Origin: Methylomarinum sp. Ch1-1
GTDB lineage: Bacteria > Pseudomonadota > Gammaproteobacteria > Methylococcales > Methylomonadaceae
Reading direction: 5' to 3'
DNA length: 64,000 bases
NCBI RefSeq assembly: GCF_030717995.2
Contig: NZ_CP157743.1
Location: 3,746,501-3,810,500 of the forward strand
The notes beneath the pieces were generated by a model. That model was not told the origin of the DNA. It was given only the letters and a program-made list of their open reading frames with translations, and did not search any database. Both the position numbers and the translations under genes were made by a program. Shown in pieces: positions 1 through 64,000 of the stretch. Positions within the stretch are counted from its first letter, which is position 1, and each line of letters begins with the position of its first letter.

Positions 1-1
1 A

Positions 2-1939
2 GAGCAGAAAGAGCTATTAGCCCGCAGCGGGCTGCAACTTAACCATCTCGACGAAAAAAAGCTTTGTCATATCGCAAAGCACCCCGAACTGAGCAAAGAT
101 TTGACCGATTCGGAACTGATCGAATTTCTGACCGTCGCCAATGCTTTGTATCGCGGCGGCGTAGCGATGATCAGCGACGCCGATTACGACTTTGTCTTTC
201 AGACCGAACTGAGGAAGAGACAGCCTAACCATCCGTTATTACATACCGTCGAACCGGAAAGCGCATTTACCGGCAAAACGGTGGAATTACCGGTACACAT
301 GCTATCCACCGACAAAGCTTACAGTTTCAAGGAAATTGAACGCTGGGCCGGCCGCATTGAAAAAGCGGCCACCGCTTTAAATAAACCCTTTGCCGATATC
401 GTTTTTCGCGTCACCCCGAAATTGGACGGCTATGCCGCTTATGACGACGGCCAAACCCTCTATACCCGCGGCGACGGACGCAGAGGCACCGATATCAGCC
501 GGGTCTTTGACCGCGGCCTGAACGTGGCTAATGGCGGAAAACGGGGCATGGGAGCGGGCGAAATCGTCATCAGTAAAAGCTATTTCCAGCGACATCTGGC
601 GGAACATTTTGACAATGCGCGAAACTTCCAGGCCAGCGTGATCAAAGAAAAACAACTGGAAGCACATGCCGAACAAGCCATCAGGGATAAGGCGGCGGTG
701 TTTTATCCCTTCGCGCAACTGCCGGACTGGACCGGCAACTGGGAACAATTGAGCAGCCAGTTTAAGGACATCATTGAATCGATCTGGCATAAAGTCGATT
801 ACGATGTCGACGGCGTCATCCTGGAAATCACCGATGCTGAAATCAAGGAATACATGGGCGCCACCCGCCATCATCATCGCTGGCAGATCGCTTTCAAGGA
901 AAATGTCGAAACCGCCGAGGTTGAAGTCCTCAATGTGACGCCGCAAACATCGCGCTCAGGCCGAATCACCCCGGTGGCCGAGCTGGAACCGACACGCTTG
1001 AGCGGCGCCCTGCTGTCCCGCGCCACCGCCCATCACTACAAGATGGTCTTGCACAAAGGCATAGGCCCAGGCGCCATCATCCGCCTAGCCCGTTCCGGGG
1101 AGGTCATTCCGAAGATCGAAGAGGTCATTCTGGAAGCCGAGCCGCAGATTCCGACCCATTGCCCTAGCTGCGGACATGAATTGGTTTGGGATAATGATTT
1201 TTTAATCTGCACCAATAACCTGGAATGTCCGGCGCAAATCACCCACAGCCTGGAGCACTTTTTTCGGGTGCTCAAAAATAATGACGGTTTTGGCCCGGCC
1301 ACGATCAGAAAGCTCTATGACCATGATATTCGTAGCGTCGATGCGATTTATCAACTGACCGCAGAACAATTTGAGGCGATGGGATTCGGTCCCAAGCAAT
1401 CACAAAACCTGGTCGACCAACTGGAACGCAGCCGTAGCGAAGCGATTGAAGATTGGCGTTTTTTGGCCGCATTTGGCGTATTTAGAATGGGATTGGGCAA
1501 TTGCGAAAAATTACTATCGCATTATCGCTTAACGGAAATTTTCGAATTGACGGAACAGGATATCGTCGGCGTCGAAGGCTTTGCCGAGAAAACCGCGGCC
1601 ATCGTCACCCAAGGGTTAGTGAAGATTCGTCCGCTGTTCAACAAACTCTATCAGTTGGGCTTTAATCTGATCAGCAGCCAAACTTCCGAATCGGATCGGC
1701 CGGCGCATCCGTTGTCCGGCAAGTTGCTGGTTTTCACCGGCAGCATGCAGCATGGAACGCGCGACGATATGAAAAAGGAAGCCAAAGCGTTTGGCGCCAA
1801 AGTCGGCAGCTCGGTAACAGGTAAAACCGATTATCTGGTGATCGGTGAAAAGGTCGGGGAAAGCAAACTGAATGCCGCTCGCGACAAAGACGTGACCATC
1901 ATCAGCGAGCAGAAATATCTGGAAATGATTAAGCAATAG
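2..1939 (+). CDS. ligA: NAD-dependent DNA ligase (LigA-like), 5' end outside window
   Basis: NAD-dependent DNA ligase, sealing nicks with AMP taken from NAD+. The frame is open to the window edge (33 codons before a TTG at 101), so the true start probably lies upstream. Numbered from that TTG, the adenylation motif K-L-D-G is at residues 107-110, followed by a YTRGDGRRGTD block. A four-cysteine zinc finger (CPSCG...CTNNLEC) lies around residue 350, then helix-hairpin-helix repeats, then a BRCT domain over the last 80 residues (LVFTG...KTDYLVIGEK). The visible part is 645 codons, close to the usual LigA length of about 670. The N-terminal domain is divergent from typical LigA, so this could be a second ligase copy. 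It ends at a strong hairpin shared with the convergent mucD gene. The family call is secure; whether it is the sole essential LigA is not known. Confidence 0.88.
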   Translation, partial: EQKELLARSGLQLNHLDEKKLCHIAKHPELSKDLTDSELIEFLTVANALYRGGVAMISDADYDFVFQTELRKRQPNHPLLHTVEPESAFTGKTVELPVHMLSTDKAYSFKEIERWAGRIEKAATALNKPFADIVFRVTPKLDGYAAYDDGQTLYTRGDGRRGTDISRVFDRGLNVANGGKRGMGAGEIVISKSYFQRHLAEHFDNARNFQASVIKEKQLEAHAEQAIRDKAAVFYPFAQLPDWTGNWEQLSSQFKDIIESIWHKVDYDVDGVILEITDAEIKEYMGATRHHHRWQIAFKENVETAEVEVLNVTPQTSRSGRITPVAELEPTRLSGALLSRATAHHYKMVLHKGIGPGAIIRLARSGEVIPKIEEVILEAEPQIPTHCPSCGHELVWDNDFLICTNNLECPAQITHSLEHFFRVLKNNDGFGPATIRKLYDHDIRSVDAIYQLTAEQFEAMGFGPKQSQNLVDQLERSRSEAIEDWRFLAAFGVFRMGLGNCEKLLSHYRLTEIFELTEQDIVGVEGFAEKTAAIVTQGLVKIRPLFNKLYQLGFNLISSQTSESDRPAHPLSGKLLVFTGSMQHGTRDDMKKEAKAFGAKVGSSVTGKTDYLVIGEKVGESKLNAARDKDVTIISEQKYLEMIKQ

Positions 1940-1943
1940 TCAC

Positions 1944-1969
1944 GGCGAGGCGCTTTTTAGCGCCTCGCC
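1944..1969. terminator. Bidirectional hairpin between convergent genes
   Basis: A perfect 10-bp stem (GGCGAGGCGC / GCGCCTCGCC) with a T-rich 6-nt loop lies just after the ligase stop and before the mucD stop. The position between convergent genes suggests a terminator for both, though neither side has a long T-run. Confidence 0.6.
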
Positions 1970-1976
1970 TTCAGTC

Positions 1977-3374
1977 CTATTCGTCTATCTTCAAAGCCAA
2001 AAATACCGGACTGCCTCTGCGTTGAATCAGCACCGCCAGCGATTTATCTGCGGGCAGATTGGCGACCGTTTCTTCGAAATCGGCCACATCGCGGATCATA
2101 TGGTTCTGTATGCGCAGAATCACATCGCCGCGGCGCACGCCGGCATCGAAGGCCGGACCTCTATCCACCTCCTGAACCAACACCCCATTGACTTCGACCT
2201 GCAGCTGTTTGCGCTGTGCCGCAGTCAAATCGGTCACCACCACGGCCAGGCGATTGACCGCCATCTTCCGCCCCGTCGTCGCTTCGACGAGCTGCTCCTG
2301 ATCAGGCAACAGACCGATCTCCACGCTCAGCGTTTTTCTGTGTCCCTCCCTGATGATTCTGACTTTGGCCTTTTCACCGACGGGAGTCATACCTACGACA
2401 GGCGGCAATTCTCCCGAGGTTTCAATGTCATGACCATTGAATTCGATGATGATATCGCCGATCTGCAACCCCGCTTTTTCCGCCGGACTGTCTTCGATCA
2501 CCCTGGAAACCAAGGCGCCGAAAGGCCGGTCCATGTCGAAGGATTCCGCCAACTCCCGGGTCACATCTTGAATCTGCACGCCGAGCCAGCCACGAGAGAC
2601 CTTACCGGTGGTCTTGATCTGTTCAACGACGTTCATCGCCACATCCATGGGAATGGCAAACGAAAGCCCCATATAGCCACCGGAACGGCTGTAGATCTGC
2701 GAATTCATGCCGACCACTTGGCCTTTCATATTGAACAAGGGCCCCCCCGAATTACCCGGATTGATCGCGACATCGGTTTGAATAAACGGCACATAATTGC
2801 CGCCCGGCAGACTGCGACCCTTGGCGCTAACGATACCGGCGGTCACCGATTGCTCGAAACCGAAAGGCGACCCGATGGCCAGCACCCATTCTCCGACCTG
2901 CAATTTCTTCGTAGAGCCGATTTCGACCACAGGAAGATCGCTGGCCTCCACTTTCAACAAGGCGACATCGGTGTTTTCATCCGAGCCTATTAATTTCGCT
3001 TCCAATTCCCGCCGATCATTCAGCTTGACGATAATTTCATCGGCATTTTTAACCACATGGTGATTGGTTAACAAATAACCATCCTCGGAAATAATAAAAC
3101 CGGAACCTAACGACTTAGTTTCCCTGGGCATAAAGCCACGACCGGGACCTTGGAAAAAATGTCTGAAAAATTCTTCCAACTGCGGCGGCACGTCGTCCGG
3201 AATTTCTGGTATCGCGGCATTACCGTCAGGTTGTTCGGTCTTTTGCGTGGTGCTGATATTGACGACCGCGCTGCCGTTTTCTTTCACCATTTGAGTAAAA
3301 TCAGGCAACTGGGCCAACGCCGGCTCACCGATTAATACGAAGCCGACAATAAGGTAAACAATTTTTTTCAGCAT
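1977..3374 (-). CDS. mucD: Periplasmic serine protease of the Do/DegQ family (MucD-like)
   Basis: Periplasmic HtrA-family protease and chaperone that degrades misfolded envelope proteins. Residues 1-21 form a Sec signal peptide ending in ALA. The trypsin-like domain carries the full triad: His106 (TNHHVV), Asp136 (NTDVALL) and Ser209 (GNSGG). Two PDZ domains follow (around residues 260-350 and 370-460). At 465 residues it has the normal length. It lies 88 bp downstream of rseB on the same strand, the algU-mucA-mucB-mucD arrangement known from Pseudomonas, so it is probably part of the sigma-E regulon. No clean sigma-E promoter was identified in the 88-bp gap, so co-transcription with rseB is the simpler reading. 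Confidence 0.93.
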   Translation of the reverse strand: MLKKIVYLIVGFVLIGEPALAQLPDFTQMVKENGSAVVNISTTQKTEQPDGNAAIPEIPDDVPPQLEEFFRHFFQGPGRGFMPRETKSLGSGFIISEDGYLLTNHHVVKNADEIIVKLNDRRELEAKLIGSDENTDVALLKVEASDLPVVEIGSTKKLQVGEWVLAIGSPFGFEQSVTAGIVSAKGRSLPGGNYVPFIQTDVAINPGNSGGPLFNMKGQVVGMNSQIYSRSGGYMGLSFAIPMDVAMNVVEQIKTTGKVSRGWLGVQIQDVTRELAESFDMDRPFGALVSRVIEDSPAEKAGLQIGDIIIEFNGHDIETSGELPPVVGMTPVGEKAKVRIIREGHRKTLSVEIGLLPDQEQLVEATTGRKMAVNRLAVVVTDLTAAQRKQLQVEVNGVLVQEVDRGPAFDAGVRRGDVILRIQNHMIRDVADFEETVANLPADKSLAVLIQRRGSPVFLALKIDE

Positions 3375-3462
3375 ATAAGCTCCATTGAGATACGCTATGA
3401 TGGTTTAATTAAGACTAAAACTTTCAAAGAATTGGGTTTCGATCAAACTCGCCAGATGAAGG

Positions 3463-4401
3463 CTAATTGAATGTGATGCCTTGGGCAATATACTCGACGG
3501 TTTTCGCCGGCACCTCGCCCAGCACTGTCACCTGCGAATCGGCGATGATGCGGGTAAATGAATTGACCGAACCGACGTTTTGCAATCCAACCTCCATATC
3601 CTCGGTTTTTTCATCCAGATAAATGGATATCGAAGAGAAACCGTCACTCAGCAATAAATGCTCAACCGGTTGCGATGACTGATGCATCGACATACGGGTA
3701 AAAAACACCTTGTTGAAACCGACCGGCAGATTATGCAATTGAAAGGGGATCTTATCGAAGGATTCGGACTGCACCCGATGGATGTGTTGGACATCCATAT
3801 CGCCTTCATGATTATCAATCGCCAGGAAGGGAATCTGCGGCTCCACACTTAGATCGGTAAAGACAACCTGTTCCAAAATAGCCCCATTCAGGTCGTAAAC
3901 TTCAATTTTTAACGGCAATAAGCGCTGCTTATCCAACCACACCTTGCGACTATAGCGATAATCATCGCGCGGCTGAATATCAAGGACGCGCGCCGGCCTC
4001 ATGGCAACCGCTTCTTCCCCGCTGACAACAATCTTGTAGACGGCCGCCAATTGAGAAATCTGTTGCGGCAAATCGATGATGAAAGACTGACTGACCGGAC
4101 GATGATTGACAATACGTTTTTGAGATTCCTTGAAGGTACAGCTAATCTTGCCTGAATCCCTGATCACTTCGCGCATCGGCGAATTCAGTGACAATAACCG
4201 CTCCTGCTCAACGCCATTCTTGGCGGCATGACTGTATTTCATGGTATCGAGCTGGCCGTTCTTCATGAATGCGACCGTGCCCTGATAATTGAGCTCCTTC
4301 ATCGCGCGGCTCATTTTTTCCAACCACTCCAGGCCGCCCTGCTCTTCGGCAAAAACACTGGAGCTAAAGACTACTAACAGAAATAACAATCGTTGTAACA
4401 C
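3463..4401 (-). CDS. rseB: Sigma-E regulatory protein RseB/MucB
   Basis: Periplasmic sensor of the sigma-E envelope stress pathway. In the family it binds RseA and shields it from DegS cleavage until mislocalised lipopolysaccharide or lipoprotein is sensed. A signal peptide is visible (cleavage after VFA, near residue 18), followed by the RseB N-terminal lipid-binding-like domain (GLEWLEKMSRAMKELNYQGT) and the smaller C-terminal domain. At 312 residues it has the usual length. The start is 2 bp after the rseA stop, so translation is coupled. Family membership is clear from both sequence and neighbours. Confidence 0.92.
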   Translation of the reverse strand: MLQRLLFLLVVFSSSVFAEEQGGLEWLEKMSRAMKELNYQGTVAFMKNGQLDTMKYSHAAKNGVEQERLLSLNSPMREVIRDSGKISCTFKESQKRIVNHRPVSQSFIIDLPQQISQLAAVYKIVVSGEEAVAMRPARVLDIQPRDDYRYSRKVWLDKQRLLPLKIEVYDLNGAILEQVVFTDLSVEPQIPFLAIDNHEGDMDVQHIHRVQSESFDKIPFQLHNLPVGFNKVFFTRMSMHQSSQPVEHLLLSDGFSSISIYLDEKTEDMEVGLQNVGSVNSFTRIIADSQVTVLGEVPAKTVEYIAQGITFN

Positions 4402-4403
4402 GT

Positions 4404-5000
4404 TTATCTTCCCTGGTCGTAACCGGTTACCCGTGCATAAGGTTGGTAATTGGAGGCGCCGATGGTGTACACGCTGTTGCTGTGGGCTTGTAAATAGTCA
4501 TTAAAACGCTGATTCGCCAAATAGCGAGACGCCCTGGAGACGGGTCGACCCTGCGGACGCTGCTCAGGGATTTGCAAGGACTGCTGGGCAACGACTAGAT
4601 TTTCTTTGTTATCCACAGCAGGCGATCGCTGCTGGGCGACGACTAGGCTATCGCTGATACCAGAGGGGGACTGCTGCAATATCTTGGGTACAAACACCGC
4701 CATCAAGACCAATGAAGCGGCAACCGCCAAAGAAGTTTTTTTCCAGGAAATCATTGCCTTTCTTGATGGCAACAAATAAACCGGTTCCTCCTTGATCTGT
4801 GCGGAAATTTGTTCGACAAAATCATCTTTCAGCACGACCACCTGCTCGGACTTTAATACCTGACTGATAACCTGATAACGGTTTAATTTATTTCTCAATG
4901 CCGTCTCTTTCTGCACACCTTGCATAAGCGATATAGCCTGTTGCAGGTCTAGCTCATCATCGATAAACTGGGAAATTGTTTTGTTACATTCTTCTTGCAT
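4404..5000 (-). CDS. rseA: Anti-sigma-E factor RseA/MucA
   Basis: Inner-membrane anti-sigma factor that holds sigma-E inactive. The N-terminal cytoplasmic domain (residues 1-60, with the SQFIDDELD helix) binds RpoE. One transmembrane segment lies at residues 88-107, and the rest is a low-complexity periplasmic part for RseB. The frame could start at a GTG at 5009, but the ATG at 5000 has AAGG eight bases upstream and gives the family-like N-terminus MQEEC, so it is preferred. It sits 11 bp after the rpoE stop. Released stress signals would cleave it by regulated proteolysis; this is family knowledge, not seen here. Confidence 0.9.
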   Translation of the reverse strand: MQEECNKTISQFIDDELDLQQAISLMQGVQKETALRNKLNRYQVISQVLKSEQVVVLKDDFVEQISAQIKEEPVYLLPSRKAMISWKKTSLAVAASLVLMAVFVPKILQQSPSGISDSLVVAQQRSPAVDNKENLVVAQQSLQIPEQRPQGRPVSRASRYLANQRFNDYLQAHSNSVYTIGASNYQPYARVTGYDQGR

Positions 5001-5011
5001 CGAAAACACCT

Positions 5012-5602
5012 TTAATCGAGCAATGGGGTTAATTTTTCATCAATCGCTTCACGCGCTCTGAAAATGCGTGAACGTACCGTTCCAACCGGACAATCCATGG
5101 CTTGAGCTATTTCTTCATAACTCATACCCTCAAATTCCCTTAGCATAATCGCAGTACGCATCTCATCCGGCAATTTTTCAATGGCGCTTTTGATCGCCTC
5201 AATAATCTGCTCGTTCATCAGTATGCTATCAGGCGTATCCATGCCTTTTAATTGCGGCGCATTCTCCACTTGCTCGGCATCCTGCACATCCACTTCATAA
5301 TCGGAATAACGTCGAGACCTGGAAACCAGATAATTCTTAGCCGTATTGATGGCGATACGATACAGCCAAGTATAGAAAGCGCTGTCACCGCGAAAATTCC
5401 CTAACGCGCGATAGGCCTTGATAAACGCTTCCTGGGCGACATCTTGAGCTTCACTGGGATCTTTGACAAATCTGTTTACCAGCTGCACAATCTTGTGCTG
5501 ATATTTAATGACCAGAAGATCATAGGCGGATTTGTCCCCTTCCTGGACTCGCTTGACCAGTTCTTTATCCAGCTCTGCATTATTCCTTGATTGTTCGTTC
5601 AC
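5012..5602 (-). CDS. rpoE: RNA polymerase sigma-E (ECF sigma factor RpoE/AlgU)
   Basis: Extracytoplasmic-function sigma factor directing envelope stress transcription. Region 2 contains DVAQEAFIKAYRALGNF and the aromatic FYTWLYRIAINTAKN -10 reading helix. Region 4 contains MSYEEIAQAMDCPVGTVRSR, the helix-turn-helix for the -35 element. At 196 residues with a GTG start it has normal length. It heads the rpoE-rseA-rseB-mucD operon and is divergent from nadB across a 140-bp AT-rich gap, a conserved gammaproteobacterial pairing. Auto-regulation is expected, but no convincing GAACTT/TCTGA promoter could be aligned upstream. Confidence 0.96.
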   Translation of the reverse strand: MNEQSRNNAELDKELVKRVQEGDKSAYDLLVIKYQHKIVQLVNRFVKDPSEAQDVAQEAFIKAYRALGNFRGDSAFYTWLYRIAINTAKNYLVSRSRRYSDYEVDVQDAEQVENAPQLKGMDTPDSILMNEQIIEAIKSAIEKLPDEMRTAIMLREFEGMSYEEIAQAMDCPVGTVRSRIFRAREAIDEKLTPLLD

Positions 5603-5742
5603 TGTTCTGTTTTTATGGTTGAATGGACAGAATTAAACCTTATTAGTTCTGTGATTACAAAAAAAATTGCTATCATCCTAAAAAACGCTATGATTCCCGC
5701 TAGCCTTCAACAAAGCCGTTAGCCACTAACAATTACATACCA

Positions 5743-7395
5743 TTGATTCAACATTACCCCCCCATTCAGTCCCAACAAAATTACGATGTCCTCATCATTG
5801 GCAGCGGCGGCGCCGGCCTCAGCCTAGCCTTAAAGCTGGCGGATAAAACCCGCGTTGGCGTGCTGTCTAAATTCGCCCTGACCGAAGGCAGCACTTATTA
5901 CGCCCAAGGCGGCATTTCCGCCGTTTTTGACGAGCAGGATTCGCTGGAATCTCATATAGAAGATACCTTAATCGCAGGAGCTGGCCTTTGCGACCCGGAA
6001 ATCGTTAGACTGACTGTTTCAAAAGGTCGACAAAGCATTGAATGGTTGCGCGAGCAAGGCGTCACGTTCACCGAAGAACAAACCGCAAACGGCACCCGAC
6101 AGTTACACTTAAACCGCGAAGGCGGCCATTCGCATAGACGAATTGTACATACTGCTGACGCCACAGGCAAAGCCGTTTCATTATCCCTGATCGAACGGGC
6201 GCAGGAACACCCGAATATCGATCTGCTGGAATACCACAATGTCATCGAGTTGATCACTGCGAAGAAGCTAGGCGAACCCAAACAGGCTATACGCGGCGCC
6301 TATGTGCTAGACGCCAAGGCCGGCCAGATCAAATCGATCGCCGCCAAGATTATCGTGTTGGCCACCGGCGGCGCCAGCAAGGTTTATCTGTATTCGACCA
6401 ATCCGCATATTTCGACAGGTGACGGCATCGCCCTGGCCTGGCGAGCCGGCTGCAGAGTCAGCAACATGGAATTCATGCAGTTTCATCCCACTTGCCTTTA
6501 TCATCCCAGCGCCCGCTCCTTCCTGATCAGCGAGGCAGTGCGCGGCGAAGGCGCGCGCTTGATATTGCCGGACGGCTCGCCGTTCATGCAAAAATATGAC
6601 GAGCGTCTGGAACTGGCCCCGCGTGATATCGTCGCCCGAGCTATCGACAGCGAGATCAAAAAGCATGGCATCGACTGTGTTTATCTAGACATCAGTCACA
6701 AGCCCAAGGAATTCATTGAACAACACTTCCCCAATATTTATCGCCAATGTTTGGCGCTGGATATCGATATCAGCAAGCAACCGATACCGGTGGTGCCGGC
6801 GGCCCATTACACCTGCGGCGGTATTGTCACCGACAGTCACGCCCACACCGACATTCCCGGCCTTTATGCCGTCGGCGAGGTCGCCTGCACAGGTCTGCAC
6901 GGCGCCAATCGCATGGCCAGCAACTCCTTATTGGAATGTCTGGTATTCGCCGAACGCGCCAACGAGGATATCAGACGCATTATCGACTCATTGCCCGCCC
7001 CCGTCATGCTACCGACCTGGGATGAATCCCAGGTCAGCGATTCCGACGAGGAAGTCGTAATCGCCCATAACTGGGATGAATTACGCCGCTTCATGTGGGA
7101 TTACGTCGGCATCGTCCGCACCACCAAGCGCTTGAGCCGAGCCATGCACAGGCTGAACCTATTAAAAGAAGAAATCGCCGAATACTATGGCAGCTTCCGC
7201 GTCAGCAGCGACCTGTTGGAACTGCGCAACCTAGTCACGGTCGCCGAATTGATTATTCGCTGCGCCCAACAGCGCAAAGAAAGCCGCGGCCTGCACTACA
7301 CCCGTGATTATCCGCAACCCGACGACAGTCATCCCCCGCAAAACACCGTACTGACGCCGGACAGCTATCACTCACCCCCTAACCACCGCACTTGA
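5743..7395 (+). CDS. nadB: L-aspartate oxidase NadB
   Basis: FAD enzyme oxidising L-aspartate to iminoaspartate, the first step of NAD biosynthesis with NadA. A Rossmann FAD motif [14 protein letters not shown] lies near residue 20. Family signatures follow: [35 protein letters not shown] and the C-terminal helical domain ([13 protein letters not shown]). The start is a TTG at 5743; no better in-frame ATG precedes the FAD motif. At 550 residues it is normal length. It is divergent from rpoE, a conserved adjacency. Its stop overlaps the start region of the Nudix gene that follows, suggesting one transcript. Confidence 0.95.
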
Positions 7396-7397
7396 TC

Positions 7398-7832
7398 ATG
7401 ACGAAACCCGTAACCCCTCTGCTAGCCGCCGATACCTTGATTGAGTTGCCGGACCAACCCGGCCGCCCCTTGGTACTGATTGAGCGCGCCAACCCGCCTT
7501 ACGGCTGGGCGTTGCCGGGCGGCTTTGTCGACCTGGGTGAAACCATGGAACAGGCAGCCGTCCGCGAGGCCAAGGAGGAAACCGGCCTGAGCGTGGAATT
7601 ATCCGCGTTGCTGGGACTTTATTCCAACCCGGCCAGAGATCCCCGCAATCATACCGTCACCGCCGTTTATGTCGCCCAGGCGCATGGCCAGCCGGTAGCG
7701 GCCGATGACGCCAAGCATTGCGCCATTTTCACCTTGGACGACCTGCCGAATGAACTGGCCTTTGATCATGCCCTGGTGCTGGCCGATTATCGCCGTTTCC
7801 GCGAAAGCGGACGCATTGCCCCATTGCGTTGA
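7398..7832 (+). CDS. Nudix hydrolase
   Basis: Small pyrophosphohydrolase of the Nudix superfamily. The complete Nudix box is present: GFVDLGE, seven residues, then REAKEETGL. The four acidic or metal-binding positions are intact. The protein is 144 residues from the ATG at 7398, two bases after the nadB stop, so the two genes are probably co-transcribed. The motif does not reveal the substrate. The nadB neighbour and the resemblance to ADP-ribose and NADH type Nudix enzymes make a role in nucleotide or NAD clean-up plausible, but this is inference. Confidence 0.88.
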
Positions 7833-7843
7833 CTAGCCGCCTC

Positions 7844-8650
7844 TCATCCTTCTTCCAACACCCGATATAACATTTCCTTCACGGTTTGAGGCTCGAAAGG
7901 CTTATCACAGATCGCGGAAACCCCTGCTCGCTGGATATTGCTTAAACGGGCCTCGTTCTGTTCGCTGGTCACCATCAGTATCGGAATATAGGCATTGTGT
8001 AATTCGTCGCGTATCGCTTGGATCAATTCCCGACCATCCATTTCCGGCATATTGTAGTCGGTCACGATCAAATCAAACGATTGCTGCGCCTGCTCGAATA
8101 TTTGCAAGGCTTCTTTGCCATCGGCGGCCTGATGGATCTGCCTGATGCCCATGTTACTTAGCACGCGGGTAATATGTTTTCTGGCTAGATTGCTGTCATC
8201 GACGACCAACACCCGAATGCTCTCGACATCATAATGCTCCAATTCCATTTCCCGAGGATCGATAAAATCGATCGTCGCCCGCAGCGCCCGTTTTAAATCG
8301 GCTCGGTCGAAGGGTTTCGGCAGAATCGCAACCACCCCGGCTTGACGAATTTCGTCCAACACCGCAAATCGAGTCTCGCTGGAAATCAACATAAACGGTA
8401 TTTCTTTGAATGCTTCGGTATTCTTAACACGGTCAACCAGCTCCGTAGCCATCATATCAGGCAAATACAGGCTGCTGATCACCAGATCGCACTGGTGTCG
8501 CGTTAATTTCTCAAGCGCGGCTTCGCCTGTTGCAACGCCATCGATACGGCTCACCCCCTGCTCGTTTAGATGTTTAACGATCACCTTCAACTGGGTTTTA
8601 GAGGGTTCAATGAGCAATATAGACAAATCTGAAATGTTGACGGAATGCAT
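7844..8650 (-). CDS. Tandem receiver protein, first receiver degenerate
   Basis: Two CheY-like receiver domains and no output domain. The second (residues about 145-268) is canonical, with acidic pair Asp151-Asp152, phospho-acceptor Asp198 (DLIVTDYNMPEMDG) and the conserved Lys in CDKPF. The first (residues about 8-128) keeps the fold and the LPKPF lysine. Its acidic pair is reduced to Glu15 (LLIEPSK) and the acceptor position is Ser60 (DLVISSLYLPDM), so it should not be phosphorylated. The gene is convergent with the Nudix gene. Such stand-alone double receivers act as phosphate sinks or adaptors in motility and signalling; the partner kinase is not in the window. Confidence 0.85.
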   Translation of the reverse strand: MHSVNISDLSILLIEPSKTQLKVIVKHLNEQGVSRIDGVATGEAALEKLTRHQCDLVISSLYLPDMMATELVDRVKNTEAFKEIPFMLISSETRFAVLDEIRQAGVVAILPKPFDRADLKRALRATIDFIDPREMELEHYDVESIRVLVVDDSNLARKHITRVLSNMGIRQIHQAADGKEALQIFEQAQQSFDLIVTDYNMPEMDGRELIQAIRDELHNAYIPILMVTSEQNEARLSNIQRAGVSAICDKPFEPQTVKEMLYRVLEEG

Positions 8651-8666
8651 GGCTTAGCCGGGTTGA

Positions 8667-9209
8667 TTATTTTTCTTGTTGATAATGATTGATGAAACCG
8701 TGTCGATTCGGCATTTTAACGTTTGCCAGCGTGGCTGCGTTCATCACCTCGCGCTCCTGAATAATGCCATTTAAATAGAGTAGATAAGCGGTGACGGCGT
8801 ATAACTGATCGTTCGTCAAACTGCCGGGCGCAGTTAATGGCATGGCGCGGCGAGTGAAATCAAATAGCGTCGTCGCATAAGGCCAATAAGTGCCGATCGT
8901 CTTATCCGGAGGCTCATCAGTCAAGCCATGCAGCGCGCCCGCCAGCTCATCGGCGCTGTCGCCACTCCCTTCGACACCGTGACATTGCTGACAATGGCGT
9001 TGATAAACCACATTGCCTTCCATCGCGCTGCCCCGCCCCTCGGGCAAGCCGACGCCGTCCGGGAAAACATCGATATTCCAGTTTTTAACCATCGCTTCCG
9101 ACGCCGGCCGACCTAAGCCGGGACCTTGCTGCCTGATTTCGCCATGGCAAGCAGTCAAAAGCGATACCCCCATCACGATGACGCGTCGCCTGCACTTTTG
9201 CCTAATCAT
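8667..9209 (-). CDS. Cytochrome c lipoprotein, SorB/SoxD-like
   Basis: Mono-haem c-type cytochrome. The start is the ATG at 9209, preceded by AAGGATG; an upstream frame extension has no such site. Residues 1-21 form a lipoprotein signal with lipobox LLTAC, so the protein is anchored at Cys21. The haem site CQQCH is at 73-77, and Met123 in RAMPL is the likely axial ligand. The block GTYWPYATTLFDF with TAPGSLTNDQLYAVTAYLLYLNG matches cytochromes that accept electrons from SoxC/SorA sulfite dehydrogenases. The SoxC-like gene lies upstream on the same strand but about 500 bp away across a repeat cluster, where related genomes usually have the pair adjacent. Confidence 0.85.
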   Translation of the reverse strand: MIRQKCRRRVIVMGVSLLTACHGEIRQQGPGLGRPASEAMVKNWNIDVFPDGVGLPEGRGSAMEGNVVYQRHCQQCHGVEGSGDSADELAGALHGLTDEPPDKTIGTYWPYATTLFDFTRRAMPLTAPGSLTNDQLYAVTAYLLYLNGIIQEREVMNAATLANVKMPNRHGFINHYQQEK

Positions 9210-9706
9210 ATTTTCATCCTTTGAGCGGAACGGGGTTTGCAACCCCCGTTCTGAACGATTCAACCGTTCCATAAACAAGTTGAACGTTCGGGGCGAGGTA
9301 ACTACTCACCCCATTCGTGGATAAGCGGAGCGCATCCACCGGGTCGGCATCTTTGGTGGATGCGCCCTTCAGGCTTATCCACCCTACATGCTGACCACCA
9401 TGGATGGCGGAAATGCCGATTTTGCCATAATGCCAAGGACGGCATGTAGTAGAGCAATGCAGGAGCAATTGCCGATAATGCCAAGGATGGCATGTAGTAG
9501 AGCAATGCAGGAGCAATTGCCGAGGAGCAAAAATCGGCCCTGCCGCGTTCGATAAGTGAGGCGAACAGTTACGGGGCGAGTAAATAACCCGCCCCGCGTG
9601 AAGCGCCGACAAGAGTCGGCAGAGCCTACGCATTTGCGCCTTAGCGTAATTCTCGCCAGCAAGGCCCAAGGCCGGCATGAGTTTCAATATAGTCGCATTT
9701 ACTTTA
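9210..9706. repeat. Intergenic repeat cluster between soxC-like and cytochrome genes
   Basis: About 500 bp with no convincing gene. It contains several imperfect palindromes of the GGGGCG..TAAATAAC..CGCCCC type (near 9288 and 9573) and paired GGATAAGC...GCTTATCC arms around 9320-9380. The GAACGATTCAACCGT stretch near 9255 recurs at 28.54 kb. Open frames across it have the odd composition of palindromic repeats and no visible start signals. Confidence 0.6.
9427..9522. repeat. Two tandem 48-bp repeats
   Basis: Units 9427-9474 and 9475-9522 are identical except for one base (AAGGACGG versus AAGGATGG). Each contains an inverted AATGCC...GGCAT arm and an ATGCAGGAGCAATTGCC tail. The near identity points to a recent duplication. 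Confidence 0.9.
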
Positions 9707-10969
9707 TCAATAAACATGACTGATGTCGCCCTGCGCCGAAATTTTCCAGCTGACTATAGCGTTGTAATGAAAATAACCATGCCTCCCACGCCGAGCAATT
9801 AACGCCTCGCGTTCAGGTTGCACATAGCCGCTTTCATCAACCGCACGGCTTTTGATAACGGTGTTATCACCCTCCCATTGCCAGGGAATTCTGAACCGTG
9901 TAAAACATTTCGCCAACACCGGCGCCTGCAACTCCGCTTCAGCCCAGCTTTCGCCGCCATCCGCGGAAACTTCGACCCTGGCAATTCGACCTCTGCCGCT
10001 CCAAGCCAATCCACTGATTTGATAAAGCCCCGGTTCCAACAGCCGTTGTCCGAATGAAGGACTGGTAATCAACGACTTGGCGTCCATGACAAAACTGAAC
10101 TGCCGCGCCTTGCCACTAGGTAACAAATCGGTATATTTGGCCGTTTCATTACGCGCCATCGTAGGCCGGTTGGTGATATGCAGGCGCCTTAACCACTTGA
10201 CATTGACGACGCCCTCCCAGCCGGGCACGATCAAGCGTAATGGGTAACCGTTCTCCGGGCGAATGCGCTCACCATTCTGATACAAGGCCAGAATGCAATC
10301 ATCGAAGGCTTTCTCCAGAGGAATGCTGATATTCATCGCCGCCGCATCGGCGCCTTCTGCAATCATCCACTTGCCACCGCCTTTGACTTTCGCTTCTTCC
10401 AGCAAAATGCGCAGCGGCACACCGGTCCATTCGCTGCATGACGCCATGCCATGAAAATACCCCGCCGCCGTCTGAATAGGACGACGATGCCAGCCGGCAT
10501 TACTGTTGCCGCCACATTCAACAAAACACAAACAGGATGTCATCGGATAACGTAATAAATCCTGTAAATCAAAGACCAAGGCCTGTCTCACCAAACCATG
10601 TATCAACAACTGATGTTGTTGCGGATCGATTTGCGGCACTCCGTTATGATGGCGCTCAAAATGCAAACCGTTCGGAGTAATCATGCCCTCCAGATCATGC
10701 AAAGGAGTCCACGACACACCGTTGCCTGGCGCCATCTCATTGCCCATCGTCCAGCGTATCGTCCGTCTTTCATACGGCGAAGGCTGTCCGTAATTGGAAA
10801 ACGCCTTCCCCGGCTCGCGCATCCAGGGCAAACGCTGACTTGAAGACATTGAAGCCTCAGATGACCCAGCAGCCATCGCCGCTAACGAAAAACAAAGCCC
10901 TTTTTGCATAAACAAACGACGGTCCAACAGCCCGCCGCCAGCAATGGGCTTTAATTCACTGCTGTCCAC
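9707..10969 (-). CDS. SoxC-like molybdopterin sulfite dehydrogenase
   Basis: Periplasmic oxidoreductase of the sulfite oxidase family. A twin-arginine signal is present (DRRLFMQKG, residues 16-24, then a hydrophobic stretch). The molybdenum-ligating cysteine is Cys152 in FVECGGNS, followed by the molybdopterin-binding domain and a C-terminal dimerisation domain (ARVEVSADGGESW). The start chosen is the GTG at 10969, with GGTGGAAG upstream; a TTG at 11017 is possible but lacks a clear site. The sequence is closest to SoxC. No soxXYZAB genes are present, so free sulfite rather than carrier-bound sulfane may be the substrate (inference). The electron acceptor is probably the cytochrome encoded downstream. 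Confidence 0.88.
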   Translation of the reverse strand: MDSSELKPIAGGGLLDRRLFMQKGLCFSLAAMAAGSSEASMSSSQRLPWMREPGKAFSNYGQPSPYERRTIRWTMGNEMAPGNGVSWTPLHDLEGMITPNGLHFERHHNGVPQIDPQQHQLLIHGLVRQALVFDLQDLLRYPMTSCLCFVECGGNSNAGWHRRPIQTAAGYFHGMASCSEWTGVPLRILLEEAKVKGGGKWMIAEGADAAAMNISIPLEKAFDDCILALYQNGERIRPENGYPLRLIVPGWEGVVNVKWLRRLHITNRPTMARNETAKYTDLLPSGKARQFSFVMDAKSLITSPSFGQRLLEPGLYQISGLAWSGRGRIARVEVSADGGESWAEAELQAPVLAKCFTRFRIPWQWEGDNTVIKSRAVDESGYVQPEREALIARRGRHGYFHYNAIVSWKISAQGDISHVY

Positions 10970-11013
10970 TTTTCTTCCACCCTTGACTTGACTCCTCTCA
11001 ACATAACAGACTA

Positions 11014-11904
11014 TCAATACTGCCGAGCAAAATATTTAATTAAAAAATCCACGAAGCTGGACAATTTCGCCGGATAAAATCGTCTTTGCAAATAAGTCGC
11101 GTAGACCGACAAGGACGGAATTCGGTAGTCATGCAAGACTTCCACCAGGCGGCCTTGCTGCAAATAATCATGCACCGACAGCTTCGGGGCCCGCATGATT
11201 CCCATACCCATCGTAGCCGCTTGCGACAATGCCCGACCATTATTGGTGGCGAAATACCAATCGATCTTAATTTTCTCTGTCTTGCCGTTGTTATTGAATA
11301 CCCAGTAATCGCCATGCGGCGTATTGACATAATGCAAACAACGATGAGCGGACAAATCCGCCAAGGTCTCGGGAGCGCCATGCCGGGCGATATATTCAGG
11401 CGACGCATAAGTGCCTAGTTCGGTCGAGGTAATTTTTCGGGCCACGACTCCCTGATCCAGGCAATCGGTGACGACAATCACCATATCAAACAAGCCATCC
11501 CTTAGATTTTGATATTTGTTGTCCAGAGACATCAAAATTTTCACATCCGGGTATTCTTTTTGATAAGCCTCGATAGCAGGCACCATGTAGATCCCCCCGA
11601 AATCAATCGGTGCGCTAATTTTCATGACCCCTTTAACGCTGCCTCCCAATTGAGCCGTGGCTTCATCGAGTTCGGCCAGATCTTCCAGTAATTGCTTACT
11701 TCTGGTGTAATAGGCTTCTCCCGCTTCCGTTAAATTCAAGCTTCGGGTAGTCCTATTCAACAACACAACCCCTAAGGACTGTTCAAGCTGGGCGACGTAT
11801 TTGCTAATCATCATCGCAGACAGATTCATCTCCCTGGCGACCGCTGCAAAAGTACCCAACTCCACAATACGACAAAAAACACGCATATTGTTTAACTTAT
11901 CCAT
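11014..11904 (-). CDS. LysR-family transcriptional regulator
   Basis: LysR-type activator or repressor of 296 residues. The N-terminal winged helix-turn-helix (residues 1-60, with FAAVAREMNLSAMMISKYVAQLEQ and LLNRTTRSLNLTEAG) is typical, followed by a periplasmic-binding-like effector domain. It lies 44 bp upstream of the SoxC-like gene on the same strand, so it may be co-transcribed with, and control, the sulfite oxidation genes. That target is inferred from position only. The 300 bp upstream are AT-rich and contain TATAATTTATAAACTATATTA-like stretches that could hold its promoter. Confidence 0.9.
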   Translation of the reverse strand: MDKLNNMRVFCRIVELGTFAAVAREMNLSAMMISKYVAQLEQSLGVVLLNRTTRSLNLTEAGEAYYTRSKQLLEDLAELDEATAQLGGSVKGVMKISAPIDFGGIYMVPAIEAYQKEYPDVKILMSLDNKYQNLRDGLFDMVIVVTDCLDQGVVARKITSTELGTYASPEYIARHGAPETLADLSAHRCLHYVNTPHGDYWVFNNNGKTEKIKIDWYFATNNGRALSQAATMGMGIMRAPKLSVHDYLQQGRLVEVLHDYRIPSLSVYATYLQRRFYPAKLSSFVDFLIKYFARQY

Positions 11905-12212
11905 AAACGCACTCGTCTTATAAATCTTTAATATATAATTTATAAACTATATTATGATTTATACCAAAATTTCTCTTCTATATAATTGAACTCGGAGATA
12001 GTAGAGCATCCGTTTGGATTTTCTCTTTAGATTGTTTAGGTCGTTCTTAATTGAGTGACCATGAACAAATCTTTGAGGATGTCTGAGCGGATCTTTTTTC
12101 AACTGAAAAATCAAAATTCAGTGACCTAGCCCCACAATCGAAAAAAATTCATCAATCTCGCATTTAGTACTGGATTATCACAAATCTTTAGGGTATTATA
12201 GTCGGCTCTTGC
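11905..12212. other. Intergenic region upstream of LysR gene and tRNA-Ser
   Basis: No gene is seen. The part next to the LysR start is very AT-rich and probably holds its promoter. The right end (TTTAGGGTATTATAGTC before 12213) contains a -10-like TATTATAGT suited to tRNA-Ser. Confidence 0.4.
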
Positions 12213-12300
12213 GGAGAGGTGGCTGAGTGGTCGAAAGCGGCGGTCTTGAAAACCGTTGAACCGAGAGGTTCCCAGGGTTCGAATCCCTGCCTCTCCGCCA
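12213..12300 (+). tRNA. tRNA-Ser(UGA)
   Basis: 88 nt with an encoded CCA end. The acceptor stem GGAGAGG pairs with CCTCTCC. The anticodon loop CTTGAAA gives anticodon TGA, and there is a long class II variable arm (TTGAACCGAGAGGTTCCC). The T-arm GGTTCGAATCCC is intact. No duplicated 3' end was noticed nearby. Confidence 0.97.
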
Positions 12301-12651
12301 TTAAAATCCCCAGATCCTGAATTACGATTCAATTCGTAAGCCCCGCACCTATCCAAATCAATCAGCTCGATATCATTCTAGATCGTCAATTTTCGCCGAT
12401 AGCGCTATTGCCGCGCATAAAAACACACCAACTGCTTGGAACCGAAACTAACCTTTATATTACCAAACTATCCGCAGCAAAGCAGATTACCTGATTTCCA
12501 GCAAAATCCACACCATCCCAGCTCCAAAACAAGCTAAGATAGATTCTCAATAGCGTAAAAAGATTAAATCCCAACACACAACCACAGCTAATTGATGCCA
12601 CTGGTTTCATCTACGATCCCGTATACCCCTCATAGTTCTCTTTAACATCAA
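12301..12651. other. Gene-free stretch after tRNA-Ser
   Basis: About 350 bp with no open frame of coding character, no hairpin-plus-T terminator and no clear repeat. It ends where the interrupted palindromic repeat copy begins. Confidence 0.4.
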
Positions 12652-12667
12652 AAAAGGGGACAGGCTC

Positions 12668-14007
12668 TGAGGTATCCCCACAAATTACGCTTTTTCCAGG
12701 GTGCTGAAATAACCAACCAAGAGAGCTTGAGCGTGTTCCAATAAATTTTCCTGCAACTCAAATACCACATATTGACAGGCGATACGAGCAAGAAAAATGA
12801 CCGAATAAGGTGAACGATCACGATTGCTGCAGACTTTGATTTGCCGTTCGATGGCAGTGCCTTTCAAGCCCAGCCCAATCAGCCAAAGCGCAAAAATGAT
12901 AAGCGCTGCAATCAATAATAAATTCGCACGTCGTTCGGCGTTTATTCGGCTGTCTTGAGTTAAGTCGGCGCCATAATGCGCGCTTTTCGTGTCTCGGAAA
13001 CCTTCCTCGATTTGCATGCGGGAACGATAATAATTCACGACATCAACCGGCGTATAATCCTTCAACGAGGGCGAAACGACCAGTAACCAGGGCTCTTTTT
13101 CGCGTGTCGCCTGTTTCCGACTGGATCTGGATTGAGCGGGGCGGTGTTGAACTGTCAGATCTTTACGATGTTTGGGGGCACGGTAAAACGCGACTAAGGT
13201 CCCGGGTAACGGATTGCTGCGAACCCAAAGAGCCTTACCCAGGCATTTGGCTTTGCGTGTAGCGCGAGCATGCAAGGATTTGGCGGGGAGCCATTGCTTG
13301 GGCTCATCGGCCCAAGCGATAAAATCTCGGCCGCGAATCCGACCCAACCAATGCCAATTGAGGGCTTCGACGGCCCGAAAAAACGGGGTGCGAAACCCGG
13401 AGTCGGCGACAATGATGGGGGGAACGCCGGGCGGAAGCAGTTCCTGAAGACGACGCAGAAACTGCTGTTGAACCTTGGGGTTCCCCAGTTTTTTGCGTGG
13501 GTGGACTTCCTCGTATAAGGTAATGGTACGACCGCCGGTCGGTAGCGCCGCGCGTAATAACTGTTGACTTTGATCGGCGGTGAGCGGTGACCAGTCGATA
13601 AGAATCAAAGGTAAGGACAATGACTGTAATGACCACTGTGTCATGACCCCATAGAGCTTTTGGCGCTCAGACTTGAGATTGGGATTGCCGAGGAGACGGT
13701 CGATGCGCTTGATTTTGTGTTTGATATAAGACGGGCCGGAAAGTGCGCGCCCCAGGGCCGTTAGCGATACCGAGGCGCCTGTCAAGCCAGCCTCTACGGT
13801 CGCCATGAGCGATTTAAGCCGGGTTCGATGAAGCTCAGGAAGTGCCAGTTTGATCAAATGATGGAGTAAACTGATGGTCGACATAGGGCCTTCCCGGCGA
13901 AGCTGAAAGATTATGTATTTCAACAATTAGACCCGAATAAACAATTTATCTATCAATTTTTAGCTATAGAAAATTGTTTTATATGACTATTTTGTGGGGA
14001 TACCTCA
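12668..14007 (-). mobile_element. IS4-family insertion sequence, complete
   Basis: 1340-bp element with terminal inverted repeats TGAGGTATCCCCACAAA / TTTGTGGGGATACCTCA. It is flanked by an 11-bp direct duplication GGGACAGGCTC (12657-12667 and 14008-14018), within the range known for IS4 relatives. It carries one intact transposase gene and looks recently active. Confidence 0.93.
12685..13884 (-). CDS. IS4-family DDE transposase
   Basis: Transposase of 399 residues. The IS4 signature Y-x2-R-x3-E-x6-K is exact (YRSRMQIEEGFRDTK), giving the catalytic glutamate. The first aspartate is probably in LILIDWSPL and the second in IIVADSGFRTPF, each in a beta-strand context. The ATG at 13884 has GGGAAGG upstream and is preferred over a TTG at 13926. 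The gene fills the element bounded by 17-bp inverted repeats and is intact. Confidence 0.93.
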   Translation of the reverse strand: MSTISLLHHLIKLALPELHRTRLKSLMATVEAGLTGASVSLTALGRALSGPSYIKHKIKRIDRLLGNPNLKSERQKLYGVMTQWSLQSLSLPLILIDWSPLTADQSQQLLRAALPTGGRTITLYEEVHPRKKLGNPKVQQQFLRRLQELLPPGVPPIIVADSGFRTPFFRAVEALNWHWLGRIRGRDFIAWADEPKQWLPAKSLHARATRKAKCLGKALWVRSNPLPGTLVAFYRAPKHRKDLTVQHRPAQSRSSRKQATREKEPWLLVVSPSLKDYTPVDVVNYYRSRMQIEEGFRDTKSAHYGADLTQDSRINAERRANLLLIAALIIFALWLIGLGLKGTAIERQIKVCSNRDRSPYSVIFLARIACQYVVFELQENLLEHAQALLVGYFSTLEKA

Positions 14008-14100
14008 GGGACAGGCTCTTTTCTCATGCTCCACTCTTTTTCTGGGCCTTCCGCGGTGCTTTCCAGCTAACACTATTACATATCTTAACCAATTAGTTTT

Positions 14101-14258
14101 GTTACTATTCAGTATCTTTCAGGGTTTAGGGAGTAGACCATTGATCTCTCGGGACGCGTGAATACATCCATGTAAGCTCTGGCTGCAACGTCCTGTTGCA
14201 GACAGCCCGATAAATCAATAGCCTACTCCCCTCTGATAAAAATACGCTGAATAATTAC
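14101..14258. mobile_element. IS66-type MITE, 158 bp
   Basis: Non-coding element with imperfect terminal inverted repeats (GTTACTATTCAG at the left, CTGAATAATTAC at the right, similarity extending about 45 bp inward). It is flanked by an 8-bp duplication with one mismatch (TTAGTTTT 14093-14100, TTTGTTTT 14259-14266). The centre holds a GGCTGCAAC/GTTGCAGACAGCC hairpin. The ends match those of the IS66-family element at 24643-26313. Confidence 0.8.
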
Positions 14259-14368
14259 TTTGTTTTGATATAAAAGCAGCCTGTCCCCTTTTCAGCCTGT
14301 CCCCTTTTCACCTCGCTTGCCTTGACAGTCCGCACGGCCTTATGCGCGATTTGTTCATGAACCTTACG

Positions 14369-14587
14369 TCAATTCAGATCCTCCCGATTCATCGTGTCAT
14401 AGAGCACATCTTTGCCCATGCCTCCTTGTAGATCTTCGCGGACAAACGTCTTTTTCAACCACAGCCATAACGTCAAGGCATAAAGCACTTCATCGATGGA
14501 CGTACCCGAGCGCTTCCTGAAACCGGCCCGACTCAACACGGCTTTCATCCCGACCTGTTTCCAAAGACTGGCAAAGACGTTATCCAT
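14369..14587 (-). pseudogene. Truncated transposase N-terminus
   Basis: A 72-residue open frame from the ATG at 14587 (MDNVFASLWKQVGMKAVL, SIDEVLYALTLWLWLKK) resembles the N-terminal region of DDE transposases and stops at 14369. Beyond the stop another frame reads HEQIAHKAVRTVKAS, which could be the residual C-terminus after an internal deletion. The catalytic domain is missing, so it is an insertion-sequence remnant. Confidence 0.55.
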
Positions 14588-14808
14588 TAATATGCCGCCG
14601 CGATCCAAAAATCAACGGTCAGGGCTGGAAGTTCGGTGAGTTGTGTGGCACGATGCATAGGCGTTCTATTTGGGGTTTGATGTTGGATTCAAGACACCCA
14701 ATATTATACCTCTTTAGAACGCTTATTTACTTATATATCAAAGGCTTACTCTATTCCCTGAACTCCGAAACTTTAGTAATAACCAACACCATAATTAAAG
14801 GACAGTCA

Positions 14809-17487
14809 ATGGTCAGCAGTACGAATACGCCACAGCAATGTCGCGCCTTAACCACTAGCACACTGGCCTTTATCGTCTGTTTTGCGGTCTGGACCATTTT
14901 TTCCATTATCGGTATTCAAATTCAGCAAGAGCTGCAATTAAGCGAAACGGAATTCGGGCTTTTGGTCGGCACGCCGATTTTATCGGGATCGCTGGTCCGG
15001 CTGCTGTTAGGTATCTGGAGCGATATCTACGGCGGACGTATCATCTACTTGCTGGTGATGATTACCGCCGCGATCTCCACCTTGTTATTAACCACTGCCC
15101 ATACTTACATTATGTATCTGCTTGCGGCATTGGGCGTCGGGGTTGCCGGCGGTTCGTTTGCGGTGGGTATCGCTTATGTCTCACGCTGGTTCCCGGCTGA
15201 AAAACAAGGCACCGCCCTGGGGATTTTCGGCTTGGGCAATATCGGTGCGGCAATCACAAAATTTAGCGCACCGTTCGTGATGGTAGCTTATGGCTGGCAT
15301 GCTGTTGCCCAAGTGTGGGCAGGCGTTTTACTCTTGACCGCCGTCATTTTCTGGCTGGTGAGCGAAGACGACCCGTCCTTAAAAACCCGGCAAGCGGCAC
15401 ATATCAAAGGCGTTAGTTTCATGGCGCAACTCCAGCCTTTGAAGAATATCCAGGTCTGGCGATTCTCGCTGTATTATTTCTTCGTCTTCGGCGGGTTTGT
15501 TGCGTTAGCTTTATGGTTGCCGCGCTACATGATCGGCGCTTACGGATTCGATATTAAGACTGCCGGCATGCTGGCGGCTATTTACTCGATTTTCGCCAGT
15601 TTGTTCCGGGCGCTCGGCGGTTGGCTGGCTGACCGCTTCGGTGCTCGTACTATCATGTACTGGACCTTTATCGTCGCAGCCGTTTGTACCTTTGTGCTGT
15701 CCTATCCGCCGACCGATTACATCGTGCATGGAATCGAAGGCGATATTCGCTTCAGCTTCGCGATCCAACCCGGCTGGTTTGTTTTTCTGATGGCGGTGCT
15801 GGGTCTGTTCATGTCGTTCGGTAAGGCGGCCGTTTACAAACATATTCCGGTTTATTATCCCAACAATGTCGGTTCGGTCGGCGGCGCCGTCGGAATGATC
15901 GGCGGCCTGGGCGGTTTCCTGCTGCCGTTGACTTTCGGCATGTTGAACGACTTGACCAATCTATGGAGCAGCTGTTTCATGTTGATGTTCGTGCTGGTGA
16001 TGATTGCGTTGACCTGGATGCACTTTGCTATCATTCGTTCCGAACGTAGCGCCGTACCGGGTCTGGCTGAAATATCCACCGACTTGCCCGAACTCAGTTC
16101 TCCATCCGATCTGCTGTTGACCGAGTGGAATCCGGAAGATAAAACTTTTTGGGCGACAAGCGGTAAAAAAATTGCCAGCCGTAATCTCTGGATTAGCATC
16201 CCGGCCTTATTATTGGCGTTTGCAGTCTGGATGGTCTGGAGCGTGGTGGTCATCAACTTGCCGAACATCGGCTTCACTTATACCACCAATCAATTGTTCT
16301 GGTTGGCGGCATTGCCCGGCTTGTCCGGCGCCACGTTGCGGATTTTCTATTCCTTCATGGTGCCTATTTTTGGCGGTCGTCGTTGGACCAGCATCAGTAC
16401 AGGATCTTTATTGTTACCGGCTATCTGGATAGGCTTTGCCGTACAAAATCCGCAGACGCCCTATTTATTAATGGTGGTTTTGGCCTTGTTATGCGGCTTT
16501 GGTGGCGGCAATTTCGCTTCCAGCATGGCCAACATCAGTTTTTTCTATCCACAGGCGCAAAAAGGTACGGCGCTGGGATTGAATGCCGGCTTGGGTAATC
16601 TTGGCGTCAGTACCGTGCAATTCGTCGTGCCTTTGGTGATTGCGTCGGGCATTTTCGGTAGTCTAGGCGGCGAGCCGCAAGTATGGGTTAAAGACGGTGT
16701 GACGAAATCGATCTGGTTACAAAATGCCGGTTTTATCTGGGTGCCATTTATTCTGCTTACCACACTGGCCGCCTGGTTCGGCATGAACGACATTGCCTCG
16801 GCCAAAGCTTCGTTCAAAGATCAGGCCGTCATTTTCAAACGTAAACACAACTGGCTGATGTGCTGGCTTTATACCGGCACCTTCGGTTCGTTCATCGGTT
16901 ATTCGGCCGGTTTCCCCATGTTGATCAAAATCTTGTTTCCTGAACAGAACCCCACCCAGTTCGCTTTTTTAGGGCCACTGGTCGGTGCGCTGAGCCGGCC
17001 TGTCGGCGGTTGGATGGCCGATAAACTGGGCGGCGCCCGGGTAACCTTATGGAATTTTATCGTCATGACCGCTACAGTGTTCGGTGTTTTGCATTTCATG
17101 CCGCACGACGGGACGGCGGGCAGTTTTGCCGGCTTCTTCATGATGTTCATGCTGTTGTTTCTGACCACCGGCATTGGAAATGGCTCCACGTTCCGGATGA
17201 TTCCGGTCATCTTCATGACCGAACGCTTGCGTGAAGCCGAGGGTCAAGCCGAAGCCTTCATCAACCAGGCCCGGCGCAATGCCGCCAAGGAGTCCGCTGC
17301 CGTCTTGGGGTTCAGCTCGGCCATTGCCGCCTACGGCGCTTTCTTCATACCGAAAAGTTACGGCACATCGATCAGCTTGACCGGTACAACGGATGCCGCT
17401 TTCTGGTGCTTTATCGGTTTTTATCTGAGCTGTATCGGCATCACCTGGTGGTATTACGCCCGCAAAAATGCGCTGATGCCGTGTTGA
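14809..17487 (+). CDS. narK: NarK1-NarK2 fusion nitrate/nitrite transporter
   Basis: Major facilitator protein of 892 residues with two complete 12-helix halves. The N-terminal half (about 1-440) has NarK1-type features: LGVGVAGGSFAVGIAYVSRWFP, GIFGLGNIGAAITK and VGMIGGLGGFLLP. The C-terminal half (about 470-890) is NarK2-like, with GGGNFASSMANISFFYP and GTALGLNAGLGNLGVS. In known NarK fusions the first half works as a proton-nitrate symporter and the second as a nitrate/nitrite antiporter. The start is the ATG at 14809 with AAAGGA seven bases before it; the long upstream extension is not supported. It lies 79 bp before narG, so it supplies nitrate to the reductase and probably shares its transcript. 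Confidence 0.92.
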   Translation: MVSSTNTPQQCRALTTSTLAFIVCFAVWTIFSIIGIQIQQELQLSETEFGLLVGTPILSGSLVRLLLGIWSDIYGGRIIYLLVMITAAISTLLLTTAHTYIMYLLAALGVGVAGGSFAVGIAYVSRWFPAEKQGTALGIFGLGNIGAAITKFSAPFVMVAYGWHAVAQVWAGVLLLTAVIFWLVSEDDPSLKTRQAAHIKGVSFMAQLQPLKNIQVWRFSLYYFFVFGGFVALALWLPRYMIGAYGFDIKTAGMLAAIYSIFASLFRALGGWLADRFGARTIMYWTFIVAAVCTFVLSYPPTDYIVHGIEGDIRFSFAIQPGWFVFLMAVLGLFMSFGKAAVYKHIPVYYPNNVGSVGGAVGMIGGLGGFLLPLTFGMLNDLTNLWSSCFMLMFVLVMIALTWMHFAIIRSERSAVPGLAEISTDLPELSSPSDLLLTEWNPEDKTFWATSGKKIASRNLWISIPALLLAFAVWMVWSVVVINLPNIGFTYTTNQLFWLAALPGLSGATLRIFYSFMVPIFGGRRWTSISTGSLLLPAIWIGFAVQNPQTPYLLMVVLALLCGFGGGNFASSMANISFFYPQAQKGTALGLNAGLGNLGVSTVQFVVPLVIASGIFGSLGGEPQVWVKDGVTKSIWLQNAGFIWVPFILLTTLAAWFGMNDIASAKASFKDQAVIFKRKHNWLMCWLYTGTFGSFIGYSAGFPMLIKILFPEQNPTQFAFLGPLVGALSRPVGGWMADKLGGARVTLWNFIVMTATVFGVLHFMPHDGTAGSFAGFFMMFMLLFLTTGIGNGSTFRMIPVIFMTERLREAEGQAEAFINQARRNAAKESAAVLGFSSAIAAYGAFFIPKSYGTSISLTGTTDAAFWCFIGFYLSCIGITWWYYARKNALMPC

Positions 17488-17566
17488 TATGGTTTTCAAG
17501 AATCGGGTTAACGCCAGGTAATCCGATAAGTTTTCTCACGCTAGCCTACGATAATAGGTACACATA

Positions 17567-20500
17567 ATGAGCCATTTCCTCGACCGCTTGATGTTTTTCA
17601 AGAAAACAGTAGACACCTATTCCGGCGATCATGGCGTCGTCACCAATGAAGATCGAAGTTGGGAAGACAGCTACCGCCAACGCTGGCAACACGACAAAAT
17701 CGTCCGTTCGACCCACGGCGTCAATTGCACCGGTTCCTGCAGTTGGAAAATCTATGTCAAAAACGGCCTGGTTACCTGGGAAATGCAGCAAACCGATTAT
17801 CCTCACACCCGCCCCGATCTACCCAATCACGAACCGCGCGGCTGTCCGCGCGGGGCCAGTTATTCCTGGTATTTATACAGCGCCAACCGGCTCAAATATC
17901 CGATGATTCGGAGCCGCCTGGTGCGCTTATGGCGCGAAGCCAGAAAAACTCTGGAGCCGGTCGAGGCCTGGGCCTCCATTGTCGAGAATCCGTCCAAAGC
18001 CAAGGAATACAAAAGCAAGCGCGGCATGGGCGGCCTGATTCGCGCCGACTGGGCGGAAGTCAACGAAATCATTGCCGCCGCCAATGTTTATACCGCCAAA
18101 AAGTTCGGTCCGGATCGTATTGTCGGATTTTCTCCGATTCCGGCCATGTCGATGGTGTCCTATGCCGCCGGTAGCCGTTATCTGTCGTTGATCGGCGGCG
18201 TCAACCTGAGCTTCTACGACTGGTACTGCGACCTGCCGCCGTCCTCGCCGCAAACCTGGGGCGAGCAGACCGACGTGCCGGAATCGGCGGATTGGTACAA
18301 CGCCGGCTTCATCATGATGTGGGGCTCCAACGTGCCGCAGACTCGCACCCCGGATGCCCATTTCATGACCGAAGCCCGCTACAAAGGCGCCAAGGTCGTG
18401 GTGGTCACACCGGATTATTCCGAAGCCAGCAAATTCGCCGACTTATGGCTGCATCCCAAACAAGGCACCGATTCCGCCTTAGCGATGGCACTGGGCCATG
18501 TAATTCTTAAAGAATTCTACATCCAAAAACAAAGCGACTATTTCACTGAGTATGTCCGGGAAAATACCGATTTGCCGTTTTTGGTGCAGCTGAAAGAACA
18601 AGACGGTTACTATGTGCAGGACCGTTTCTTGAGAGCCTCGGATTTTTTAGGGTCGCTCGGGCAAGAGAACAACCCGGACTGGAAACCCGTCGCTTACGAT
18701 GAAATCAACGGTCAGATCGTACCGCCCGACGGCTCCATCGGTTTCCGCTGGGGCGAAAGCGGGCGCTGGAATATCGAACAAAAATCGGCCGGGACCGAGG
18801 TCAGATTGCGTTTGAGTTTAAACGAAATCAAAGATAATGTCGCCGCGGTCGGCTTTCCTTACTTTGGCGGCTCGCAGCATCCGCATTTCACCCATTCAGC
18901 GCACGATCCCATTCAACAACGCCATGTCCCGGTCAAAACAATCACCCTGGCCGACGGCACCGAGGTACTGGCTACCACGGTATTCGATTTACTGATCGCC
19001 AATTACGGTATCGATCGCGGCCTGGGCGACGCCAATGTCACCGATTCCTACGATGCCGATGTCCCTTATACGCCGGCCTGGCAGGAAAAAATCACCGGTG
19101 TCAAACGCCAAAATGTCATCGCGGTAGCCCGCGAATTCGCCGCCAATGCGGAGAAAACCAAAGGCCGATCGATGGTGATTCTCGGCGCCGGCATCAATCA
19201 CTGGTATCACATGGACATGAATTACCGGGGCATCATCAACCTACTGATGCTGTGCGGTTGTATCGGGCAATCCGGCGGCGGTTGGGCGCATTATGTCGGT
19301 CAGGAAAAATTGCGCCCCCAAACGGGCTGGCTGCCGCTGGCTTTCGGCCTGGACTGGAAACGTCCGCCCCGGCATATGAACGGCACCTCGTTTTTCTATA
19401 ATCACACCAGCCAGTGGCGTTACGAGAAGCTCAAAATCAACGAAATCCTGTCGCCGCTGGCCGACCCCAAGGATTGGCCGGGCAGCCTGATCGATTATAA
19501 CGTCCGCGCCGAACGCATGGGTTGGCTGCCATCGGCGCCGCAACTGCAGACCAACCCGCTGGAAATCACTAAAGCGGCCGAAAAAGCCGGACAAAAGCCG
19601 GTCGATTTCGTCGTGGCCGGCTTGAAGGACGGCAGTCTGAAAATGTCCTGCGAAGACCCGGATCATCCGCACAACTTTCCGCGCAACCTATTCGTCTGGC
19701 GTTCCAACCTGCTCGGCTCGTCCGGCAAAGGCCATGAATATTTCCTTAAGTATTTATTGGGTACCCAGCATGGCCTTCAAGGCAAGGACTTGGGCGCCGA
19801 AGGCGGCGACAAACCGTCCGAAGTGGTTTGGCGCGACGAAGGCGCGGAAGGCAAGCTCGATCTTTTGGTGACGCTGGATTTCAGGATGTCCACTACCTGC
19901 CTCTATTCCGATATCGTTCTCCCGACGGCGACCTGGTATGAAAAAAACGATCTAAATACATCGGACATGCACCCCTTCATTCATCCCTTGTCCAAAGCCG
20001 TCGATCCGGCCTGGGAATCGCGCTCGGACTGGGAAATTTACAAGGGCATCGCGCGCAAATTCTCGGAGTTGACGGCCGGCCATCTCGGCATCGAAAAGGA
20101 CATTGTCGCCGTTCCCACCCTGCACGATACTCCGGGAGAACTTGCTCAAGCAATGGCTGTCAAGGACTGGAAAAAAGGCCAGTGCGAACCGGTCCCCGGT
20201 AAAACCCTGCCGAACCTGGTGGTCGTCGAACGCGACTATCCCAATACCTATAAGATGTTCACGGCACTGGGCCCGCTGATGACCCAAGTCGGCAACGGCG
20301 GCAAAGGCATTGCCTGGAATACCGAAGACGAAGTCGAGTTTCTGGGCGACCTGAATCATCGCGTGACCGAAGAAGGCATCAGCCAAGGCCTGCCGCGCAT
20401 CGACTCGGACATCGACGCAGCCGAAGTGATACTCTCGCTGGCGCCGGAAACCAACGGCCAGGTCGCGGTCAAAGCCTGGGCGGCGCTCGGTAAGGTCACC

Positions 20501-21307
20501 GGGCTCGACCACACTCCTCTGGCGTTGCCGCGCGAAGATGACAAAATTCGCTTCCACGACATTCAGGCGCAGCCGCGCAAGATTATTTCCTCGCCCACCT
20601 GGAGTGGCGTGGAATCCGAAAAAGTCTGTTACAACGCAGGCTACACCAATGTGCATGAACGTATCCCCTGGCGCACCTTGACCGGACGCCAGCAGTTCTT
20701 TCAGGACCACGCCTGGATGCGCGCGTTCGGCGAGACCTTATGCGTCTATAAACCGCCGGTCGACACCCGTACGATCGAACCGATGCTGGAAAAGAAACCC
20801 AACGGCAATCCCGAAGTGGTATTGAATTTCCTGACCCCTCACCAGAAATGGGGCATCCATAGCACTTACACCGATAATTTGCTGATGTTGACCTTGTCAC
20901 GCGGCGGGCCTATCGTCTGGATCAGCGAAATCGATGCCGCCAAAGCGAATATCAAAGACAACGATTGGATCGAAGCGTTCAATGTCAACGGCGCATTGAC
21001 GGCGCGGGCAGTGGTCAGTCAACGGGTGCCGGAAGGCATGACCCTGATGTATCACGCCCAGGAAAAAACCCTCAATACGCCGGGTTCGGAAATTACCGGT
21101 CGTCGCGGCGGCATCCATAATTCGGTCACCCGGGTGACGCTGAAACCGACCCATATGATCGGTGGCTATGCCCAGCAAAGTTACGGTTTCAACTACTATG
21201 GCACCGTCGGTTCGAATCGCGATGAATTCGTCATTGTCCGCAAAACCAACAAAGTCGATTGGATGGATGAACCCAGTCGAAGCCCCGAACAGGGAGAGGA
21301 TGCATAA
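17567..21307 (+). CDS. narG: Respiratory nitrate reductase alpha subunit NarG
   Basis: Catalytic subunit of membrane-bound nitrate reductase, reducing nitrate to nitrite at a Mo-bis-MGD centre on the cytoplasmic side. The FS0 [4Fe-4S] cluster ligands His50, Cys54, Cys58 and Cys93 are present. Asp222 (YCDLPP), the molybdenum ligand in the Escherichia coli enzyme, is at the same residue number. At 1246 residues it is full length. The start ATG at 17567 has an AGG upstream. It is followed directly by narH with no gap. No twin-arginine signal precedes the conserved N-terminus, as expected for the cytoplasm-facing Nar type. Confidence 0.97.
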   Translation: MSHFLDRLMFFKKTVDTYSGDHGVVTNEDRSWEDSYRQRWQHDKIVRSTHGVNCTGSCSWKIYVKNGLVTWEMQQTDYPHTRPDLPNHEPRGCPRGASYSWYLYSANRLKYPMIRSRLVRLWREARKTLEPVEAWASIVENPSKAKEYKSKRGMGGLIRADWAEVNEIIAAANVYTAKKFGPDRIVGFSPIPAMSMVSYAAGSRYLSLIGGVNLSFYDWYCDLPPSSPQTWGEQTDVPESADWYNAGFIMMWGSNVPQTRTPDAHFMTEARYKGAKVVVVTPDYSEASKFADLWLHPKQGTDSALAMALGHVILKEFYIQKQSDYFTEYVRENTDLPFLVQLKEQDGYYVQDRFLRASDFLGSLGQENNPDWKPVAYDEINGQIVPPDGSIGFRWGESGRWNIEQKSAGTEVRLRLSLNEIKDNVAAVGFPYFGGSQHPHFTHSAHDPIQQRHVPVKTITLADGTEVLATTVFDLLIANYGIDRGLGDANVTDSYDADVPYTPAWQEKITGVKRQNVIAVAREFAANAEKTKGRSMVILGAGINHWYHMDMNYRGIINLLMLCGCIGQSGGGWAHYVGQEKLRPQTGWLPLAFGLDWKRPPRHMNGTSFFYNHTSQWRYEKLKINEILSPLADPKDWPGSLIDYNVRAERMGWLPSAPQLQTNPLEITKAAEKAGQKPVDFVVAGLKDGSLKMSCEDPDHPHNFPRNLFVWRSNLLGSSGKGHEYFLKYLLGTQHGLQGKDLGAEGGDKPSEVVWRDEGAEGKLDLLVTLDFRMSTTCLYSDIVLPTATWYEKNDLNTSDMHPFIHPLSKAVDPAWESRSDWEIYKGIARKFSELTAGHLGIEKDIVAVPTLHDTPGELAQAMAVKDWKKGQCEPVPGKTLPNLVVVERDYPNTYKMFTALGPLMTQVGNGGKGIAWNTEDEVEFLGDLNHRVTEEGISQGLPRIDSDIDAAEVILSLAPETNGQVAVKAWAALGKVTGLDHTPLALPREDDKIRFHDIQAQPRKIISSPTWSGVESEKVCYNAGYTNVHERIPWRTLTGRQQFFQDHAWMRAFGETLCVYKPPVDTRTIEPMLEKKPNGNPEVVLNFLTPHQKWGIHSTYTDNLLMLTLSRGGPIVWISEIDAAKANIKDNDWIEAFNVNGALTARAVVSQRVPEGMTLMYHAQEKTLNTPGSEITGRRGGIHNSVTRVTLKPTHMIGGYAQQSYGFNYYGTVGSNRDEFVIVRKTNKVDWMDEPSRSPEQGEDA

Positions 21308-22864
21308 ATGAAAATTCGCGCACAAATCGGCATGGTCCTGAACCTGGACAAATGCATCGGCTGTCACACCTGTTCCATCACCTGCAAGAACGTCTGGACC
21401 TCGCGAACCGGCGCCGAGTACGCCTGGTTCAACAACGTGGAAACCAAACCCGGAATCGGTTTTCCCAAGCAATGGGAAAATCAGGAAAAATGGAACGGCG
21501 GCTGGGTACGCAAAATCAACGGTAAGATCGAGCCGAAACAGGGCGGCAAGCTGAAATCCCTGGCCAATATTTTCGCCAATCCCAACATGCCGGGCATTGA
21601 AGATTATTACGAACCCTTCGATTTCGATTATAGTCATTTGCAAAATGCACCGACATCGAAAACGGCGCCGACGGCCAGACCTTATTCGGTGATCACCGGC
21701 GAACGCATGGAAAAAATCGAAGGTGGCCCGAACTGGGAGGAAATTCTCGGCACCGAATTCGAATCGCGGTCCCGCGATGTCAATTTCGAGCAAGTGCAAA
21801 AGGATATGTACGGCGAATTCGAAAACACCTTCATGATGTATTTACCGAGGCTGTGTGAGCATTGTCTTAATCCGACCTGCGTCGCCGCCTGTCCCAGCGG
21901 ATCGATATACAAACGCGAAGAGGACGGCATCGTTTTGATCGACCAGGATAAATGCCGCGGCTGGCGGATGTGCGTGTCCGCTTGCCCCTACAAAAAGATT
22001 TATTACAACTGGGAAACTGGTAAATCGGAAAAATGCGTCTTCTGCTATCCGCGGATCGAAGCCGGCGAACCCACCGTATGCTCGGAAACCTGCGTTGGCC
22101 GCATCCGCTATTTAGGCGTACTGCTGTACGATGCCGACCGCATCGAAGCGGCGGCCGGCTGCGAGTCGGAACAGGATTTATATCAGCAACAACTAGATGT
22201 GTTCCTGGACCCTTTCGACGAAGCCGTGTTAACCGAGGCGCGCAAGGAAGGCATACCGGAGTCCTGGCTGACCGCCGCCCAGGCCTCGCCGGTCTACAAA
22301 ATGGCGTTGGATTGGAAAGTCGCGTTTCCGTTGCATCCGGAATTCCGGACCCTGCCGATGGTTTGGTATGTGCCGCCGCTGTCTCCCATTCAAGCTGCGG
22401 CTGAAAACGACACAATCGGTATGAACGACAATATTCCGGACGTCCGTTCATTGCGCATACCGGTACGTTATCTCGCCAATCTGTTGACTGCCGGCAAGGA
22501 AGAACCGGTGGCGCTGGCGCTGGAACGCATGCTGGCGATGCGCGTCTATATGCGCGGCAGAACCGTTGATGGCCAAATCAATACCGAGGTGCTGGAGCAG
22601 GTTGGCTTAACGCAGGCGCAGGTCGAAGACATGTACCGTTACATGGCCATCGCCGGCTACGAGGACCGTTTCGTCATTCCGACCAGCCACCGCGAATATG
22701 CAGGGTCCGCATTCGATGCCTACAGCGAACAAGGCGGCTGTGGCTTCAGTTTCGGCAACGGCTGTTCCGGGGACGACAAGGTCAATCTGTTCGGTGGCGA
22801 CAAATGGAAACAGCGCGGTAAGGTCCCGATCAAAATTCCGGTGAAAGTAGAACCGGTCAAATAG
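21308..22864 (+). CDS. narH: Respiratory nitrate reductase beta subunit NarH
   Basis: Iron-sulfur electron-transfer subunit linking NarI haems to NarG. Four cluster-binding groups are visible: Cys16, 19, 22 and 26 (CIGCHTCSITC), CEHCLNPTCVAACP, CRGWRMCVSACP and CVFCYPRIEAGEPTVCSETC. The Trp in CRGWRMC replaces a cysteine, which in this family gives the [3Fe-4S] cluster. At 518 residues it has normal length. It begins at the base after the narG stop, with GGGAGAGG as ribosome binding site inside the end of narG. Confidence 0.97.
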   Translation: MKIRAQIGMVLNLDKCIGCHTCSITCKNVWTSRTGAEYAWFNNVETKPGIGFPKQWENQEKWNGGWVRKINGKIEPKQGGKLKSLANIFANPNMPGIEDYYEPFDFDYSHLQNAPTSKTAPTARPYSVITGERMEKIEGGPNWEEILGTEFESRSRDVNFEQVQKDMYGEFENTFMMYLPRLCEHCLNPTCVAACPSGSIYKREEDGIVLIDQDKCRGWRMCVSACPYKKIYYNWETGKSEKCVFCYPRIEAGEPTVCSETCVGRIRYLGVLLYDADRIEAAAGCESEQDLYQQQLDVFLDPFDEAVLTEARKEGIPESWLTAAQASPVYKMALDWKVAFPLHPEFRTLPMVWYVPPLSPIQAAAENDTIGMNDNIPDVRSLRIPVRYLANLLTAGKEEPVALALERMLAMRVYMRGRTVDGQINTEVLEQVGLTQAQVEDMYRYMAIAGYEDRFVIPTSHREYAGSAFDAYSEQGGCGFSFGNGCSGDDKVNLFGGDKWKQRGKVPIKIPVKVEPVK

Positions 22865-22873
22865 GAGATCATT

Positions 22874-23584
22874 ATGCATACTTTTAAAATTCTGTCGGTG
22901 TTGCTCACTTATCCGCAACAAGAGACACTGGATGCGCTCGGTGAAATGGCGGAGATTATCGAACGCGAAACGCATCTGTCCAACGTCCACAAAAAAGCGG
23001 TCCAGTCCCTGATCGATTCCTATCGCGGCGCCGATTTACTGGACCTGCAGGAGCGTTATGTGGCGTTGTTCGACCGCGGCCGATTCTTATCGCTGCATAT
23101 TTTCGAACATGTCCATGGCGAATCGCGGGATCGCGGCCAGGCCATGATCGATCTGCTTGAACTCTATCGAACCCATGGTTTCGAATTGAGTGCCCGGGAA
23201 CTGCCGGATTTCATTCCGTTATTCTTGGAGTTTCTGACTCAACTCGCCTCGCGCGAACAAGCCCTGCAACTGCTGCGCGATGCCATGCCGGTGCTTAGCC
23301 TTTTAGGCGCCCGCCTAGCGGAGCGCGGCAGCAGGTTTCATGTCATTTTCGATGCCTTGGCGGATATTGCCGGCGAGCCGGAAGATATTGCCGATATCCG
23401 GCGACAGGCCGCCGTGGAAGGCGAAGACGAGTCGCTGGTTAATATGGATGCCATCTGGGAGGAAGAAGCCGTCAGCTTCATGGCGGCTGGCGAACCTTGC
23501 CAAACCCAAACCGGAACCGTCAATCCGATTACTATCACGCCGCGCGATCAAATTTTGAAGTCGCCGCGAAATCGCTCTCTCTGA
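22874..23584 (+). CDS. narJ: Nitrate reductase assembly chaperone NarJ
   Basis: Cytoplasmic chaperone needed for inserting the molybdenum cofactor into NarG and for membrane docking; it is not part of the final enzyme. The sequence has the TorD/NarJ features: KILSVLLTYPQQ at the N-terminus, RYVALFDRGRFLSLHIFEHVHGESRDRG, and LPDFIPLFLEFL. At 236 residues it is normal length. It lies 9 bp after narH with AGGAG in the gap and 15 bp before narI. Confidence 0.95.
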   Translation: MHTFKILSVLLTYPQQETLDALGEMAEIIERETHLSNVHKKAVQSLIDSYRGADLLDLQERYVALFDRGRFLSLHIFEHVHGESRDRGQAMIDLLELYRTHGFELSARELPDFIPLFLEFLTQLASREQALQLLRDAMPVLSLLGARLAERGSRFHVIFDALADIAGEPEDIADIRRQAAVEGEDESLVNMDAIWEEEAVSFMAAGEPCQTQTGTVNPITITPRDQILKSPRNRSL

Positions 23585-23599
23585 AGAAGGACTACCTCA

Positions 23600-24271
23600 A
23601 TGAATACGCTCTTGTTCGGCTATTACCCTTACATCGCGATGACGGTGTTTTTACTCGGCAGTCTGGCGCGTTTCGAGCGCGACCAATTTAGCTGGCGTAC
23701 CGGTTCCAGTCAATTATTAAGCTCTGACGATGCTTTTCGTCGCGGCAATAATTTGTTTCATATCGGAATTTTACTGTTATTTTTCGGACATTTCATCGGT
23801 CTGTTGACGCCGCCGGCTGTCTATCACAGCTTAGGTATTTCCACCTCTGCCAAGCAAATATTGGCGGTAATCGCCGGCGGTATCTTCGGCGGTATCTGCC
23901 TGGCCGGGATTTATCCGTTAATCCGCCGCCGCTTGACCGACCCCAGGGTGCGCGCGACCAGCAGTCGCATGGATATTTTCATCCTGCTGCTGATCGGTTT
24001 TCAATTGGTATTGGGCCTGCTTACCTTACCGGTGTCTATTTATCACTACGACGGCTCCAGTATGTTGCTGCTGTCGGAATGGGCGCAACGCATCGTCACG
24101 TTTAGAAGCGGCGCGGCCGATGTGATTGCCGATATCAATTTCCTGTTTAAACTGCATTTGTTTTTTGGTATCACCCTTTTTTTGGTGTTTCCATTCAGCC
24201 GTTTGGTGCATATCTGGAGCGTACCGCTAGGCTATTTCAATCGCCCCTATCAGGTTGTGCGTAAACGTTGA
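23600..24271 (+). CDS. narI: Respiratory nitrate reductase gamma subunit NarI
   Basis: Membrane cytochrome b that oxidises quinol and passes electrons to NarH. Five transmembrane helices are visible. The haem ligands correspond to His54 and His64 (NLFHIGILLLFFGHF) and His186 and His204 (FKLHLFFG and SRLVHIWS), nearly the same spacing as the Escherichia coli protein. At 223 residues it is full length and ends the nar operon. No hairpin terminator was identified in the roughly 35 bp that follow. Confidence 0.96.
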   Translation: MNTLLFGYYPYIAMTVFLLGSLARFERDQFSWRTGSSQLLSSDDAFRRGNNLFHIGILLLFFGHFIGLLTPPAVYHSLGISTSAKQILAVIAGGIFGGICLAGIYPLIRRRLTDPRVRATSSRMDIFILLLIGFQLVLGLLTLPVSIYHYDGSSMLLLSEWAQRIVTFRSGAADVIADINFLFKLHLFFGITLFLVFPFSRLVHIWSVPLGYFNRPYQVVRKR

Positions 24272-24307
24272 TCGGCCATAACCCTCATAGCAGCAGGAAA
24301 TAACAAG

Positions 24308-24567
24308 TCACCCTGCTGTCTGCGTTTCGCCAAGTCTTTCTAAAACCTGTTTCTTGTTCATGGAAAATGGTTGATTCAGGGGTTGGCGGCGGACAATCTT
24401 GAGTGCTTTCCGATTCAGTTTGGTCGAAAAATTATCGAAACCGAAAACGCTGAGTAACGCGCTAAAATCGTCGGTAATTTCCCCGTGCCCGTATCCGAAA
24501 GAAGTATTGTGAGATGAGCTGTTGTTCGGTTCTTGGGTTTGATTGGTTTTTCCTTTGTATCGGTCAT
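24308..24567 (-). pseudogene. Small unrecognised gene with one frameshift
   Basis: Read from the ATG at 24567 the frame begins MTDTKEK and is broken at a run of five A residues (24547-24551 as T on this strand). Adding one base gives an 86-residue protein with plausible composition, containing TDDFSALLSVFGFDNFST and MNKKQVLERLGETQTAG, ending at the TGA at 24308. No family is recognised. It lies between narI and the IS66-type element. A sequencing or assembly error in the A-run is an alternative explanation for the break. Confidence 0.35.
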
Positions 24568-24642
24568 TGTTGAGCCCTCGTCATATACAGTAAAGATTCC
24601 GGTTGTTCACTTAAAGATCAGGAAAGTGATTGCAAAATGGAG

Positions 24643-26313
24643 GTAAGTATTCACACACCCTAGCTGAAAATACAAAATAATTGACAAACCGACACAAGAA
24701 CATTGTACAAATCCATTAAGAAGCCTTAGTATTTATCCCATGCAACTCAGTAACCAGGACCTAAGCCAAATCGATGAAGACGAGCTTCTCAATTTACCGG
24801 AAGAGGAATTACGTTACCTATCGATTAAGTTACTTAACGACCTAAAAGAAGCGCGTGAGCGCTTAAGCCAAAATTCGCGCAACAGCTCTCGTCCACCTAG
24901 CAGCGAAGCGCCTTGGGATAAAGCAGCTACAGATAATACAAACGATCAAGAACAAACGGAGATCGATAAGTCTGCTGAAACGGAAGACACCGTCACCCCC
25001 CCGTCGCCTTCTAAAAAAGATCAGCAACAGTCCGCTGATCCTAACAATGAACATCAAGAACCCCGCAAACCCGGCAAACAACCAGGCGCACAAGGCTTTG
25101 GCCGAACACAAAAGCTAGCCATTACCCACTATCAAGATCATTACCCTGAAATATGTGCCTGCTGCCATCAAACATTAGAGCCGCGTCATGCTATCGCCTA
25201 TGCCGCGTATGAAACAATCAATGTCGAATGGGGCGATGTTGAGCATCCAGGCATTCTAGTCACCCATACCAAGCACACTCTCTATGAAGTAGTGTGCGCC
25301 AATGGACATATCACGCGCAAAGAAGTCAGTCGTAGCAGTCATGCTCAATTGCCGGGTATTAGCCGAACTGAATGGCGTTTAGTGGGGCCTGGACTGGCAG
25401 CAATGATTGTTTGTCTTGCCTACCGTATGCGCCTATCGCGTGAGCGTATTCAGGAATTTTATATGACTGGTTAGGTATTAAATTAAGTGTTGGCACCATC
25501 AATAATACCCTACATGAAAGTGGCGCAGCGGCTATGCCGCTTGAAGATGAGTTTGCACAAGAAATCATTAACAGCGAATTGCTGCATGTAGACGAAACCT
25601 CCTGGATGGAGCACACGACTTTTCTTTGGTTATGGGTGTTCAGTACGAATCGCGTCACAGCCTATTGGATTGCTACGCGTAGCGCTGAATTATTGGAAAA
25701 TCTTTTAGGCGACGACTTTAATGGTTGGTTAATGAGCGATGGCTACACGGTTTATCGCAAATATCTGAGTCGGTTACGTTGCTGGGCTCATCTTCTGCGT
25801 AAAGCGAAAGGGCTCAATGAAAGCTTAAACAGAGACGCCCAGCTTTTGGTCAACAAACGCACGATTTACTGGCTGTGTTGATAGGTGCGGTACGCAAAGC
25901 GCGAATAACACCACCTGATACGCCACTTTCTGAAACTTATCGCCTGCAATTACTGCTCTATCAGCAGATGTGTATACAAATGAAAACCCATGAACATAAG
26001 AAAACAGCAGCATTAGCCACGGAAATGCTAAATGACTGGACAGCTATTTTTCAAGTTCTGGATCAACCGCATCAGCCCTTAACGAATAATGAAGCGGAGC
26101 GAGCGTTGCGCCACTGGGTTATTTTACGCGGCATTTGCTATGGCACGCGCTCGGAAAATGGGACGCGTGTGTTCGCTATTTTAATCAGCGTCATTGAAAC
26201 CTGCCGCAAAAGAAATCAGTCACCGTGGATTTATTTGGCACAAGTGATCGCAAGTCAGCGGTCAGGCTTGCCGGTACCGGCCTTGCCAATTGTTAGGGTG
26301 TCTGAATAATTAC
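24643..26313 (+). mobile_element. IS66-family element, complete ends, decayed transposase
   Basis: 1671-bp element starting GTAAGTATTCACACACCCTA and ending with the complement of GTAATTATTCAGACACCCTA. It is flanked by a perfect 8-bp duplication AAATGGAG (24635-24642 and 26314-26321). GTAA ends and 8-bp duplications are characteristic of IS66. It has a single transposase gene and no tnpA or tnpB accessory genes. Confidence 0.93.
24740..26309 (+). pseudogene. IS66-family transposase, two frameshifts
   Basis: The transposase is read in three frames. The first part (24740-25474) has the IS66 N-terminus: SQNSRNSSRPPSSEAPWDK, a KPGKQPGAQGFGR motif and a CACC zinc-finger-like pair. The second part (about 25462-25840) carries the catalytic strand LLHVDETSW and the second aspartate MSDGY. 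The third part (to 26309) carries NNEAERALRHWVILRGI with the catalytic glutamate. Shifts lie near 25462 (apparent extra AT or one lost base) and near 25840. The ends of the element are still intact, so decay seems to post-date insertion. Confidence 0.9.
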
Positions 26314-26394
26314 AAATGGAGCGGTAGGTACGGTCTAAAATGAGTCGTATCTCAATGAAGTCGGCTATCGAAAAGTGTACCGCCCTTTAAATTA

Positions 26395-26518
26395 GGCTAT
26401 GTCACCGTTAAATGTGGAATCCTTAATTCATGCGGCTTTGAGCAAATGCCATGTTCCGCATTAAATAAGACTTTTCACAAAAAATAAAAAATTTTCAATA
26501 TCTAACGGTGACATAGCC
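26395..26518. mobile_element. MITE-like element with perfect 16-bp inverted ends
   Basis: 124 bp bounded by GGCTATGTCACCGTTA (26395-26410) and its exact complement (26503-26518), with an AT-rich centre and no coding capacity. No clear target duplication was found (left flank AAATTA, right flank ATTTAT). The inverted ends differ from the IS66 and IS4 ends in this window, so it is a separate family. Confidence 0.75.
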
Positions 26519-26523
26519 ATTTA

Positions 26524-26555
26524 TTTTGATATAAAAGCAGCCTGTCCCCTTTTCA
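26524..26555. repeat. Right-end fragment of the 125-bp palindromic repeat
   Basis: 32 bp identical to 14263-14294 and nearly identical to 28119-28148 (TTTTGATATAAAAGCAGCC through TGTCCCCTTTT). It abuts the preceding MITE-like element, and the left part of the repeat is absent. Confidence 0.85.
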
Positions 26556-26697
26556 CTTAATTTATATAAAGAAAGTATTTGCTTACATACGTGATCTTAG
26601 GACGACTTCTATTAAAAACACTTAGCCTGTATACTGAAATCCGGCATGATGCGAGAAAACTGCATAACAACTTTATCAATTGATCGAAGGAAATATC

Positions 26698-27360
26698 ATG
26701 AAAATAAAAACAATAATGTGTCTTACCCTGACTTACACATTATCAGGGTGCGCTTATCAACCGGCAGGAAAATATGAGCGACCCGATGGAATTTCTACAG
26801 ACGCCCTTACTATCAAAAAAAGCCAACAAATTAAATCAGCTTCCGCATCCCACTGGAATTTATTAGCCGAGAATGAAGCGAAGAATTTGCTACAGCGGGT
26901 TAAAGGGCCAGTGATGATAAAAAAACCAAACTTCGCGACTGTTTTCTCCGAAACATATTACGACCTCTTAACTAGCAACCTAGTCAAAAATAATGCCGCA
27001 GTTATCAAAGACCCCATCCCATCAGCCACAACCATCTCCTATAAAATAAATGTGGTGACTCATAACAAATCCTCATCAAGACCGGATACTTTTCTCCCAC
27101 TCTCCACTTTTGTTTATTATGTTACTGCAGAGGCAACCGAAGTCGTCAAAGCCCCTTTCTATGCAATAAAAGATCAACTATTAAAAAACTTGAGCTCGAT
27201 TACAGAAGTTGTTGTAACCACTCAGGCACATAAGGACAATCTTGTCGTTTCATCTAATTCGAATATTTATTACATAGAAACCAAAAATAGCATGAATTAT
27301 TTAGGTACCTCCCCTACTACTGGAAATTCCTCAATAAATTTTGACGTAGTAGGAGACTAA
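26698..27360 (+). CDS. Predicted lipoprotein, function unknown
   Basis: 220-residue protein from the ATG at 26698 with AAGGAA nine bases upstream. The signal peptide ends in a lipobox (LSGC, Cys18), so export and lipid anchoring are predicted. The mature part is mixed alpha/beta with many Ser, Thr and Lys residues and no recognised domain. The next gene begins one base after its stop and encodes a second lipoprotein with a FlgO-type domain, so the two probably form one operon and may act together at the outer membrane. Codon use appears more AT-rich than in nearby housekeeping genes, suggesting transfer. Confidence 0.75.
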   Translation: MKIKTIMCLTLTYTLSGCAYQPAGKYERPDGISTDALTIKKSQQIKSASASHWNLLAENEAKNLLQRVKGPVMIKKPNFATVFSETYYDLLTSNLVKNNAAVIKDPIPSATTISYKINVVTHNKSSSRPDTFLPLSTFVYYVTAEATEVVKAPFYAIKDQLLKNLSSITEVVVTTQAHKDNLVVSSNSNIYYIETKNSMNYLGTSPTTGNSSINFDVVGD

Positions 27361-27361
27361 A

Positions 27362-27904
27362 ATGAAATATAGAAAAATAATTATTTGTTGCTTTGCCAGC
27401 CTAATATTTTTAGGCTGCTCTTCATCACCAAAGCCAACCCCATATAGCCAACTGCCGAAAGATAGGTTAACCGTTTCCCATGGAAAGCTTGCTGCGCAAG
27501 CGTTAATTAAACAAGCCCAAAATAGACTGGGTAGAGGAAGCTCAATCATCGTTGCAAGCTTTGTAGATGTCAACGACTTGACGCGCTCAACGGCGTTAGG
27601 TCGCATACTTAGCCAACAGTTTGTTACACAATTCACAAACTATGAATATAATGTAGTTGAACTGCTTTTAAGGAAAAATATCTATATTACTGAAAAAGGC
27701 GGAGAGTTTCTCCTATCAAGACAAGTCAAAAGCATTAGCAATAAACATCAAGCTAACGCCGTGGTTGTCGGCTCTTACGCTGCCGGCATTGACACGGTCT
27801 TTGTTACGGCTAAAGTCGTCGACGTAGCATCAAATCTTGTTATTGCTTCTGTAGACTTCAGTATTCCACTCGACCCTAATACAAGCATGATGCTGAAACA
27901 ATAG
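27362..27904 (+). CDS. FlgO-family outer-membrane lipoprotein
   Basis: 180-residue lipoprotein with lipobox FLGC (Cys19). The mature part matches the FlgO domain: SSIIVASFVDVNDLTRSTALGRILSQQF, VVELLLRKNIYIT, and ANAVVVGSYAAGIDTVFVTAKVVD. In Vibrio and relatives FlgO is needed for stable outer-membrane attachment of flagella, but related FlgO-domain lipoproteins occur away from flagellar loci. No flagellar gene is in the window, so a motility role is not supported here. It follows the other lipoprotein gene by one base. Confidence 0.78.
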   Translation: MKYRKIIICCFASLIFLGCSSSPKPTPYSQLPKDRLTVSHGKLAAQALIKQAQNRLGRGSSIIVASFVDVNDLTRSTALGRILSQQFVTQFTNYEYNVVELLLRKNIYITEKGGEFLLSRQVKSISNKHQANAVVVGSYAAGIDTVFVTAKVVDVASNLVIASVDFSIPLDPNTSMMLKQ

Positions 27905-28023
27905 CACTTGTTGCCTAAAATATTTCAAGCTCTACACTCTCTCTACACCTATTCTCAATCACCTTCGGTGGGCGCCTCAAGGTGCCTGCCGTCATAGCGG
28001 ATGCGGAGAAAAGGGGACAGGAG

Positions 28024-28148
28024 AAAAGGGGACAGGCTACTTTTCTCATGCTCCACTCTTTTTCTGGGTCTTCCGCGGCGCTTTCCAGCTGACGCTATTA
28101 CATATCTTAACCAATTTGTTTTGATATAAAAGCAGCCTGTCCCCTTTT
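28024..28148. repeat. 125-bp palindromic repeat, intact copy
   Basis: Bounded by 21-bp inverted ends with one mismatch (left AAAAGGGGACAGGCTACTTTT-type, right AAAAGCAGCCTGTCCCC plus T-run). The interior reads CTCATGCTCCACTC to TTGATATAAAAGC. Extra copies of the AAAAGGGGACAGG end lie just outside on both sides (28009 and 28153-28180). This copy is the empty-site reference for the interrupted copy at 12652-14294. Confidence 0.85.
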
Positions 28149-28180
28149 TCCGCTGTCCCCTTTTTCCTTGTCCCCTTTTT

Positions 28181-28461
28181 CCGACTGGATACGCACAACG
28201 GCCAATTTTGCCTCCGGTGCGGGGTTTTGGCGGCTTGCTTCGCGAAGCCGCCCTACGTTGGCTACCGGGTGCGGGTAGGGTGTGCTGACGTCAGGAAGCG
28301 CACCTTGTTTCGATGCGCTTCACGTTGTTCAGCACATCCTACGCAGGAAGACGACGCTGGACGACGATCGGCTTTACATTGACATCGCAGCCGTGGATTC
28401 GCCGACAGGCAATCCGACTGGATACGCACAACGGCCAATTTTGCCTCCGGTGCGGGGTTTT
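28181..28461. repeat. Dispersed repeat block with duplicated 48-bp segment
   Basis: The 48 bp at 28181-28228 recur identically at 28414-28461. Between them are the hairpin GGCGGCTTGCTTCGCGAAG (28229-28257) and a GGTGCGGGTAGGG...GGAAGCGCACC segment (28268-28304), which recur near 50.08 kb and 56.05-56.25 kb. The second 48-bp copy is followed by a hairpin lacking its left arm. No gene is supported in this stretch. Confidence 0.8.
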
Positions 28462-28576
28462 CGCGAAGCCGCCCTACGATGCAGAGCCGCGGCGCAAGTA
28501 GTCCGCATGTCGCTGCGAAATGCAGGTCAACGAGGTCCTGAACGATTCAACCGTGACTAGAGTAAGTTAAACGTTT

Positions 28577-28600
28577 GGGGCGGGTTAAATAACCCGCCCC
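28577..28600. repeat. Perfect palindromic hairpin repeat
   Basis: GGGGCGGGTT / AACCCGCCCC with a 4-nt loop. Imperfect relatives lie at about 9288 and 9573. A preceding GAACGATTCAACCGT stretch is shared with the 9.25-kb copy. The roughly 280 bp that follow hold no recognisable gene. Confidence 0.75.
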
Positions 28601-28883
28601 GACCAGAGGGATGACGCAATATTAACCAATGTGTTGGTTCAGATATTTTTTAATGAGGGAGCCCTGGATGCAGGCCAGTGTCTTATAGACCAAATAGCCG
28701 ATCTGTCATAGGGCTAATAGCCATATTTTCTTTTGCCTCCCCACACCCCATAAATGCAAAATTTTGACGATGCTGGCTCATTTTTCATGCACACGGTAAT
28801 AAAGCGTTTTTGAGAGAGTTTCTATTTACACCAATAACGCGCACTTTTTGCCCAGACTCTTAGAATAACGAAACTTTTAACCA

Positions 28884-28920
28884 ATAAAAAAACCCGCTAA
28901 GCCTTATGACTTGCGGGTTT
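28884..28920. terminator. Hairpin with T-run left of the island
   Basis: AAAACCCGC ... GCGGGTTTTT with an internal loop, A-run before and T-run after, so it can act on either strand. It lies just outside the left attachment site, where the original terminator of the secG-tRNA-Leu transcript is expected before island insertion. Confidence 0.65.
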
Positions 28921-28953
28921 TTAAATTTTACCGGATCACTCCGAACTTTAAAT

Positions 28954-28966
28954 TGGTGCGATGGCC
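28954..28966. other. Left attachment site of the island
   Basis: TGGTGCGATGGCC matches the tRNA-Leu 3' end at 39112-39125 (TGGTGCCGATGGCC) except for one missing C. Weaker similarity continues as CTTGAA. GATGGCC (7 bp) is the longest shared run around the probable crossover. The missing C is tolerable because this copy no longer has to be a functional tRNA. Confidence 0.65.
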
Positions 28967-29028
28967 TGTCTTGAATAGGATTAATTAAATCTATAAATAC
29001 AATATCTTATAAAATCAAAATTCATAAG

Positions 29029-29050
29029 ATACCATCAAATATACCATCAA
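29029..29050. promoter_or_regulatory. Integrase arm-type repeats, left end
   Basis: Two direct copies of ATACCATCAA separated by two bases. The same word occurs in the same orientation at 38979 and 38991 at the other end, and inverted at 38882 and 38948. The symmetric placement inside both attachment sites is typical for tyrosine integrase arm sites. Confidence 0.65.
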
Positions 29051-29433
29051 GAAATTAACCTTATCCACACCCCCTCTAACATAACACCGTTCGGCAGACG
29101 GCCTTAACCCACATGCTGTTGCCGCAAAGACGCCCCTGGCTCCGTCCTAAGTCAGTCTGACTTTACCGGCATCCAGTCTATTAGCACACTATATGGAAAC
29201 AATCGATTCCCTAGCATGATTTCATGCCAACTTCATACAGGCCTTTATATTCATAGGATACAGGCCGGCATGATTCTTGATATAGGTAATGTTTCCTGTT
29301 AGTAAATAATAGGCTCAGCCTGCCCAATCACGCGGCCATCGCCGTTACCGCCGATAGATCCAACGGCCCAACCGAGTCTATGTGACAGTGGGTCTATGTG
29401 TCAGTGGGTCAACGACTGGTGTAGAACCCTCAA
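29051..29433. other. Gene-free left margin of the island
   Basis: No open frame of coding character. It contains a direct repeat ATACAGGCC near 29236 and 29261, a GCATGATTTCATGC palindrome near 29214, and two tandem 16-bp units GTCTATGTGWCAGTGG at 29376-29391 and 29392-29407. Confidence 0.5.
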
Positions 29434-29463
29434 ACAAAAAAAGAGCCGGTAAAAACCGGCTCA
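29434..29463 (-). terminator. Rho-independent terminator ending the island operon
   Basis: Read on the minus strand, GAGCCGGT and ACCGGCTC form a stem followed by seven T residues. It lies downstream of the decoration-protein block, so it probably ends the leftward island transcript. Confidence 0.8.
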
Positions 29464-29518
29464 AAGCAACACAGCCAGCGAGCACAGGCTGTTTTACAAA
29501 AACTCTACCAAGCCTCAG

Positions 29519-29683
29519 CTATGGGGCAATTGAAGCCTGGTAACGCTCCTCATCGATCAGCAACTTAACAAAATCGATTTTCCCAAGATCGGTTGATTTT
29601 CCTTGTTGCCGGTATCTGGCGTCATAAACTTCTAAATAATGCTCGATCTTGTCTAAAAAGGCATTGATTTCGGTATCGTTCAT
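29519..29683 (-). CDS. Small protein of 54 residues, unknown
   Basis: Begins MNDTEINAFLDKIEHYLEVY and ends at TAG in 29519-29521. An AGGAG sits 10 bases before the ATG. It is the last gene before the terminator and follows the decoration-protein gene by 20 bp on the same strand. Its composition is helical and acidic. No family is recognised; its position suggests a small late protein of the satellite. Confidence 0.6.
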   Translation of the reverse strand: MNDTEINAFLDKIEHYLEVYDARYRQQGKSTDLGKIDFVKLLIDEERYQASIAP

Positions 29684-29703
29684 TACAATTTCGCTCCTAA
29701 GTA

Positions 29704-30345
29704 TTATCGAATCATTAAATGATTGCTTTTAAGATGTCCGATCGCGCCCGCCTTTTCATCAGCCGATATGCCGGCCGGCCAAACCAGCAAGCTGTCATTA
29801 GCAACAGCCAACCGTTCTATTGCTATGGCTTCAGAATCAGCTAAAGAAGCGTCCACATCATCATATAAAATGGCCGCCGCGTACTGGCTGCCATCGATCC
29901 CGGCGGGATTAAGCTGGGTGTATTTCAGGGAACCCTCAGCCACAGTGATGATAAAACGGTCACCCACAACAAAATCAATCGTTCCATCGGATAAAGTGAA
30001 CGAAAGCCCGCCGCCGGTAAATGCAGCGCCTACGGCACCGATCCCAATCACGTCGCCTTGTGGGTCAGTCACTTGAAATTCACCGCCATCAACCGCCGAC
30101 GTGGTAACTGTCAGAACATAATCACCCGCTTGGATACCCTCTACAAGGGAAACGGCGCTAAGCGTCCCATCGCCGGTATTGCCGCCGTCAGCTGATGATG
30201 AGGCCGCCCCGGTCTCAATTCTGCCCAGTATGGCGCCAGCCTTCAGGTTTTGCCCGGCAATCAAAGTTATTGCCTCTCTAAAAGTTGGGTCAACTTCGCT
30301 TAAAAGAAACTCACCGGCACGGTTTTTCTCTGTCAAAATAGCCAT
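29704..30345 (-). CDS. Phage head decoration protein (lambda gpD-like)
   Basis: 213 residues from the ATG at 30345, with GGGGAG eight bases upstream. The N-terminal part (NRAGEFLLSEVDPTFREAITLIAGQNLKAGAILG) and the C-terminal part (YAAAILYDDVDAS, GAIGHLKSNHLMIR) match lambda D-type decoration proteins, which bind trimer sites on expanded capsids and stabilise packaged DNA. A Gly- and Thr-rich insert (about residues 60-135, including GEFQVTDPQGDVIG and VGDRFIITVAEG) separates them, as in longer members of the family. It is the only structural phage protein recognisable in the island. It could decorate the capsid of a helper phage. Confidence 0.82.
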   Translation of the reverse strand: MAILTEKNRAGEFLLSEVDPTFREAITLIAGQNLKAGAILGRIETGAASSSADGGNTGDGTLSAVSLVEGIQAGDYVLTVTTSAVDGGEFQVTDPQGDVIGIGAVGAAFTGGGLSFTLSDGTIDFVVGDRFIITVAEGSLKYTQLNPAGIDGSQYAAAILYDDVDASLADSEAIAIERLAVANDSLLVWPAGISADEKAGAIGHLKSNHLMIR

Positions 30346-30366
30346 CTTTACCACTCCCCAAAAACT

Positions 30367-30870
30367 TTAATTTGCCGCGAATTCTAGGAAGATTTCCGGC
30401 CTAACATTTTCTCTCCTCGGGATATTCATCCCGATAGATTCGGCTTGATGAATAAGGCGCTCTTCATTCGTTTCCAATTTATCCAGCTCGGCATTAATTT
30501 TTGCAATCAATGATTTCCGTTCAGCGTTAGGTGGGCCTGCTTCATAATCTAAGGCGCTGATTCTTTGAGCAACGTTTTTTTTGATTTCTTCGCCAAATAA
30601 GCTGCATAGCATCTCGCTAAGATTAACCCCCTGGATTCCATCGCCGAGGCCTCTTAAGCCCGTTGTAAATATATCCACATCGGCAAACAGCCGACGAACA
30701 AGGCCGGCGTCGTCTGCGTAAGAATCCACTTTTGCGTTAAACCGGCTTATAAGGTCTTCCTTGTTGGGGTTGGCTGTCTCCAACCATTGTTTTTCGTCTT
30801 GCAATTCGGTTATTTGATCCCGAATCTTTTTAACGTCATAGATCGCTGTTGTTGCATTGAAATTTGCCAT
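30367..30870 (-). CDS. Unknown coiled-coil protein of island late block
   Basis: 167 residues, predicted mostly helical, with heptad-like stretches (IRDQITELQDEKQWLE and SLIAKINAELDKLETNEERL). The start ATG at 30870 has AAGGGCGG upstream. It lies 21 bp before the decoration-protein gene and 11 bp after the preceding gene, so it is in the same operon. It has no recognised domain. A scaffold, size-determination or assembly role would fit the position, but there is no direct sequence support for it. Confidence 0.6.
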   Translation of the reverse strand: MANFNATTAIYDVKKIRDQITELQDEKQWLETANPNKEDLISRFNAKVDSYADDAGLVRRLFADVDIFTTGLRGLGDGIQGVNLSEMLCSLFGEEIKKNVAQRISALDYEAGPPNAERKSLIAKINAELDKLETNEERLIHQAESIGMNIPRRENVRPEIFLEFAAN

Positions 30871-30881
30871 ATTGACCGCCC

Positions 30882-31451
30882 TTATATCCCGCCTGAAATG
30901 ATTAAGCCGTGAGTGCCTGTCCCGCCTATATTAACGCCGTTTTCTTTCAGAAAATCTTCACAGCGTTGACGTAAGCCAAGGATTAATTGATGTTTTTTTA
31001 AAACCTCTTCTCGGTAGGCATATAGCTCGTTTAGTTCTTCGACGGCCGCCAGGTATCTTTCTAGCGTGACCTTTGCCAAGGTATTGTTAATTGGATGAAA
31101 CTCGTAGGCATTGAGCAAGCTTTCTAAAGGGAAGTCTAAAAACCTGATTGAACCCGGTTTTAAAACGTCTTTTTTTAATTTCCCGGTCCGGACCAAATAT
31201 TCAAGTTTGTTTTGATTTATCTCCGCAGAACCATCATGCTCTTGAATATTTCTTCTCAGCTCCGCTACATTCTCTTTAAAATGCAAATATTCGTCAGATA
31301 ACGCCATATATTCAGCGTGTAGAGATTTCGCTTCTCTTTGCAGCTTCTTAAGCTTCGCAATGTTGTACTTAGCCACTATTGACACCTGTTTTAAGTTGTT
31401 TTCTCGGATCGCCCCGTAGGGAAGATATTCACAACCATCATATATCGGCAT
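30882..31451 (-). CDS. Unknown coiled-coil protein of island late block
   Basis: 189 residues, strongly helical in the middle (KLKKLQREAKSLHAEYMALSDEY, ELRRNIQEHDG) with a Gly-rich C-terminus (NIGGTGTHGLIISGG). The ATG at 31451 has a poor ribosome binding site; initiation may depend on translation from the gene 10 bp upstream. No family is recognised. With the next gene it forms a pair of helical proteins placed before the decoration protein. Confidence 0.58.
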   Translation of the reverse strand: MPIYDGCEYLPYGAIRENNLKQVSIVAKYNIAKLKKLQREAKSLHAEYMALSDEYLHFKENVAELRRNIQEHDGSAEINQNKLEYLVRTGKLKKDVLKPGSIRFLDFPLESLLNAYEFHPINNTLAKVTLERYLAAVEELNELYAYREEVLKKHQLILGLRQRCEDFLKENGVNIGGTGTHGLIISGGI

Positions 31452-31461
31452 TAGTGAAAAA

Positions 31462-31887
31462 TTAGGCGCTTTCTTTCTTCACAATATCGTGCAGCCCTTT
31501 ATCTGAATGCGGCATCTTGATACCAGCCTTAAGCGCCCAAAATAAATGGCGCTGCGTATCAGGCAGGTTTTTTGGTGGCTCCTTGTCATATTTGATATTT
31601 TCCCAGCGCCCCGCCTCAAAATTTCTTAATATTTCGGCAAGCCTTTCCGATCTACCCCATTCCGTTAAATCATTGTCGTTAATGGAAGTCCAGGCCGCCT
31701 TGATATGCCGGTTTCTTTTTTCGCGCCGGAATTGATAATAGAGGCTAGATAACCCTAACGTTGAATCCAGCGAGTAACCGACCTTAATTTTCCGTTCAAT
31801 GCCTTGCTTAAGCCAGACGGCCACATCAGGACTAAGCGGTTTACCCTGGTCAATTGACCTCAATAGGCTTTGGACCTTATCAATCAT
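31462..31887 (-). CDS. Unknown protein at head of island late block
   Basis: 141 residues, rich in Lys and Arg, with LSPDVAVWLKQGIERKI followed by a basic stretch FRREKRNRHIKAAW. No recognised domain. It is the first gene after the repeat-rich gap, so a promoter for the late block probably lies just upstream. The basic, helical composition would suit a DNA-binding or packaging-linked protein, but this is a guess. Confidence 0.55.
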   Translation of the reverse strand: MIDKVQSLLRSIDQGKPLSPDVAVWLKQGIERKIKVGYSLDSTLGLSSLYYQFRREKRNRHIKAAWTSINDNDLTEWGRSERLAEILRNFEAGRWENIKYDKEPPKNLPDTQRHLFWALKAGIKMPHSDKGLHDIVKKESA

Positions 31888-32094
31888 TTGCTATTTCCTA
31901 ATATCTTAGGCGTTCATCTGTATGAACACCTTATTAATAAAATTTGAGAAAAACGACATCATTAGAATAATTAGCCCGAGAAAACACTCTCGGTTAATAT
32001 TTATAAAAACTATCTAATGCCTTGATTAACAAGGGATACAGAGCATAACCGTATCTTGCTGCCGAGACTATAGAGCCACAAAAATTCAAAAAAA

Positions 32095-32144
32095 CCGGGG
32101 TTCGAATTACCCGCTAGGGTGGCATATAGGTACAGGGTCCCCGG
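32095..32144. other. GC-rich stem, possible packaging site
   Basis: CCGGGG (32095-32100) pairs with CCCCGG (32139-32144). Inside are GGTTCGAATTACCCGC and GGTACAGGGTCCCC. The segment stands out from AT-rich surroundings. Its look recalls cos-type regions of tailed phages, but no known cos sequence is matched with certainty. Confidence 0.3.
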
Positions 32145-32374
32145 CTAATTGGTCTTGCAGTCGAGAGCATGACCAGCCGCCGATCCATAACTAACCTCAG
32201 TCGTTTTTATTCTTCCCAGAGCTTTAGTGTGTTTCATTTCTATTGCTGCTCTTGGCTTATGGTTTCTATGCAACCAATAGTCTGAATAATGAGCAAAGCC
32301 TAATTTCTGTATCAGTGTCATGTTTCACCAATTGGATTTAATCAAACCAAACTTTCTATTTATATTTAGGCCAG

Positions 32375-32547
32375 AACTTAGGTAATTTAGGTAACTTAGA
32401 GGTATGACGCGGCCTACAGCCGAAGAAACTTAGGTAACTTAGCAAGAACTTAGGAAAATGCCTGTTTAAATAAAAGCTAAGTTTCTGCCTAAGTTTCTGC
32501 TAAGTTACTAGCTGTAAGCCTTGTAAACTCTCTAAGTTACTAAGTTC
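32375..32547. repeat. Symmetric iteron-like repeats, candidate origin
   Basis: The left half (32375-32454) has five CTTAG words in AACTTAGG or AACTTAGC contexts plus one TTTAGG. The right half (32477-32547) has five CTAAG words (CTAAGTTTC, CCTAAGTTTC, CTAAGTTAC twice, CTAAGTTC). The halves are inverted about a centre near 32465. It lies just downstream of the Toprim/DUF3987 replication pair. Direct plus inverted repeats of this density are typical of initiator-binding origins. Confidence 0.6.
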
Positions 32548-32577
32548 TTAAAGTTCTACGCGGATTTCTAATATTTG

Positions 32578-34002
32578 TTACACCGTATAAAAAACAGTGG
32601 TTCCCTTTCCGGCTTTTCCATCAGGTCTTGGCTTGGTTTCCTGCTTAATCAATGGCGGTGCAGAGTTCAGCAACACATTTAATGCAGTGGTAATCTCCGC
32701 CGCTGATAACTTATTTCTGAAGCTGCTCGTAATCGCCGTCCGAGTACATCCATCGTTTTTGGTTATAAACTCCAGCAATGTTTTTGACGTTTCATTAAGC
32801 TTTTCAGATTCGGCTTTGGCCGCTAGTGTCTGAAATATGTAACGAACCGATGCTTGCCAATAGTTCACCCAGGCCAACGCCGCATCGATATGTACGCGTT
32901 CAATAGTGCTTTTCTGATCGAACAAGGCAAAGATCATTGCCAACATTCTGGTATAGATTTCGGACCGCACCAGCAACGCGCCGACAATGCCGTCATGATC
33001 TTTGGTAATCTCTGGGTAATGGTGCGTCCAATATCGCGCCGCATCGGGCGATAACCTGACTTCAAGACGGCCCGGTTTCGTAACATCGCCATTGGTTGCA
33101 TATTCCACCGCTTCGGCAATCTTGACCGCCAAGCGTTTGATTTCTTCGTTTGGCGTTCGCTTCGGTAAAGGAACGAGTTTCGGCCTAGCTACGTGCAAAA
33201 TGATGAATCGATTCATGAAACCGGATTGCGCATCAACCGCCGTCATTTTCTCTATCAATTCCGGCGCCGTAATATGCCCCGTTAGGACTACATGCGGATC
33301 TGTTGCCGACCATTTCGCATTCTTCACTAGCGGGCTGATCGTCCGACCGTCCCACGTCGTGCGGATAATGGCCGATAAGTTGTTTTTCTCTCGTGAAGCC
33401 GCCGCCATTGCTCCGGCAAACTCAGCCTCAACAACCATCAACCGCTTGTCGCTCACGCCATCATCAATGTTATCGCCGCCCTTGCCTTCGATTGGATCAC
33501 GAATCACCCAACCCAAGCCTTCTCCGGTCGATAAGCCGCCGTCGTGACGTTTAAGACTTGGGAAACCATCGCCCAATAGTTGCCCAACTTCTTGAAAAAT
33601 TCGCCGTGGCGTATGCTCCGCCGTGCCTTTTCTCGCCTTGCCGGTTTTACCCACATGCAGAAAAAATGGCCTTGCATGGCATAATCCATCACCGATGTCC
33701 TGATAAGCGACACGGCCAATTGAAGCGCAAAATAACGCAATCACATTCGACGCAACCGCCACCTGGGACGCCTCACTATGAGCGGTTGCCACCTCCACAA
33801 TGTCCTTTAAAAAACCGTGATAAGCCGCCGCCGCCAGCACTGGCGGCGGGTTTAACAAAGCATTCTGTTTTTCAATCTCCTGATCTATCTGTGCATCGTG
33901 TCCCACTTCCGCCACCTGATCTAAGATTATGTCCTTGGTTGCATCAATTCCTTTTTCAACAAGCACATCGTTAAAATCGACAGATTTCACTTGTCTTGTC
34001 AT
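32578..34002 (-). CDS. DUF3987-type replication protein (primase-helicase partner)
   Basis: 474 residues. The central part resembles the DUF3987 family found in satellites, plasmids and YfjI-type proteins: HVGKTGKARKGTAEH in place of a P-loop, GLSTGEGLGWVIRDP, VVEAEFAGAMAAASREKNNLS, IIRTTWDGRTISPL, and a C-terminal winged-helix-like end. In such elements the protein works with a Toprim primase in replication initiation. Its ATG overlaps the Toprim gene stop by four bases, so the two are translationally coupled. The exact biochemical activity is not established by the motifs. Confidence 0.75.
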   Translation of the reverse strand: MTRQVKSVDFNDVLVEKGIDATKDIILDQVAEVGHDAQIDQEIEKQNALLNPPPVLAAAAYHGFLKDIVEVATAHSEASQVAVASNVIALFCASIGRVAYQDIGDGLCHARPFFLHVGKTGKARKGTAEHTPRRIFQEVGQLLGDGFPSLKRHDGGLSTGEGLGWVIRDPIEGKGGDNIDDGVSDKRLMVVEAEFAGAMAAASREKNNLSAIIRTTWDGRTISPLVKNAKWSATDPHVVLTGHITAPELIEKMTAVDAQSGFMNRFIILHVARPKLVPLPKRTPNEEIKRLAVKIAEAVEYATNGDVTKPGRLEVRLSPDAARYWTHHYPEITKDHDGIVGALLVRSEIYTRMLAMIFALFDQKSTIERVHIDAALAWVNYWQASVRYIFQTLAAKAESEKLNETSKTLLEFITKNDGCTRTAITSSFRNKLSAAEITTALNVLLNSAPPLIKQETKPRPDGKAGKGTTVFYTV

Positions 34003-34919
34003 GTCGCTGATCTCCAGGTGGGATAGATCACAATCCCGCCAACCGCGCGCGCCGCGTCAGTCGCTTTGGTTCTCCCAGGATTATCTTGATTATCGATATC
34101 GTCATCCGCGCATAAAACAATTTTCGCCAACGGATAGCGTTCACGCACGGCGACAGCGACAGGCCGTAAATTTCCGGCATCGAAGGCAATGAATACGATC
34201 CACCCTGTTGCCATTCTAATACTGGCTCCGGTCGCGTACCCTTCCACAATTGCTAGAAAATCATTTGACTTGATACGCTCACCCAGAATGCAAAAACGCC
34301 CTTTTTTTACAGTTCCAGTTAGAAATTTTTTATTGCCATCGCCATCGATGAACTGTAATCCGGTCAGCTTTTTATCAAAACCATAAACCGGCAAAACGAT
34401 GGATCCCCGCGTAAAGCGCGTATTGAACGCCGCCACTTTTTTACGCTGAAGATAGGCTGATCGTCCACGACACGGCAACTTTGCCCAAATCTCCGCCGCC
34501 CGTTGTGCCGTTTCCTCGATCTGGCTTTGTCGCTCTTGCTCCGCTTCAATACGCTTGCGTTCCTGTTCTGCGGCATATCGCCGGCGTTCTTCTTTTGAAA
34601 AAGTCCGAATAGCCTGCAATCCGACATTGTAGGAAAAAGTTTCAGCCCCTTTAAACCAGCCGAACGACCCGGCAACTAACTCTTTTCCATCATCCAGTCT
34701 GAATGGAAAAAGAACGTACCAGGCCCGCTTTTTGTTTTTCTTCGGTTCCCAGTCTGGCCGGAAACGATGCAACGCACCGTCCACAATAAGATCACGCTCA
34801 GTCAGCCCTGTTAGGCCTACGGCAAGCATCTGCTCGATAACATTCTCCAGGCCGCTTTTATCGATTACGCCTGTCTCCGCGCACGTAACGCCGCGACAGG
34901 CCTCATTAGAATCAGTCAT
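33999..34919 (-). CDS. Toprim-domain primase-like protein
   Basis: 306 residues. The C-terminal half is a Toprim fold with the catalytic glutamate in LAIVEGYATG and the acidic cluster in VLCADDDIDN. The N-terminal half (about residues 1-110) resembles the P4-alpha and TraC-like primase leader, and a helical Glu/Arg-rich linker (RRRYAAEQERKRIEAEQERQ) joins them. No zinc finger is visible. It is coupled to the DUF3987 gene. Together they probably drive autonomous replication of the island after excision. Confidence 0.78.
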   Translation of the reverse strand: MTDSNEACRGVTCAETGVIDKSGLENVIEQMLAVGLTGLTERDLIVDGALHRFRPDWEPKKNKKRAWYVLFPFRLDDGKELVAGSFGWFKGAETFSYNVGLQAIRTFSKEERRRYAAEQERKRIEAEQERQSQIEETAQRAAEIWAKLPCRGRSAYLQRKKVAAFNTRFTRGSIVLPVYGFDKKLTGLQFIDGDGNKKFLTGTVKKGRFCILGERIKSNDFLAIVEGYATGASIRMATGWIVFIAFDAGNLRPVAVAVRERYPLAKIVLCADDDIDNQDNPGRTKATDAARAVGGIVIYPTWRSAT

Positions 34920-35001
34920 TTTTAAAACTCCTTTTCGCCGGGTTCAAAATCCGTTACAATTGCTTTGTAGTTTTTTGGGATATGAACCCGGCTTAATCTG
35001 G

Positions 35002-35442
35002 TCAATTAAGTCGGGTTTTTTGTTGCCTACGGATAAACCGCTCGGCCTTGCCGTGCAGCTTGGCCGCTTCTGCCGCATTAACGCTGGGCTTGAAGTCATC
35101 CACCACAAACACGGCATCACCTTTTCTGCCCTTACCTGTTTTCTCACCGAGACCTAGCCAAGCAATAGGTTTCGCATGACCGCGCACATCACCGATGGGC
35201 TGCTGAATACTTGCTAATATCGCGGCCCTTCCTGGCTCATCGATCGATGAAAACAAAAAAGTCATACCCGCGACATAGGCGCCTGGTCGTATTTTCTTGA
35301 TTTTCTGCAAAACCGTGTTTGCTTGGGCCTCTGTTGCATACATCGGCGACAACGCAATACCAATCTCGTTACCTTTATCCATCTTGACCTGGTAGGCAAA
35401 AACAGCGGCGGGGAATAATTTTCTAGTGGCGCTAATATTCAC
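35002..35442 (-). CDS. Unknown island protein
   Basis: 146 residues from a GTG at 35442 that overlaps the stop of the preceding gene by four bases. No domain is recognised. The sequence has an alpha/beta look (PAAVFAYQVKMDKGNEIGIAL, GKGRKGDAVFVVDDF) and a basic C-terminus (KAERFIRRQQKTRLN). It is part of the coupled run between the Ash-like ORF and the replication genes. Confidence 0.58.
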   Translation of the reverse strand: MNISATRKLFPAAVFAYQVKMDKGNEIGIALSPMYATEAQANTVLQKIKKIRPGAYVAGMTFLFSSIDEPGRAAILASIQQPIGDVRGHAKPIAWLGLGEKTGKGRKGDAVFVVDDFKPSVNAAEAAKLHGKAERFIRRQQKTRLN

Positions 35443-35777
35443 GGCATCACCTCCTTGATTTGCTGCTCGATCTCGTAATACTCGGAATCAAGCCAGCGGG
35501 AAACATGGCGGATATGCAATATCTCATGGAACAGGCGGAAGCCTTCCGCATCCAGGCGGATCAGTTCACCCAGGGAATGGTTGAAAGGTTGATCGGTGCG
35601 GTAGGCGCTAATAAAGGCATCAGCTAGAAATTGCCCACTGTGGCCGCCGTCCTTGACGCGTTTCAGCAATAAATCCGTTTCCAAGGGCATTGGATCGAGG
35701 CCGCGCTCTTGGGCCTGCCTGGCTAGAATCTCATCAAGTGATCGCTTTCTGGGTGCTTCAATGGTGATAGGGTTCAT
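35439..35777 (-). CDS. Unknown island protein
   Basis: 112 residues. The N-terminus is basic (EAPRKRSLDEILARQAQERGLDP) and the C-terminal part is acidic and helical (FRLFHEILHIRHVSRWLDSEYYEIEQQ). No family is recognised. The start overlaps the upstream stop by four bases and its own stop overlaps the next start, so it is made in fixed ratio with its neighbours. Confidence 0.58.
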   Translation of the reverse strand: MNPITIEAPRKRSLDEILARQAQERGLDPMPLETDLLLKRVKDGGHSGQFLADAFISAYRTDQPFNHSLGELIRLDAEGFRLFHEILHIRHVSRWLDSEYYEIEQQIKEVMP

Positions 35778-35998
35778 GATTCACCCCCATAAATGGCATT
35801 GAACTGGGTGTTGAATTCCCGATGCAGTTGCAGCAATTCGGCAACGGTCAATTGCTCGACCGATTTCCCGGTTTGCTCAATACGGCGGTTTAATCCGGCG
35901 GTGTAATGGCAGTTTGACCCGGCAATGTCGCCGATCTCCAGGCATACATCGATTAACGCCAATTCCTTGGCTTGTGTTTCTGTGGTTGATATAGCCAT
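35774..35998 (-). CDS. Small unknown island protein
   Basis: 74 residues, beginning MAISTTETQAKELALIDVCLEIGD, mostly helical, with two cysteines. It lies three bases after the Ash-like ORF and overlaps the following start. No family is recognised. The tight packing supports it being a real gene. Confidence 0.55.
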   Translation of the reverse strand: MAISTTETQAKELALIDVCLEIGDIAGSNCHYTAGLNRRIEQTGKSVEQLTVAELLQLHREFNTQFNAIYGGES

Positions 35999-36001
35999 GA
36001 T

Positions 36002-36490
36002 TCAACCCTCCATCATGCCGATGAACTTCAAGCCATAACGGCCTTGCAGTTCTGGCAATAAGGCTTGGATTTGCGACGAAGATAGGCCGCGACAGACTAA
36101 CGTCTTAACGCCGTTGACGTGTTTGAAAAGGTCGAATTTTGATTGAATGTTGCCCTGAGGTTTGGGCGGATTTTGGGTGTGATTAACCATGACGGTAGCT
36201 CCTGTATTGAGGATGTAACCGCCTCTCATTGGTCTCAATCGTTGGGAGGCGGGCTGCACTGGGTTGAGACTACCGGATACAGGAACCGGCCAGGCCGAAG
36301 CCTGCCCAATGCAGCCCACCATGACAGATTTTAAGCGGATGAATCCCGCTTTAATTTTTGATGGGCAATAAAAAACCGCATGAATCGCGGCCTTTTGGCC
36401 TGTAATTTCCGGGGTCTCAATCCCGGCACTCGTTTTTTGCGAGTGCGGGTTAATCTTAGCCGCCGTTTTGTTCGCTGTCAATGCCAACAT
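36002..36490 (-). CDS. Ash/Icd-like satellite protein
   Basis: 162 residues from the ATG at 36490 (a GTG at 36493 is also possible). The middle part, SVMVGCIGQASAWPVPVSG, closely recalls the Ash and Icd-like ORFs of P4-type satellites, which contain GCAGQASAWPV-like blocks next to the AlpA gene. The C-terminal third (SKFDLFKHVNGVKTLVCRGL, LLPELQGRYGLKFIGMMEG) is a separate segment. The DNA encoding the centre is full of inverted repeats, as in P4, where this region also makes a regulatory RNA. Its protein function is uncertain. Confidence 0.65.
   Translation of the reverse strand: MLALTANKTAAKINPHSQKTSAGIETPEITGQKAAIHAVFYCPSKIKAGFIRLKSVMVGCIGQASAWPVPVSGSLNPVQPASQRLRPMRGGYILNTGATVMVNHTQNPPKPQGNIQSKFDLFKHVNGVKTLVCRGLSSSQIQALLPELQGRYGLKFIGMMEG
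36201..36317. repeat. Nested inverted repeats within the Ash-like gene
   Basis: Four stems: CCTGTAT/ATACAGG (36201-36207, 36277-36283), CCGCCTC/GAGGCGG (36219-36225, 36246-36252), GTCTCAA/TTGAGAC (36232-36238, 36264-36270), and GGGCTGCA/TGCAGCCC (36251-36258, 36310-36317). Several are mutually exclusive, which would permit alternative RNA folds. Confidence 0.7.
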
Positions 36491-36708
36491 CACGCGGACA
36501 CCTCATCGATGAGGCGTTTAATATCTTCCACCCGCCAGGCGGAACAGCGCGGCGATAGCTTCACCGGCGCTGGGTAACGACCGGCTTTTACGCCTTCATA
36601 CCAGCTTGTTTTTGAAACAGGAATAACGGCAGGAATGCCTTTTTTTGGATCGCCGATTATTTGCGGCAATCGAAGATAACCCGTACTGGGTAATTGATGA
36701 ACACTCAT
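36490..36708 (-). CDS. AlpA-family transcriptional regulator
   Basis: 72-residue helix-turn-helix protein of the AlpA/MerR-like type (YLRLPQIIGD, PVSKTSWYEGVKAGRYPAPVKL, AWRVEDIKRLIDEV). The ATG at 36708 has AAGG eight bases upstream. AlpA of CP4-57 activates the neighbouring integrase gene and so excision; Vis of P4 is a relative. Here the gene lies between integrase and the rest of the island, consistent with control of int and of the leftward operon. It overlaps the Ash-like ORF. Confidence 0.85.
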   Translation of the reverse strand: MSVHQLPSTGYLRLPQIIGDPKKGIPAVIPVSKTSWYEGVKAGRYPAPVKLSPRCSAWRVEDIKRLIDEVSA

Positions 36709-36811
36709 GTAAAACACCTTGCCTTTAACGGCTTTAGTTGAACGTGAGTGTATTTTGAATGACAGGTTATTTTTTGTCGGTATGAATACGTTTAGAAAAA
36801 ACGACTCATAT

Positions 36812-37603
36812 TTAAACTTTTTTCTTTTTTTGACTTTGTTTGAAGTTTTTCACATCTTGAACACAAATTGATTCATCTCCTAGCGAAACCTGCAAAACAT
36901 CCGCTAATTCCTGTTCTGTAATATTAAGGATTGTTGAAGGCAATTGCCTTATTTCAATTTGATGGTCAATAACCTTAAAAAAATGCTCGCAGAAAAAATT
37001 GATTTTACCGGCTTTTTTTGGCGTCATCGCGTCATCTGAAACCTTAAAACCCATTGAATACTGGCGGGATATTTCATCGATGATATTTGGAATATCTGGG
37101 AAGTATTTAAATTCAATTCCCTTTATAGCCTCATTAACTCCACCAGCTATCCGATCATTAAACCTATGGCGAGTTTCAGAATCCGCTTGATTATCAGCCG
37201 CATTCTTTATTAATTCAAATGGACAGCAATCTGCACTCTCGAAAAAGCCATATTTTGAGCCCAACAATTGAGCCGCTTTTATTTGTCTCGATAAGCTATC
37301 CGCCGTCTTTGATATTTCCGCCAGTTTTTCATCATATTCATTCTTAGCATCACTAATTTCTTTTTTCTTTTCCCGTGCATAATCGCTTGAACATTCAACC
37401 AATATTTGCAGAAAAATAGCCCAATATAACCCCTCTGAACCCTGAGATTTTTTGATATTTTTATCTATATGCCAGAAAGCCTTGATAAAACCTGAATCCT
37501 GACAATCAAGCAAACGCTTAACCACAGGACCATCACGCTTCATGAAATGTTTTTCAGAATCGGCCAATACAGAATGCGCCCTTTTAGGCAATCTGGAACT
37601 CAT
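36812..37603 (-). CDS. Unknown protein between integrase and AlpA gene
   Basis: 264 residues from the ATG at 37603, which has GGGGTG upstream; the frame extends to 37648 with other possible starts. There is a central helical stretch (YAREKKKEISDAKNEYDEKLAEISKTADSL) and a basic C-terminal tail ending QKKKKV. No domain is recognised and no membrane segment is visible. AT-rich codon use differs from the neighbours. The slot next to the integrase is a common site for cargo, including phage-defence genes, but there is no sequence evidence for that role. Confidence 0.6.
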   Translation of the reverse strand: MSSRLPKRAHSVLADSEKHFMKRDGPVVKRLLDCQDSGFIKAFWHIDKNIKKSQGSEGLYWAIFLQILVECSSDYAREKKKEISDAKNEYDEKLAEISKTADSLSRQIKAAQLLGSKYGFFESADCCPFELIKNAADNQADSETRHRFNDRIAGGVNEAIKGIEFKYFPDIPNIIDEISRQYSMGFKVSDDAMTPKKAGKINFFCEHFFKVIDHQIEIRQLPSTILNITEQELADVLQVSLGDESICVQDVKNFKQSQKKKKV

Positions 37604-37700
37604 ACGCACCCCATCAAAGTGCATCATCACTGAAAGGAAACCGGGCAAGCTGGGTGATGAATCCAGCGTTTCAGCCGCTAAACCTAGCCCGGCAATATGA

Positions 37701-38882
37701 TTATACCTGTTTCCTGATCGGTATCACCTCAGCGCCGTTTTTAAGGCCGTCCAGGTAATCGGCCCAGGCTTGCATCATGCGGCGGCGTTCGTCCAGGTAT
37801 TGCGCCCGGTTATAGGCCGCCCGCACCTGATCCCTTGGCATGTGTGATAATTGCCGCTCGATCGCGTCAGGACTCCAGCCTTGTTCGTTCAATAGTGTAC
37901 TTGCCGTTGTTCTGAACCCGTGCGGCGTTACATCGTCATTGGTGTAACCCATCGCCCGTAGCGCCGTTCTAACCGCATTATCGGACATGGGACGGCCATC
38001 GTTACGGCTGGAAGGGAAAACATACCTCCCGGCCCCGGTAAGCGGCTCGATCTCGCGCAAAATCGTGATAGCCTGATCGGAAAGCGGGACAATGTGCTGA
38101 ATCTTCGTTTTTGTGACCAGATATCGCCATTCCTTTGCTGTAAAGTCGATATCAGCCCACTCCATTGCCCTGATTTCTCCAGGGCGCTGGAACAATAACG
38201 GTGAAATTCTTAAAGCTTGCTGAACCACAAACGTTCCGCTATAGGCATAAATTGCCCGCATAAGCTGACCCACGTCCTTGGGTTCGGTCAATGCCGTGCG
38301 ATGTTTCGCCTTATGCGCTGGTATTTGTTTGGCGACCGCTTGCGCCGGGTCGTACCCAGTTAAGCCGTGCGCTATGGCATAGGCGTAAATTTCGCTTATT
38401 TCGGCCCGGATACGGTGTGCCGAATCTATTTTGTGTTTTTCGACCAATGGCCTTACCACGTTGAACACATCCGGCGACTTCACGTCTTTAACCGGGGTTT
38501 GCCCAATAACCGGAAACACATGCAGTTCAAAGCGTCGAAGTTTTTTCTTGTGCGTCATCGGCTCGATGATTCTTTGTTTTGCCTTAAACCACAGCATAGC
38601 CAAATCGATAAACAAGTTACTATCGGTTTTCTTTTCCTGCATGGGGTCGATACCGTCAGCAATTTGTTTCCTTGCTTCGTCGCGCTTCTCTCTGGCCTTG
38701 GCAAGCGTTACATCGGGATACCCCCCGATGGACATGGTTTTTTGCTTGCCTTGAATGCGGTAATTAAACCTAAACAACTTGCTGCCAGTGGGATTTATGA
38801 GCAGATAAAGCCCTTTCTCGTCAGTGAGCTTATAAGGCTTCTCTTTCGGCTTGGCGTTCTTGATAGCTGTATTCGTCAACAT
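37701..38882 (-). CDS. int: P4-type tyrosine integrase
   Basis: 393-residue site-specific recombinase. The N-terminal DUF4102 arm-binding domain is clear (MLTNTAIKNAKPKEKPYKLTDEKGLYL, GGYPDVTLAKAREKRDEARKQ). The catalytic residues are the Arg in RPGEIRAMEW, His and Arg in HGFRTTAS, the second His in LSHMPRDQV and the Tyr in AAYNRAQYLDERR. It sits at the island end next to tRNA-Leu, as P4-type integrases do. Its start region overlaps an arm-type repeat (38882-38892), so integrase binding could repress its own transcription. Confidence 0.95.
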   Translation of the reverse strand: MLTNTAIKNAKPKEKPYKLTDEKGLYLLINPTGSKLFRFNYRIQGKQKTMSIGGYPDVTLAKAREKRDEARKQIADGIDPMQEKKTDSNLFIDLAMLWFKAKQRIIEPMTHKKKLRRFELHVFPVIGQTPVKDVKSPDVFNVVRPLVEKHKIDSAHRIRAEISEIYAYAIAHGLTGYDPAQAVAKQIPAHKAKHRTALTEPKDVGQLMRAIYAYSGTFVVQQALRISPLLFQRPGEIRAMEWADIDFTAKEWRYLVTKTKIQHIVPLSDQAITILREIEPLTGAGRYVFPSSRNDGRPMSDNAVRTALRAMGYTNDDVTPHGFRTTASTLLNEQGWSPDAIERQLSHMPRDQVRAAYNRAQYLDERRRMMQAWADYLDGLKNGAEVIPIRKQV

Positions 38883-39001
38883 TTGATGGTATCGCCTTTA
38901 AAATTTTAAACGCTGCAACCCATTGTTATTAATAGGCTTTTAACGATTTTGATGGTATCGTAAAAATTTATACTCTCGATACCATCAAAAATACCATCAA
39001 A
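38882..39001. promoter_or_regulatory. Integrase arm-type repeats and int promoter region
   Basis: Two direct copies of ATACCATCAAA (38979-38989, 38991-39001) and two inverted copies, TTTGATGGTAT (38882-38892, 38948-38958). The stretch between is AT-rich and is the only space for an int promoter. The word matches the left-end arms at 29029-29050. Confidence 0.7.
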
Positions 39002-39043
39002 AATGCCCGGCTGCCAGTGGTTTTTACCGGACACTAACGGACA

Positions 39044-39076
39044 TAAAAAAGCCCAAAGTCTTGATAACTCTGGGCT
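39044..39076 (-). terminator. Terminator of the secG-tRNA-Leu transcript
   Basis: On the minus strand GCCCAGAG pairs with CTTTGGGC and is followed by TTTTTT. It lies 36 bp beyond the tRNA-Leu 3' end, on DNA brought in by the island. Confidence 0.7.
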
Positions 39077-39111
39077 TTCTGGGTTTTTTCCGGGCTTCCC
39101 GGACTTGCATC

Positions 39112-39196
39112 TGGTGCCGATGGCCGGACTTGAACCGGCACGACCTAAGTCACCACCCCCTCAAGATGGCGTGTCTACCAATTTCACCACATCGGC
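39112..39196 (-). tRNA. leuU: tRNA-Leu(GAG), island attachment site
   Basis: 85 nt with encoded CCA. The acceptor stem GCCGATG pairs with CATCGGC. The anticodon loop TTGAGGG gives GAG, and there is a long variable arm (GTGACTTAGGTCGT). It lies 26 bp downstream of secG, the conserved secG-leuU arrangement. The 3' 14 bases are the right attachment site of the island, so integration kept the tRNA intact. Confidence 0.96.
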
Positions 39197-39222
39197 TTTT
39201 TTTCTTTACCTGTCTGTATCAA

Positions 39223-39606
39223 TTATTCGCCGCCTTTGGCAGATTCCTTAGCTTCATTAACCACTTGCTGAGGCACTTCTTCCTGAGCAACTGGCGCCGC
39301 ACCACCTTCCACTAAAGGCACGTCAGCTTTAACATCTTCGACTGCCGGGGCATCCATGATGTCGGTTTGCTCTTCCTGATAACCGCCTAATACCGCCAAA
39401 CCCAGACTGGTCGCAAAGAATAATGTTGCAAAGACCGCTGTCGTTCTCGATAAAAACGAAGCCGCACCCTGAGCACCAAACACCGAGCCAGAGGAAGCGC
39501 TACCAAAAGCCGCGCCAGCATCGGCGCCCTTGCCTTGCTGCATTAAAACCAAACCGACCACACCTAAGCCCAATAAAACATGGACAACAATAATAACCTG
39601 ATACAT
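39223..39606 (-). CDS. secG: Preprotein translocase subunit SecG
   Basis: Small membrane subunit of SecYEG, assisting SecA-driven protein export. Two transmembrane helices are visible (residues 3-21 and about 52-72). The conserved VLMQQGKGADAGAAFGSASSGSVFGAQGAASFL loop lies between them. A Glu- and Ala-rich tail follows, as is common. At 127 residues it is normal length. It lies 23 bp after tpiA and just before tRNA-Leu, probably one transcript. Confidence 0.94.
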   Translation of the reverse strand: MYQVIIVVHVLLGLGVVGLVLMQQGKGADAGAAFGSASSGSVFGAQGAASFLSRTTAVFATLFFATSLGLAVLGGYQEEQTDIMDAPAVEDVKADVPLVEGGAAPVAQEEVPQQVVNEAKESAKGGE

Positions 39607-39629
39607 ATGTTTTTTATAACCGCTATAAA

Positions 39630-40376
39630 TTAAATCGAGCGATAAATGCTCAAAAAGGAGTCAGCATCTAGAGAAGCGCCACCAATCAACCCACCATCGA
39701 TATCAGGCATCGCAAACAACGCTTTGGCATTATCAGGCTTAACGCTACCGCCGTATAAAATCTGGATCTTATCGGCTATTTCCTGACTTTTCTCAGCAAT
39801 ACGCTGACGAATATATTTATGGACTTCCTGAGCCTGATCATCGCTCGCTGTTTTACCGGTGCCTATCGCCCAAACCGGCTCGTAAGCGATCACAGAGTTC
39901 GCTAAGGCGTCAATTCCCGCCATATCGATGACGGCATCCAATTGCTTGTCGATAACGGCAAAGGTTTTGTCCTGTTCGCGCTCTTCCAGAGTTTCTCCGA
40001 CACATAATACTGGTATTATACCTTGTTTCTGCGCCTGACAGAATCTTGCCGCGACCGACTGATCGCTATCGCCGTAGTAAGAGCGTCGCTCGGAGTGTCC
40101 AACCAAAGCATAGGTGCAACCACAATCTTTCAACATAGCCGCCGAAACTTCGCCGGTATAAGCGCCTTTTTCTTGGTCGGCCACATTTTGCGCGCCCAGA
40201 GCCAGTGGAGTGGATTCGATAACGCTGCGCACATCGGATAAATAGACAAATGGAACACAAACCGCAACACCCTGATCACCCGATTCCAAACCGGCAACGA
40301 TAGACTGCGCAAGCGCCAGGCTCTCCGCGCGAGAACCATTCATTTTCCAATTTCCCATAACCAAAGATTGTCGCAT
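39630..40376 (-). CDS. tpiA: Triosephosphate isomerase
   Basis: Interconverts dihydroxyacetone phosphate and glyceraldehyde 3-phosphate. Catalytic residues Lys11 (NWKMN), His94 (GHSERR) and Glu166 (AYEPVWAIGTGK) are all present in the TIM-barrel context. The start is the ATG at 40376 with GGAG six bases upstream; a GTG one codon earlier is less likely. At 248 residues it has normal length. It is placed between glmM and secG on the same strand. Confidence 0.97.
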   Translation of the reverse strand: MRQSLVMGNWKMNGSRAESLALAQSIVAGLESGDQGVAVCVPFVYLSDVRSVIESTPLALGAQNVADQEKGAYTGEVSAAMLKDCGCTYALVGHSERRSYYGDSDQSVAARFCQAQKQGIIPVLCVGETLEEREQDKTFAVIDKQLDAVIDMAGIDALANSVIAYEPVWAIGTGKTASDDQAQEVHKYIRQRIAEKSQEIADKIQILYGGSVKPDNAKALFAMPDIDGGLIGGASLDADSFLSIYRSI

Positions 40377-40431
40377 CACTTACTCCAGGCAAAAATAAAA
40401 CTCGGTATGATATAGGTTACCGTCATGCAAT

Positions 40432-41772
40432 TCAAGCAACGATTGCCTTCCTGACGTCATCAGCCAACTGATTGGCGTACCTCTTGACCTCATCTTCATT
40501 GACCCCTTCAACCATCACCCTGATTAAAGGCTCGGTGCCCGATGCTCGCAACAACACTCGACCATTGCTCCCCAAACTCTTCTCAACGGCGCCGACCGCT
40601 TTTTTCACGCTATCGAGCTTATCGAGATCAACCTTTCTTTCGACCCGCACATTGAGCAAAACCTGGGGATATTTTTCCATGCCGGACTTGAGCTCATGCA
40701 GGCTTTTACCGCTATAACGCATTTCCGCCAGCACCTGCAACGCGGCAACGATACCGTCTCCGGTGGTCGTTCTGTCCAAACAAATGATATGACCGGAACC
40801 TTCACCGCCCAAGATACCATTTTGCTCGACCAGCATTTCCATCACATAGCGGTCCCCGACCTTGGCGCGCAACAATTTGACCCCTTCCTTATTCAGAGCG
40901 TGCTCCATGCCCAAATTAGTCATCAGCGTACCTACGACCGGCCCGGCCAATTTTCCGGCCTTGAGGCGCGATTTGGCGATGATATAAATCAATTCATCCC
41001 CATCGACGATCTCCCCCTTATGATCCACCATGATCAGGCGGTCTCCATCGCCATCCAAGGCTATACCGAGATCGGCACGGTACTCCCGCACCTTAGCAAC
41101 CAAGTTCTCAGGTTTAGTGGCGCCGCACTCGTCATTGATATTCAAACCATCCGGATCGGCGCCGATGGCGACGACTTCGGCCCCTACCTCGCTAAAGACA
41201 TGCGGTGCGATATGATAAGTCGCGCCATGGGCACAATCGATAACGATCCTCATGCCCTTGAAATCCAGCCTGGTAGGTACGGTCGCCTTGCAAAATTCTA
41301 TGTAGCGACCCGCCGCATCACCGACCCGCTTGACCTTGCCCAAATGGGCCGATTCAACGGTCGTCATCGGCGAATCGAGGTATTTTTCGATCTGATATTC
41401 CAACCCGTCCGGCAACTTAGTACCATCGACGGAAAAAAACTTAATGCCGTTATCGTAATAAGGGTTATGGGAGGCGCTAATCACGATACCCGCCTTAGCG
41501 CGCAGGGTCCGAGTCAAATAAGCAATGCCGGGGGTCGGCATTGGCCCCAGCATGCGGGTGTCCACGCCGGCTGCCGACAAGCCGGCTTCCAACGCCGACT
41601 CAAACATGTAACCGGATATACGGGTATCCTTGCCGACCAAGACGAAGCCGCTCCCCTCTTTCGCAAAGACGCGGCCGGTTGCCCAACCCAGTTTCAGCAT
41701 AAAATCCGCAGTAATCGGATATGAACCTACCTTACCCCTGATACCGTCTGTACCGAAATATTTTTTTGCCAT
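40432..41772 (-). CDS. glmM: Phosphoglucosamine mutase GlmM
   Basis: Converts glucosamine-6-phosphate to glucosamine-1-phosphate for peptidoglycan and lipopolysaccharide synthesis. The phosphorylated serine is Ser101 in [17 protein letters not shown]. The metal loop ALDGDGDR, the sugar-binding GGEGSGH and the phosphate-binding [12 protein letters not shown] are present. At 446 residues it is full length. In Escherichia coli folP lies between ftsH and glmM; here it is absent and a terminator separates the two. Confidence 0.97.
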
Positions 41773-41801
41773 CGATCAATCCATCTTTCTTCAAACCAAA
41801 A

Positions 41802-41830
41802 AAAAGGAGAGACTCAAAGCCTCTCCTTTT
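41802..41830 (-). terminator. Terminator downstream of ftsH
   Basis: On the minus strand AAAAGGAGAG and CTCTCCTTTT pair over 10 bp and a run of T residues follows. It lies between ftsH and glmM, so glmM probably has its own promoter. Confidence 0.85.
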
Positions 41831-41844
41831 CATTTTAACAGAGT

Positions 41845-43773
41845 TTAGCTCTGCTCGGTCGCACCGGCGATTGGCGCCTCTTTTCCATCGGCCTTATTAT
41901 CGTCGTCGGCCTTCACGCCACCGCTCCTCGGTGGCGTATCGTCCCAGCCCTGAGGCTCTCTGACAGGCTTTCTCGTCATCAAGTCTTCGATCTGGAACTT
42001 ATCGATGGTTTCGTACTTCATCAAAGCCGCGGCCATCGCATGAAGTATATCCTCATTGTCCTTCAGAATCTTTTCCGCCCGCTCATAGTTCCTGTCTATG
42101 ATGGAGCGAATTTCCTCATCGATGGTATGAGAAGTTTCTTCGGCAACCGTTTTATGCTGAGTCACGGAACGCCCCAAAAACACCTCGCCTTCTTCCTCGC
42201 TATAAGCCAGAGGCCCCAGGCGTTGCGACAGGCCCCATTTAGTAACCATATTTCTGGCCAACTCGGTGGCTCTTTCAATATCGTTGGAAGCGCCGGTAGA
42301 CACCTCTTCCCAACCAAAGATGAGCTCTTCGGCGATACGCCCGCCATACAGACTGGATATCATGCTATCCAATTTACGCTTACTGGCGCTGTATTGATCG
42401 GTTTCCGGCAAGAACATCGTGATACCCAAGGCGCGCCCGCGCGGCATGATACTGACCTTGTAAACCGGATCATGGTCGGGCACCAGACGCCCAACGATGG
42501 CATGCCCCGCCTCATGATAAGCGGTCATTTTCTTTTCTTTCTCGCTCATCACCATCGAGCGGAGTTCCGCGCCCATGATCAGTTTGTCCTTGGCTTTTTC
42601 CAAGTCCACCATGCTAACCAAGCGCTTGTTTAGACGCGCTGCGAACAATGCCGCCTCATTGACCAGGTTGGCCAAGTCGGCGCCGGAAAACCCGGGCGTA
42701 CCTTGCGCAATATACTTGATTTCCACATCGTCGGCAGACGGCACTTTTTTCATATGCACCTTCAAGATCTGCTCACGACCCTTCACATCCGGCAGACCGA
42801 CCGTGACCTGACGGTCAAAACGACCGGGACGCAACAACGCCTTATCCAGCACGTCGGCGCGGTTAGTGGCCGCGATCACGATAATGCCTTCATGCCCCTC
42901 GAAGCCGTCCATCTCAACCAACAATTGATTCAGAGTCTGCTCGCGCTCATCATTGCCGCCGCCTAAACCGGCGCCGCGGGAACGACCGACCGCGTCGATC
43001 TCGTCGATGAAGATGATGCAGGGCGCGTGTTTCTTGGCCTGCTCGAACATGTCGCGCACCCGCGAGGCGCCGACGCCGACAAACATTTCGACGAAATCGG
43101 AACCCGAAATCGTAAAAAACGGTACTCTCGCTTCGCCGGCAATCGCACGAGCCAGCAAGGTCTTACCGGTGCCCGGCGGCCCCACCATCAATGCGCCACG
43201 CGGCACCTTGCCACCCAATTTCTGATATTTAGCCGGATCTTTCAGAAAATCGACCATTTCCTCAACTTCTTCCTTGGCTTCATCACAACCGGCGACGTCG
43301 GCGAAGGTAATCTTATTCTGATCCTGCTCCAGCATCCGAGCCTTGCTTTTGCCGAAGCCCATAGCGCCGCCACGGCCGCCGCCAGCGCCGCCCTGCATCT
43401 GACGCATAAAAAACACCCAGACCGCAATCAACAGCAGTATCGGCCCAAAAGAAACAAAAATCTGCATCAACATCGACGGCTCTTCCGGAGGCTGAGCCTT
43501 GATTTCAACGCCATTGGCAAGCAGATCATCGACTAAATGCGGATCATTCGGCGCATAAGTCTTGAATTTCTCGCCAGTCTGCATTTTGCCTTTAATCGAA
43601 TTTTCATCAATAACAACCTGCTGTACCTGACCGGATTTCACCGACGACAGAAACTGAGTATAGGACAATGCAGAATCGGCTAGATTCGACCTCGCCCCAA
43701 AGTTATTGAATACGGACATCAAAACGACAGCTATGACAACCCATAACACTATATTTTTAATCATATCATTCAA
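41845..43773 (-). CDS. ftsH: ATP-dependent zinc metalloprotease FtsH
   Basis: Membrane-anchored AAA+ protease degrading membrane and regulatory proteins. Two transmembrane helices (residues about 8-24 and 102-122) flank a periplasmic domain. Walker A GPPGTGKT is at 198-205, Walker B IIFIDEID near 253-260, the second region of homology [19 protein letters not shown] near 303-321, and the zinc site HEAGH at 420-424. A TTG start at 43773 has GGAG eight bases upstream; an in-frame ATG at 43764 lacks one. At 642 residues it is normal length. It follows rlmE on the same strand. Confidence 0.97.
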
Positions 43774-43933
43774 GTTACACGCTCCAGACCGGAACAGTCT
43801 TCACTATAAAAATCCTAGTAATTGTATCAGGAAATGTAGGCCCTGATCGTTTAATTGGCTTGTCACGCCTCATCAATTCCGCCCCCGTCACTCATTACAA
43901 TCACCCTTTAGTTAAATATAAGGGCTATTCGGT

Positions 43934-44551
43934 TTATTTAAACCCTTTCGCCAAAATATAAACCTCATTGCTCCTCGCCCTGGAGGCTTTCGGCTTCCGA
44001 ATGGTCACACTATTGAAGTATTTTTTAACGTCATTGAGATAAGCGTCGAAACCAGCGCCCTGAAACATCTTGATCAACATAGTACCGCCCTTGGTCAAGA
44101 CGGTTTGCGCGGTATCCAAGGCCAGCTCGCCTAGGTAAATTGCTCTGGGCTGATCCATCGCCTTGTTGCCGCTCATATTCGGCGCCATGTCTGATAACAG
44201 CAAATCCACCGGTTCGCCATCCAACACGCGATACAATTCATCGAGCACCTCATCTTCCCGAAAATCGCCTTGAATAAACTCGACCCCTTCGATCGGCTCA
44301 ATCGCCAATAAGTCCAGCGCAATGACCTTGTCTTTTTTAGCGAGAATCTTCCTGACATATTCCGACCAGCCTCCCGGTGCGGCGCCTAGGTCTACCACAT
44401 TCATACCCGGCCGTATGATCTTATCCTTGTCCTGAATCTCCATCAGCTTGAATACTGCGCGTGAGCGGTATCCCTGGATCTGAGCTTTTTTGACATATTC
44501 ATCCTGGAAATGTTCCTGCATCCATTGTCGACTACTTTTACTTCGCGCCAT
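43934..44551 (-). CDS. rlmE: 23S rRNA 2'-O-methyltransferase RlmE (FtsJ)
   Basis: Heat-shock methyltransferase that methylates U2552 of 23S rRNA. The SAM-binding motif VVDLGAAPGGWSEY, the catalytic-region LLSDMAPNMSG, and KMFQGAGFDAYL with the terminal KPKASRARSNEVYILAKGFK are characteristic. At 205 residues it is normal length. It is divergent from yhbY across 50 bp and upstream of ftsH, a conserved arrangement. Confidence 0.96.
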   Translation of the reverse strand: MARSKSSRQWMQEHFQDEYVKKAQIQGYRSRAVFKLMEIQDKDKIIRPGMNVVDLGAAPGGWSEYVRKILAKKDKVIALDLLAIEPIEGVEFIQGDFREDEVLDELYRVLDGEPVDLLLSDMAPNMSGNKAMDQPRAIYLGELALDTAQTVLTKGGTMLIKMFQGAGFDAYLNDVKKYFNSVTIRKPKASRARSNEVYILAKGFK

Positions 44552-44601
44552 AATTTGTTGTGGTGTAAAATTGCGTTATTTTTTAATTTTAAGGAAACAG
44601 A

Positions 44602-44868
44602 GTGAATTCTGCGGACAAAAAGAAACTGAAAGCCCAGGCCCATCCATTAAAACCCGTCATCCTCATCGGCCAAGCCGGGCTTAGCGATGCGGTCTTGAAT
44701 GAAATTGAACTGGCTCTGGACGCTCATGAACTGATCAAGGTAAAAATCCGCGCCGAGAGAGCAGATCGTCAGCAGATTAGCGAGAAAATATGCGCGTCAA
44801 CCGGCGCCGACTTGGTGCAAACCATCGGCCAAATCATCGTCATCTATCGGGCAAACCCCGACCAATAA
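44602..44868 (+). CDS. yhbY: RNA-binding protein YhbY (CRS1-YhbY domain)
   Basis: Ribosome-assembly-associated CRM-domain protein of 88 residues. The GxxG-type segment HPLKPVILIGQAGLSDAVLNEIELALDAHELIKVKI and the C-terminal IGQIIVIYRANP are typical. The start is a GTG at 44602 with AAGGAAA upstream. It is divergent from rlmE and convergent with greA. Confidence 0.93.
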   Translation: MNSADKKKLKAQAHPLKPVILIGQAGLSDAVLNEIELALDAHELIKVKIRAERADRQQISEKICASTGADLVQTIGQIIVIYRANPDQ

Positions 44869-44870
44869 AA

Positions 44871-44889
44871 AAGGGCGAAAATCGCCCTT
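44871..44889. terminator. Bidirectional terminator between yhbY and greA
   Basis: AAGGGCGA / TCGCCCTT with a short loop, A-run on the left and T-run on the right, placed between the two convergent stops. Confidence 0.85.
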
Positions 44890-44912
44890 TTTCCAACCGG
44901 ACTCAGGGCGCT

Positions 44913-45389
44913 TTATATATATTTAATCGACAGGATCTCATATTCGACATCACCTCCCGGCGCCTTGACGGTCACGACATCCTCCACTTCCTTACCGATC
45001 AGCGCCCTGGCAATCGGCGAACCGACCGAAATGCGCCCCTCTTTGATATTCGCCTCATCCTCACCGACGATTTGATAAGTGACCACCTTTTCGGTGTCCA
45101 GGTCTTCGATTTCAACCGTTGCGCCAAAAATCACCTTGCCGTTGGCGTCCATCTTGGTCACATCGATAATATTGGCGTTGGATAATTTAGCTTCAATCTC
45201 GGCGATGCGCCCTTCGGTAAAACTTTGCTGTTCACGGGCCGCATGATATTCGGCATTTTCTTTCAAATCACCGTGTTCGCGCGCTTCTGCAATGGCCGCG
45301 ATAATTCTTGGACGAACCACCGATTTCAGCTCATCCAATTCCTCACGCAATTTATTTGCACCGGTTACGGTCAGAGGCACTTTATTCAT
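44913..45389 (-). CDS. greA: Transcription elongation factor GreA
   Basis: Rescues backtracked RNA polymerase by stimulating transcript cleavage. The N-terminal coiled-coil has the conserved [25 protein letters not shown] with the acidic tip residues. The C-terminal FKBP-like domain ends [23 protein letters not shown]. At 158 residues it is full length. It lies 52 bp after carB in the carAB-greA order known from other gammaproteobacteria. Confidence 0.97.
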
Positions 45390-45441
45390 TAACTACTCCA
45401 AAATTTCTTTTTAGCTGTTGTCTAATCAGTGAAGATCAAGT

Positions 45442-48657
<3,216 letters not shown>

Positions 48658-48682
48658 ATTGGGTAAGCTTTATTCTGCGGAG

Positions 48683-49813
48683 TTATTGGGCGGCCTGATT
48701 CATCATCGCGATGAAATCGTCAAATAGGGCTTCTACATCGTGCGGCCCGGGACTGGCTTCGGGGTGCCCCTGAAAGCTCATCGCCGGACAATCGGTGCGC
48801 TCGATGCCTTGTAGGCTGCCATCGAATAAAGAATGATAAGTCGCTTTGACATTGTTTGGCAGCGAATTCTCATTGACCGCAAAACCGTGATTCTGGCTGC
48901 TGATCATGACTCGCCCGGTCGATCTTTGCTGCACCGGGTGATTAGCGCCATGATGGCCGAATTTCATTTTTTCGGTTTTCGCGCCGCTGGCCAAGGCCAA
49001 CAACTGATGTCCCAGACAAATGCCGAACACGGGGATTTTCTTTTCCAGGATGGTCCTTATCGCCTCAATCGCATAGACACAGGGTTCGGGGTCGCCGGGA
49101 CCGTTGGACAGAAACACACCATCCGGATTCATCGCCAACACATCGGCCGCGTCGGTAGTCGCCGGCACCACCGTGACTCGACAGCCCCGATTGGCTAACA
49201 ACCTGAGAATATTGCGCTTAACCCCAAAATCGTAAGCCACAACATGCTTGCTTGGATTTTCGGCGACGCCATAGCCCTGCCCCAGACGCCAAATATCTTC
49301 ATTCCACTCGTAAACCTCCGCAGTCGTCACTTCCTTGGCCAAGTCCATGCCTTTCAAACCGGCAAACTCCTGTATCGCCTGCGTCGCTCGCTCTATGTCG
49401 ATGCTGCCACCGGCCATGACACAACCTCGTTGCGCGCCTTTGTCCCGTAAAATACGGGTCAGCTTGCGCGTGTCTATATCGGCAATCGCCACGACGTCGT
49501 TGTCCTGTAGATATTCGGACAAGGTTTTTTCAGAGCGCCAGTTGCTGGCCAGAAGCGGCAAATCACGAATCACCAAGCCACTGGCGTACACACTATTCGA
49601 CTCGTTATCTTCGCTATTGGCGCCGACATTACCGATATGCGGATATGTCAACGTCACAATTTGACGGGCATAGGAGGGATCGCTGAGGATTTCCTGATAC
49701 CCGGTCAATGAAGTATTAAAAACCACTTCGCCAACGGAATAGCCGTCCGCGCCTATCGACACGCCGTGAAATACCGTGCCGTCTTCCAATACCAGCAATG
49801 CAGGATTGTTCAA
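48683..49813 (-). CDS. carA: Carbamoyl-phosphate synthase small subunit
   Basis: Glutaminase subunit that hydrolyses glutamine and channels ammonia to CarB. The class I amidotransferase domain has the nucleophile in [12 protein letters not shown], and the His/Glu pair in [12 protein letters not shown]. The N-terminal domain starts [13 protein letters not shown]. At 376 residues it is full length. The TTG start at 49813 is supported by AAAGGTGG six bases upstream. A hairpin with a T-run lies only about 25 bp before the start and may attenuate transcription. Confidence 0.96.
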
Positions 49814-49837
49814 GATTAGCCACCTTTAAATGTGCAA

Positions 49838-49868
49838 AACGGGATAAGCCTCTCAGGCCGATCCCGTT
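49838..49868 (-). terminator. Hairpin in the carA leader, terminator or attenuator
   Basis: On the minus strand AACGGGAT pairs with ATCCCGTT across a 15-nt loop, followed by TTTTGC. It is placed between the dapB stop and the carA ribosome binding site, much nearer carA. Confidence 0.65.
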
Positions 49869-50019
49869 GTAGTAGACAAAAATAATTGTAATTTTACGAA
49901 ATTATGGCTAGAAATTCATTAACAATTTACTATTTCTTGGAAGATTCATCGATTATGCAAGATAAGCATTCCAGGTTTTTGACGGGTGGATTAGCCGCCA
50001 GGCAATCGGTGAAAGGTTG

Positions 50020-50110
50020 CGGACGGAGTTGCAAACTCCGTCCGGCTTTGCAATTTTGCCCCGGTGGCGGGGTTTGGCGGCTTGCTTCGCGAAGCCGCCC
50101 TACGCGTTAC
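50020..50110. repeat. Dispersed palindromic repeat copy
   Basis: Contains GGACGGAGTTGCAAACTCC followed by CCGGTGGCGGGGTTT and the hairpin GGCGGCTTGCTTCGCGAAG... (50076-50104), the same order as at 56.1 kb and 28.2 kb. It fills most of the 318-bp gap between dapB and carA; the remainder shows no gene. Confidence 0.8.
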
Positions 50111-50131
50111 ATCGCAACCGTCGGCTGGATA

Positions 50132-52077
<1,946 letters not shown>

Positions 52078-52131
52078 AACGTAAATAACCGCCAGCAATA
52101 ACCGGCGGTTTTCTTATATCCTGTCTAAAGG

Positions 52132-52159
52132 AAAAAAAGGGGCTGATATGAACAGCCCC
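52132..52159 (-). terminator. Hairpin with T-run between dnaK and dnaJ
   Basis: On the minus strand GGGGCTG pairs with CAGCCCC across a 7-nt loop and TTTTTTT follows. It would lower dnaJ expression relative to dnaK. A second stem, ACCGCC/GGCGGT, lies at 52088-52109. Confidence 0.75.
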
Positions 52160-52171
52160 GCAAATTATTAA

Positions 52172-54112
52172 TTATTTTTTATCGTCATCTTTGACTTCTT
52201 CAAACTCCGCATCGACGACACCGTCATCGGCCGCAGAATGCTGAGACGTTTGCTCTGCTTCCGCTCCGGCCTGAGCCGCACCTTCGGCGCCGCCTTTCTG
52301 CGCATAAATGCGCTCAGCCAGTTTGCCTGACAGCTCGGTCAACGCCGTCGTTTTCGCTTCGATAGCCTCTTTATCGTTACCTTTAACGGCTTCCTTCAAC
52401 TCGTTGATCGCCGCTTCGATCGCAGACTTTTCATCGCCAGGAACCTGGTCGCCCAGTTCCTCCAACGATTTTTCCGTTGCATGGATCATGCCTTCCGCCG
52501 AGTTACGGGCGGCAACCAATTCGGTCACCTTCTTGTCTTCATCGGCATGCGCCTCAGCATCTTTAACCATGCGTTCGACTTCGTCATCCGACAAACCGCT
52601 GGAAGCCTTGATCACGATGGACTGATGTTTTCCGGTCGCCTTGTCTTTCGCCGACACGTTCAAGATGCCGTTGGCGTCGATATCGAAAGAGACTTCGATT
52701 TGCGGAATGCCGCGCGGCGCCGGTGGAATATCGGCGAGATCAAAACGACCCAATGATTTATTGCCGGCCGCAACTTCACGCTCGCCCTGCAACACATGCA
52801 CCGTCACCGCGGTCTGATTGTCTTCGGCAGTCGAGAACACCTGCGAAGCATTGGTCGGAATCGTGGTGTTTTTTTCGATCAACTTGGTCATCACGCCGCC
52901 CATCGTTTCGATACCCAACGACAGCGGAGTCACATCCAACAACAGTACGTCTTTGACATCGCCACCCAAAACGCCGGCCTGAATCGCCGCCCCCAACGCC
53001 ACCGCCTCATCGGGGTTAACGTCTTTACGTGGTTCTTTACCGAAAAACCCTTTAACGAACTCCTGCACCTTAGGCATACGAGTCTGCCCCCCCACCAGAA
53101 TCACGTCACTGATTTCCGACGTGGACAAACCGGCATCCTTCAGAGCTTGCTCACATGGATGTCTGGTTTTATCGATCAAGTCCTCTACCAAGGCTTCCAG
53201 CTTCGCCCGACTCAATTTGACGTTCAGGTGTTTCGGACCGGTGGCGTCGGCGGTCACATAAGGCAAGTTGACATCGGTTTGGGTCGAAGATGACAATTCG
53301 ATTTTGGCTTTTTCCGCCGCTTCCTTCAAACGCTGCAGCGCCAAAGGATCGCTGTGCAGGTCGATGCCGTTTTCTTTTTTGAACTCTTCGGCCAGATAAT
53401 CGATGATTCGCAAGTCAAAATCTTCACCCCCCAAGAAAGTATCGCCATTGGTCGACAGCACTTCAAACTGATGCTCGCCTTCGACTTCGGCAATCTCGAT
53501 AATGGAAATGTCAAAGGTGCCGCCGCCGAGGTCATAAACGGCGATCGTGCTGTCGCCTTTTGGCTTGTCCATACCGAACGCCAACGCCGCCGCAGTCGGC
53601 TCGTTGATGATGCGTTTGACATCCAGACCCGCGATACGACCGGCGTCCTTGGTGGCTTGACGCTGGGAATCATTAAAGTAAGCCGGTACGGTAATCACGG
53701 CCTCTTTGACTTCTTCACCCAGATACGCTTCCGCATCTTTTTTCAGTTTCATCAACACACGGGAAGAGACTTCGGGCGCCGCCATTTTTTTACCATGACA
53801 TTCGACCCAGGCGTCACCGTTTTCCGCCTCGATGATCTTATAAGGCACCATCTTGATGTCTTTTTGCACCGCGTCGTCTTTGAAACGGCGACCGATCAGA
53901 CGCTTGATGGCAAACAAGGTGTTGTCGGGATTGGTGACCGCCTGACGCTTTGCCGATTGACCCACCAAGACTTCGTTGTCGTTGGTGAAGGCAATGATCG
54001 AAGGCGTTGTACGCGCACCCTCACTGTTTTCGATAACCCGCGCCGTCCCATGCTCAAGAATGGCAACACAAGAGTTCGTGGTGCCTAAATCAATTCCAAT
54101 TATTTTACCCAT
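52172..54112 (-). CDS. dnaK: Chaperone DnaK (Hsp70)
   Basis: ATP-dependent Hsp70 chaperone. Diagnostic motifs: [12 protein letters not shown] at the N-terminus, [51 protein letters not shown] and [15 protein letters not shown] before the peptide-binding domain. The C-terminal lid ends in the acidic EEVKDDDKK tail. At 646 residues it is full length. It lies between grpE and dnaJ, downstream of hrcA and its CIRCE operator. Confidence 0.98.
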
Positions 54113-54180
54113 TAAATTCTCCAGACTTGATTGTTTGTTTTAATAAAGTTAATACAGATATGCGGTTAGTTGCTTTAATT

Positions 54181-54849
54181 TCAAGCCTGCTCATCAATTT
54201 TTGTCGAATCGCCTTCCGGCTTGTCTTCCGCCTTAGAAACAACCACCATGGCTGGACGAATCAAGCGCCCATTGAGCATGTAACCTTTCTGAAAAACATT
54301 TAATACGGTATTCGGTTCTACGTCGGCGGACGGCATCATGCTCATCGCCTGATGTTTTTCCGGATCGAACGGCTCACCGAGGGGATCGATGGCTTCGATA
54401 TTGAATTTTGCAAAGACCGCTTCGAATTGCTTCATCGTCAATTCGCTGCCTTCTCTGAGCTTGACCACTTCCGGGCTGTCGCCGGAGGCCGCTTGTATGC
54501 CGAGCTCCAGACTATCGATAACGCTTAACAATTCCTTGGTGAATTTCTCCAATGCGAACTTATGCGCATTCTCGACATCGATGCGTGTCCTACGCTTCAG
54601 ATTTTCCATCTCGGCCTGAACGCGCATTAATTTATCCCAGTTTTCTTCGGCCTTTTTTTCCGCCGCCGCCAACTGCTTACGCAACTCATCTATCGTCGCT
54701 TCCGGTTGCTCCGCTTGCTTTCCCTTTTGCTCGGCTTCCCCCGCCTCAACGACGCGTTCTTCCGCTGCGCTGTTATTGGTTTGCTCAAGAACTTCCTCAA
54801 TCAGCTCGCTGTCTGATTGAGCTTCAGGCTGCCCCTGTTCTTTAGTCAT
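54181..54849 (-). CDS. grpE: Nucleotide exchange factor GrpE
   Basis: Releases ADP from DnaK. A long coiled coil (residues about 50-130, with AEMENLKRRTRIDVENAHKFALEKF) precedes the compact beta domain PFDPEKHQAMSMMPSADVEPNTVLNVFQKGYMLNGRLIRPAMVVVSK. The N-terminal 45 residues are Glu- and Gln-rich and disordered. At 222 residues it is slightly long for the family. It lies 54 bp after hrcA. Confidence 0.96.
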   Translation of the reverse strand: MTKEQGQPEAQSDSELIEEVLEQTNNSAAEERVVEAGEAEQKGKQAEQPEATIDELRKQLAAAEKKAEENWDKLMRVQAEMENLKRRTRIDVENAHKFALEKFTKELLSVIDSLELGIQAASGDSPEVVKLREGSELTMKQFEAVFAKFNIEAIDPLGEPFDPEKHQAMSMMPSADVEPNTVLNVFQKGYMLNGRLIRPAMVVVSKAEDKPEGDSTKIDEQA

Positions 54850-54903
54850 TTATTACTCCCGGCTATTAATGTTTTTTCAAGATGTTTTTTAAGATGGGGA
54901 TTA

Positions 54904-55956
54904 TCATTTCGGATTCAAGGCCGCACCCAATAATTTTGCAGTCATATCGACAAAAGGAATCACTTTTTCATAGGCCATACGGGTCGGACCGATCACTCCT
55001 AATACGCCCACTACCTCTTTGTTTACCATATAAGGCGAAGTCACTAGACTGCAGGGCTCGAATGCCTGATAGCCGGCCTCCTCGCCAATGAAAATTTGCA
55101 CGCCATCGGCATGCTGGCATTTATCCAACAGATGTATGATGCTGCGTTTTTGATTGAAGGCGTCGAATAATTGCTTCAGCCGCTCCATATTGGACAATTC
55201 GGAAAAGCCCATCAAATTGGTCTGCCCGCTCAACACATAATCTTCCTGGGGCTTGTGATCAAATGCCAATTGCGCCATGTTGACCGCATCGATCATGCCT
55301 TGATTGACCCTTTTCTGATCCTGCTCCAATTCCTTCAGCAGCGCCTGACGCACCTCGCTGATGCTGCGGCCCGAATAAATCGAATTCAGGTAATTGCTAG
55401 CCTGCTGCAGTTCCGCGGCGCTAAATTCCTTATCGGTATTGATGATTTTGTTATGAACCTGCTGATCGTTGGTGACAAGAATCACTAATACCCGCGTCTT
55501 CGATAAAGGCAAAAACTCGATATGACGCAAACTGACGACTTCGCGCCGCGGCAACGTGACAATGCCCGCCATATGGGTGACGTCCGACAATAATTTCGAG
55601 GCTTTCTCGAGCAGCGCCGCCGAATCCTCATCTTCATGCTCCAGGCCTTCGGACAAATACTCCAACAATTGAGACTCGAGCGGCTTGACGGTGATCAAGG
55701 AATCGACAAAAAGCCGATAACCCCGGACGGTCGGCACGCGTCCCGCCGAAGTATGCGGCGAGTGTATCAACCCCAAGTCTTCCAGATCCGCCATCACATT
55801 ACGTATCGTGGCCGGACTGAGCTTTAACTCAGAATCCTTTGACAGCACCCGCGAGCCTACCGGCTGACCCTCCTGAATATAACGTTCGACTAACGCTTTT
55901 AGTAAATGAAGGGATCTTTCGTTTAAATCCTGATTATTTCTCACGCTGACACCCAA
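54904..55956 (-). CDS. hrcA: Heat-inducible transcription repressor HrcA
   Basis: Repressor of the grpE-dnaK-dnaJ heat-shock genes, binding CIRCE. The N-terminal winged helix (LNERSLHLLKALVERYIQEGQPVGSRVLSKDSELKLSPATIRNVMADLEDLGLIHSPHTSAGRVPT) is characteristic. It is followed by the GAF-like and inserted dimerisation domains. At 350 residues it is full length with a TTG start at 55956; an internal GTG at 55944 is an alternative. The CIRCE element lies 11 bp upstream, so the operon is auto-repressed. Confidence 0.96.
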   Translation of the reverse strand: MGVSVRNNQDLNERSLHLLKALVERYIQEGQPVGSRVLSKDSELKLSPATIRNVMADLEDLGLIHSPHTSAGRVPTVRGYRLFVDSLITVKPLESQLLEYLSEGLEHEDEDSAALLEKASKLLSDVTHMAGIVTLPRREVVSLRHIEFLPLSKTRVLVILVTNDQQVHNKIINTDKEFSAAELQQASNYLNSIYSGRSISEVRQALLKELEQDQKRVNQGMIDAVNMAQLAFDHKPQEDYVLSGQTNLMGFSELSNMERLKQLFDAFNQKRSIIHLLDKCQHADGVQIFIGEEAGYQAFEPCSLVTSPYMVNKEVVGVLGVIGPTRMAYEKVIPFVDMTAKLLGAALNPK

Positions 55957-55966
55957 GGTTTAATAA

Positions 55967-55993
55967 TTAGCACTCTTCACCGGAGAGTGCTAG
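55967..55993 (-). promoter_or_regulatory. CIRCE operator for HrcA
   Basis: TTAGCACTC, a 9-nt spacer, then GAGTGCTAG: the consensus inverted repeat with one mismatch in the outer base. It is placed directly before the hrcA start. Confidence 0.95.
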
Positions 55994-56039
55994 CCGCAAA
56001 ACTATCAGCAACTCAATTTAATGTCAACCGCCCTGGCGC

Positions 56040-56440
56040 AACACCCCACCGGTGCGGGCAGGGTGTGCTGACGATAGGAAGCGCACCGGTTTTTTCGGAA
56101 AAGGTTGCAAACTCCGTCCCGCTTTGGGATTCTGCCACGGTAGCGGGTTTTGGCGGCTTGCTTCGCGAAGCCGCCCTACGTTGGCGGATCCGCTGCGCTT
56201 GATCCACCCTACCGGTGCGGGTAGGGGGGGTGCTGACGATAGGAAGCGCACCGGTTCCTGGTTCCCACGGTCCTCCGTGGGAACCCATACTTTGTGCCAC
56301 CTTAAGCCTGGTATGCATTCCCACGCAGGAGCGTGGGAACGAGGGTCACGCATGGCAACCGCCGAATGAATTCTCAAAGCTGGACGGAGTTTGTAACTCC
56401 GTCCGCAATATTTCGCGAAGCCGCCCTACATTATCCGGTC
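56040..56440. repeat. Cluster of dispersed palindromic repeats
   Basis: About 400 bp with no gene. It contains two copies of GGTGCGGG..GGGTG...GGAAGCGCACC (56051-56087 and 56214-56252), the GGCGGCTTGCTTCGCGAAG hairpin (56152-56180), and two hairpins of the GTTCCCACG/CGTGGGAAC type (near 56260-56285 and 56318-56341). A truncated CGCGAAGCCGCCCTAC end lies near 56415. Confidence 0.8.
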
Positions 56441-56446
56441 GCACGC

Positions 56447-57088
56447 TTATCGCTCGGAAAAATAAATATCGCCGTAAAGACTTTCCGCCTGACCGCCGCC
56501 ATTATCGCTATCGGTCATCAGCGCAACCGCATCCACATAACGAATCCGTTCGCCAAACAGACGCTGCAAATCTTCCAACACATTACGACGCTCTCGATAC
56601 CAAACGGCGACGCTGTCCCGGCGATCACGCAACGCCATCATCATCGCATGATCGCCGGCAAACGCATTGGGCCATACCATCCCTTTTGCTTGATTGCCGG
56701 ACCAGACATAATTAATCGCCCGGGTTTTCCAGAAAGCCCAACCACCGCTGACCACCACATAGACGCGAGCAACATAATCATCGCCGGACTTCTCCAATTC
56801 ATCTCTCTTCGACAAACGCCGCATTATTCGCCATCGCCAATTCAAATAAGGCGTTTTAAAGAGATCGATACGCTGCTTCTTATATAAGCCGGACGCGGAC
56901 GCCTGGCTTTCAGCCTTTAAAACCGACAGGCCATCGATGTCGATCAGCCGATATCGAGTGTCCCCCTCGAAGCGCTTACTCTCCCAGCCGGATAGGTCGC
57001 CAGCAGAAAAACGCCCAACCTCAACCTTCTCATTGGCGCCCGCCATCCCGAAACTGAGTAACACCCCCATCAAAATCATTATTTTCAC
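56447..57088 (-). CDS. DUF3047 family exported protein
   Basis: 213 residues with a signal peptide ending MAGAN. The mature part matches the DUF3047 family: VGRFSAGDLSGWESKRFEG, YLNWRWRIM, DDYVARVYVVVSGG, INYVWSGNQAKGMVWPNAF and the C-terminal VDAVALMTDSDNGGGQAESLYGDIYF. The fold looks like a carbohydrate-binding-type beta sandwich, but the function of the family is not established. It is divergent from nadK across about 85 bp. Confidence 0.85.
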   Translation of the reverse strand: MKIMILMGVLLSFGMAGANEKVEVGRFSAGDLSGWESKRFEGDTRYRLIDIDGLSVLKAESQASASGLYKKQRIDLFKTPYLNWRWRIMRRLSKRDELEKSGDDYVARVYVVVSGGWAFWKTRAINYVWSGNQAKGMVWPNAFAGDHAMMMALRDRRDSVAVWYRERRNVLEDLQRLFGERIRYVDAVALMTDSDNGGGQAESLYGDIYFSER

Positions 57089-57173
57089 GCTTAACCCCCC
57101 ACTTTCGTCTTTATAAAAAACAATTCCCTTTTTTTTGTATAATTGATCATCGATCCTTTCATCACAGCAAGCG

Positions 57174-58061
57174 ATGCAAAAAAACTCTTTTCAGACCATC
57201 GGCATTATCGGCAAACCCAGCGATCCAAGCATTGCGGAAACACTGAACAATCTTTACCAACTTCTGAAAAACAAACATTACACCGTATATATCGATCAAC
57301 GCAGCGGCGATTTCATTCACGAGCCGGCAATTCGACGCTGCCCTATGGAAGAACTGGGGCAACATTGCGACGTCATCATTGCGGTGGGCGGCGACGGTAC
57401 TTTCCTAGCCGCGGCAAGAGCCATTGTCGCCTATGGCGTCCCGTTAATCGGCGTCAACCTGGGCAGGCTGGGTTTTTTAGTCGACATTTCACCGGAGCAA
57501 TTGTCCGCCAAACTCGGGCCGATATTGGCAGGAAAATATCGCGAGGAAAATCGCTATCTATTGCGAGCCAAAATCATTCGAGACGGCGAAGTCATCCATC
57601 AACAAACGGCCGTCAATGAAGTCGTTGTGCATCGTTGGGTCACCCCTAGCATGATTGAAATCATCACCACCATCGATGGCGTTTATCTGAATACTCAACG
57701 CTCCGACGGCCTGATTGTATCGACACCGACCGGCTCAACCGCCTATTCCCTATCCGCCGGCGGCCCCATCATCCACCCGTCATTGAACGCCTTGGTGTTG
57801 GTGCCCCTGAATCCGCATACCTTATCCAACCGCCCGTTAGTGATCGACGATGATTCGGAAATAGAAATCCGCTTCAGCCAGGCCAAACAAATCAATGCGC
57901 TAGTCACCTGCGACCATCTGGAAATTCCGGAAGTCTTGATTAGCGATAAAATTATGATTAAAAAGGAAGTAAAACCGATTACAATTCTCCACCCCGAGGA
58001 CCACGACTTCTTCCACATACTCAGAGGCAAACTGAATTGGAGCCGAGATTACCACATTTAA
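57174..58061 (+). CDS. nadK: NAD kinase
   Basis: Phosphorylates NAD to NADP with ATP or polyphosphate. The GGDGTFL motif lies at 72-78. The NLGRLGFL block, the NE/D motif (VNEVVVH), and STPTGSTAYSLSAGGPIIHP follow. At 295 residues it is full length. The 345 bp after it, before recN, hold an IS66-type MITE and no gene. Confidence 0.97.
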   Translation: MQKNSFQTIGIIGKPSDPSIAETLNNLYQLLKNKHYTVYIDQRSGDFIHEPAIRRCPMEELGQHCDVIIAVGGDGTFLAAARAIVAYGVPLIGVNLGRLGFLVDISPEQLSAKLGPILAGKYREENRYLLRAKIIRDGEVIHQQTAVNEVVVHRWVTPSMIEIITTIDGVYLNTQRSDGLIVSTPTGSTAYSLSAGGPIIHPSLNALVLVPLNPHTLSNRPLVIDDDSEIEIRFSQAKQINALVTCDHLEIPEVLISDKIMIKKEVKPITILHPEDHDFFHILRGKLNWSRDYHI

Positions 58062-58244
58062 ACCGGCTATTAATACCGCCCATCCACGGCACCCTCATCC
58101 TCAGACGAGCAGGCATTGCCACAGCCTGCAATCGACGCCGGCGGCTAAATTTTGAACTGCGACCGCTATAATACGACTAATGGCCTGTAGTAGGATAACG
58201 AGTAGACAAAGCCTGCTGTGCCGACGACATGATAAAAACAATCC

Positions 58245-58367
58245 GTAACTATTCAGTATCTTTCGGGTTTTAGGCAGTAGGTCATTGATTTCCCAGCACC
58301 TAAATACCCTAGGTTATTGGCTATGATTAATAATCTTCGTTAATTTAGGTGCTGGGTGAATAATTAC
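58245..58367. mobile_element. IS66-type MITE, 123 bp
   Basis: Begins GTAACTATTCAGTATC and ends GAATAATTAC, with inner arms CCCAGCACCTAAATA and AATTTAGGTGCTGGG. It is flanked by a perfect 8-bp duplication AACAATCC (58237-58244 and 58368-58375). The left 45 bp match the left half of the MITE at 14101-14258. Confidence 0.88.
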
Positions 58368-58406
58368 AACAATCCGTTCATATAACCCGCTTCACCTTAA
58401 TTGATT

Positions 58407-60086
58407 ATGCTACTTAATATCAACATCAACGACCTGGCCGTCGTCGACAAGCTGGATTTGGATCTGGAAACCGGCATGTCGGTGCTGACCGGCGAAACCG
58501 GGGCCGGCAAATCGATACTGCTGACCGCGCTGGGACTGGCCCTGGGAGACCGCGCCGACGCCGGCTATATCCGCCCGCACAGCAAGCGCGCCGAAATCAA
58601 TATCGAATTCGGCCTGGGCGACGCGCCGCTGGCGCAAAAGTGGCTGGAAGACAATGAACTGGATGACGAGCAACACTGCCTGATTCGTCGCATCATCAAT
58701 CAGGATGGTCGCTCCAAAGCCTATATCAACAACCGCCCGGTGACCTTGCAGACGCTGCAGGGTTTGAGTCGTTTATTGGTGGAAATTCACGGCCAACATG
58801 CTCACCTGACGCTGCTGAACGGCGAGGAACAACGCCGCTTGCTCGACAGCTACGCCGGCAATCAGGCGTTGCTCGAACAAATCAATACGGTTTATCAGAC
58901 CTGGAAGCAGCTGAATCGGGAACTCAACGCCCTCGTCAAGGCCAGCGAGGACCAGACTGAGCGTGAAGAACTGCTCCGCTATCAACTGGATGAACTGCAG
59001 CAACTCGACCTGGAAAATTTCAATTATCAAGCCCTTTCAGAGGAACATAACACCTTGGCCAATCTAGGCCAGATATTGAGCGTCGGCCAGCAACAGCTGG
59101 ATCTGCTTTACGAAAACGAACAGCAGTCGATGATCCAGATGCTAAGTCACAGCATTCACGAATTGACCGAATTAAGTCAATATTCATCCGACCTCGGCGA
59201 AGTCGCCGAATTGCTGAACGAATCCCAAATTCAAATCGCCGAAGCCTCACAACAGTTGCGCCGTTACCTGGAAGCCCAGGAAGCCGATCCGCAACGGCTA
59301 AGCTGGCTGGACGAACAAATCGGCATCATTCTGAACCTGAGCCGCAAACATCATGTCGACGCCGAAAAACTGCCCGAGGTCGCCATGCAGATTGCTGAAG
59401 AGCTCGACAACCTCACTCATAGCAGTGAACGCATCGACAAACTGCAGGAACACTGCGAGCAACTGTTGCAAGAATACGCCGAGCTGGCCGATAAGCTCAG
59501 TCAGAAGCGAAAACGTCATGGCGTCGAACTGGCCGATAAAATTTCCGCGATGATCCAGGAATTAGGCATGCCGCACGGTGAATTCATCGTCGACATCAAA
59601 CCGCAGCAAAACGACAAACCGACGTCGTACGGAAACGATAACATCGAATTTCTGGTCAGCGCCAATCCCGGCCTGCCCGCCAAGCCGCTGGCCAAAGTCG
59701 CATCCGGCGGCGAATTGTCGCGCATCAGCCTGGCGATACAAGTCACCACCAGCACAGACAAAACCACGCCGACGATGATTTTTGACGAAGTCGATTCCGG
59801 CATCGGCGGCGGCATTGCCGAGATCGTCGGCCAAAAAATGCGCCGCCTCAGCGATCGTCGCCAAGTCATGTGCGTGACCCATCTCCCTCAAGTCGCGGCG
59901 CAGGCGCATCATCATTTATTCGTCGCCAAAAACAACAGCAAGAACATGACCTCCTCCAGCGTCAGGGCCCTCAATCGAGAGGAGCGCGTCGCCGAAATCG
60001 CGCGCATGCTGGGCGGCGTCAACATGACCGATAACACCTTGGCCCATGCCGAGGAAATGCTTAATCTAGGAGATCAACATCGATGA
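58407..60086 (+). CDS. recN: DNA repair protein RecN
   Basis: SMC-like ATPase acting in double-strand break repair. Walker A GETGAGKS is at 29-36. The long central coiled coil (about 150-380) is broken by a hinge-less turn. The C-terminal ABC signature LAKVASGGELSRISLAIQ and Walker B PTMIFDEVDSGIGGG follow. At 559 residues from the ATG at 58407 it is full length. The IS66-type MITE ends 39 bp before the start and may affect its promoter. The stop overlaps the aguA start by four bases. Confidence 0.97.
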   Translation: MLLNININDLAVVDKLDLDLETGMSVLTGETGAGKSILLTALGLALGDRADAGYIRPHSKRAEINIEFGLGDAPLAQKWLEDNELDDEQHCLIRRIINQDGRSKAYINNRPVTLQTLQGLSRLLVEIHGQHAHLTLLNGEEQRRLLDSYAGNQALLEQINTVYQTWKQLNRELNALVKASEDQTEREELLRYQLDELQQLDLENFNYQALSEEHNTLANLGQILSVGQQQLDLLYENEQQSMIQMLSHSIHELTELSQYSSDLGEVAELLNESQIQIAEASQQLRRYLEAQEADPQRLSWLDEQIGIILNLSRKHHVDAEKLPEVAMQIAEELDNLTHSSERIDKLQEHCEQLLQEYAELADKLSQKRKRHGVELADKISAMIQELGMPHGEFIVDIKPQQNDKPTSYGNDNIEFLVSANPGLPAKPLAKVASGGELSRISLAIQVTTSTDKTTPTMIFDEVDSGIGGGIAEIVGQKMRRLSDRRQVMCVTHLPQVAAQAHHHLFVAKNNSKNMTSSSVRALNREERVAEIARMLGGVNMTDNTLAHAEEMLNLGDQHR

Positions 60087-61105
60087 TCCGTTTTCCAGCA
60101 GAATGGGAACCTCAATCCGCCGTCATCATCGCCTGGCCGCATCCCGACGGCGATTTTGTCAATTTGCAGGCCGTCGAAAACAGTTACCGTTTCATCGCCG
60201 AAACGATCAGCCGTTTTCAACCGCTGCTGATCGTCTGCAAAGATCTTCGGCACCGACAACATATCAATTCTTTACTGTCCGACGCCGAAGCCATCTCCTT
60301 CATTCAGGCCGACTATAACGACATCTGGCTGCGCGATACCGTTTTTTTAACGATAGAAGATCAAGGCCAAGCCAGACTGTTGAATTTCCGCTTCAACGGC
60401 TGGGGCAACAAATACGAACATGGCGCCGACAACGCGCTAAACCGAAATCTGCTGAAACACGCCATTTTCCAAGGCCTGCCCACCAGCGACATCGACTTTG
60501 TCCTGGAAGGCGGCAGCCTGGAATCCGACGGCCAAGGAACCTTACTGACGACGGCTAATTGCCTGCTCAACCCCAACCGAAACCCCGGCATGGACCAGCA
60601 AGCCATTTCCCGGCAACTGGAAAAAACACTAGGCGCCGAACGCATTTTGTGGCTGCAACAAAGCAACCTGGCCGGCGACGACACCGACGCCCATATCGAT
60701 ACCCTGGCGCGTTTCTGCAGCGCGGACACCATCGCCTATAGCGCCTGCGAAGATAGCGCAGATCCGCATTACGCCAGCCTGAAGCAAATGGAAACCCAAT
60801 TACGGTCGTTCAGAACATGCGCGGGCGAACCTTACCAACTGGCCCCCCTGCCACTGCCGCAAGCCATTTATGACGACGACGGACAACGTCTGCCCGGCAA
60901 TTACGCCAACTTCCTGATCATCAACGGCGCCGTGATGGCGCCTGTCTATGATGATCCCATGGACGACGTGGCCTTAGCTAGGTTGACCGAATGCTTTCCC
61001 GAGCATGACATCATTGCCACCCCCTGTCGCCCCTTGATTCATCAATACGGAAGCCTGCATTGCATGACCATGCAGTTTCCCGCTATCGTGGATTTAAAAC
61101 TATGA
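60083..61105 (+). CDS. aguA: Agmatine deiminase
   Basis: Converts agmatine to N-carbamoylputrescine and ammonia. The peptidyl-arginine deiminase fold motifs are present: MIRFPAEWEPQSAVIIAWPH, YNDIWLRDT, VLEGGSLESDG, LAGDDTDAHIDTLARF with the catalytic His, and the nucleophile Cys327 in GSLHCMTMQFP. At 340 residues it is normal length. The ATG overlaps the recN stop and its own stop overlaps aguB, so the three genes are co-translated. Confidence 0.95.
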   Translation: MIRFPAEWEPQSAVIIAWPHPDGDFVNLQAVENSYRFIAETISRFQPLLIVCKDLRHRQHINSLLSDAEAISFIQADYNDIWLRDTVFLTIEDQGQARLLNFRFNGWGNKYEHGADNALNRNLLKHAIFQGLPTSDIDFVLEGGSLESDGQGTLLTTANCLLNPNRNPGMDQQAISRQLEKTLGAERILWLQQSNLAGDDTDAHIDTLARFCSADTIAYSACEDSADPHYASLKQMETQLRSFRTCAGEPYQLAPLPLPQAIYDDDGQRLPGNYANFLIINGAVMAPVYDDPMDDVALARLTECFPEHDIIATPCRPLIHQYGSLHCMTMQFPAIVDLKL

Positions 61106-61992
61106 GCACCCTTCTAACCGTCAGCGCGGTTCAGCAGCCTTGCGGGCTGGACCAGGAATCCAATCTAAACTATTCGATACAGCAAATCGAACAGGCCGCC
61201 GCAAAAAAAGCCGACCTCGTCGTGTTGCCGGAACTACATCTCGGCCCCTATTTTTGTCAAACCGAGGACACCGAGGTATTCAAGCAGGCGCAAAGCATTC
61301 CCGGTCCGGCGACAGAGATATTAAGCGAGGTCGCCAAAAAAAACAATATCGTCATAGTTTCGACGATATTTGAACGCCGCGCCCCCGGGCTTTATCACAA
61401 TACCGCCGTGGTATTCGATAAAGACGGCAGTATCGCCGGTAAATATCGGAAAATGCATATACCGGACGACCCCGGCTATTATGAAAAGTTTTACTTTACG
61501 CCGGGCGATTTGGGATTTAAACCGATTAATACGTCAATCGGCAAATTAGGGGTATTGATCTGCTGGGATCAATGGTATCCGGAAGCGGCCCGTTTAATGG
61601 CGCTGTCCGGCGCCGAGATATTAATTTACCCGACCGCGATTGGTTGGGACCGCAACGATAGCGATGATGAAAAAGAACGGCAGAAAAACGCCTGGATTAC
61701 CGTGCAGCGCGGCCATGCCGTCGCCAACGGTTTACCGCTGATATCTTGTAACAGAATCGGTTTCGAACCGGCGCCGGATCCGGATAATAATGGCGGAATT
61801 GAATTCTGGGGGAATAGTTTTATTGCCGGCCCTCAGGGAGAAATACTGACGCACGCCGGTTCTCACGATGATACCTTATTAATTTATCAACTCGACACAG
61901 AAAGAAGCACCCAGGTCAGAAATATCTGGCCTTTTCTGAGAGATCGTAGAATCGATGAATTTACCGATTTAAGCCGGCGTTTTATCGATTAA
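61102..61992 (+). CDS. aguB: N-carbamoylputrescine amidase
   Basis: Nitrilase-family enzyme completing putrescine synthesis from agmatine. The Glu-Lys-Cys triad is Glu44 (LPELHLG), Lys117 (KYRKMHIP) and Cys154 (GVLICWDQWYPE). The plant and bacterial AguB signatures YYEKFYFTPGD and INSLLIYPTAIGWD-like segments are present. The ATG at 61102 overlaps the aguA stop in ATGA; an upstream in-frame extension is inside aguA and is not used. 296 residues. Confidence 0.95.
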   Translation: MSTLLTVSAVQQPCGLDQESNLNYSIQQIEQAAAKKADLVVLPELHLGPYFCQTEDTEVFKQAQSIPGPATEILSEVAKKNNIVIVSTIFERRAPGLYHNTAVVFDKDGSIAGKYRKMHIPDDPGYYEKFYFTPGDLGFKPINTSIGKLGVLICWDQWYPEAARLMALSGAEILIYPTAIGWDRNDSDDEKERQKNAWITVQRGHAVANGLPLISCNRIGFEPAPDPDNNGGIEFWGNSFIAGPQGEILTHAGSHDDTLLIYQLDTERSTQVRNIWPFLRDRRIDEFTDLSRRFID

Positions 61993-62061
61993 TGCCTATT
62001 CGCGCCGCCTTCGTTTCCTGGATCCATGAGATGCACTGAAACGTAAAGCACGCCGAACACG

Positions 62062-62087
62062 GGTGCGCTTCCTATCGTCAGCACAGC
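62062..62087. repeat. Dispersed repeat fragment, inverted
   Basis: GGTGCGCTTCCTATCGTCAGCAC is the reverse complement of segments at 56.07 and 56.23 kb. The rest of the 258-bp gap between aguB and the H-NS-like gene holds a terminator (62133-62156) and a weak inverted ATTCAG pair (62172-62241), no gene. Confidence 0.75.
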
Positions 62088-62132
62088 CCACATCTCATAA
62101 CGAAGGACATTAAGAATCATCAAACGCATAAA

Positions 62133-62156
62133 AAAAGGCAGGAAAACCCTGCCTTT
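62133..62156. terminator. Bidirectional terminator after aguB
   Basis: AAAAGGCAGG / CCTGCCTTTT around a 5-nt centre, with A-run before and T-run after. It sits between the convergent aguB and H-NS-like genes. Confidence 0.85.
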
Positions 62157-62250
62157 TATAACAAGCCTTGCAGCTATTCAGCGTATCTCTAATTGCACGA
62201 TTCCTCACTGAGGACCGATAAGAATTTTATCTGAATAGTTGGCGTGTTTG

Positions 62251-62565
62251 TTAAATTAAAAACTCAGACTTATCTCTTCCTGAGTTTAACAGGGCCTGCA
62301 TCCATTTAGGCGCAACACCTCTGCCGGTCCATGTTTGTGACGGATCATTCGGATTTCGGTACTTAGGCGCCACCTTCTTGCCTTTACGGGCTGGTTTTTC
62401 CTTTTCCTCGCGAATATCCACAGTAACACCGATTGAAGCAGCCAGCTCATTGATTTTGGCTATGACTTCTTTCCGCTTACTGGCCTGTTTTTCTTTTAAC
62501 GCTTTCTCGGCATTTTGAATAACTTTTTGCAACTCAGTTTCAGAAAGCTCCTCATACTCGGTCAT
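62251..62565 (-). CDS. H-NS family nucleoid protein
   Basis: 104 residues. The N-terminal coiled coil (ETELQKVIQNAEKALKEKQASKRKEVIAKINELA) oligomerises. The basic linker KPARKGKKVAPKYRNPNDPSQ leads to the DNA-binding core TWTGRGVAPKWM, the H-NS AT-hook-like loop. The ATG at 62565 has AGAGG six bases upstream; an ATG two codons earlier abuts that site. It could silence AT-rich acquired DNA such as the island, but this is inference from family. Confidence 0.9.
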   Translation of the reverse strand: MTEYEELSETELQKVIQNAEKALKEKQASKRKEVIAKINELAASIGVTVDIREEKEKPARKGKKVAPKYRNPNDPSQTWTGRGVAPKWMQALLNSGRDKSEFLI

Positions 62566-62631
62566 AATCATCCTCTTATCAATAAAAATACTGGATTATT
62601 ATAACACCAATTCCAAATAAAATAACAAGCA

Positions 62632-63348
62632 TTAAATAACTTCAAATTTAATTTCGCTAAATATATGGCCCTTTGAATCGACTAGTTTAACAAGCCATTT
62701 TCCTTTTTGTGAAAAAGTTATCAGTTTGCTAGTCGATGCCCGCCAGCGGTTACCCAAAATTTTTATTTTCCTTTTGAATATCAATTTATCATTGCGAAAC
62801 CACTGATGAAATAACGACTCACCTTTCATGTTATTTATTTCAGTGAAATAAATAACGGCAACCGCCTTATTTTTATCGGCCACAATAGATTGAGATATTT
62901 TACCGCCAGGCTCTTTATTAATTAAAGTATCCGTCAGTAATGCCCGCGAAACACGCGAATCATATATAGAGGACTTAACAATCGCTTTAACCGTTTTATT
63001 ATCAACGTCCGCAATCTCGTCTTTTTCTTCATCAACATGGCGAATATCTTTGACCGGTGCACTACGCTCTTTCTTCTCCGGAGGCGCCTCAATAAGCGGC
63101 GACTTTTTCGCCGCCGACTTTGCTGTGGAAACGGGCTTGATCGGCTTATCTTGTTCAAATTGATTCTGTTCAGCCTGCTCCGGCGCTAATAATAAGTACC
63201 CTCCCCCGACTAAAATCACCAGTAAAAAAACAATGGCGCCGACAATTCTGCCGACATGCCATTCGGTGATCATTTTAGGCTGCATCACCGCCTTGTCGTC
63301 CTCGGTTTTATCGTAATTAATCTTTACAACAACTTTATTTTTTGTCAT
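62632..63348 (-). CDS. DUF2914 domain membrane protein
   Basis: 238 residues. One transmembrane helix lies near residues 31-53 after a short cytoplasmic N-terminus. A Lys/Glu/Pro-rich linker follows. The C-terminal DUF2914-type domain reads AVAVIYFTEINNMKGESLFHQWF, GNRWRASTSKLITF, GKWLVKLVDSKGHIFSEIKFEV. The function is not established. It lies 67 bp upstream of the H-NS-like gene on the same strand and is divergent from sucA. Confidence 0.8.
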   Translation of the reverse strand: MTKNKVVVKINYDKTEDDKAVMQPKMITEWHVGRIVGAIVFLLVILVGGGYLLLAPEQAEQNQFEQDKPIKPVSTAKSAAKKSPLIEAPPEKKERSAPVKDIRHVDEEKDEIADVDNKTVKAIVKSSIYDSRVSRALLTDTLINKEPGGKISQSIVADKNKAVAVIYFTEINNMKGESLFHQWFRNDKLIFKRKIKILGNRWRASTSKLITFSQKGKWLVKLVDSKGHIFSEIKFEVI

Positions 63349-63492
63349 TTTTTTCCTGCAAACTAATCGCTTCGCCGGCGTCTGTACGCCGAGAAAAATA
63401 ATTTTCCAATTTATCCGCCTGATTGGACTTGGTAATATATCATTTTAGCCCTAAGATACGGGTTAAGACTTGCTGAAAAACTGGAACTTTAC

Positions 63493-64000
63493 ATGAGCAA
63501 CCTTCTTAAACTGTTTCGAGATTCTTCCGCGTTGTACGGCAACAATGCCGTCTATATCGAAGATTTGTACGAGCAATATCTGGAAAACCCCGACTCGGTT
63601 CCGGAAAGCTGGCGAGAGAAATTCAGCAAGATTCAAGACAAAAGCAAGGTCGACATTCCCCATAGCCCGATTGTCGAACGCTTTGAGCAATTAGCCATCA
63701 GCTCTCCCGGAAGACTGGCCAAGTTACAAGGCTTCACCGAAGAAAGCGTCAAGAAACAATCGGCCGTCGCCCGCCTGATCAACCATTACCGGGTCAGGGG
63801 CCATCAGATCGCGGCGAACAATCCGCTGAATAAAGACATTCAGATTCCGTCCGATCTGGAGCCGGCCTATTACGGCTTAGCGGAACCCGATATGGACACG
63901 CTGTTTGACGCCGGCACCCTATATGGGGTTGACCGCCTGCCGCTACGGGAAATTATTAAAACGCTTAAAGAAATTTATTGCGGCAGTATCGGCGCCGAAT
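63493..64000 (+). CDS. sucA: 2-oxoglutarate dehydrogenase E1 (SucA), 3' end outside window
   Basis: Thiamine-dependent E1 component of the 2-oxoglutarate dehydrogenase complex. The first 169 residues are present from the ATG at 63493. The N-terminal E1 signature is clear: SSALYGNNAVYIEDLYEQYLENPDSVPESWREKF, then VARLINHYRVRGHQIAANNPL and the start of the linker before the thiamine domain (ELEPAYYGL-type, LREIIKTLKEIYCGSIGAE). The frame is open to the window edge. It is divergent from the DUF2914 gene across about 145 bp. Confidence 0.93.
   Translation, partial: MSNLLKLFRDSSALYGNNAVYIEDLYEQYLENPDSVPESWREKFSKIQDKSKVDIPHSPIVERFEQLAISSPGRLAKLQGFTEESVKKQSAVARLINHYRVRGHQIAANNPLNKDIQIPSDLEPAYYGLAEPDMDTLFDAGTLYGVDRLPLREIIKTLKEIYCGSIGAE

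Follow-up and report, generated by a model that had tools for sequence, protein, structure and literature searches.

Island A of Methylomarinum sp. Ch1-1, a probable phage satellite carrying a lambda-type head decoration gene in tRNA-Leu(GAG)

The window considered here, a stretch of 64,000 nucleotides from Methylomarinum sp. Ch1-1, contains at positions 28941–39134 an integrated element of about 10 kb, island A, lying inside a tRNA-Leu(GAG) gene (39112–39196, minus strand; ARAGORN). Its gene order is integrase, orf278, AlpA-like, Ash-like, Toprim, DUF3987, iterons, small genes and lambda gpD, and every ORF given as part of the island is on the minus strand, in agreement with the one-directional operon described in an earlier note on this DNA. 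The attL core (39099–39134, minus strand), defined by alignment to attR, is made of the 3′-end of the tRNA and bases downstream of it, while the attR core (28941–28975, minus strand) is an imperfect duplicate of the tRNA; its alignment scores 30, where the best of 20 shuffles reached 26. The one-base gap is found again in the duplicates of two islands that occupy this tRNA in two further genera, L053 (score 59) and L051 (score 79), and 27 identical nucleotides are common to island A and L053 at attR. Arm-type repeats (ATACCATCA / TGATGGTAT) were found by repeat search at the left end (38884–38999) and the right end (29029–29049): ATACCATCA stands at 29029, 29041, 38979 and 38991, with inverted copies at 38884 and 38950, and no further copy occurs in the rest of 28001–39300. 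The tRNA-Leu island with an integrase, a partial tRNA duplicate at its far end and arm repeats common to both ends, as first described, is borne out.

The sequence outside attR (28882–28940) is probably the displaced native flank, since it resembles the sequence downstream of tRNA-Leu in genomes of the same genus. Five such tRNA-Leu(GAG) loci were searched by tblastn, and four had no island protein. At one of these, L084, free of island proteins in the stretch covered, the tRNA-downstream sequence matches window positions 28886–28975 (74% over 91 nt). The match is better at L082 (83% over 95 nt), but this locus was rejected as an empty tRNA because it holds integrase remnants (77% over 52 aa and 44% over 81 aa). 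L081 is ambiguous, with 44 nt matching outside attR and 42 nt matching the attL side; L083 and L085 have no match to the flank. No clean empty site was found among the five, and the borders of island A are thus supported by the duplicates and only weakly by empty sites. Near the right end, the noncoding stretch 29124–29320 is 91% identical in a second island of the same genome (island B), occurs also in island C and had no matches in phages. As a cos/pac packaging site it was rejected, because it is a dispersed repeat, matched in 19 of 201 family genomes.

The tyrosine integrase (393 aa, 37701–38882) has Arm-DNA-bind_3, Phage_int_M and Phage_integrase domains (PF00589 at 1.2e-22) and is 76% identical to that of L053; an NCBIfam search gave integrase matches only, below cut-off. 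Beside it lie an int-alpA RNA (RF02996, 37625–37694) and orf278 (36812–37648), of unknown function, which is 88% identical in island B and has distant homologues in the G024 and G037 islands. The AlpA-like regulator or excision gene (36490–36717; 91% to island B, 70% to L053) reaches 16 bits against a Pfam cut-off of 21 (PF05930), and its position and the int-alpA RNA agree with the call. It is followed by an isrK RNA (RF01394, 36369–36446), overlapped by a c4-a1b1 target match below its gathering score, by a C4 antisense RNA (RF01695, 36242–36326; 75.4 bits, E 1e-13) and by an Ash/epsilon-like ORF (36002–36493; PF10554, 20.9 bits against a cut-off of 26). The AlpA-like and Ash-like calls, both made in the earlier note, fall short of their Pfam cut-offs; they are backed by homologues in relatives and by the C4 and int-alpA RNAs, which, like isrK, score above gathering on the minus strand. 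Taken together, the three RNAs fit a P4-type immunity region, and the C4 RNA recurs in six of the seven relative loci searched. Next come orf74 (35774–35998; 93% to island B) and orf112 (35439–35777; homologues in the L054 and L055 islands). Genes common to islands A and B are under purifying selection (dN/dS 0.063/0.232 for orf278, 0.042/0.317 for AlpA, 0.045/0.219 for orf74). No defence genes were found among the 10 proteins searched.

The replication block opens with orf146 (35002–35442), which has short matches to large replication proteins of several relatives. The Toprim primase (33999–34919) clears the Pfam cut-offs, with a PHROG primase match at 4.8e-67; the DUF3987 protein (32578–34002; 3.8e-09, above cut-off) has helicase/primase-type PHROG matches and is 62% identical to that of L053. 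Directly 3′ of its gene, AACTTAGGTAAC-type repeats form an iteron field (32370–32557), a candidate replication origin, and L053 has this word, too, 3′ of its own DUF3987 homologue. Islands B and L051 have different iteron words beside different replication genes.

Beyond the iterons, a small ORF of unknown function (orf58, 32145–32321; ORF list) precedes orf141 (31462–31887), the homologue of island B orf162 and conserved in the family described below, and orf189 (30882–31451), a coiled protein in the position of the orf159 family (hhalign E 4.5e-4, probability 33%), which itself matched nothing in the PDB below E 0.13. The next gene, here called coil (167 aa, 30367–30870), serves through homologue searches as the family marker, and its model is all-helical (pLDDT 59 from a single sequence, 78 from three rows). 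Its assignment to a known fold was rejected, as a PDB profile search gave mostly coiled-coil background (best E 0.015), and Foldseek against PDB and BFVD gave nothing at E<=0.001, so that the role proposed for coil rests on position. The last of the recognizable genes encodes a lambda gpD-type head decoration protein (216 aa, 29704–30354; PF02924 at 1.4e-25, PHROG head decoration at 2.8e-18) with an insertion of about 95 aa that is found in phage homologues too; orf54 (29519–29683; ORF list), of unknown function, follows it. The Toprim, DUF3987 and gpD-like genes and the iterons had all been recognized correctly from the sequence alone. By its profile matches, the apparently head-directed end, orf141-orf189-coil-gpD, has no gpE-type capsid, portal or terminase genes.

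Coil homologues occur at 16 places in 14 of the 311 genomes of the order. The similarity is weaker at L057, L058, L060, L061 and L062 (E 2.8e-32 to 3.4e-8, with a profile from eight other islands), and contig ends cut short L056, L059 and L062, so that absent genes there mean little. The order integrase, primase, replication gene, orf141/162, coil is kept across several genera and several tRNA sites, and most of the islands examined for them have AlpA and C4 RNA as well. Island B adds TerS and a lambda-gpC-type protease, and so carries part of a head operon (TerS, protease, gpD); island C has a late-activator match (phrog_532). Candidate borders are a 13 nt duplicate for B (score 26, shuffle maximum 24) and a 17 nt duplicate for C (score 29, maximum 23). 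Worn relatives exist as well: the coil of G052 has stops, and the L054 protease frame ends at 238 aa. Outside the order, weak coil matches were seen in 4 of 368 other genomes of the class (2.7e-10 to 2.1e-4). One query protein each found no coil in phages or plasmids, and two alignments against IMG/VR gave no confirmed match by a method that is insensitive (3 loci on genome contigs against 16 places by genome search).

None of the 16 coil places has an adjoining portal or gpE-type capsid match (15 in one profile search, the sixteenth, L052, separately). Only three have gpD, and seven lack a protease match. Conversely, 19 of the 22 gpD genes in the order have gpE directly downstream, and the other three are those of A, B and C, all beside coil. 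Sixteen phage or prophage control loci gave a capsid gene in 16, a portal in 14 and coil in none, the recovery of portal and capsid being circular because those profiles derive from the controls themselves and their relatives; controls G109 and G096 had no portal or protease match, and L090 no gpD. The genome of strain Ch1-1 has no match to Phage_portal_2 (PF05136), Phage_cap_E (PF03864) or GpA_ATPase (PF05876), and therefore apparently lacks a helper with such a head. In 3 of the 14 coil genomes (G226, G237 and G242, all with the weaker grade of coil similarity) a different contig carries a gpD-gpE head cluster that may belong to a helper; of the 297 other genomes, 14 have a gpD-gpE cluster.

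What, then, is island A? Read from its sequence, it has a tRNA-Leu site with att and arm sites, an integrase, AlpA-like/C4-RNA regulation and a primase/DUF3987 pair with matching iterons. The second island, the coil family without gpE-type capsid or portal and the profile absences in its own genome support a satellite rather than a prophage remnant. The earlier note had looked to two contrary signs, portal, capsid or terminase genes elsewhere in the genome and decayed prophage relatives keeping the missing genes by the decoration gene; neither appeared, with the three profiles above or at the 16 places. We consider it likely that island A belongs to a family of phage satellites, recorded here from Methylococcales, and that it uses C4 RNA silencing and hijacks the heads of a lambda-type helper. 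The C4 RNA would hold the island silent until a helper phage whose head is of the lambda type (portal, gpC protease, gpD, gpE) sets off excision and replication. The coil protein and its two neighbours would then act on the helper procapsid, possibly on its size, and the island gpD would attach to a shell built of helper gpE. Relatives with a gpC-type protease, and sometimes TerS, may assume more of the same helper steps, and island A, lacking both, could be a reduced, less autonomous member. Its spread would most likely proceed by altering heads built by the helper.

The alternative that survives best, though we judge it unlikely, is a Gram-negative PICI of the EcCICFT073 type whose gpD is incidental cargo or an interference factor and not a working part of the coat. 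An integrase, an AlpA-type regulator, a primase-rep pair with a 3′ origin, an optional TerS and a decoration gene all fit the PICI description (PMC6092414). Among the Gram-negative PICI criteria, island A has a specific att site, an integrase and a pri-rep module with its predicted origin directly 3′ of rep; for the regulator, which may be AlpA or MerR, it has the AlpA-like match below cut-off. EcCICFT073 (E. coli, helper lambda) likewise carries an integrase, a small regulator, a primase and a lambda-type decoration gene near its far end. Its Icd-like gene is presumably of the Ash type, a further likeness. Unlike island A, it lies between roxA and phoQ, and its gpD adjoins a major capsid gene (profile E 3.2e-35); the stretch fetched has no match to coil, gpC-type protease or portal profiles, and TerS is not annotated there. 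The coil family, for its part, has the C4 RNA and a distinct coil module. Deleting the EcCICFT073 head decoration protein changed neither interference nor transfer, the c1500 deletion being silent (PMC6092414). Against such dispensability, in the gpD tree the gene of A groups with one prophage gpD (G090) and that of B with another (G194), so that two or more switches between phage and satellite are required. This agrees with independent acquisition from distinct phage gpD lineages and, by the same token, with a use for the gene.

The same groupings, and the fact that gpD and gpC are lambda-type head genes, could be taken to mean that the islands are decayed lambda-type prophages that kept integrase and gpD while losing most structural genes, and the worn relatives (G052, L054) and the integrase remnants that G084 keeps at this tRNA point that way. 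We nevertheless regard such decay as highly improbable, given the gene order kept through coil over genera and tRNA sites with AlpA/C4 RNA, the lack of coil in the phages searched, the purifying selection on genes common to A and B, the 0/16 for portal and gpE-type capsid matches, and the satellite proteases, five of which form one clade of their own (support 100/99, long stem). That a capsid-forming PICI lost its capsid genes is scarcely credible: island B keeps part of a head operon, but no coil place retains a gpE-type capsid or portal match, and gpD is missing at 13 of the 16.

Among other known satellites, those of the P4 type share with island A an integrase, AlpA-like and epsilon/Ash-like genes (both below Pfam cut-off in island A), their own primase and a similar size. 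P4 also has C4-type antisense RNA immunity and a tRNA site. The label "P4-like" of the earlier note is thus apt for the C4 RNA and the AlpA-like and Ash-like genes; it does not extend to Psu (PF07455), delta (PF04606) or the alpha primase family (PF03288), none of which matched at E<=0.1 in the 15 ORFs of island A scanned. The P4 genome measures 11.6 kb (PMC4936722), and P4-like satellites have P2-type head genes by definition (PMC8628076), whereas those of island A are lambda-type. Capsid-forming PICIs, which also carry phage-derived head genes, make their own capsids (PMC11389934), whereas the coil islands have neither a portal match nor one to gpE-type capsid. SaPI CpmAB and PLE redirect helper capsid assembly (PMC5644958, PMC10945586), and resemble the coil islands in this respect if coil acts as its position suggests.

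A decoration gene in a satellite is already known from EcCICFT073, where it stands beside a capsid gene (PMC6092414), and the earlier claim that this feature was unmatched is, in its original wording, not supported. What is new is the lineage, the coil module and the protease and decoration genes without a capsid gene, and it is the coil module with lambda C/D-type head genes lacking E that distinguishes the lineage. Tentatively, and with rather less confidence than in satellite status itself, the coil islands may form a separate lineage of methanotroph-phage satellites capturing lambda-type heads by substitution. It would supply its own small helical assembly factor, coil, and often also a gpC-type protease in which a short tail with recurring tryptophan motifs takes the place of the lambda Nu3-like scaffold part (a pattern picked after viewing the tails, so that its counts are descriptive, and with the L057 and L052 proteases left out), and sometimes TerS and gpD, leaving capsid, portal and tail to the helper. 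Such a lineage would stand midway between PICIs dependent on borrowed whole heads and PICIs that build their own.

These islands extend phage satellites to an environmentally important order and provide coil as a searchable marker gene. Their natural variants (coil without other head genes; with protease; with protease and TerS; with gpD; with all) make it possible to explore what parts of the head have to come from the satellite itself, and, if the proposed mechanism is true, replacement of the protease and scaffold would add another way of hijacking capsids.

The island integrated in tRNA-Leu(GAG) (39112-39196), here island A, lies in a 100% complete genome of three contigs (window G000:C2:3746501-3810500). 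Genes that we take, by eye, to be secG and tpiA adjoin this tRNA, and the same putative neighbours flank it in relatives. An earlier note described integrase, AlpA-like, Ash-like, Toprim, DUF3987 and gpD (lambda-type head decoration protein) genes, all of which are found on the minus strand, with AlpA and Ash matches scoring under the Pfam cut-offs. Though imperfect, the tRNA duplicate (28941-28975) is real, scoring 30 where 20 shuffles gave no more than 26, and the end repeats, ATACCATCA in four direct and two inverted copies, occur only at the island's two ends; as a whole, the observation is confirmed. The duplicate's one-base gap recurs in islands of two other genera in the same tRNA, L053 (score 59) and L051 (score 79), and 27 identical nucleotides are common to the duplicates of A and L053. 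An IS66 transposase fragment (25875-26309) sits in the flank outside the island.

As candidate empty sites, five tRNA-Leu(GAG) loci from the same genus (L081-L085) were compared. Beyond attR, the outer flank resembles the sequence downstream of the tRNA in L084 (74% over 91 nt), which has no island protein within the stretch compared, and in L082 (83% over 95 nt). L082 is ruled out as an empty site by integrase remnants at 9014-9399 (77% over 52 aa and 44% over 81 aa to A), which are a decayed relative in genome G084. L081 resembles A over 44 nt outside attR and also over 42 nt at the attL side, and the attR outer flank is unmatched in L083 and L085. The borders of A therefore rest mainly on the shared duplicates.

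Regulation is represented by RNAs over the Rfam gathering score: a C4 antisense RNA (36242-36326, E 1e-13), isrK (36369-36446) and int-alpA RNA (37625-37694). C4-type RNA is the immunity regulator of P4 and P1; it exceeds the gathering score in 6 of the 7 relative loci searched (the exception being L057), and int-alpA RNA does so in 3 of the 7. Iterons (32370-32557) follow immediately on the 3′ side of DUF3987, a placement that agrees with where PMC6092414 puts the origin of PICIs. Their word recurs 3′ of the L053 DUF3987, 62% identical to that of A, while in L051 and in island B, a second island of the same genome, replication genes and iteron words both differ, a pattern that fits a cognate candidate origin. 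At 6127-8039 of L053, Toprim is split into two ORFs by about 1 kb with an opposite-strand 323-aa ORF.

Island B, at tRNA-Leu(CAA) (C2 2228915 to a candidate end at about 2241100), contains the genome's one further gpD match, 52% identical to that of A. The two islands share 83.5% over 2881 nt (window 35450-38314), from the later part of int to orf112, differ in their middle parts, and show purifying selection on their common genes. Beyond A, island B encodes a terminase small subunit (TerS; phrog_57, 1.2e-12) as well as an S49 head protease (phrog_53, 4.3e-54), in the order TerS, orf162, orf159, coil, orf168, protease, gpD, coil being a helical-protein gene. At the right end of B (L005 about 843-925), 80-83 nt containing TTTCGCCCC-type words recur at 94-95% identity in two other places, inside its DUF3987 ORF towards the 5′ end and immediately past the 3′ end of that ORF. 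The noncoding stretch 29124-29320 of A is 91% identical in B; in island C, which belongs to another genus, and in two copies beside tRNA-Leu(CAG) (C2:3153022 and 3153536) the identity is about 73-77%. Since 19 of 201 family genomes contain matches to this stretch, it is a dispersed repeat. Near that tRNA, an integrase-like gene (L103 3841-5055, C2:3157841-3159055; 23-26% to the A and B integrases) probably marks a separate mobile element.

The coil protein, encoded before gpD in A, has homologues in B and C (L030, tRNA-Leu TAA). Its model is helical (pLDDT 78), and no structural relatives of the model were found. A profile built from these three proteins found 16 places in 14 of the order's 311 genomes and, in the rest of the class, gave weak matches in 4 of 368 genomes; one-protein searches of phages and plasmids and two patterns in IMG/VR returned no coil. 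BLAST was used to compare the neighbourhoods of all 13 further places in the order with named genes from islands A, B and C and from prophages. The better-kept islands follow a common plan of tRNA, integrase, Toprim plus a large replication protein, orf141/162, orf159 and coil, with the optional genes AlpA (L030, L051, L053, L055) next to the integrase, TerS (B, L053) between the replication genes and orf141/162, and protease and gpD (A, B, C) at the far end. Protease follows coil in this plan and precedes it in C, where the comparison gave no Toprim match. A's nearest relative is L053 (integrase 76%, DUF3987 62%); L057, L058, L060, L061 and L062 are more distant, and L052, L059 and L063 are remnants or contig ends. 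Genome G084, the source of L082, also has part of a coil gene where a different contig ends. Distant homologues of orf278 (36812-37648) occur in islands of G024 (tRNA-Arg) and G037; a profile search detected no coil in the G024 stretches L026 and L027.

Loci were searched with portal, gpE capsid, gpC protease, gpD and coil profiles. At the 16 coil places neither portal nor gpE-type capsid was detected, protease matched at 9 (a fragment in L052) and gpD at 3; phage and prophage control loci, from which together with their kin the portal and capsid profiles derive, gave capsid in 16/16, portal in 14/16 and coil in 0/16. All 11 phage comparison loci have portal, protease and capsid matches. Across the order, PF02924 marks 22 distinct gpD genes in 19 of 311 genomes, 19 of the genes being directly followed by a gpE-type capsid gene; the three exceptions are A, B and C. 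For the refuting case named in the earlier note, structural genes elsewhere in the same genome, a genome-wide search for Phage_portal_2, Phage_cap_E and GpA_ATPase gave no match. Separate gpD-gpE clusters occur in 3 of the 14 coil genomes (G226, G237, G242) against 14 of 297 others, a hint of helper co-residence.

The proteases of B, L051, L053, L054 and L055 form one clade (100/99), whereas the C and L056 proteases fall with that of prophage L023. At least three phage/satellite changes are required by the starred branches of this tree, and exchange therefore took place more than once. In the gpD tree, where starred branches force at least two, A falls with C and a G090 prophage, and B with a G194 prophage. 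The match of the B protease to lambda spans residues 47-237 only. Past residue 240 the satellite tails are short (60-149 aa in six; L054 stops before 240), the lambda counterpart of this region containing Nu3. One to three W..[AIV][AFIVLM] motifs, a pattern chosen after viewing the data, occur in the tails of 6 of 7 satellite proteases against 1 of 14 proteases from phages and prophages.

Unlike P4-like satellites, island A lacks psu, delta and alpha. PMC4936722 describes a satellite of Pseudomonas that has integrase, AlpA and primase and is without structural genes. The gene set that the earlier note saw as unmatched among known satellites included the decoration gene, a point that is unsupported in that form: according to PMC6092414, the PICI EcCICFT073 encodes, next to a putative capsid protein, a head decoration protein (in RefSeq, major capsid protein and head decoration protein respectively), and deleting either gene left interference and transfer unchanged. 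A gpD in a satellite is therefore not new. EcCICFT073 gave no match to the coil, protease or portal profiles, and a literature search judged by titles and opening lines of abstracts, with few subscription papers covered, yielded no description of the coil-island family.

The earlier satellite interpretation is supported in part. Att sites, regulation genes and RNAs and an own replication block are shown for A, and the tested structural genes are missing, head-modifying ones excepted; a satellite of phages whose heads are of the lambda type is the reading with the best support. A helper phage would induce the island, coil and its neighbours would act on helper procapsids, and the island gpD would bind helper shells. 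Just after gpD, island C encodes an 84-aa late-transcription-activator-like protein (L030 9513-9767; phrog_532, 2.5e-9), by its similarity such as would be expected of a satellite switching on helper late genes. With this mechanism as a proposal, the coil islands add both a new lineage and a new variant to the phage satellites.
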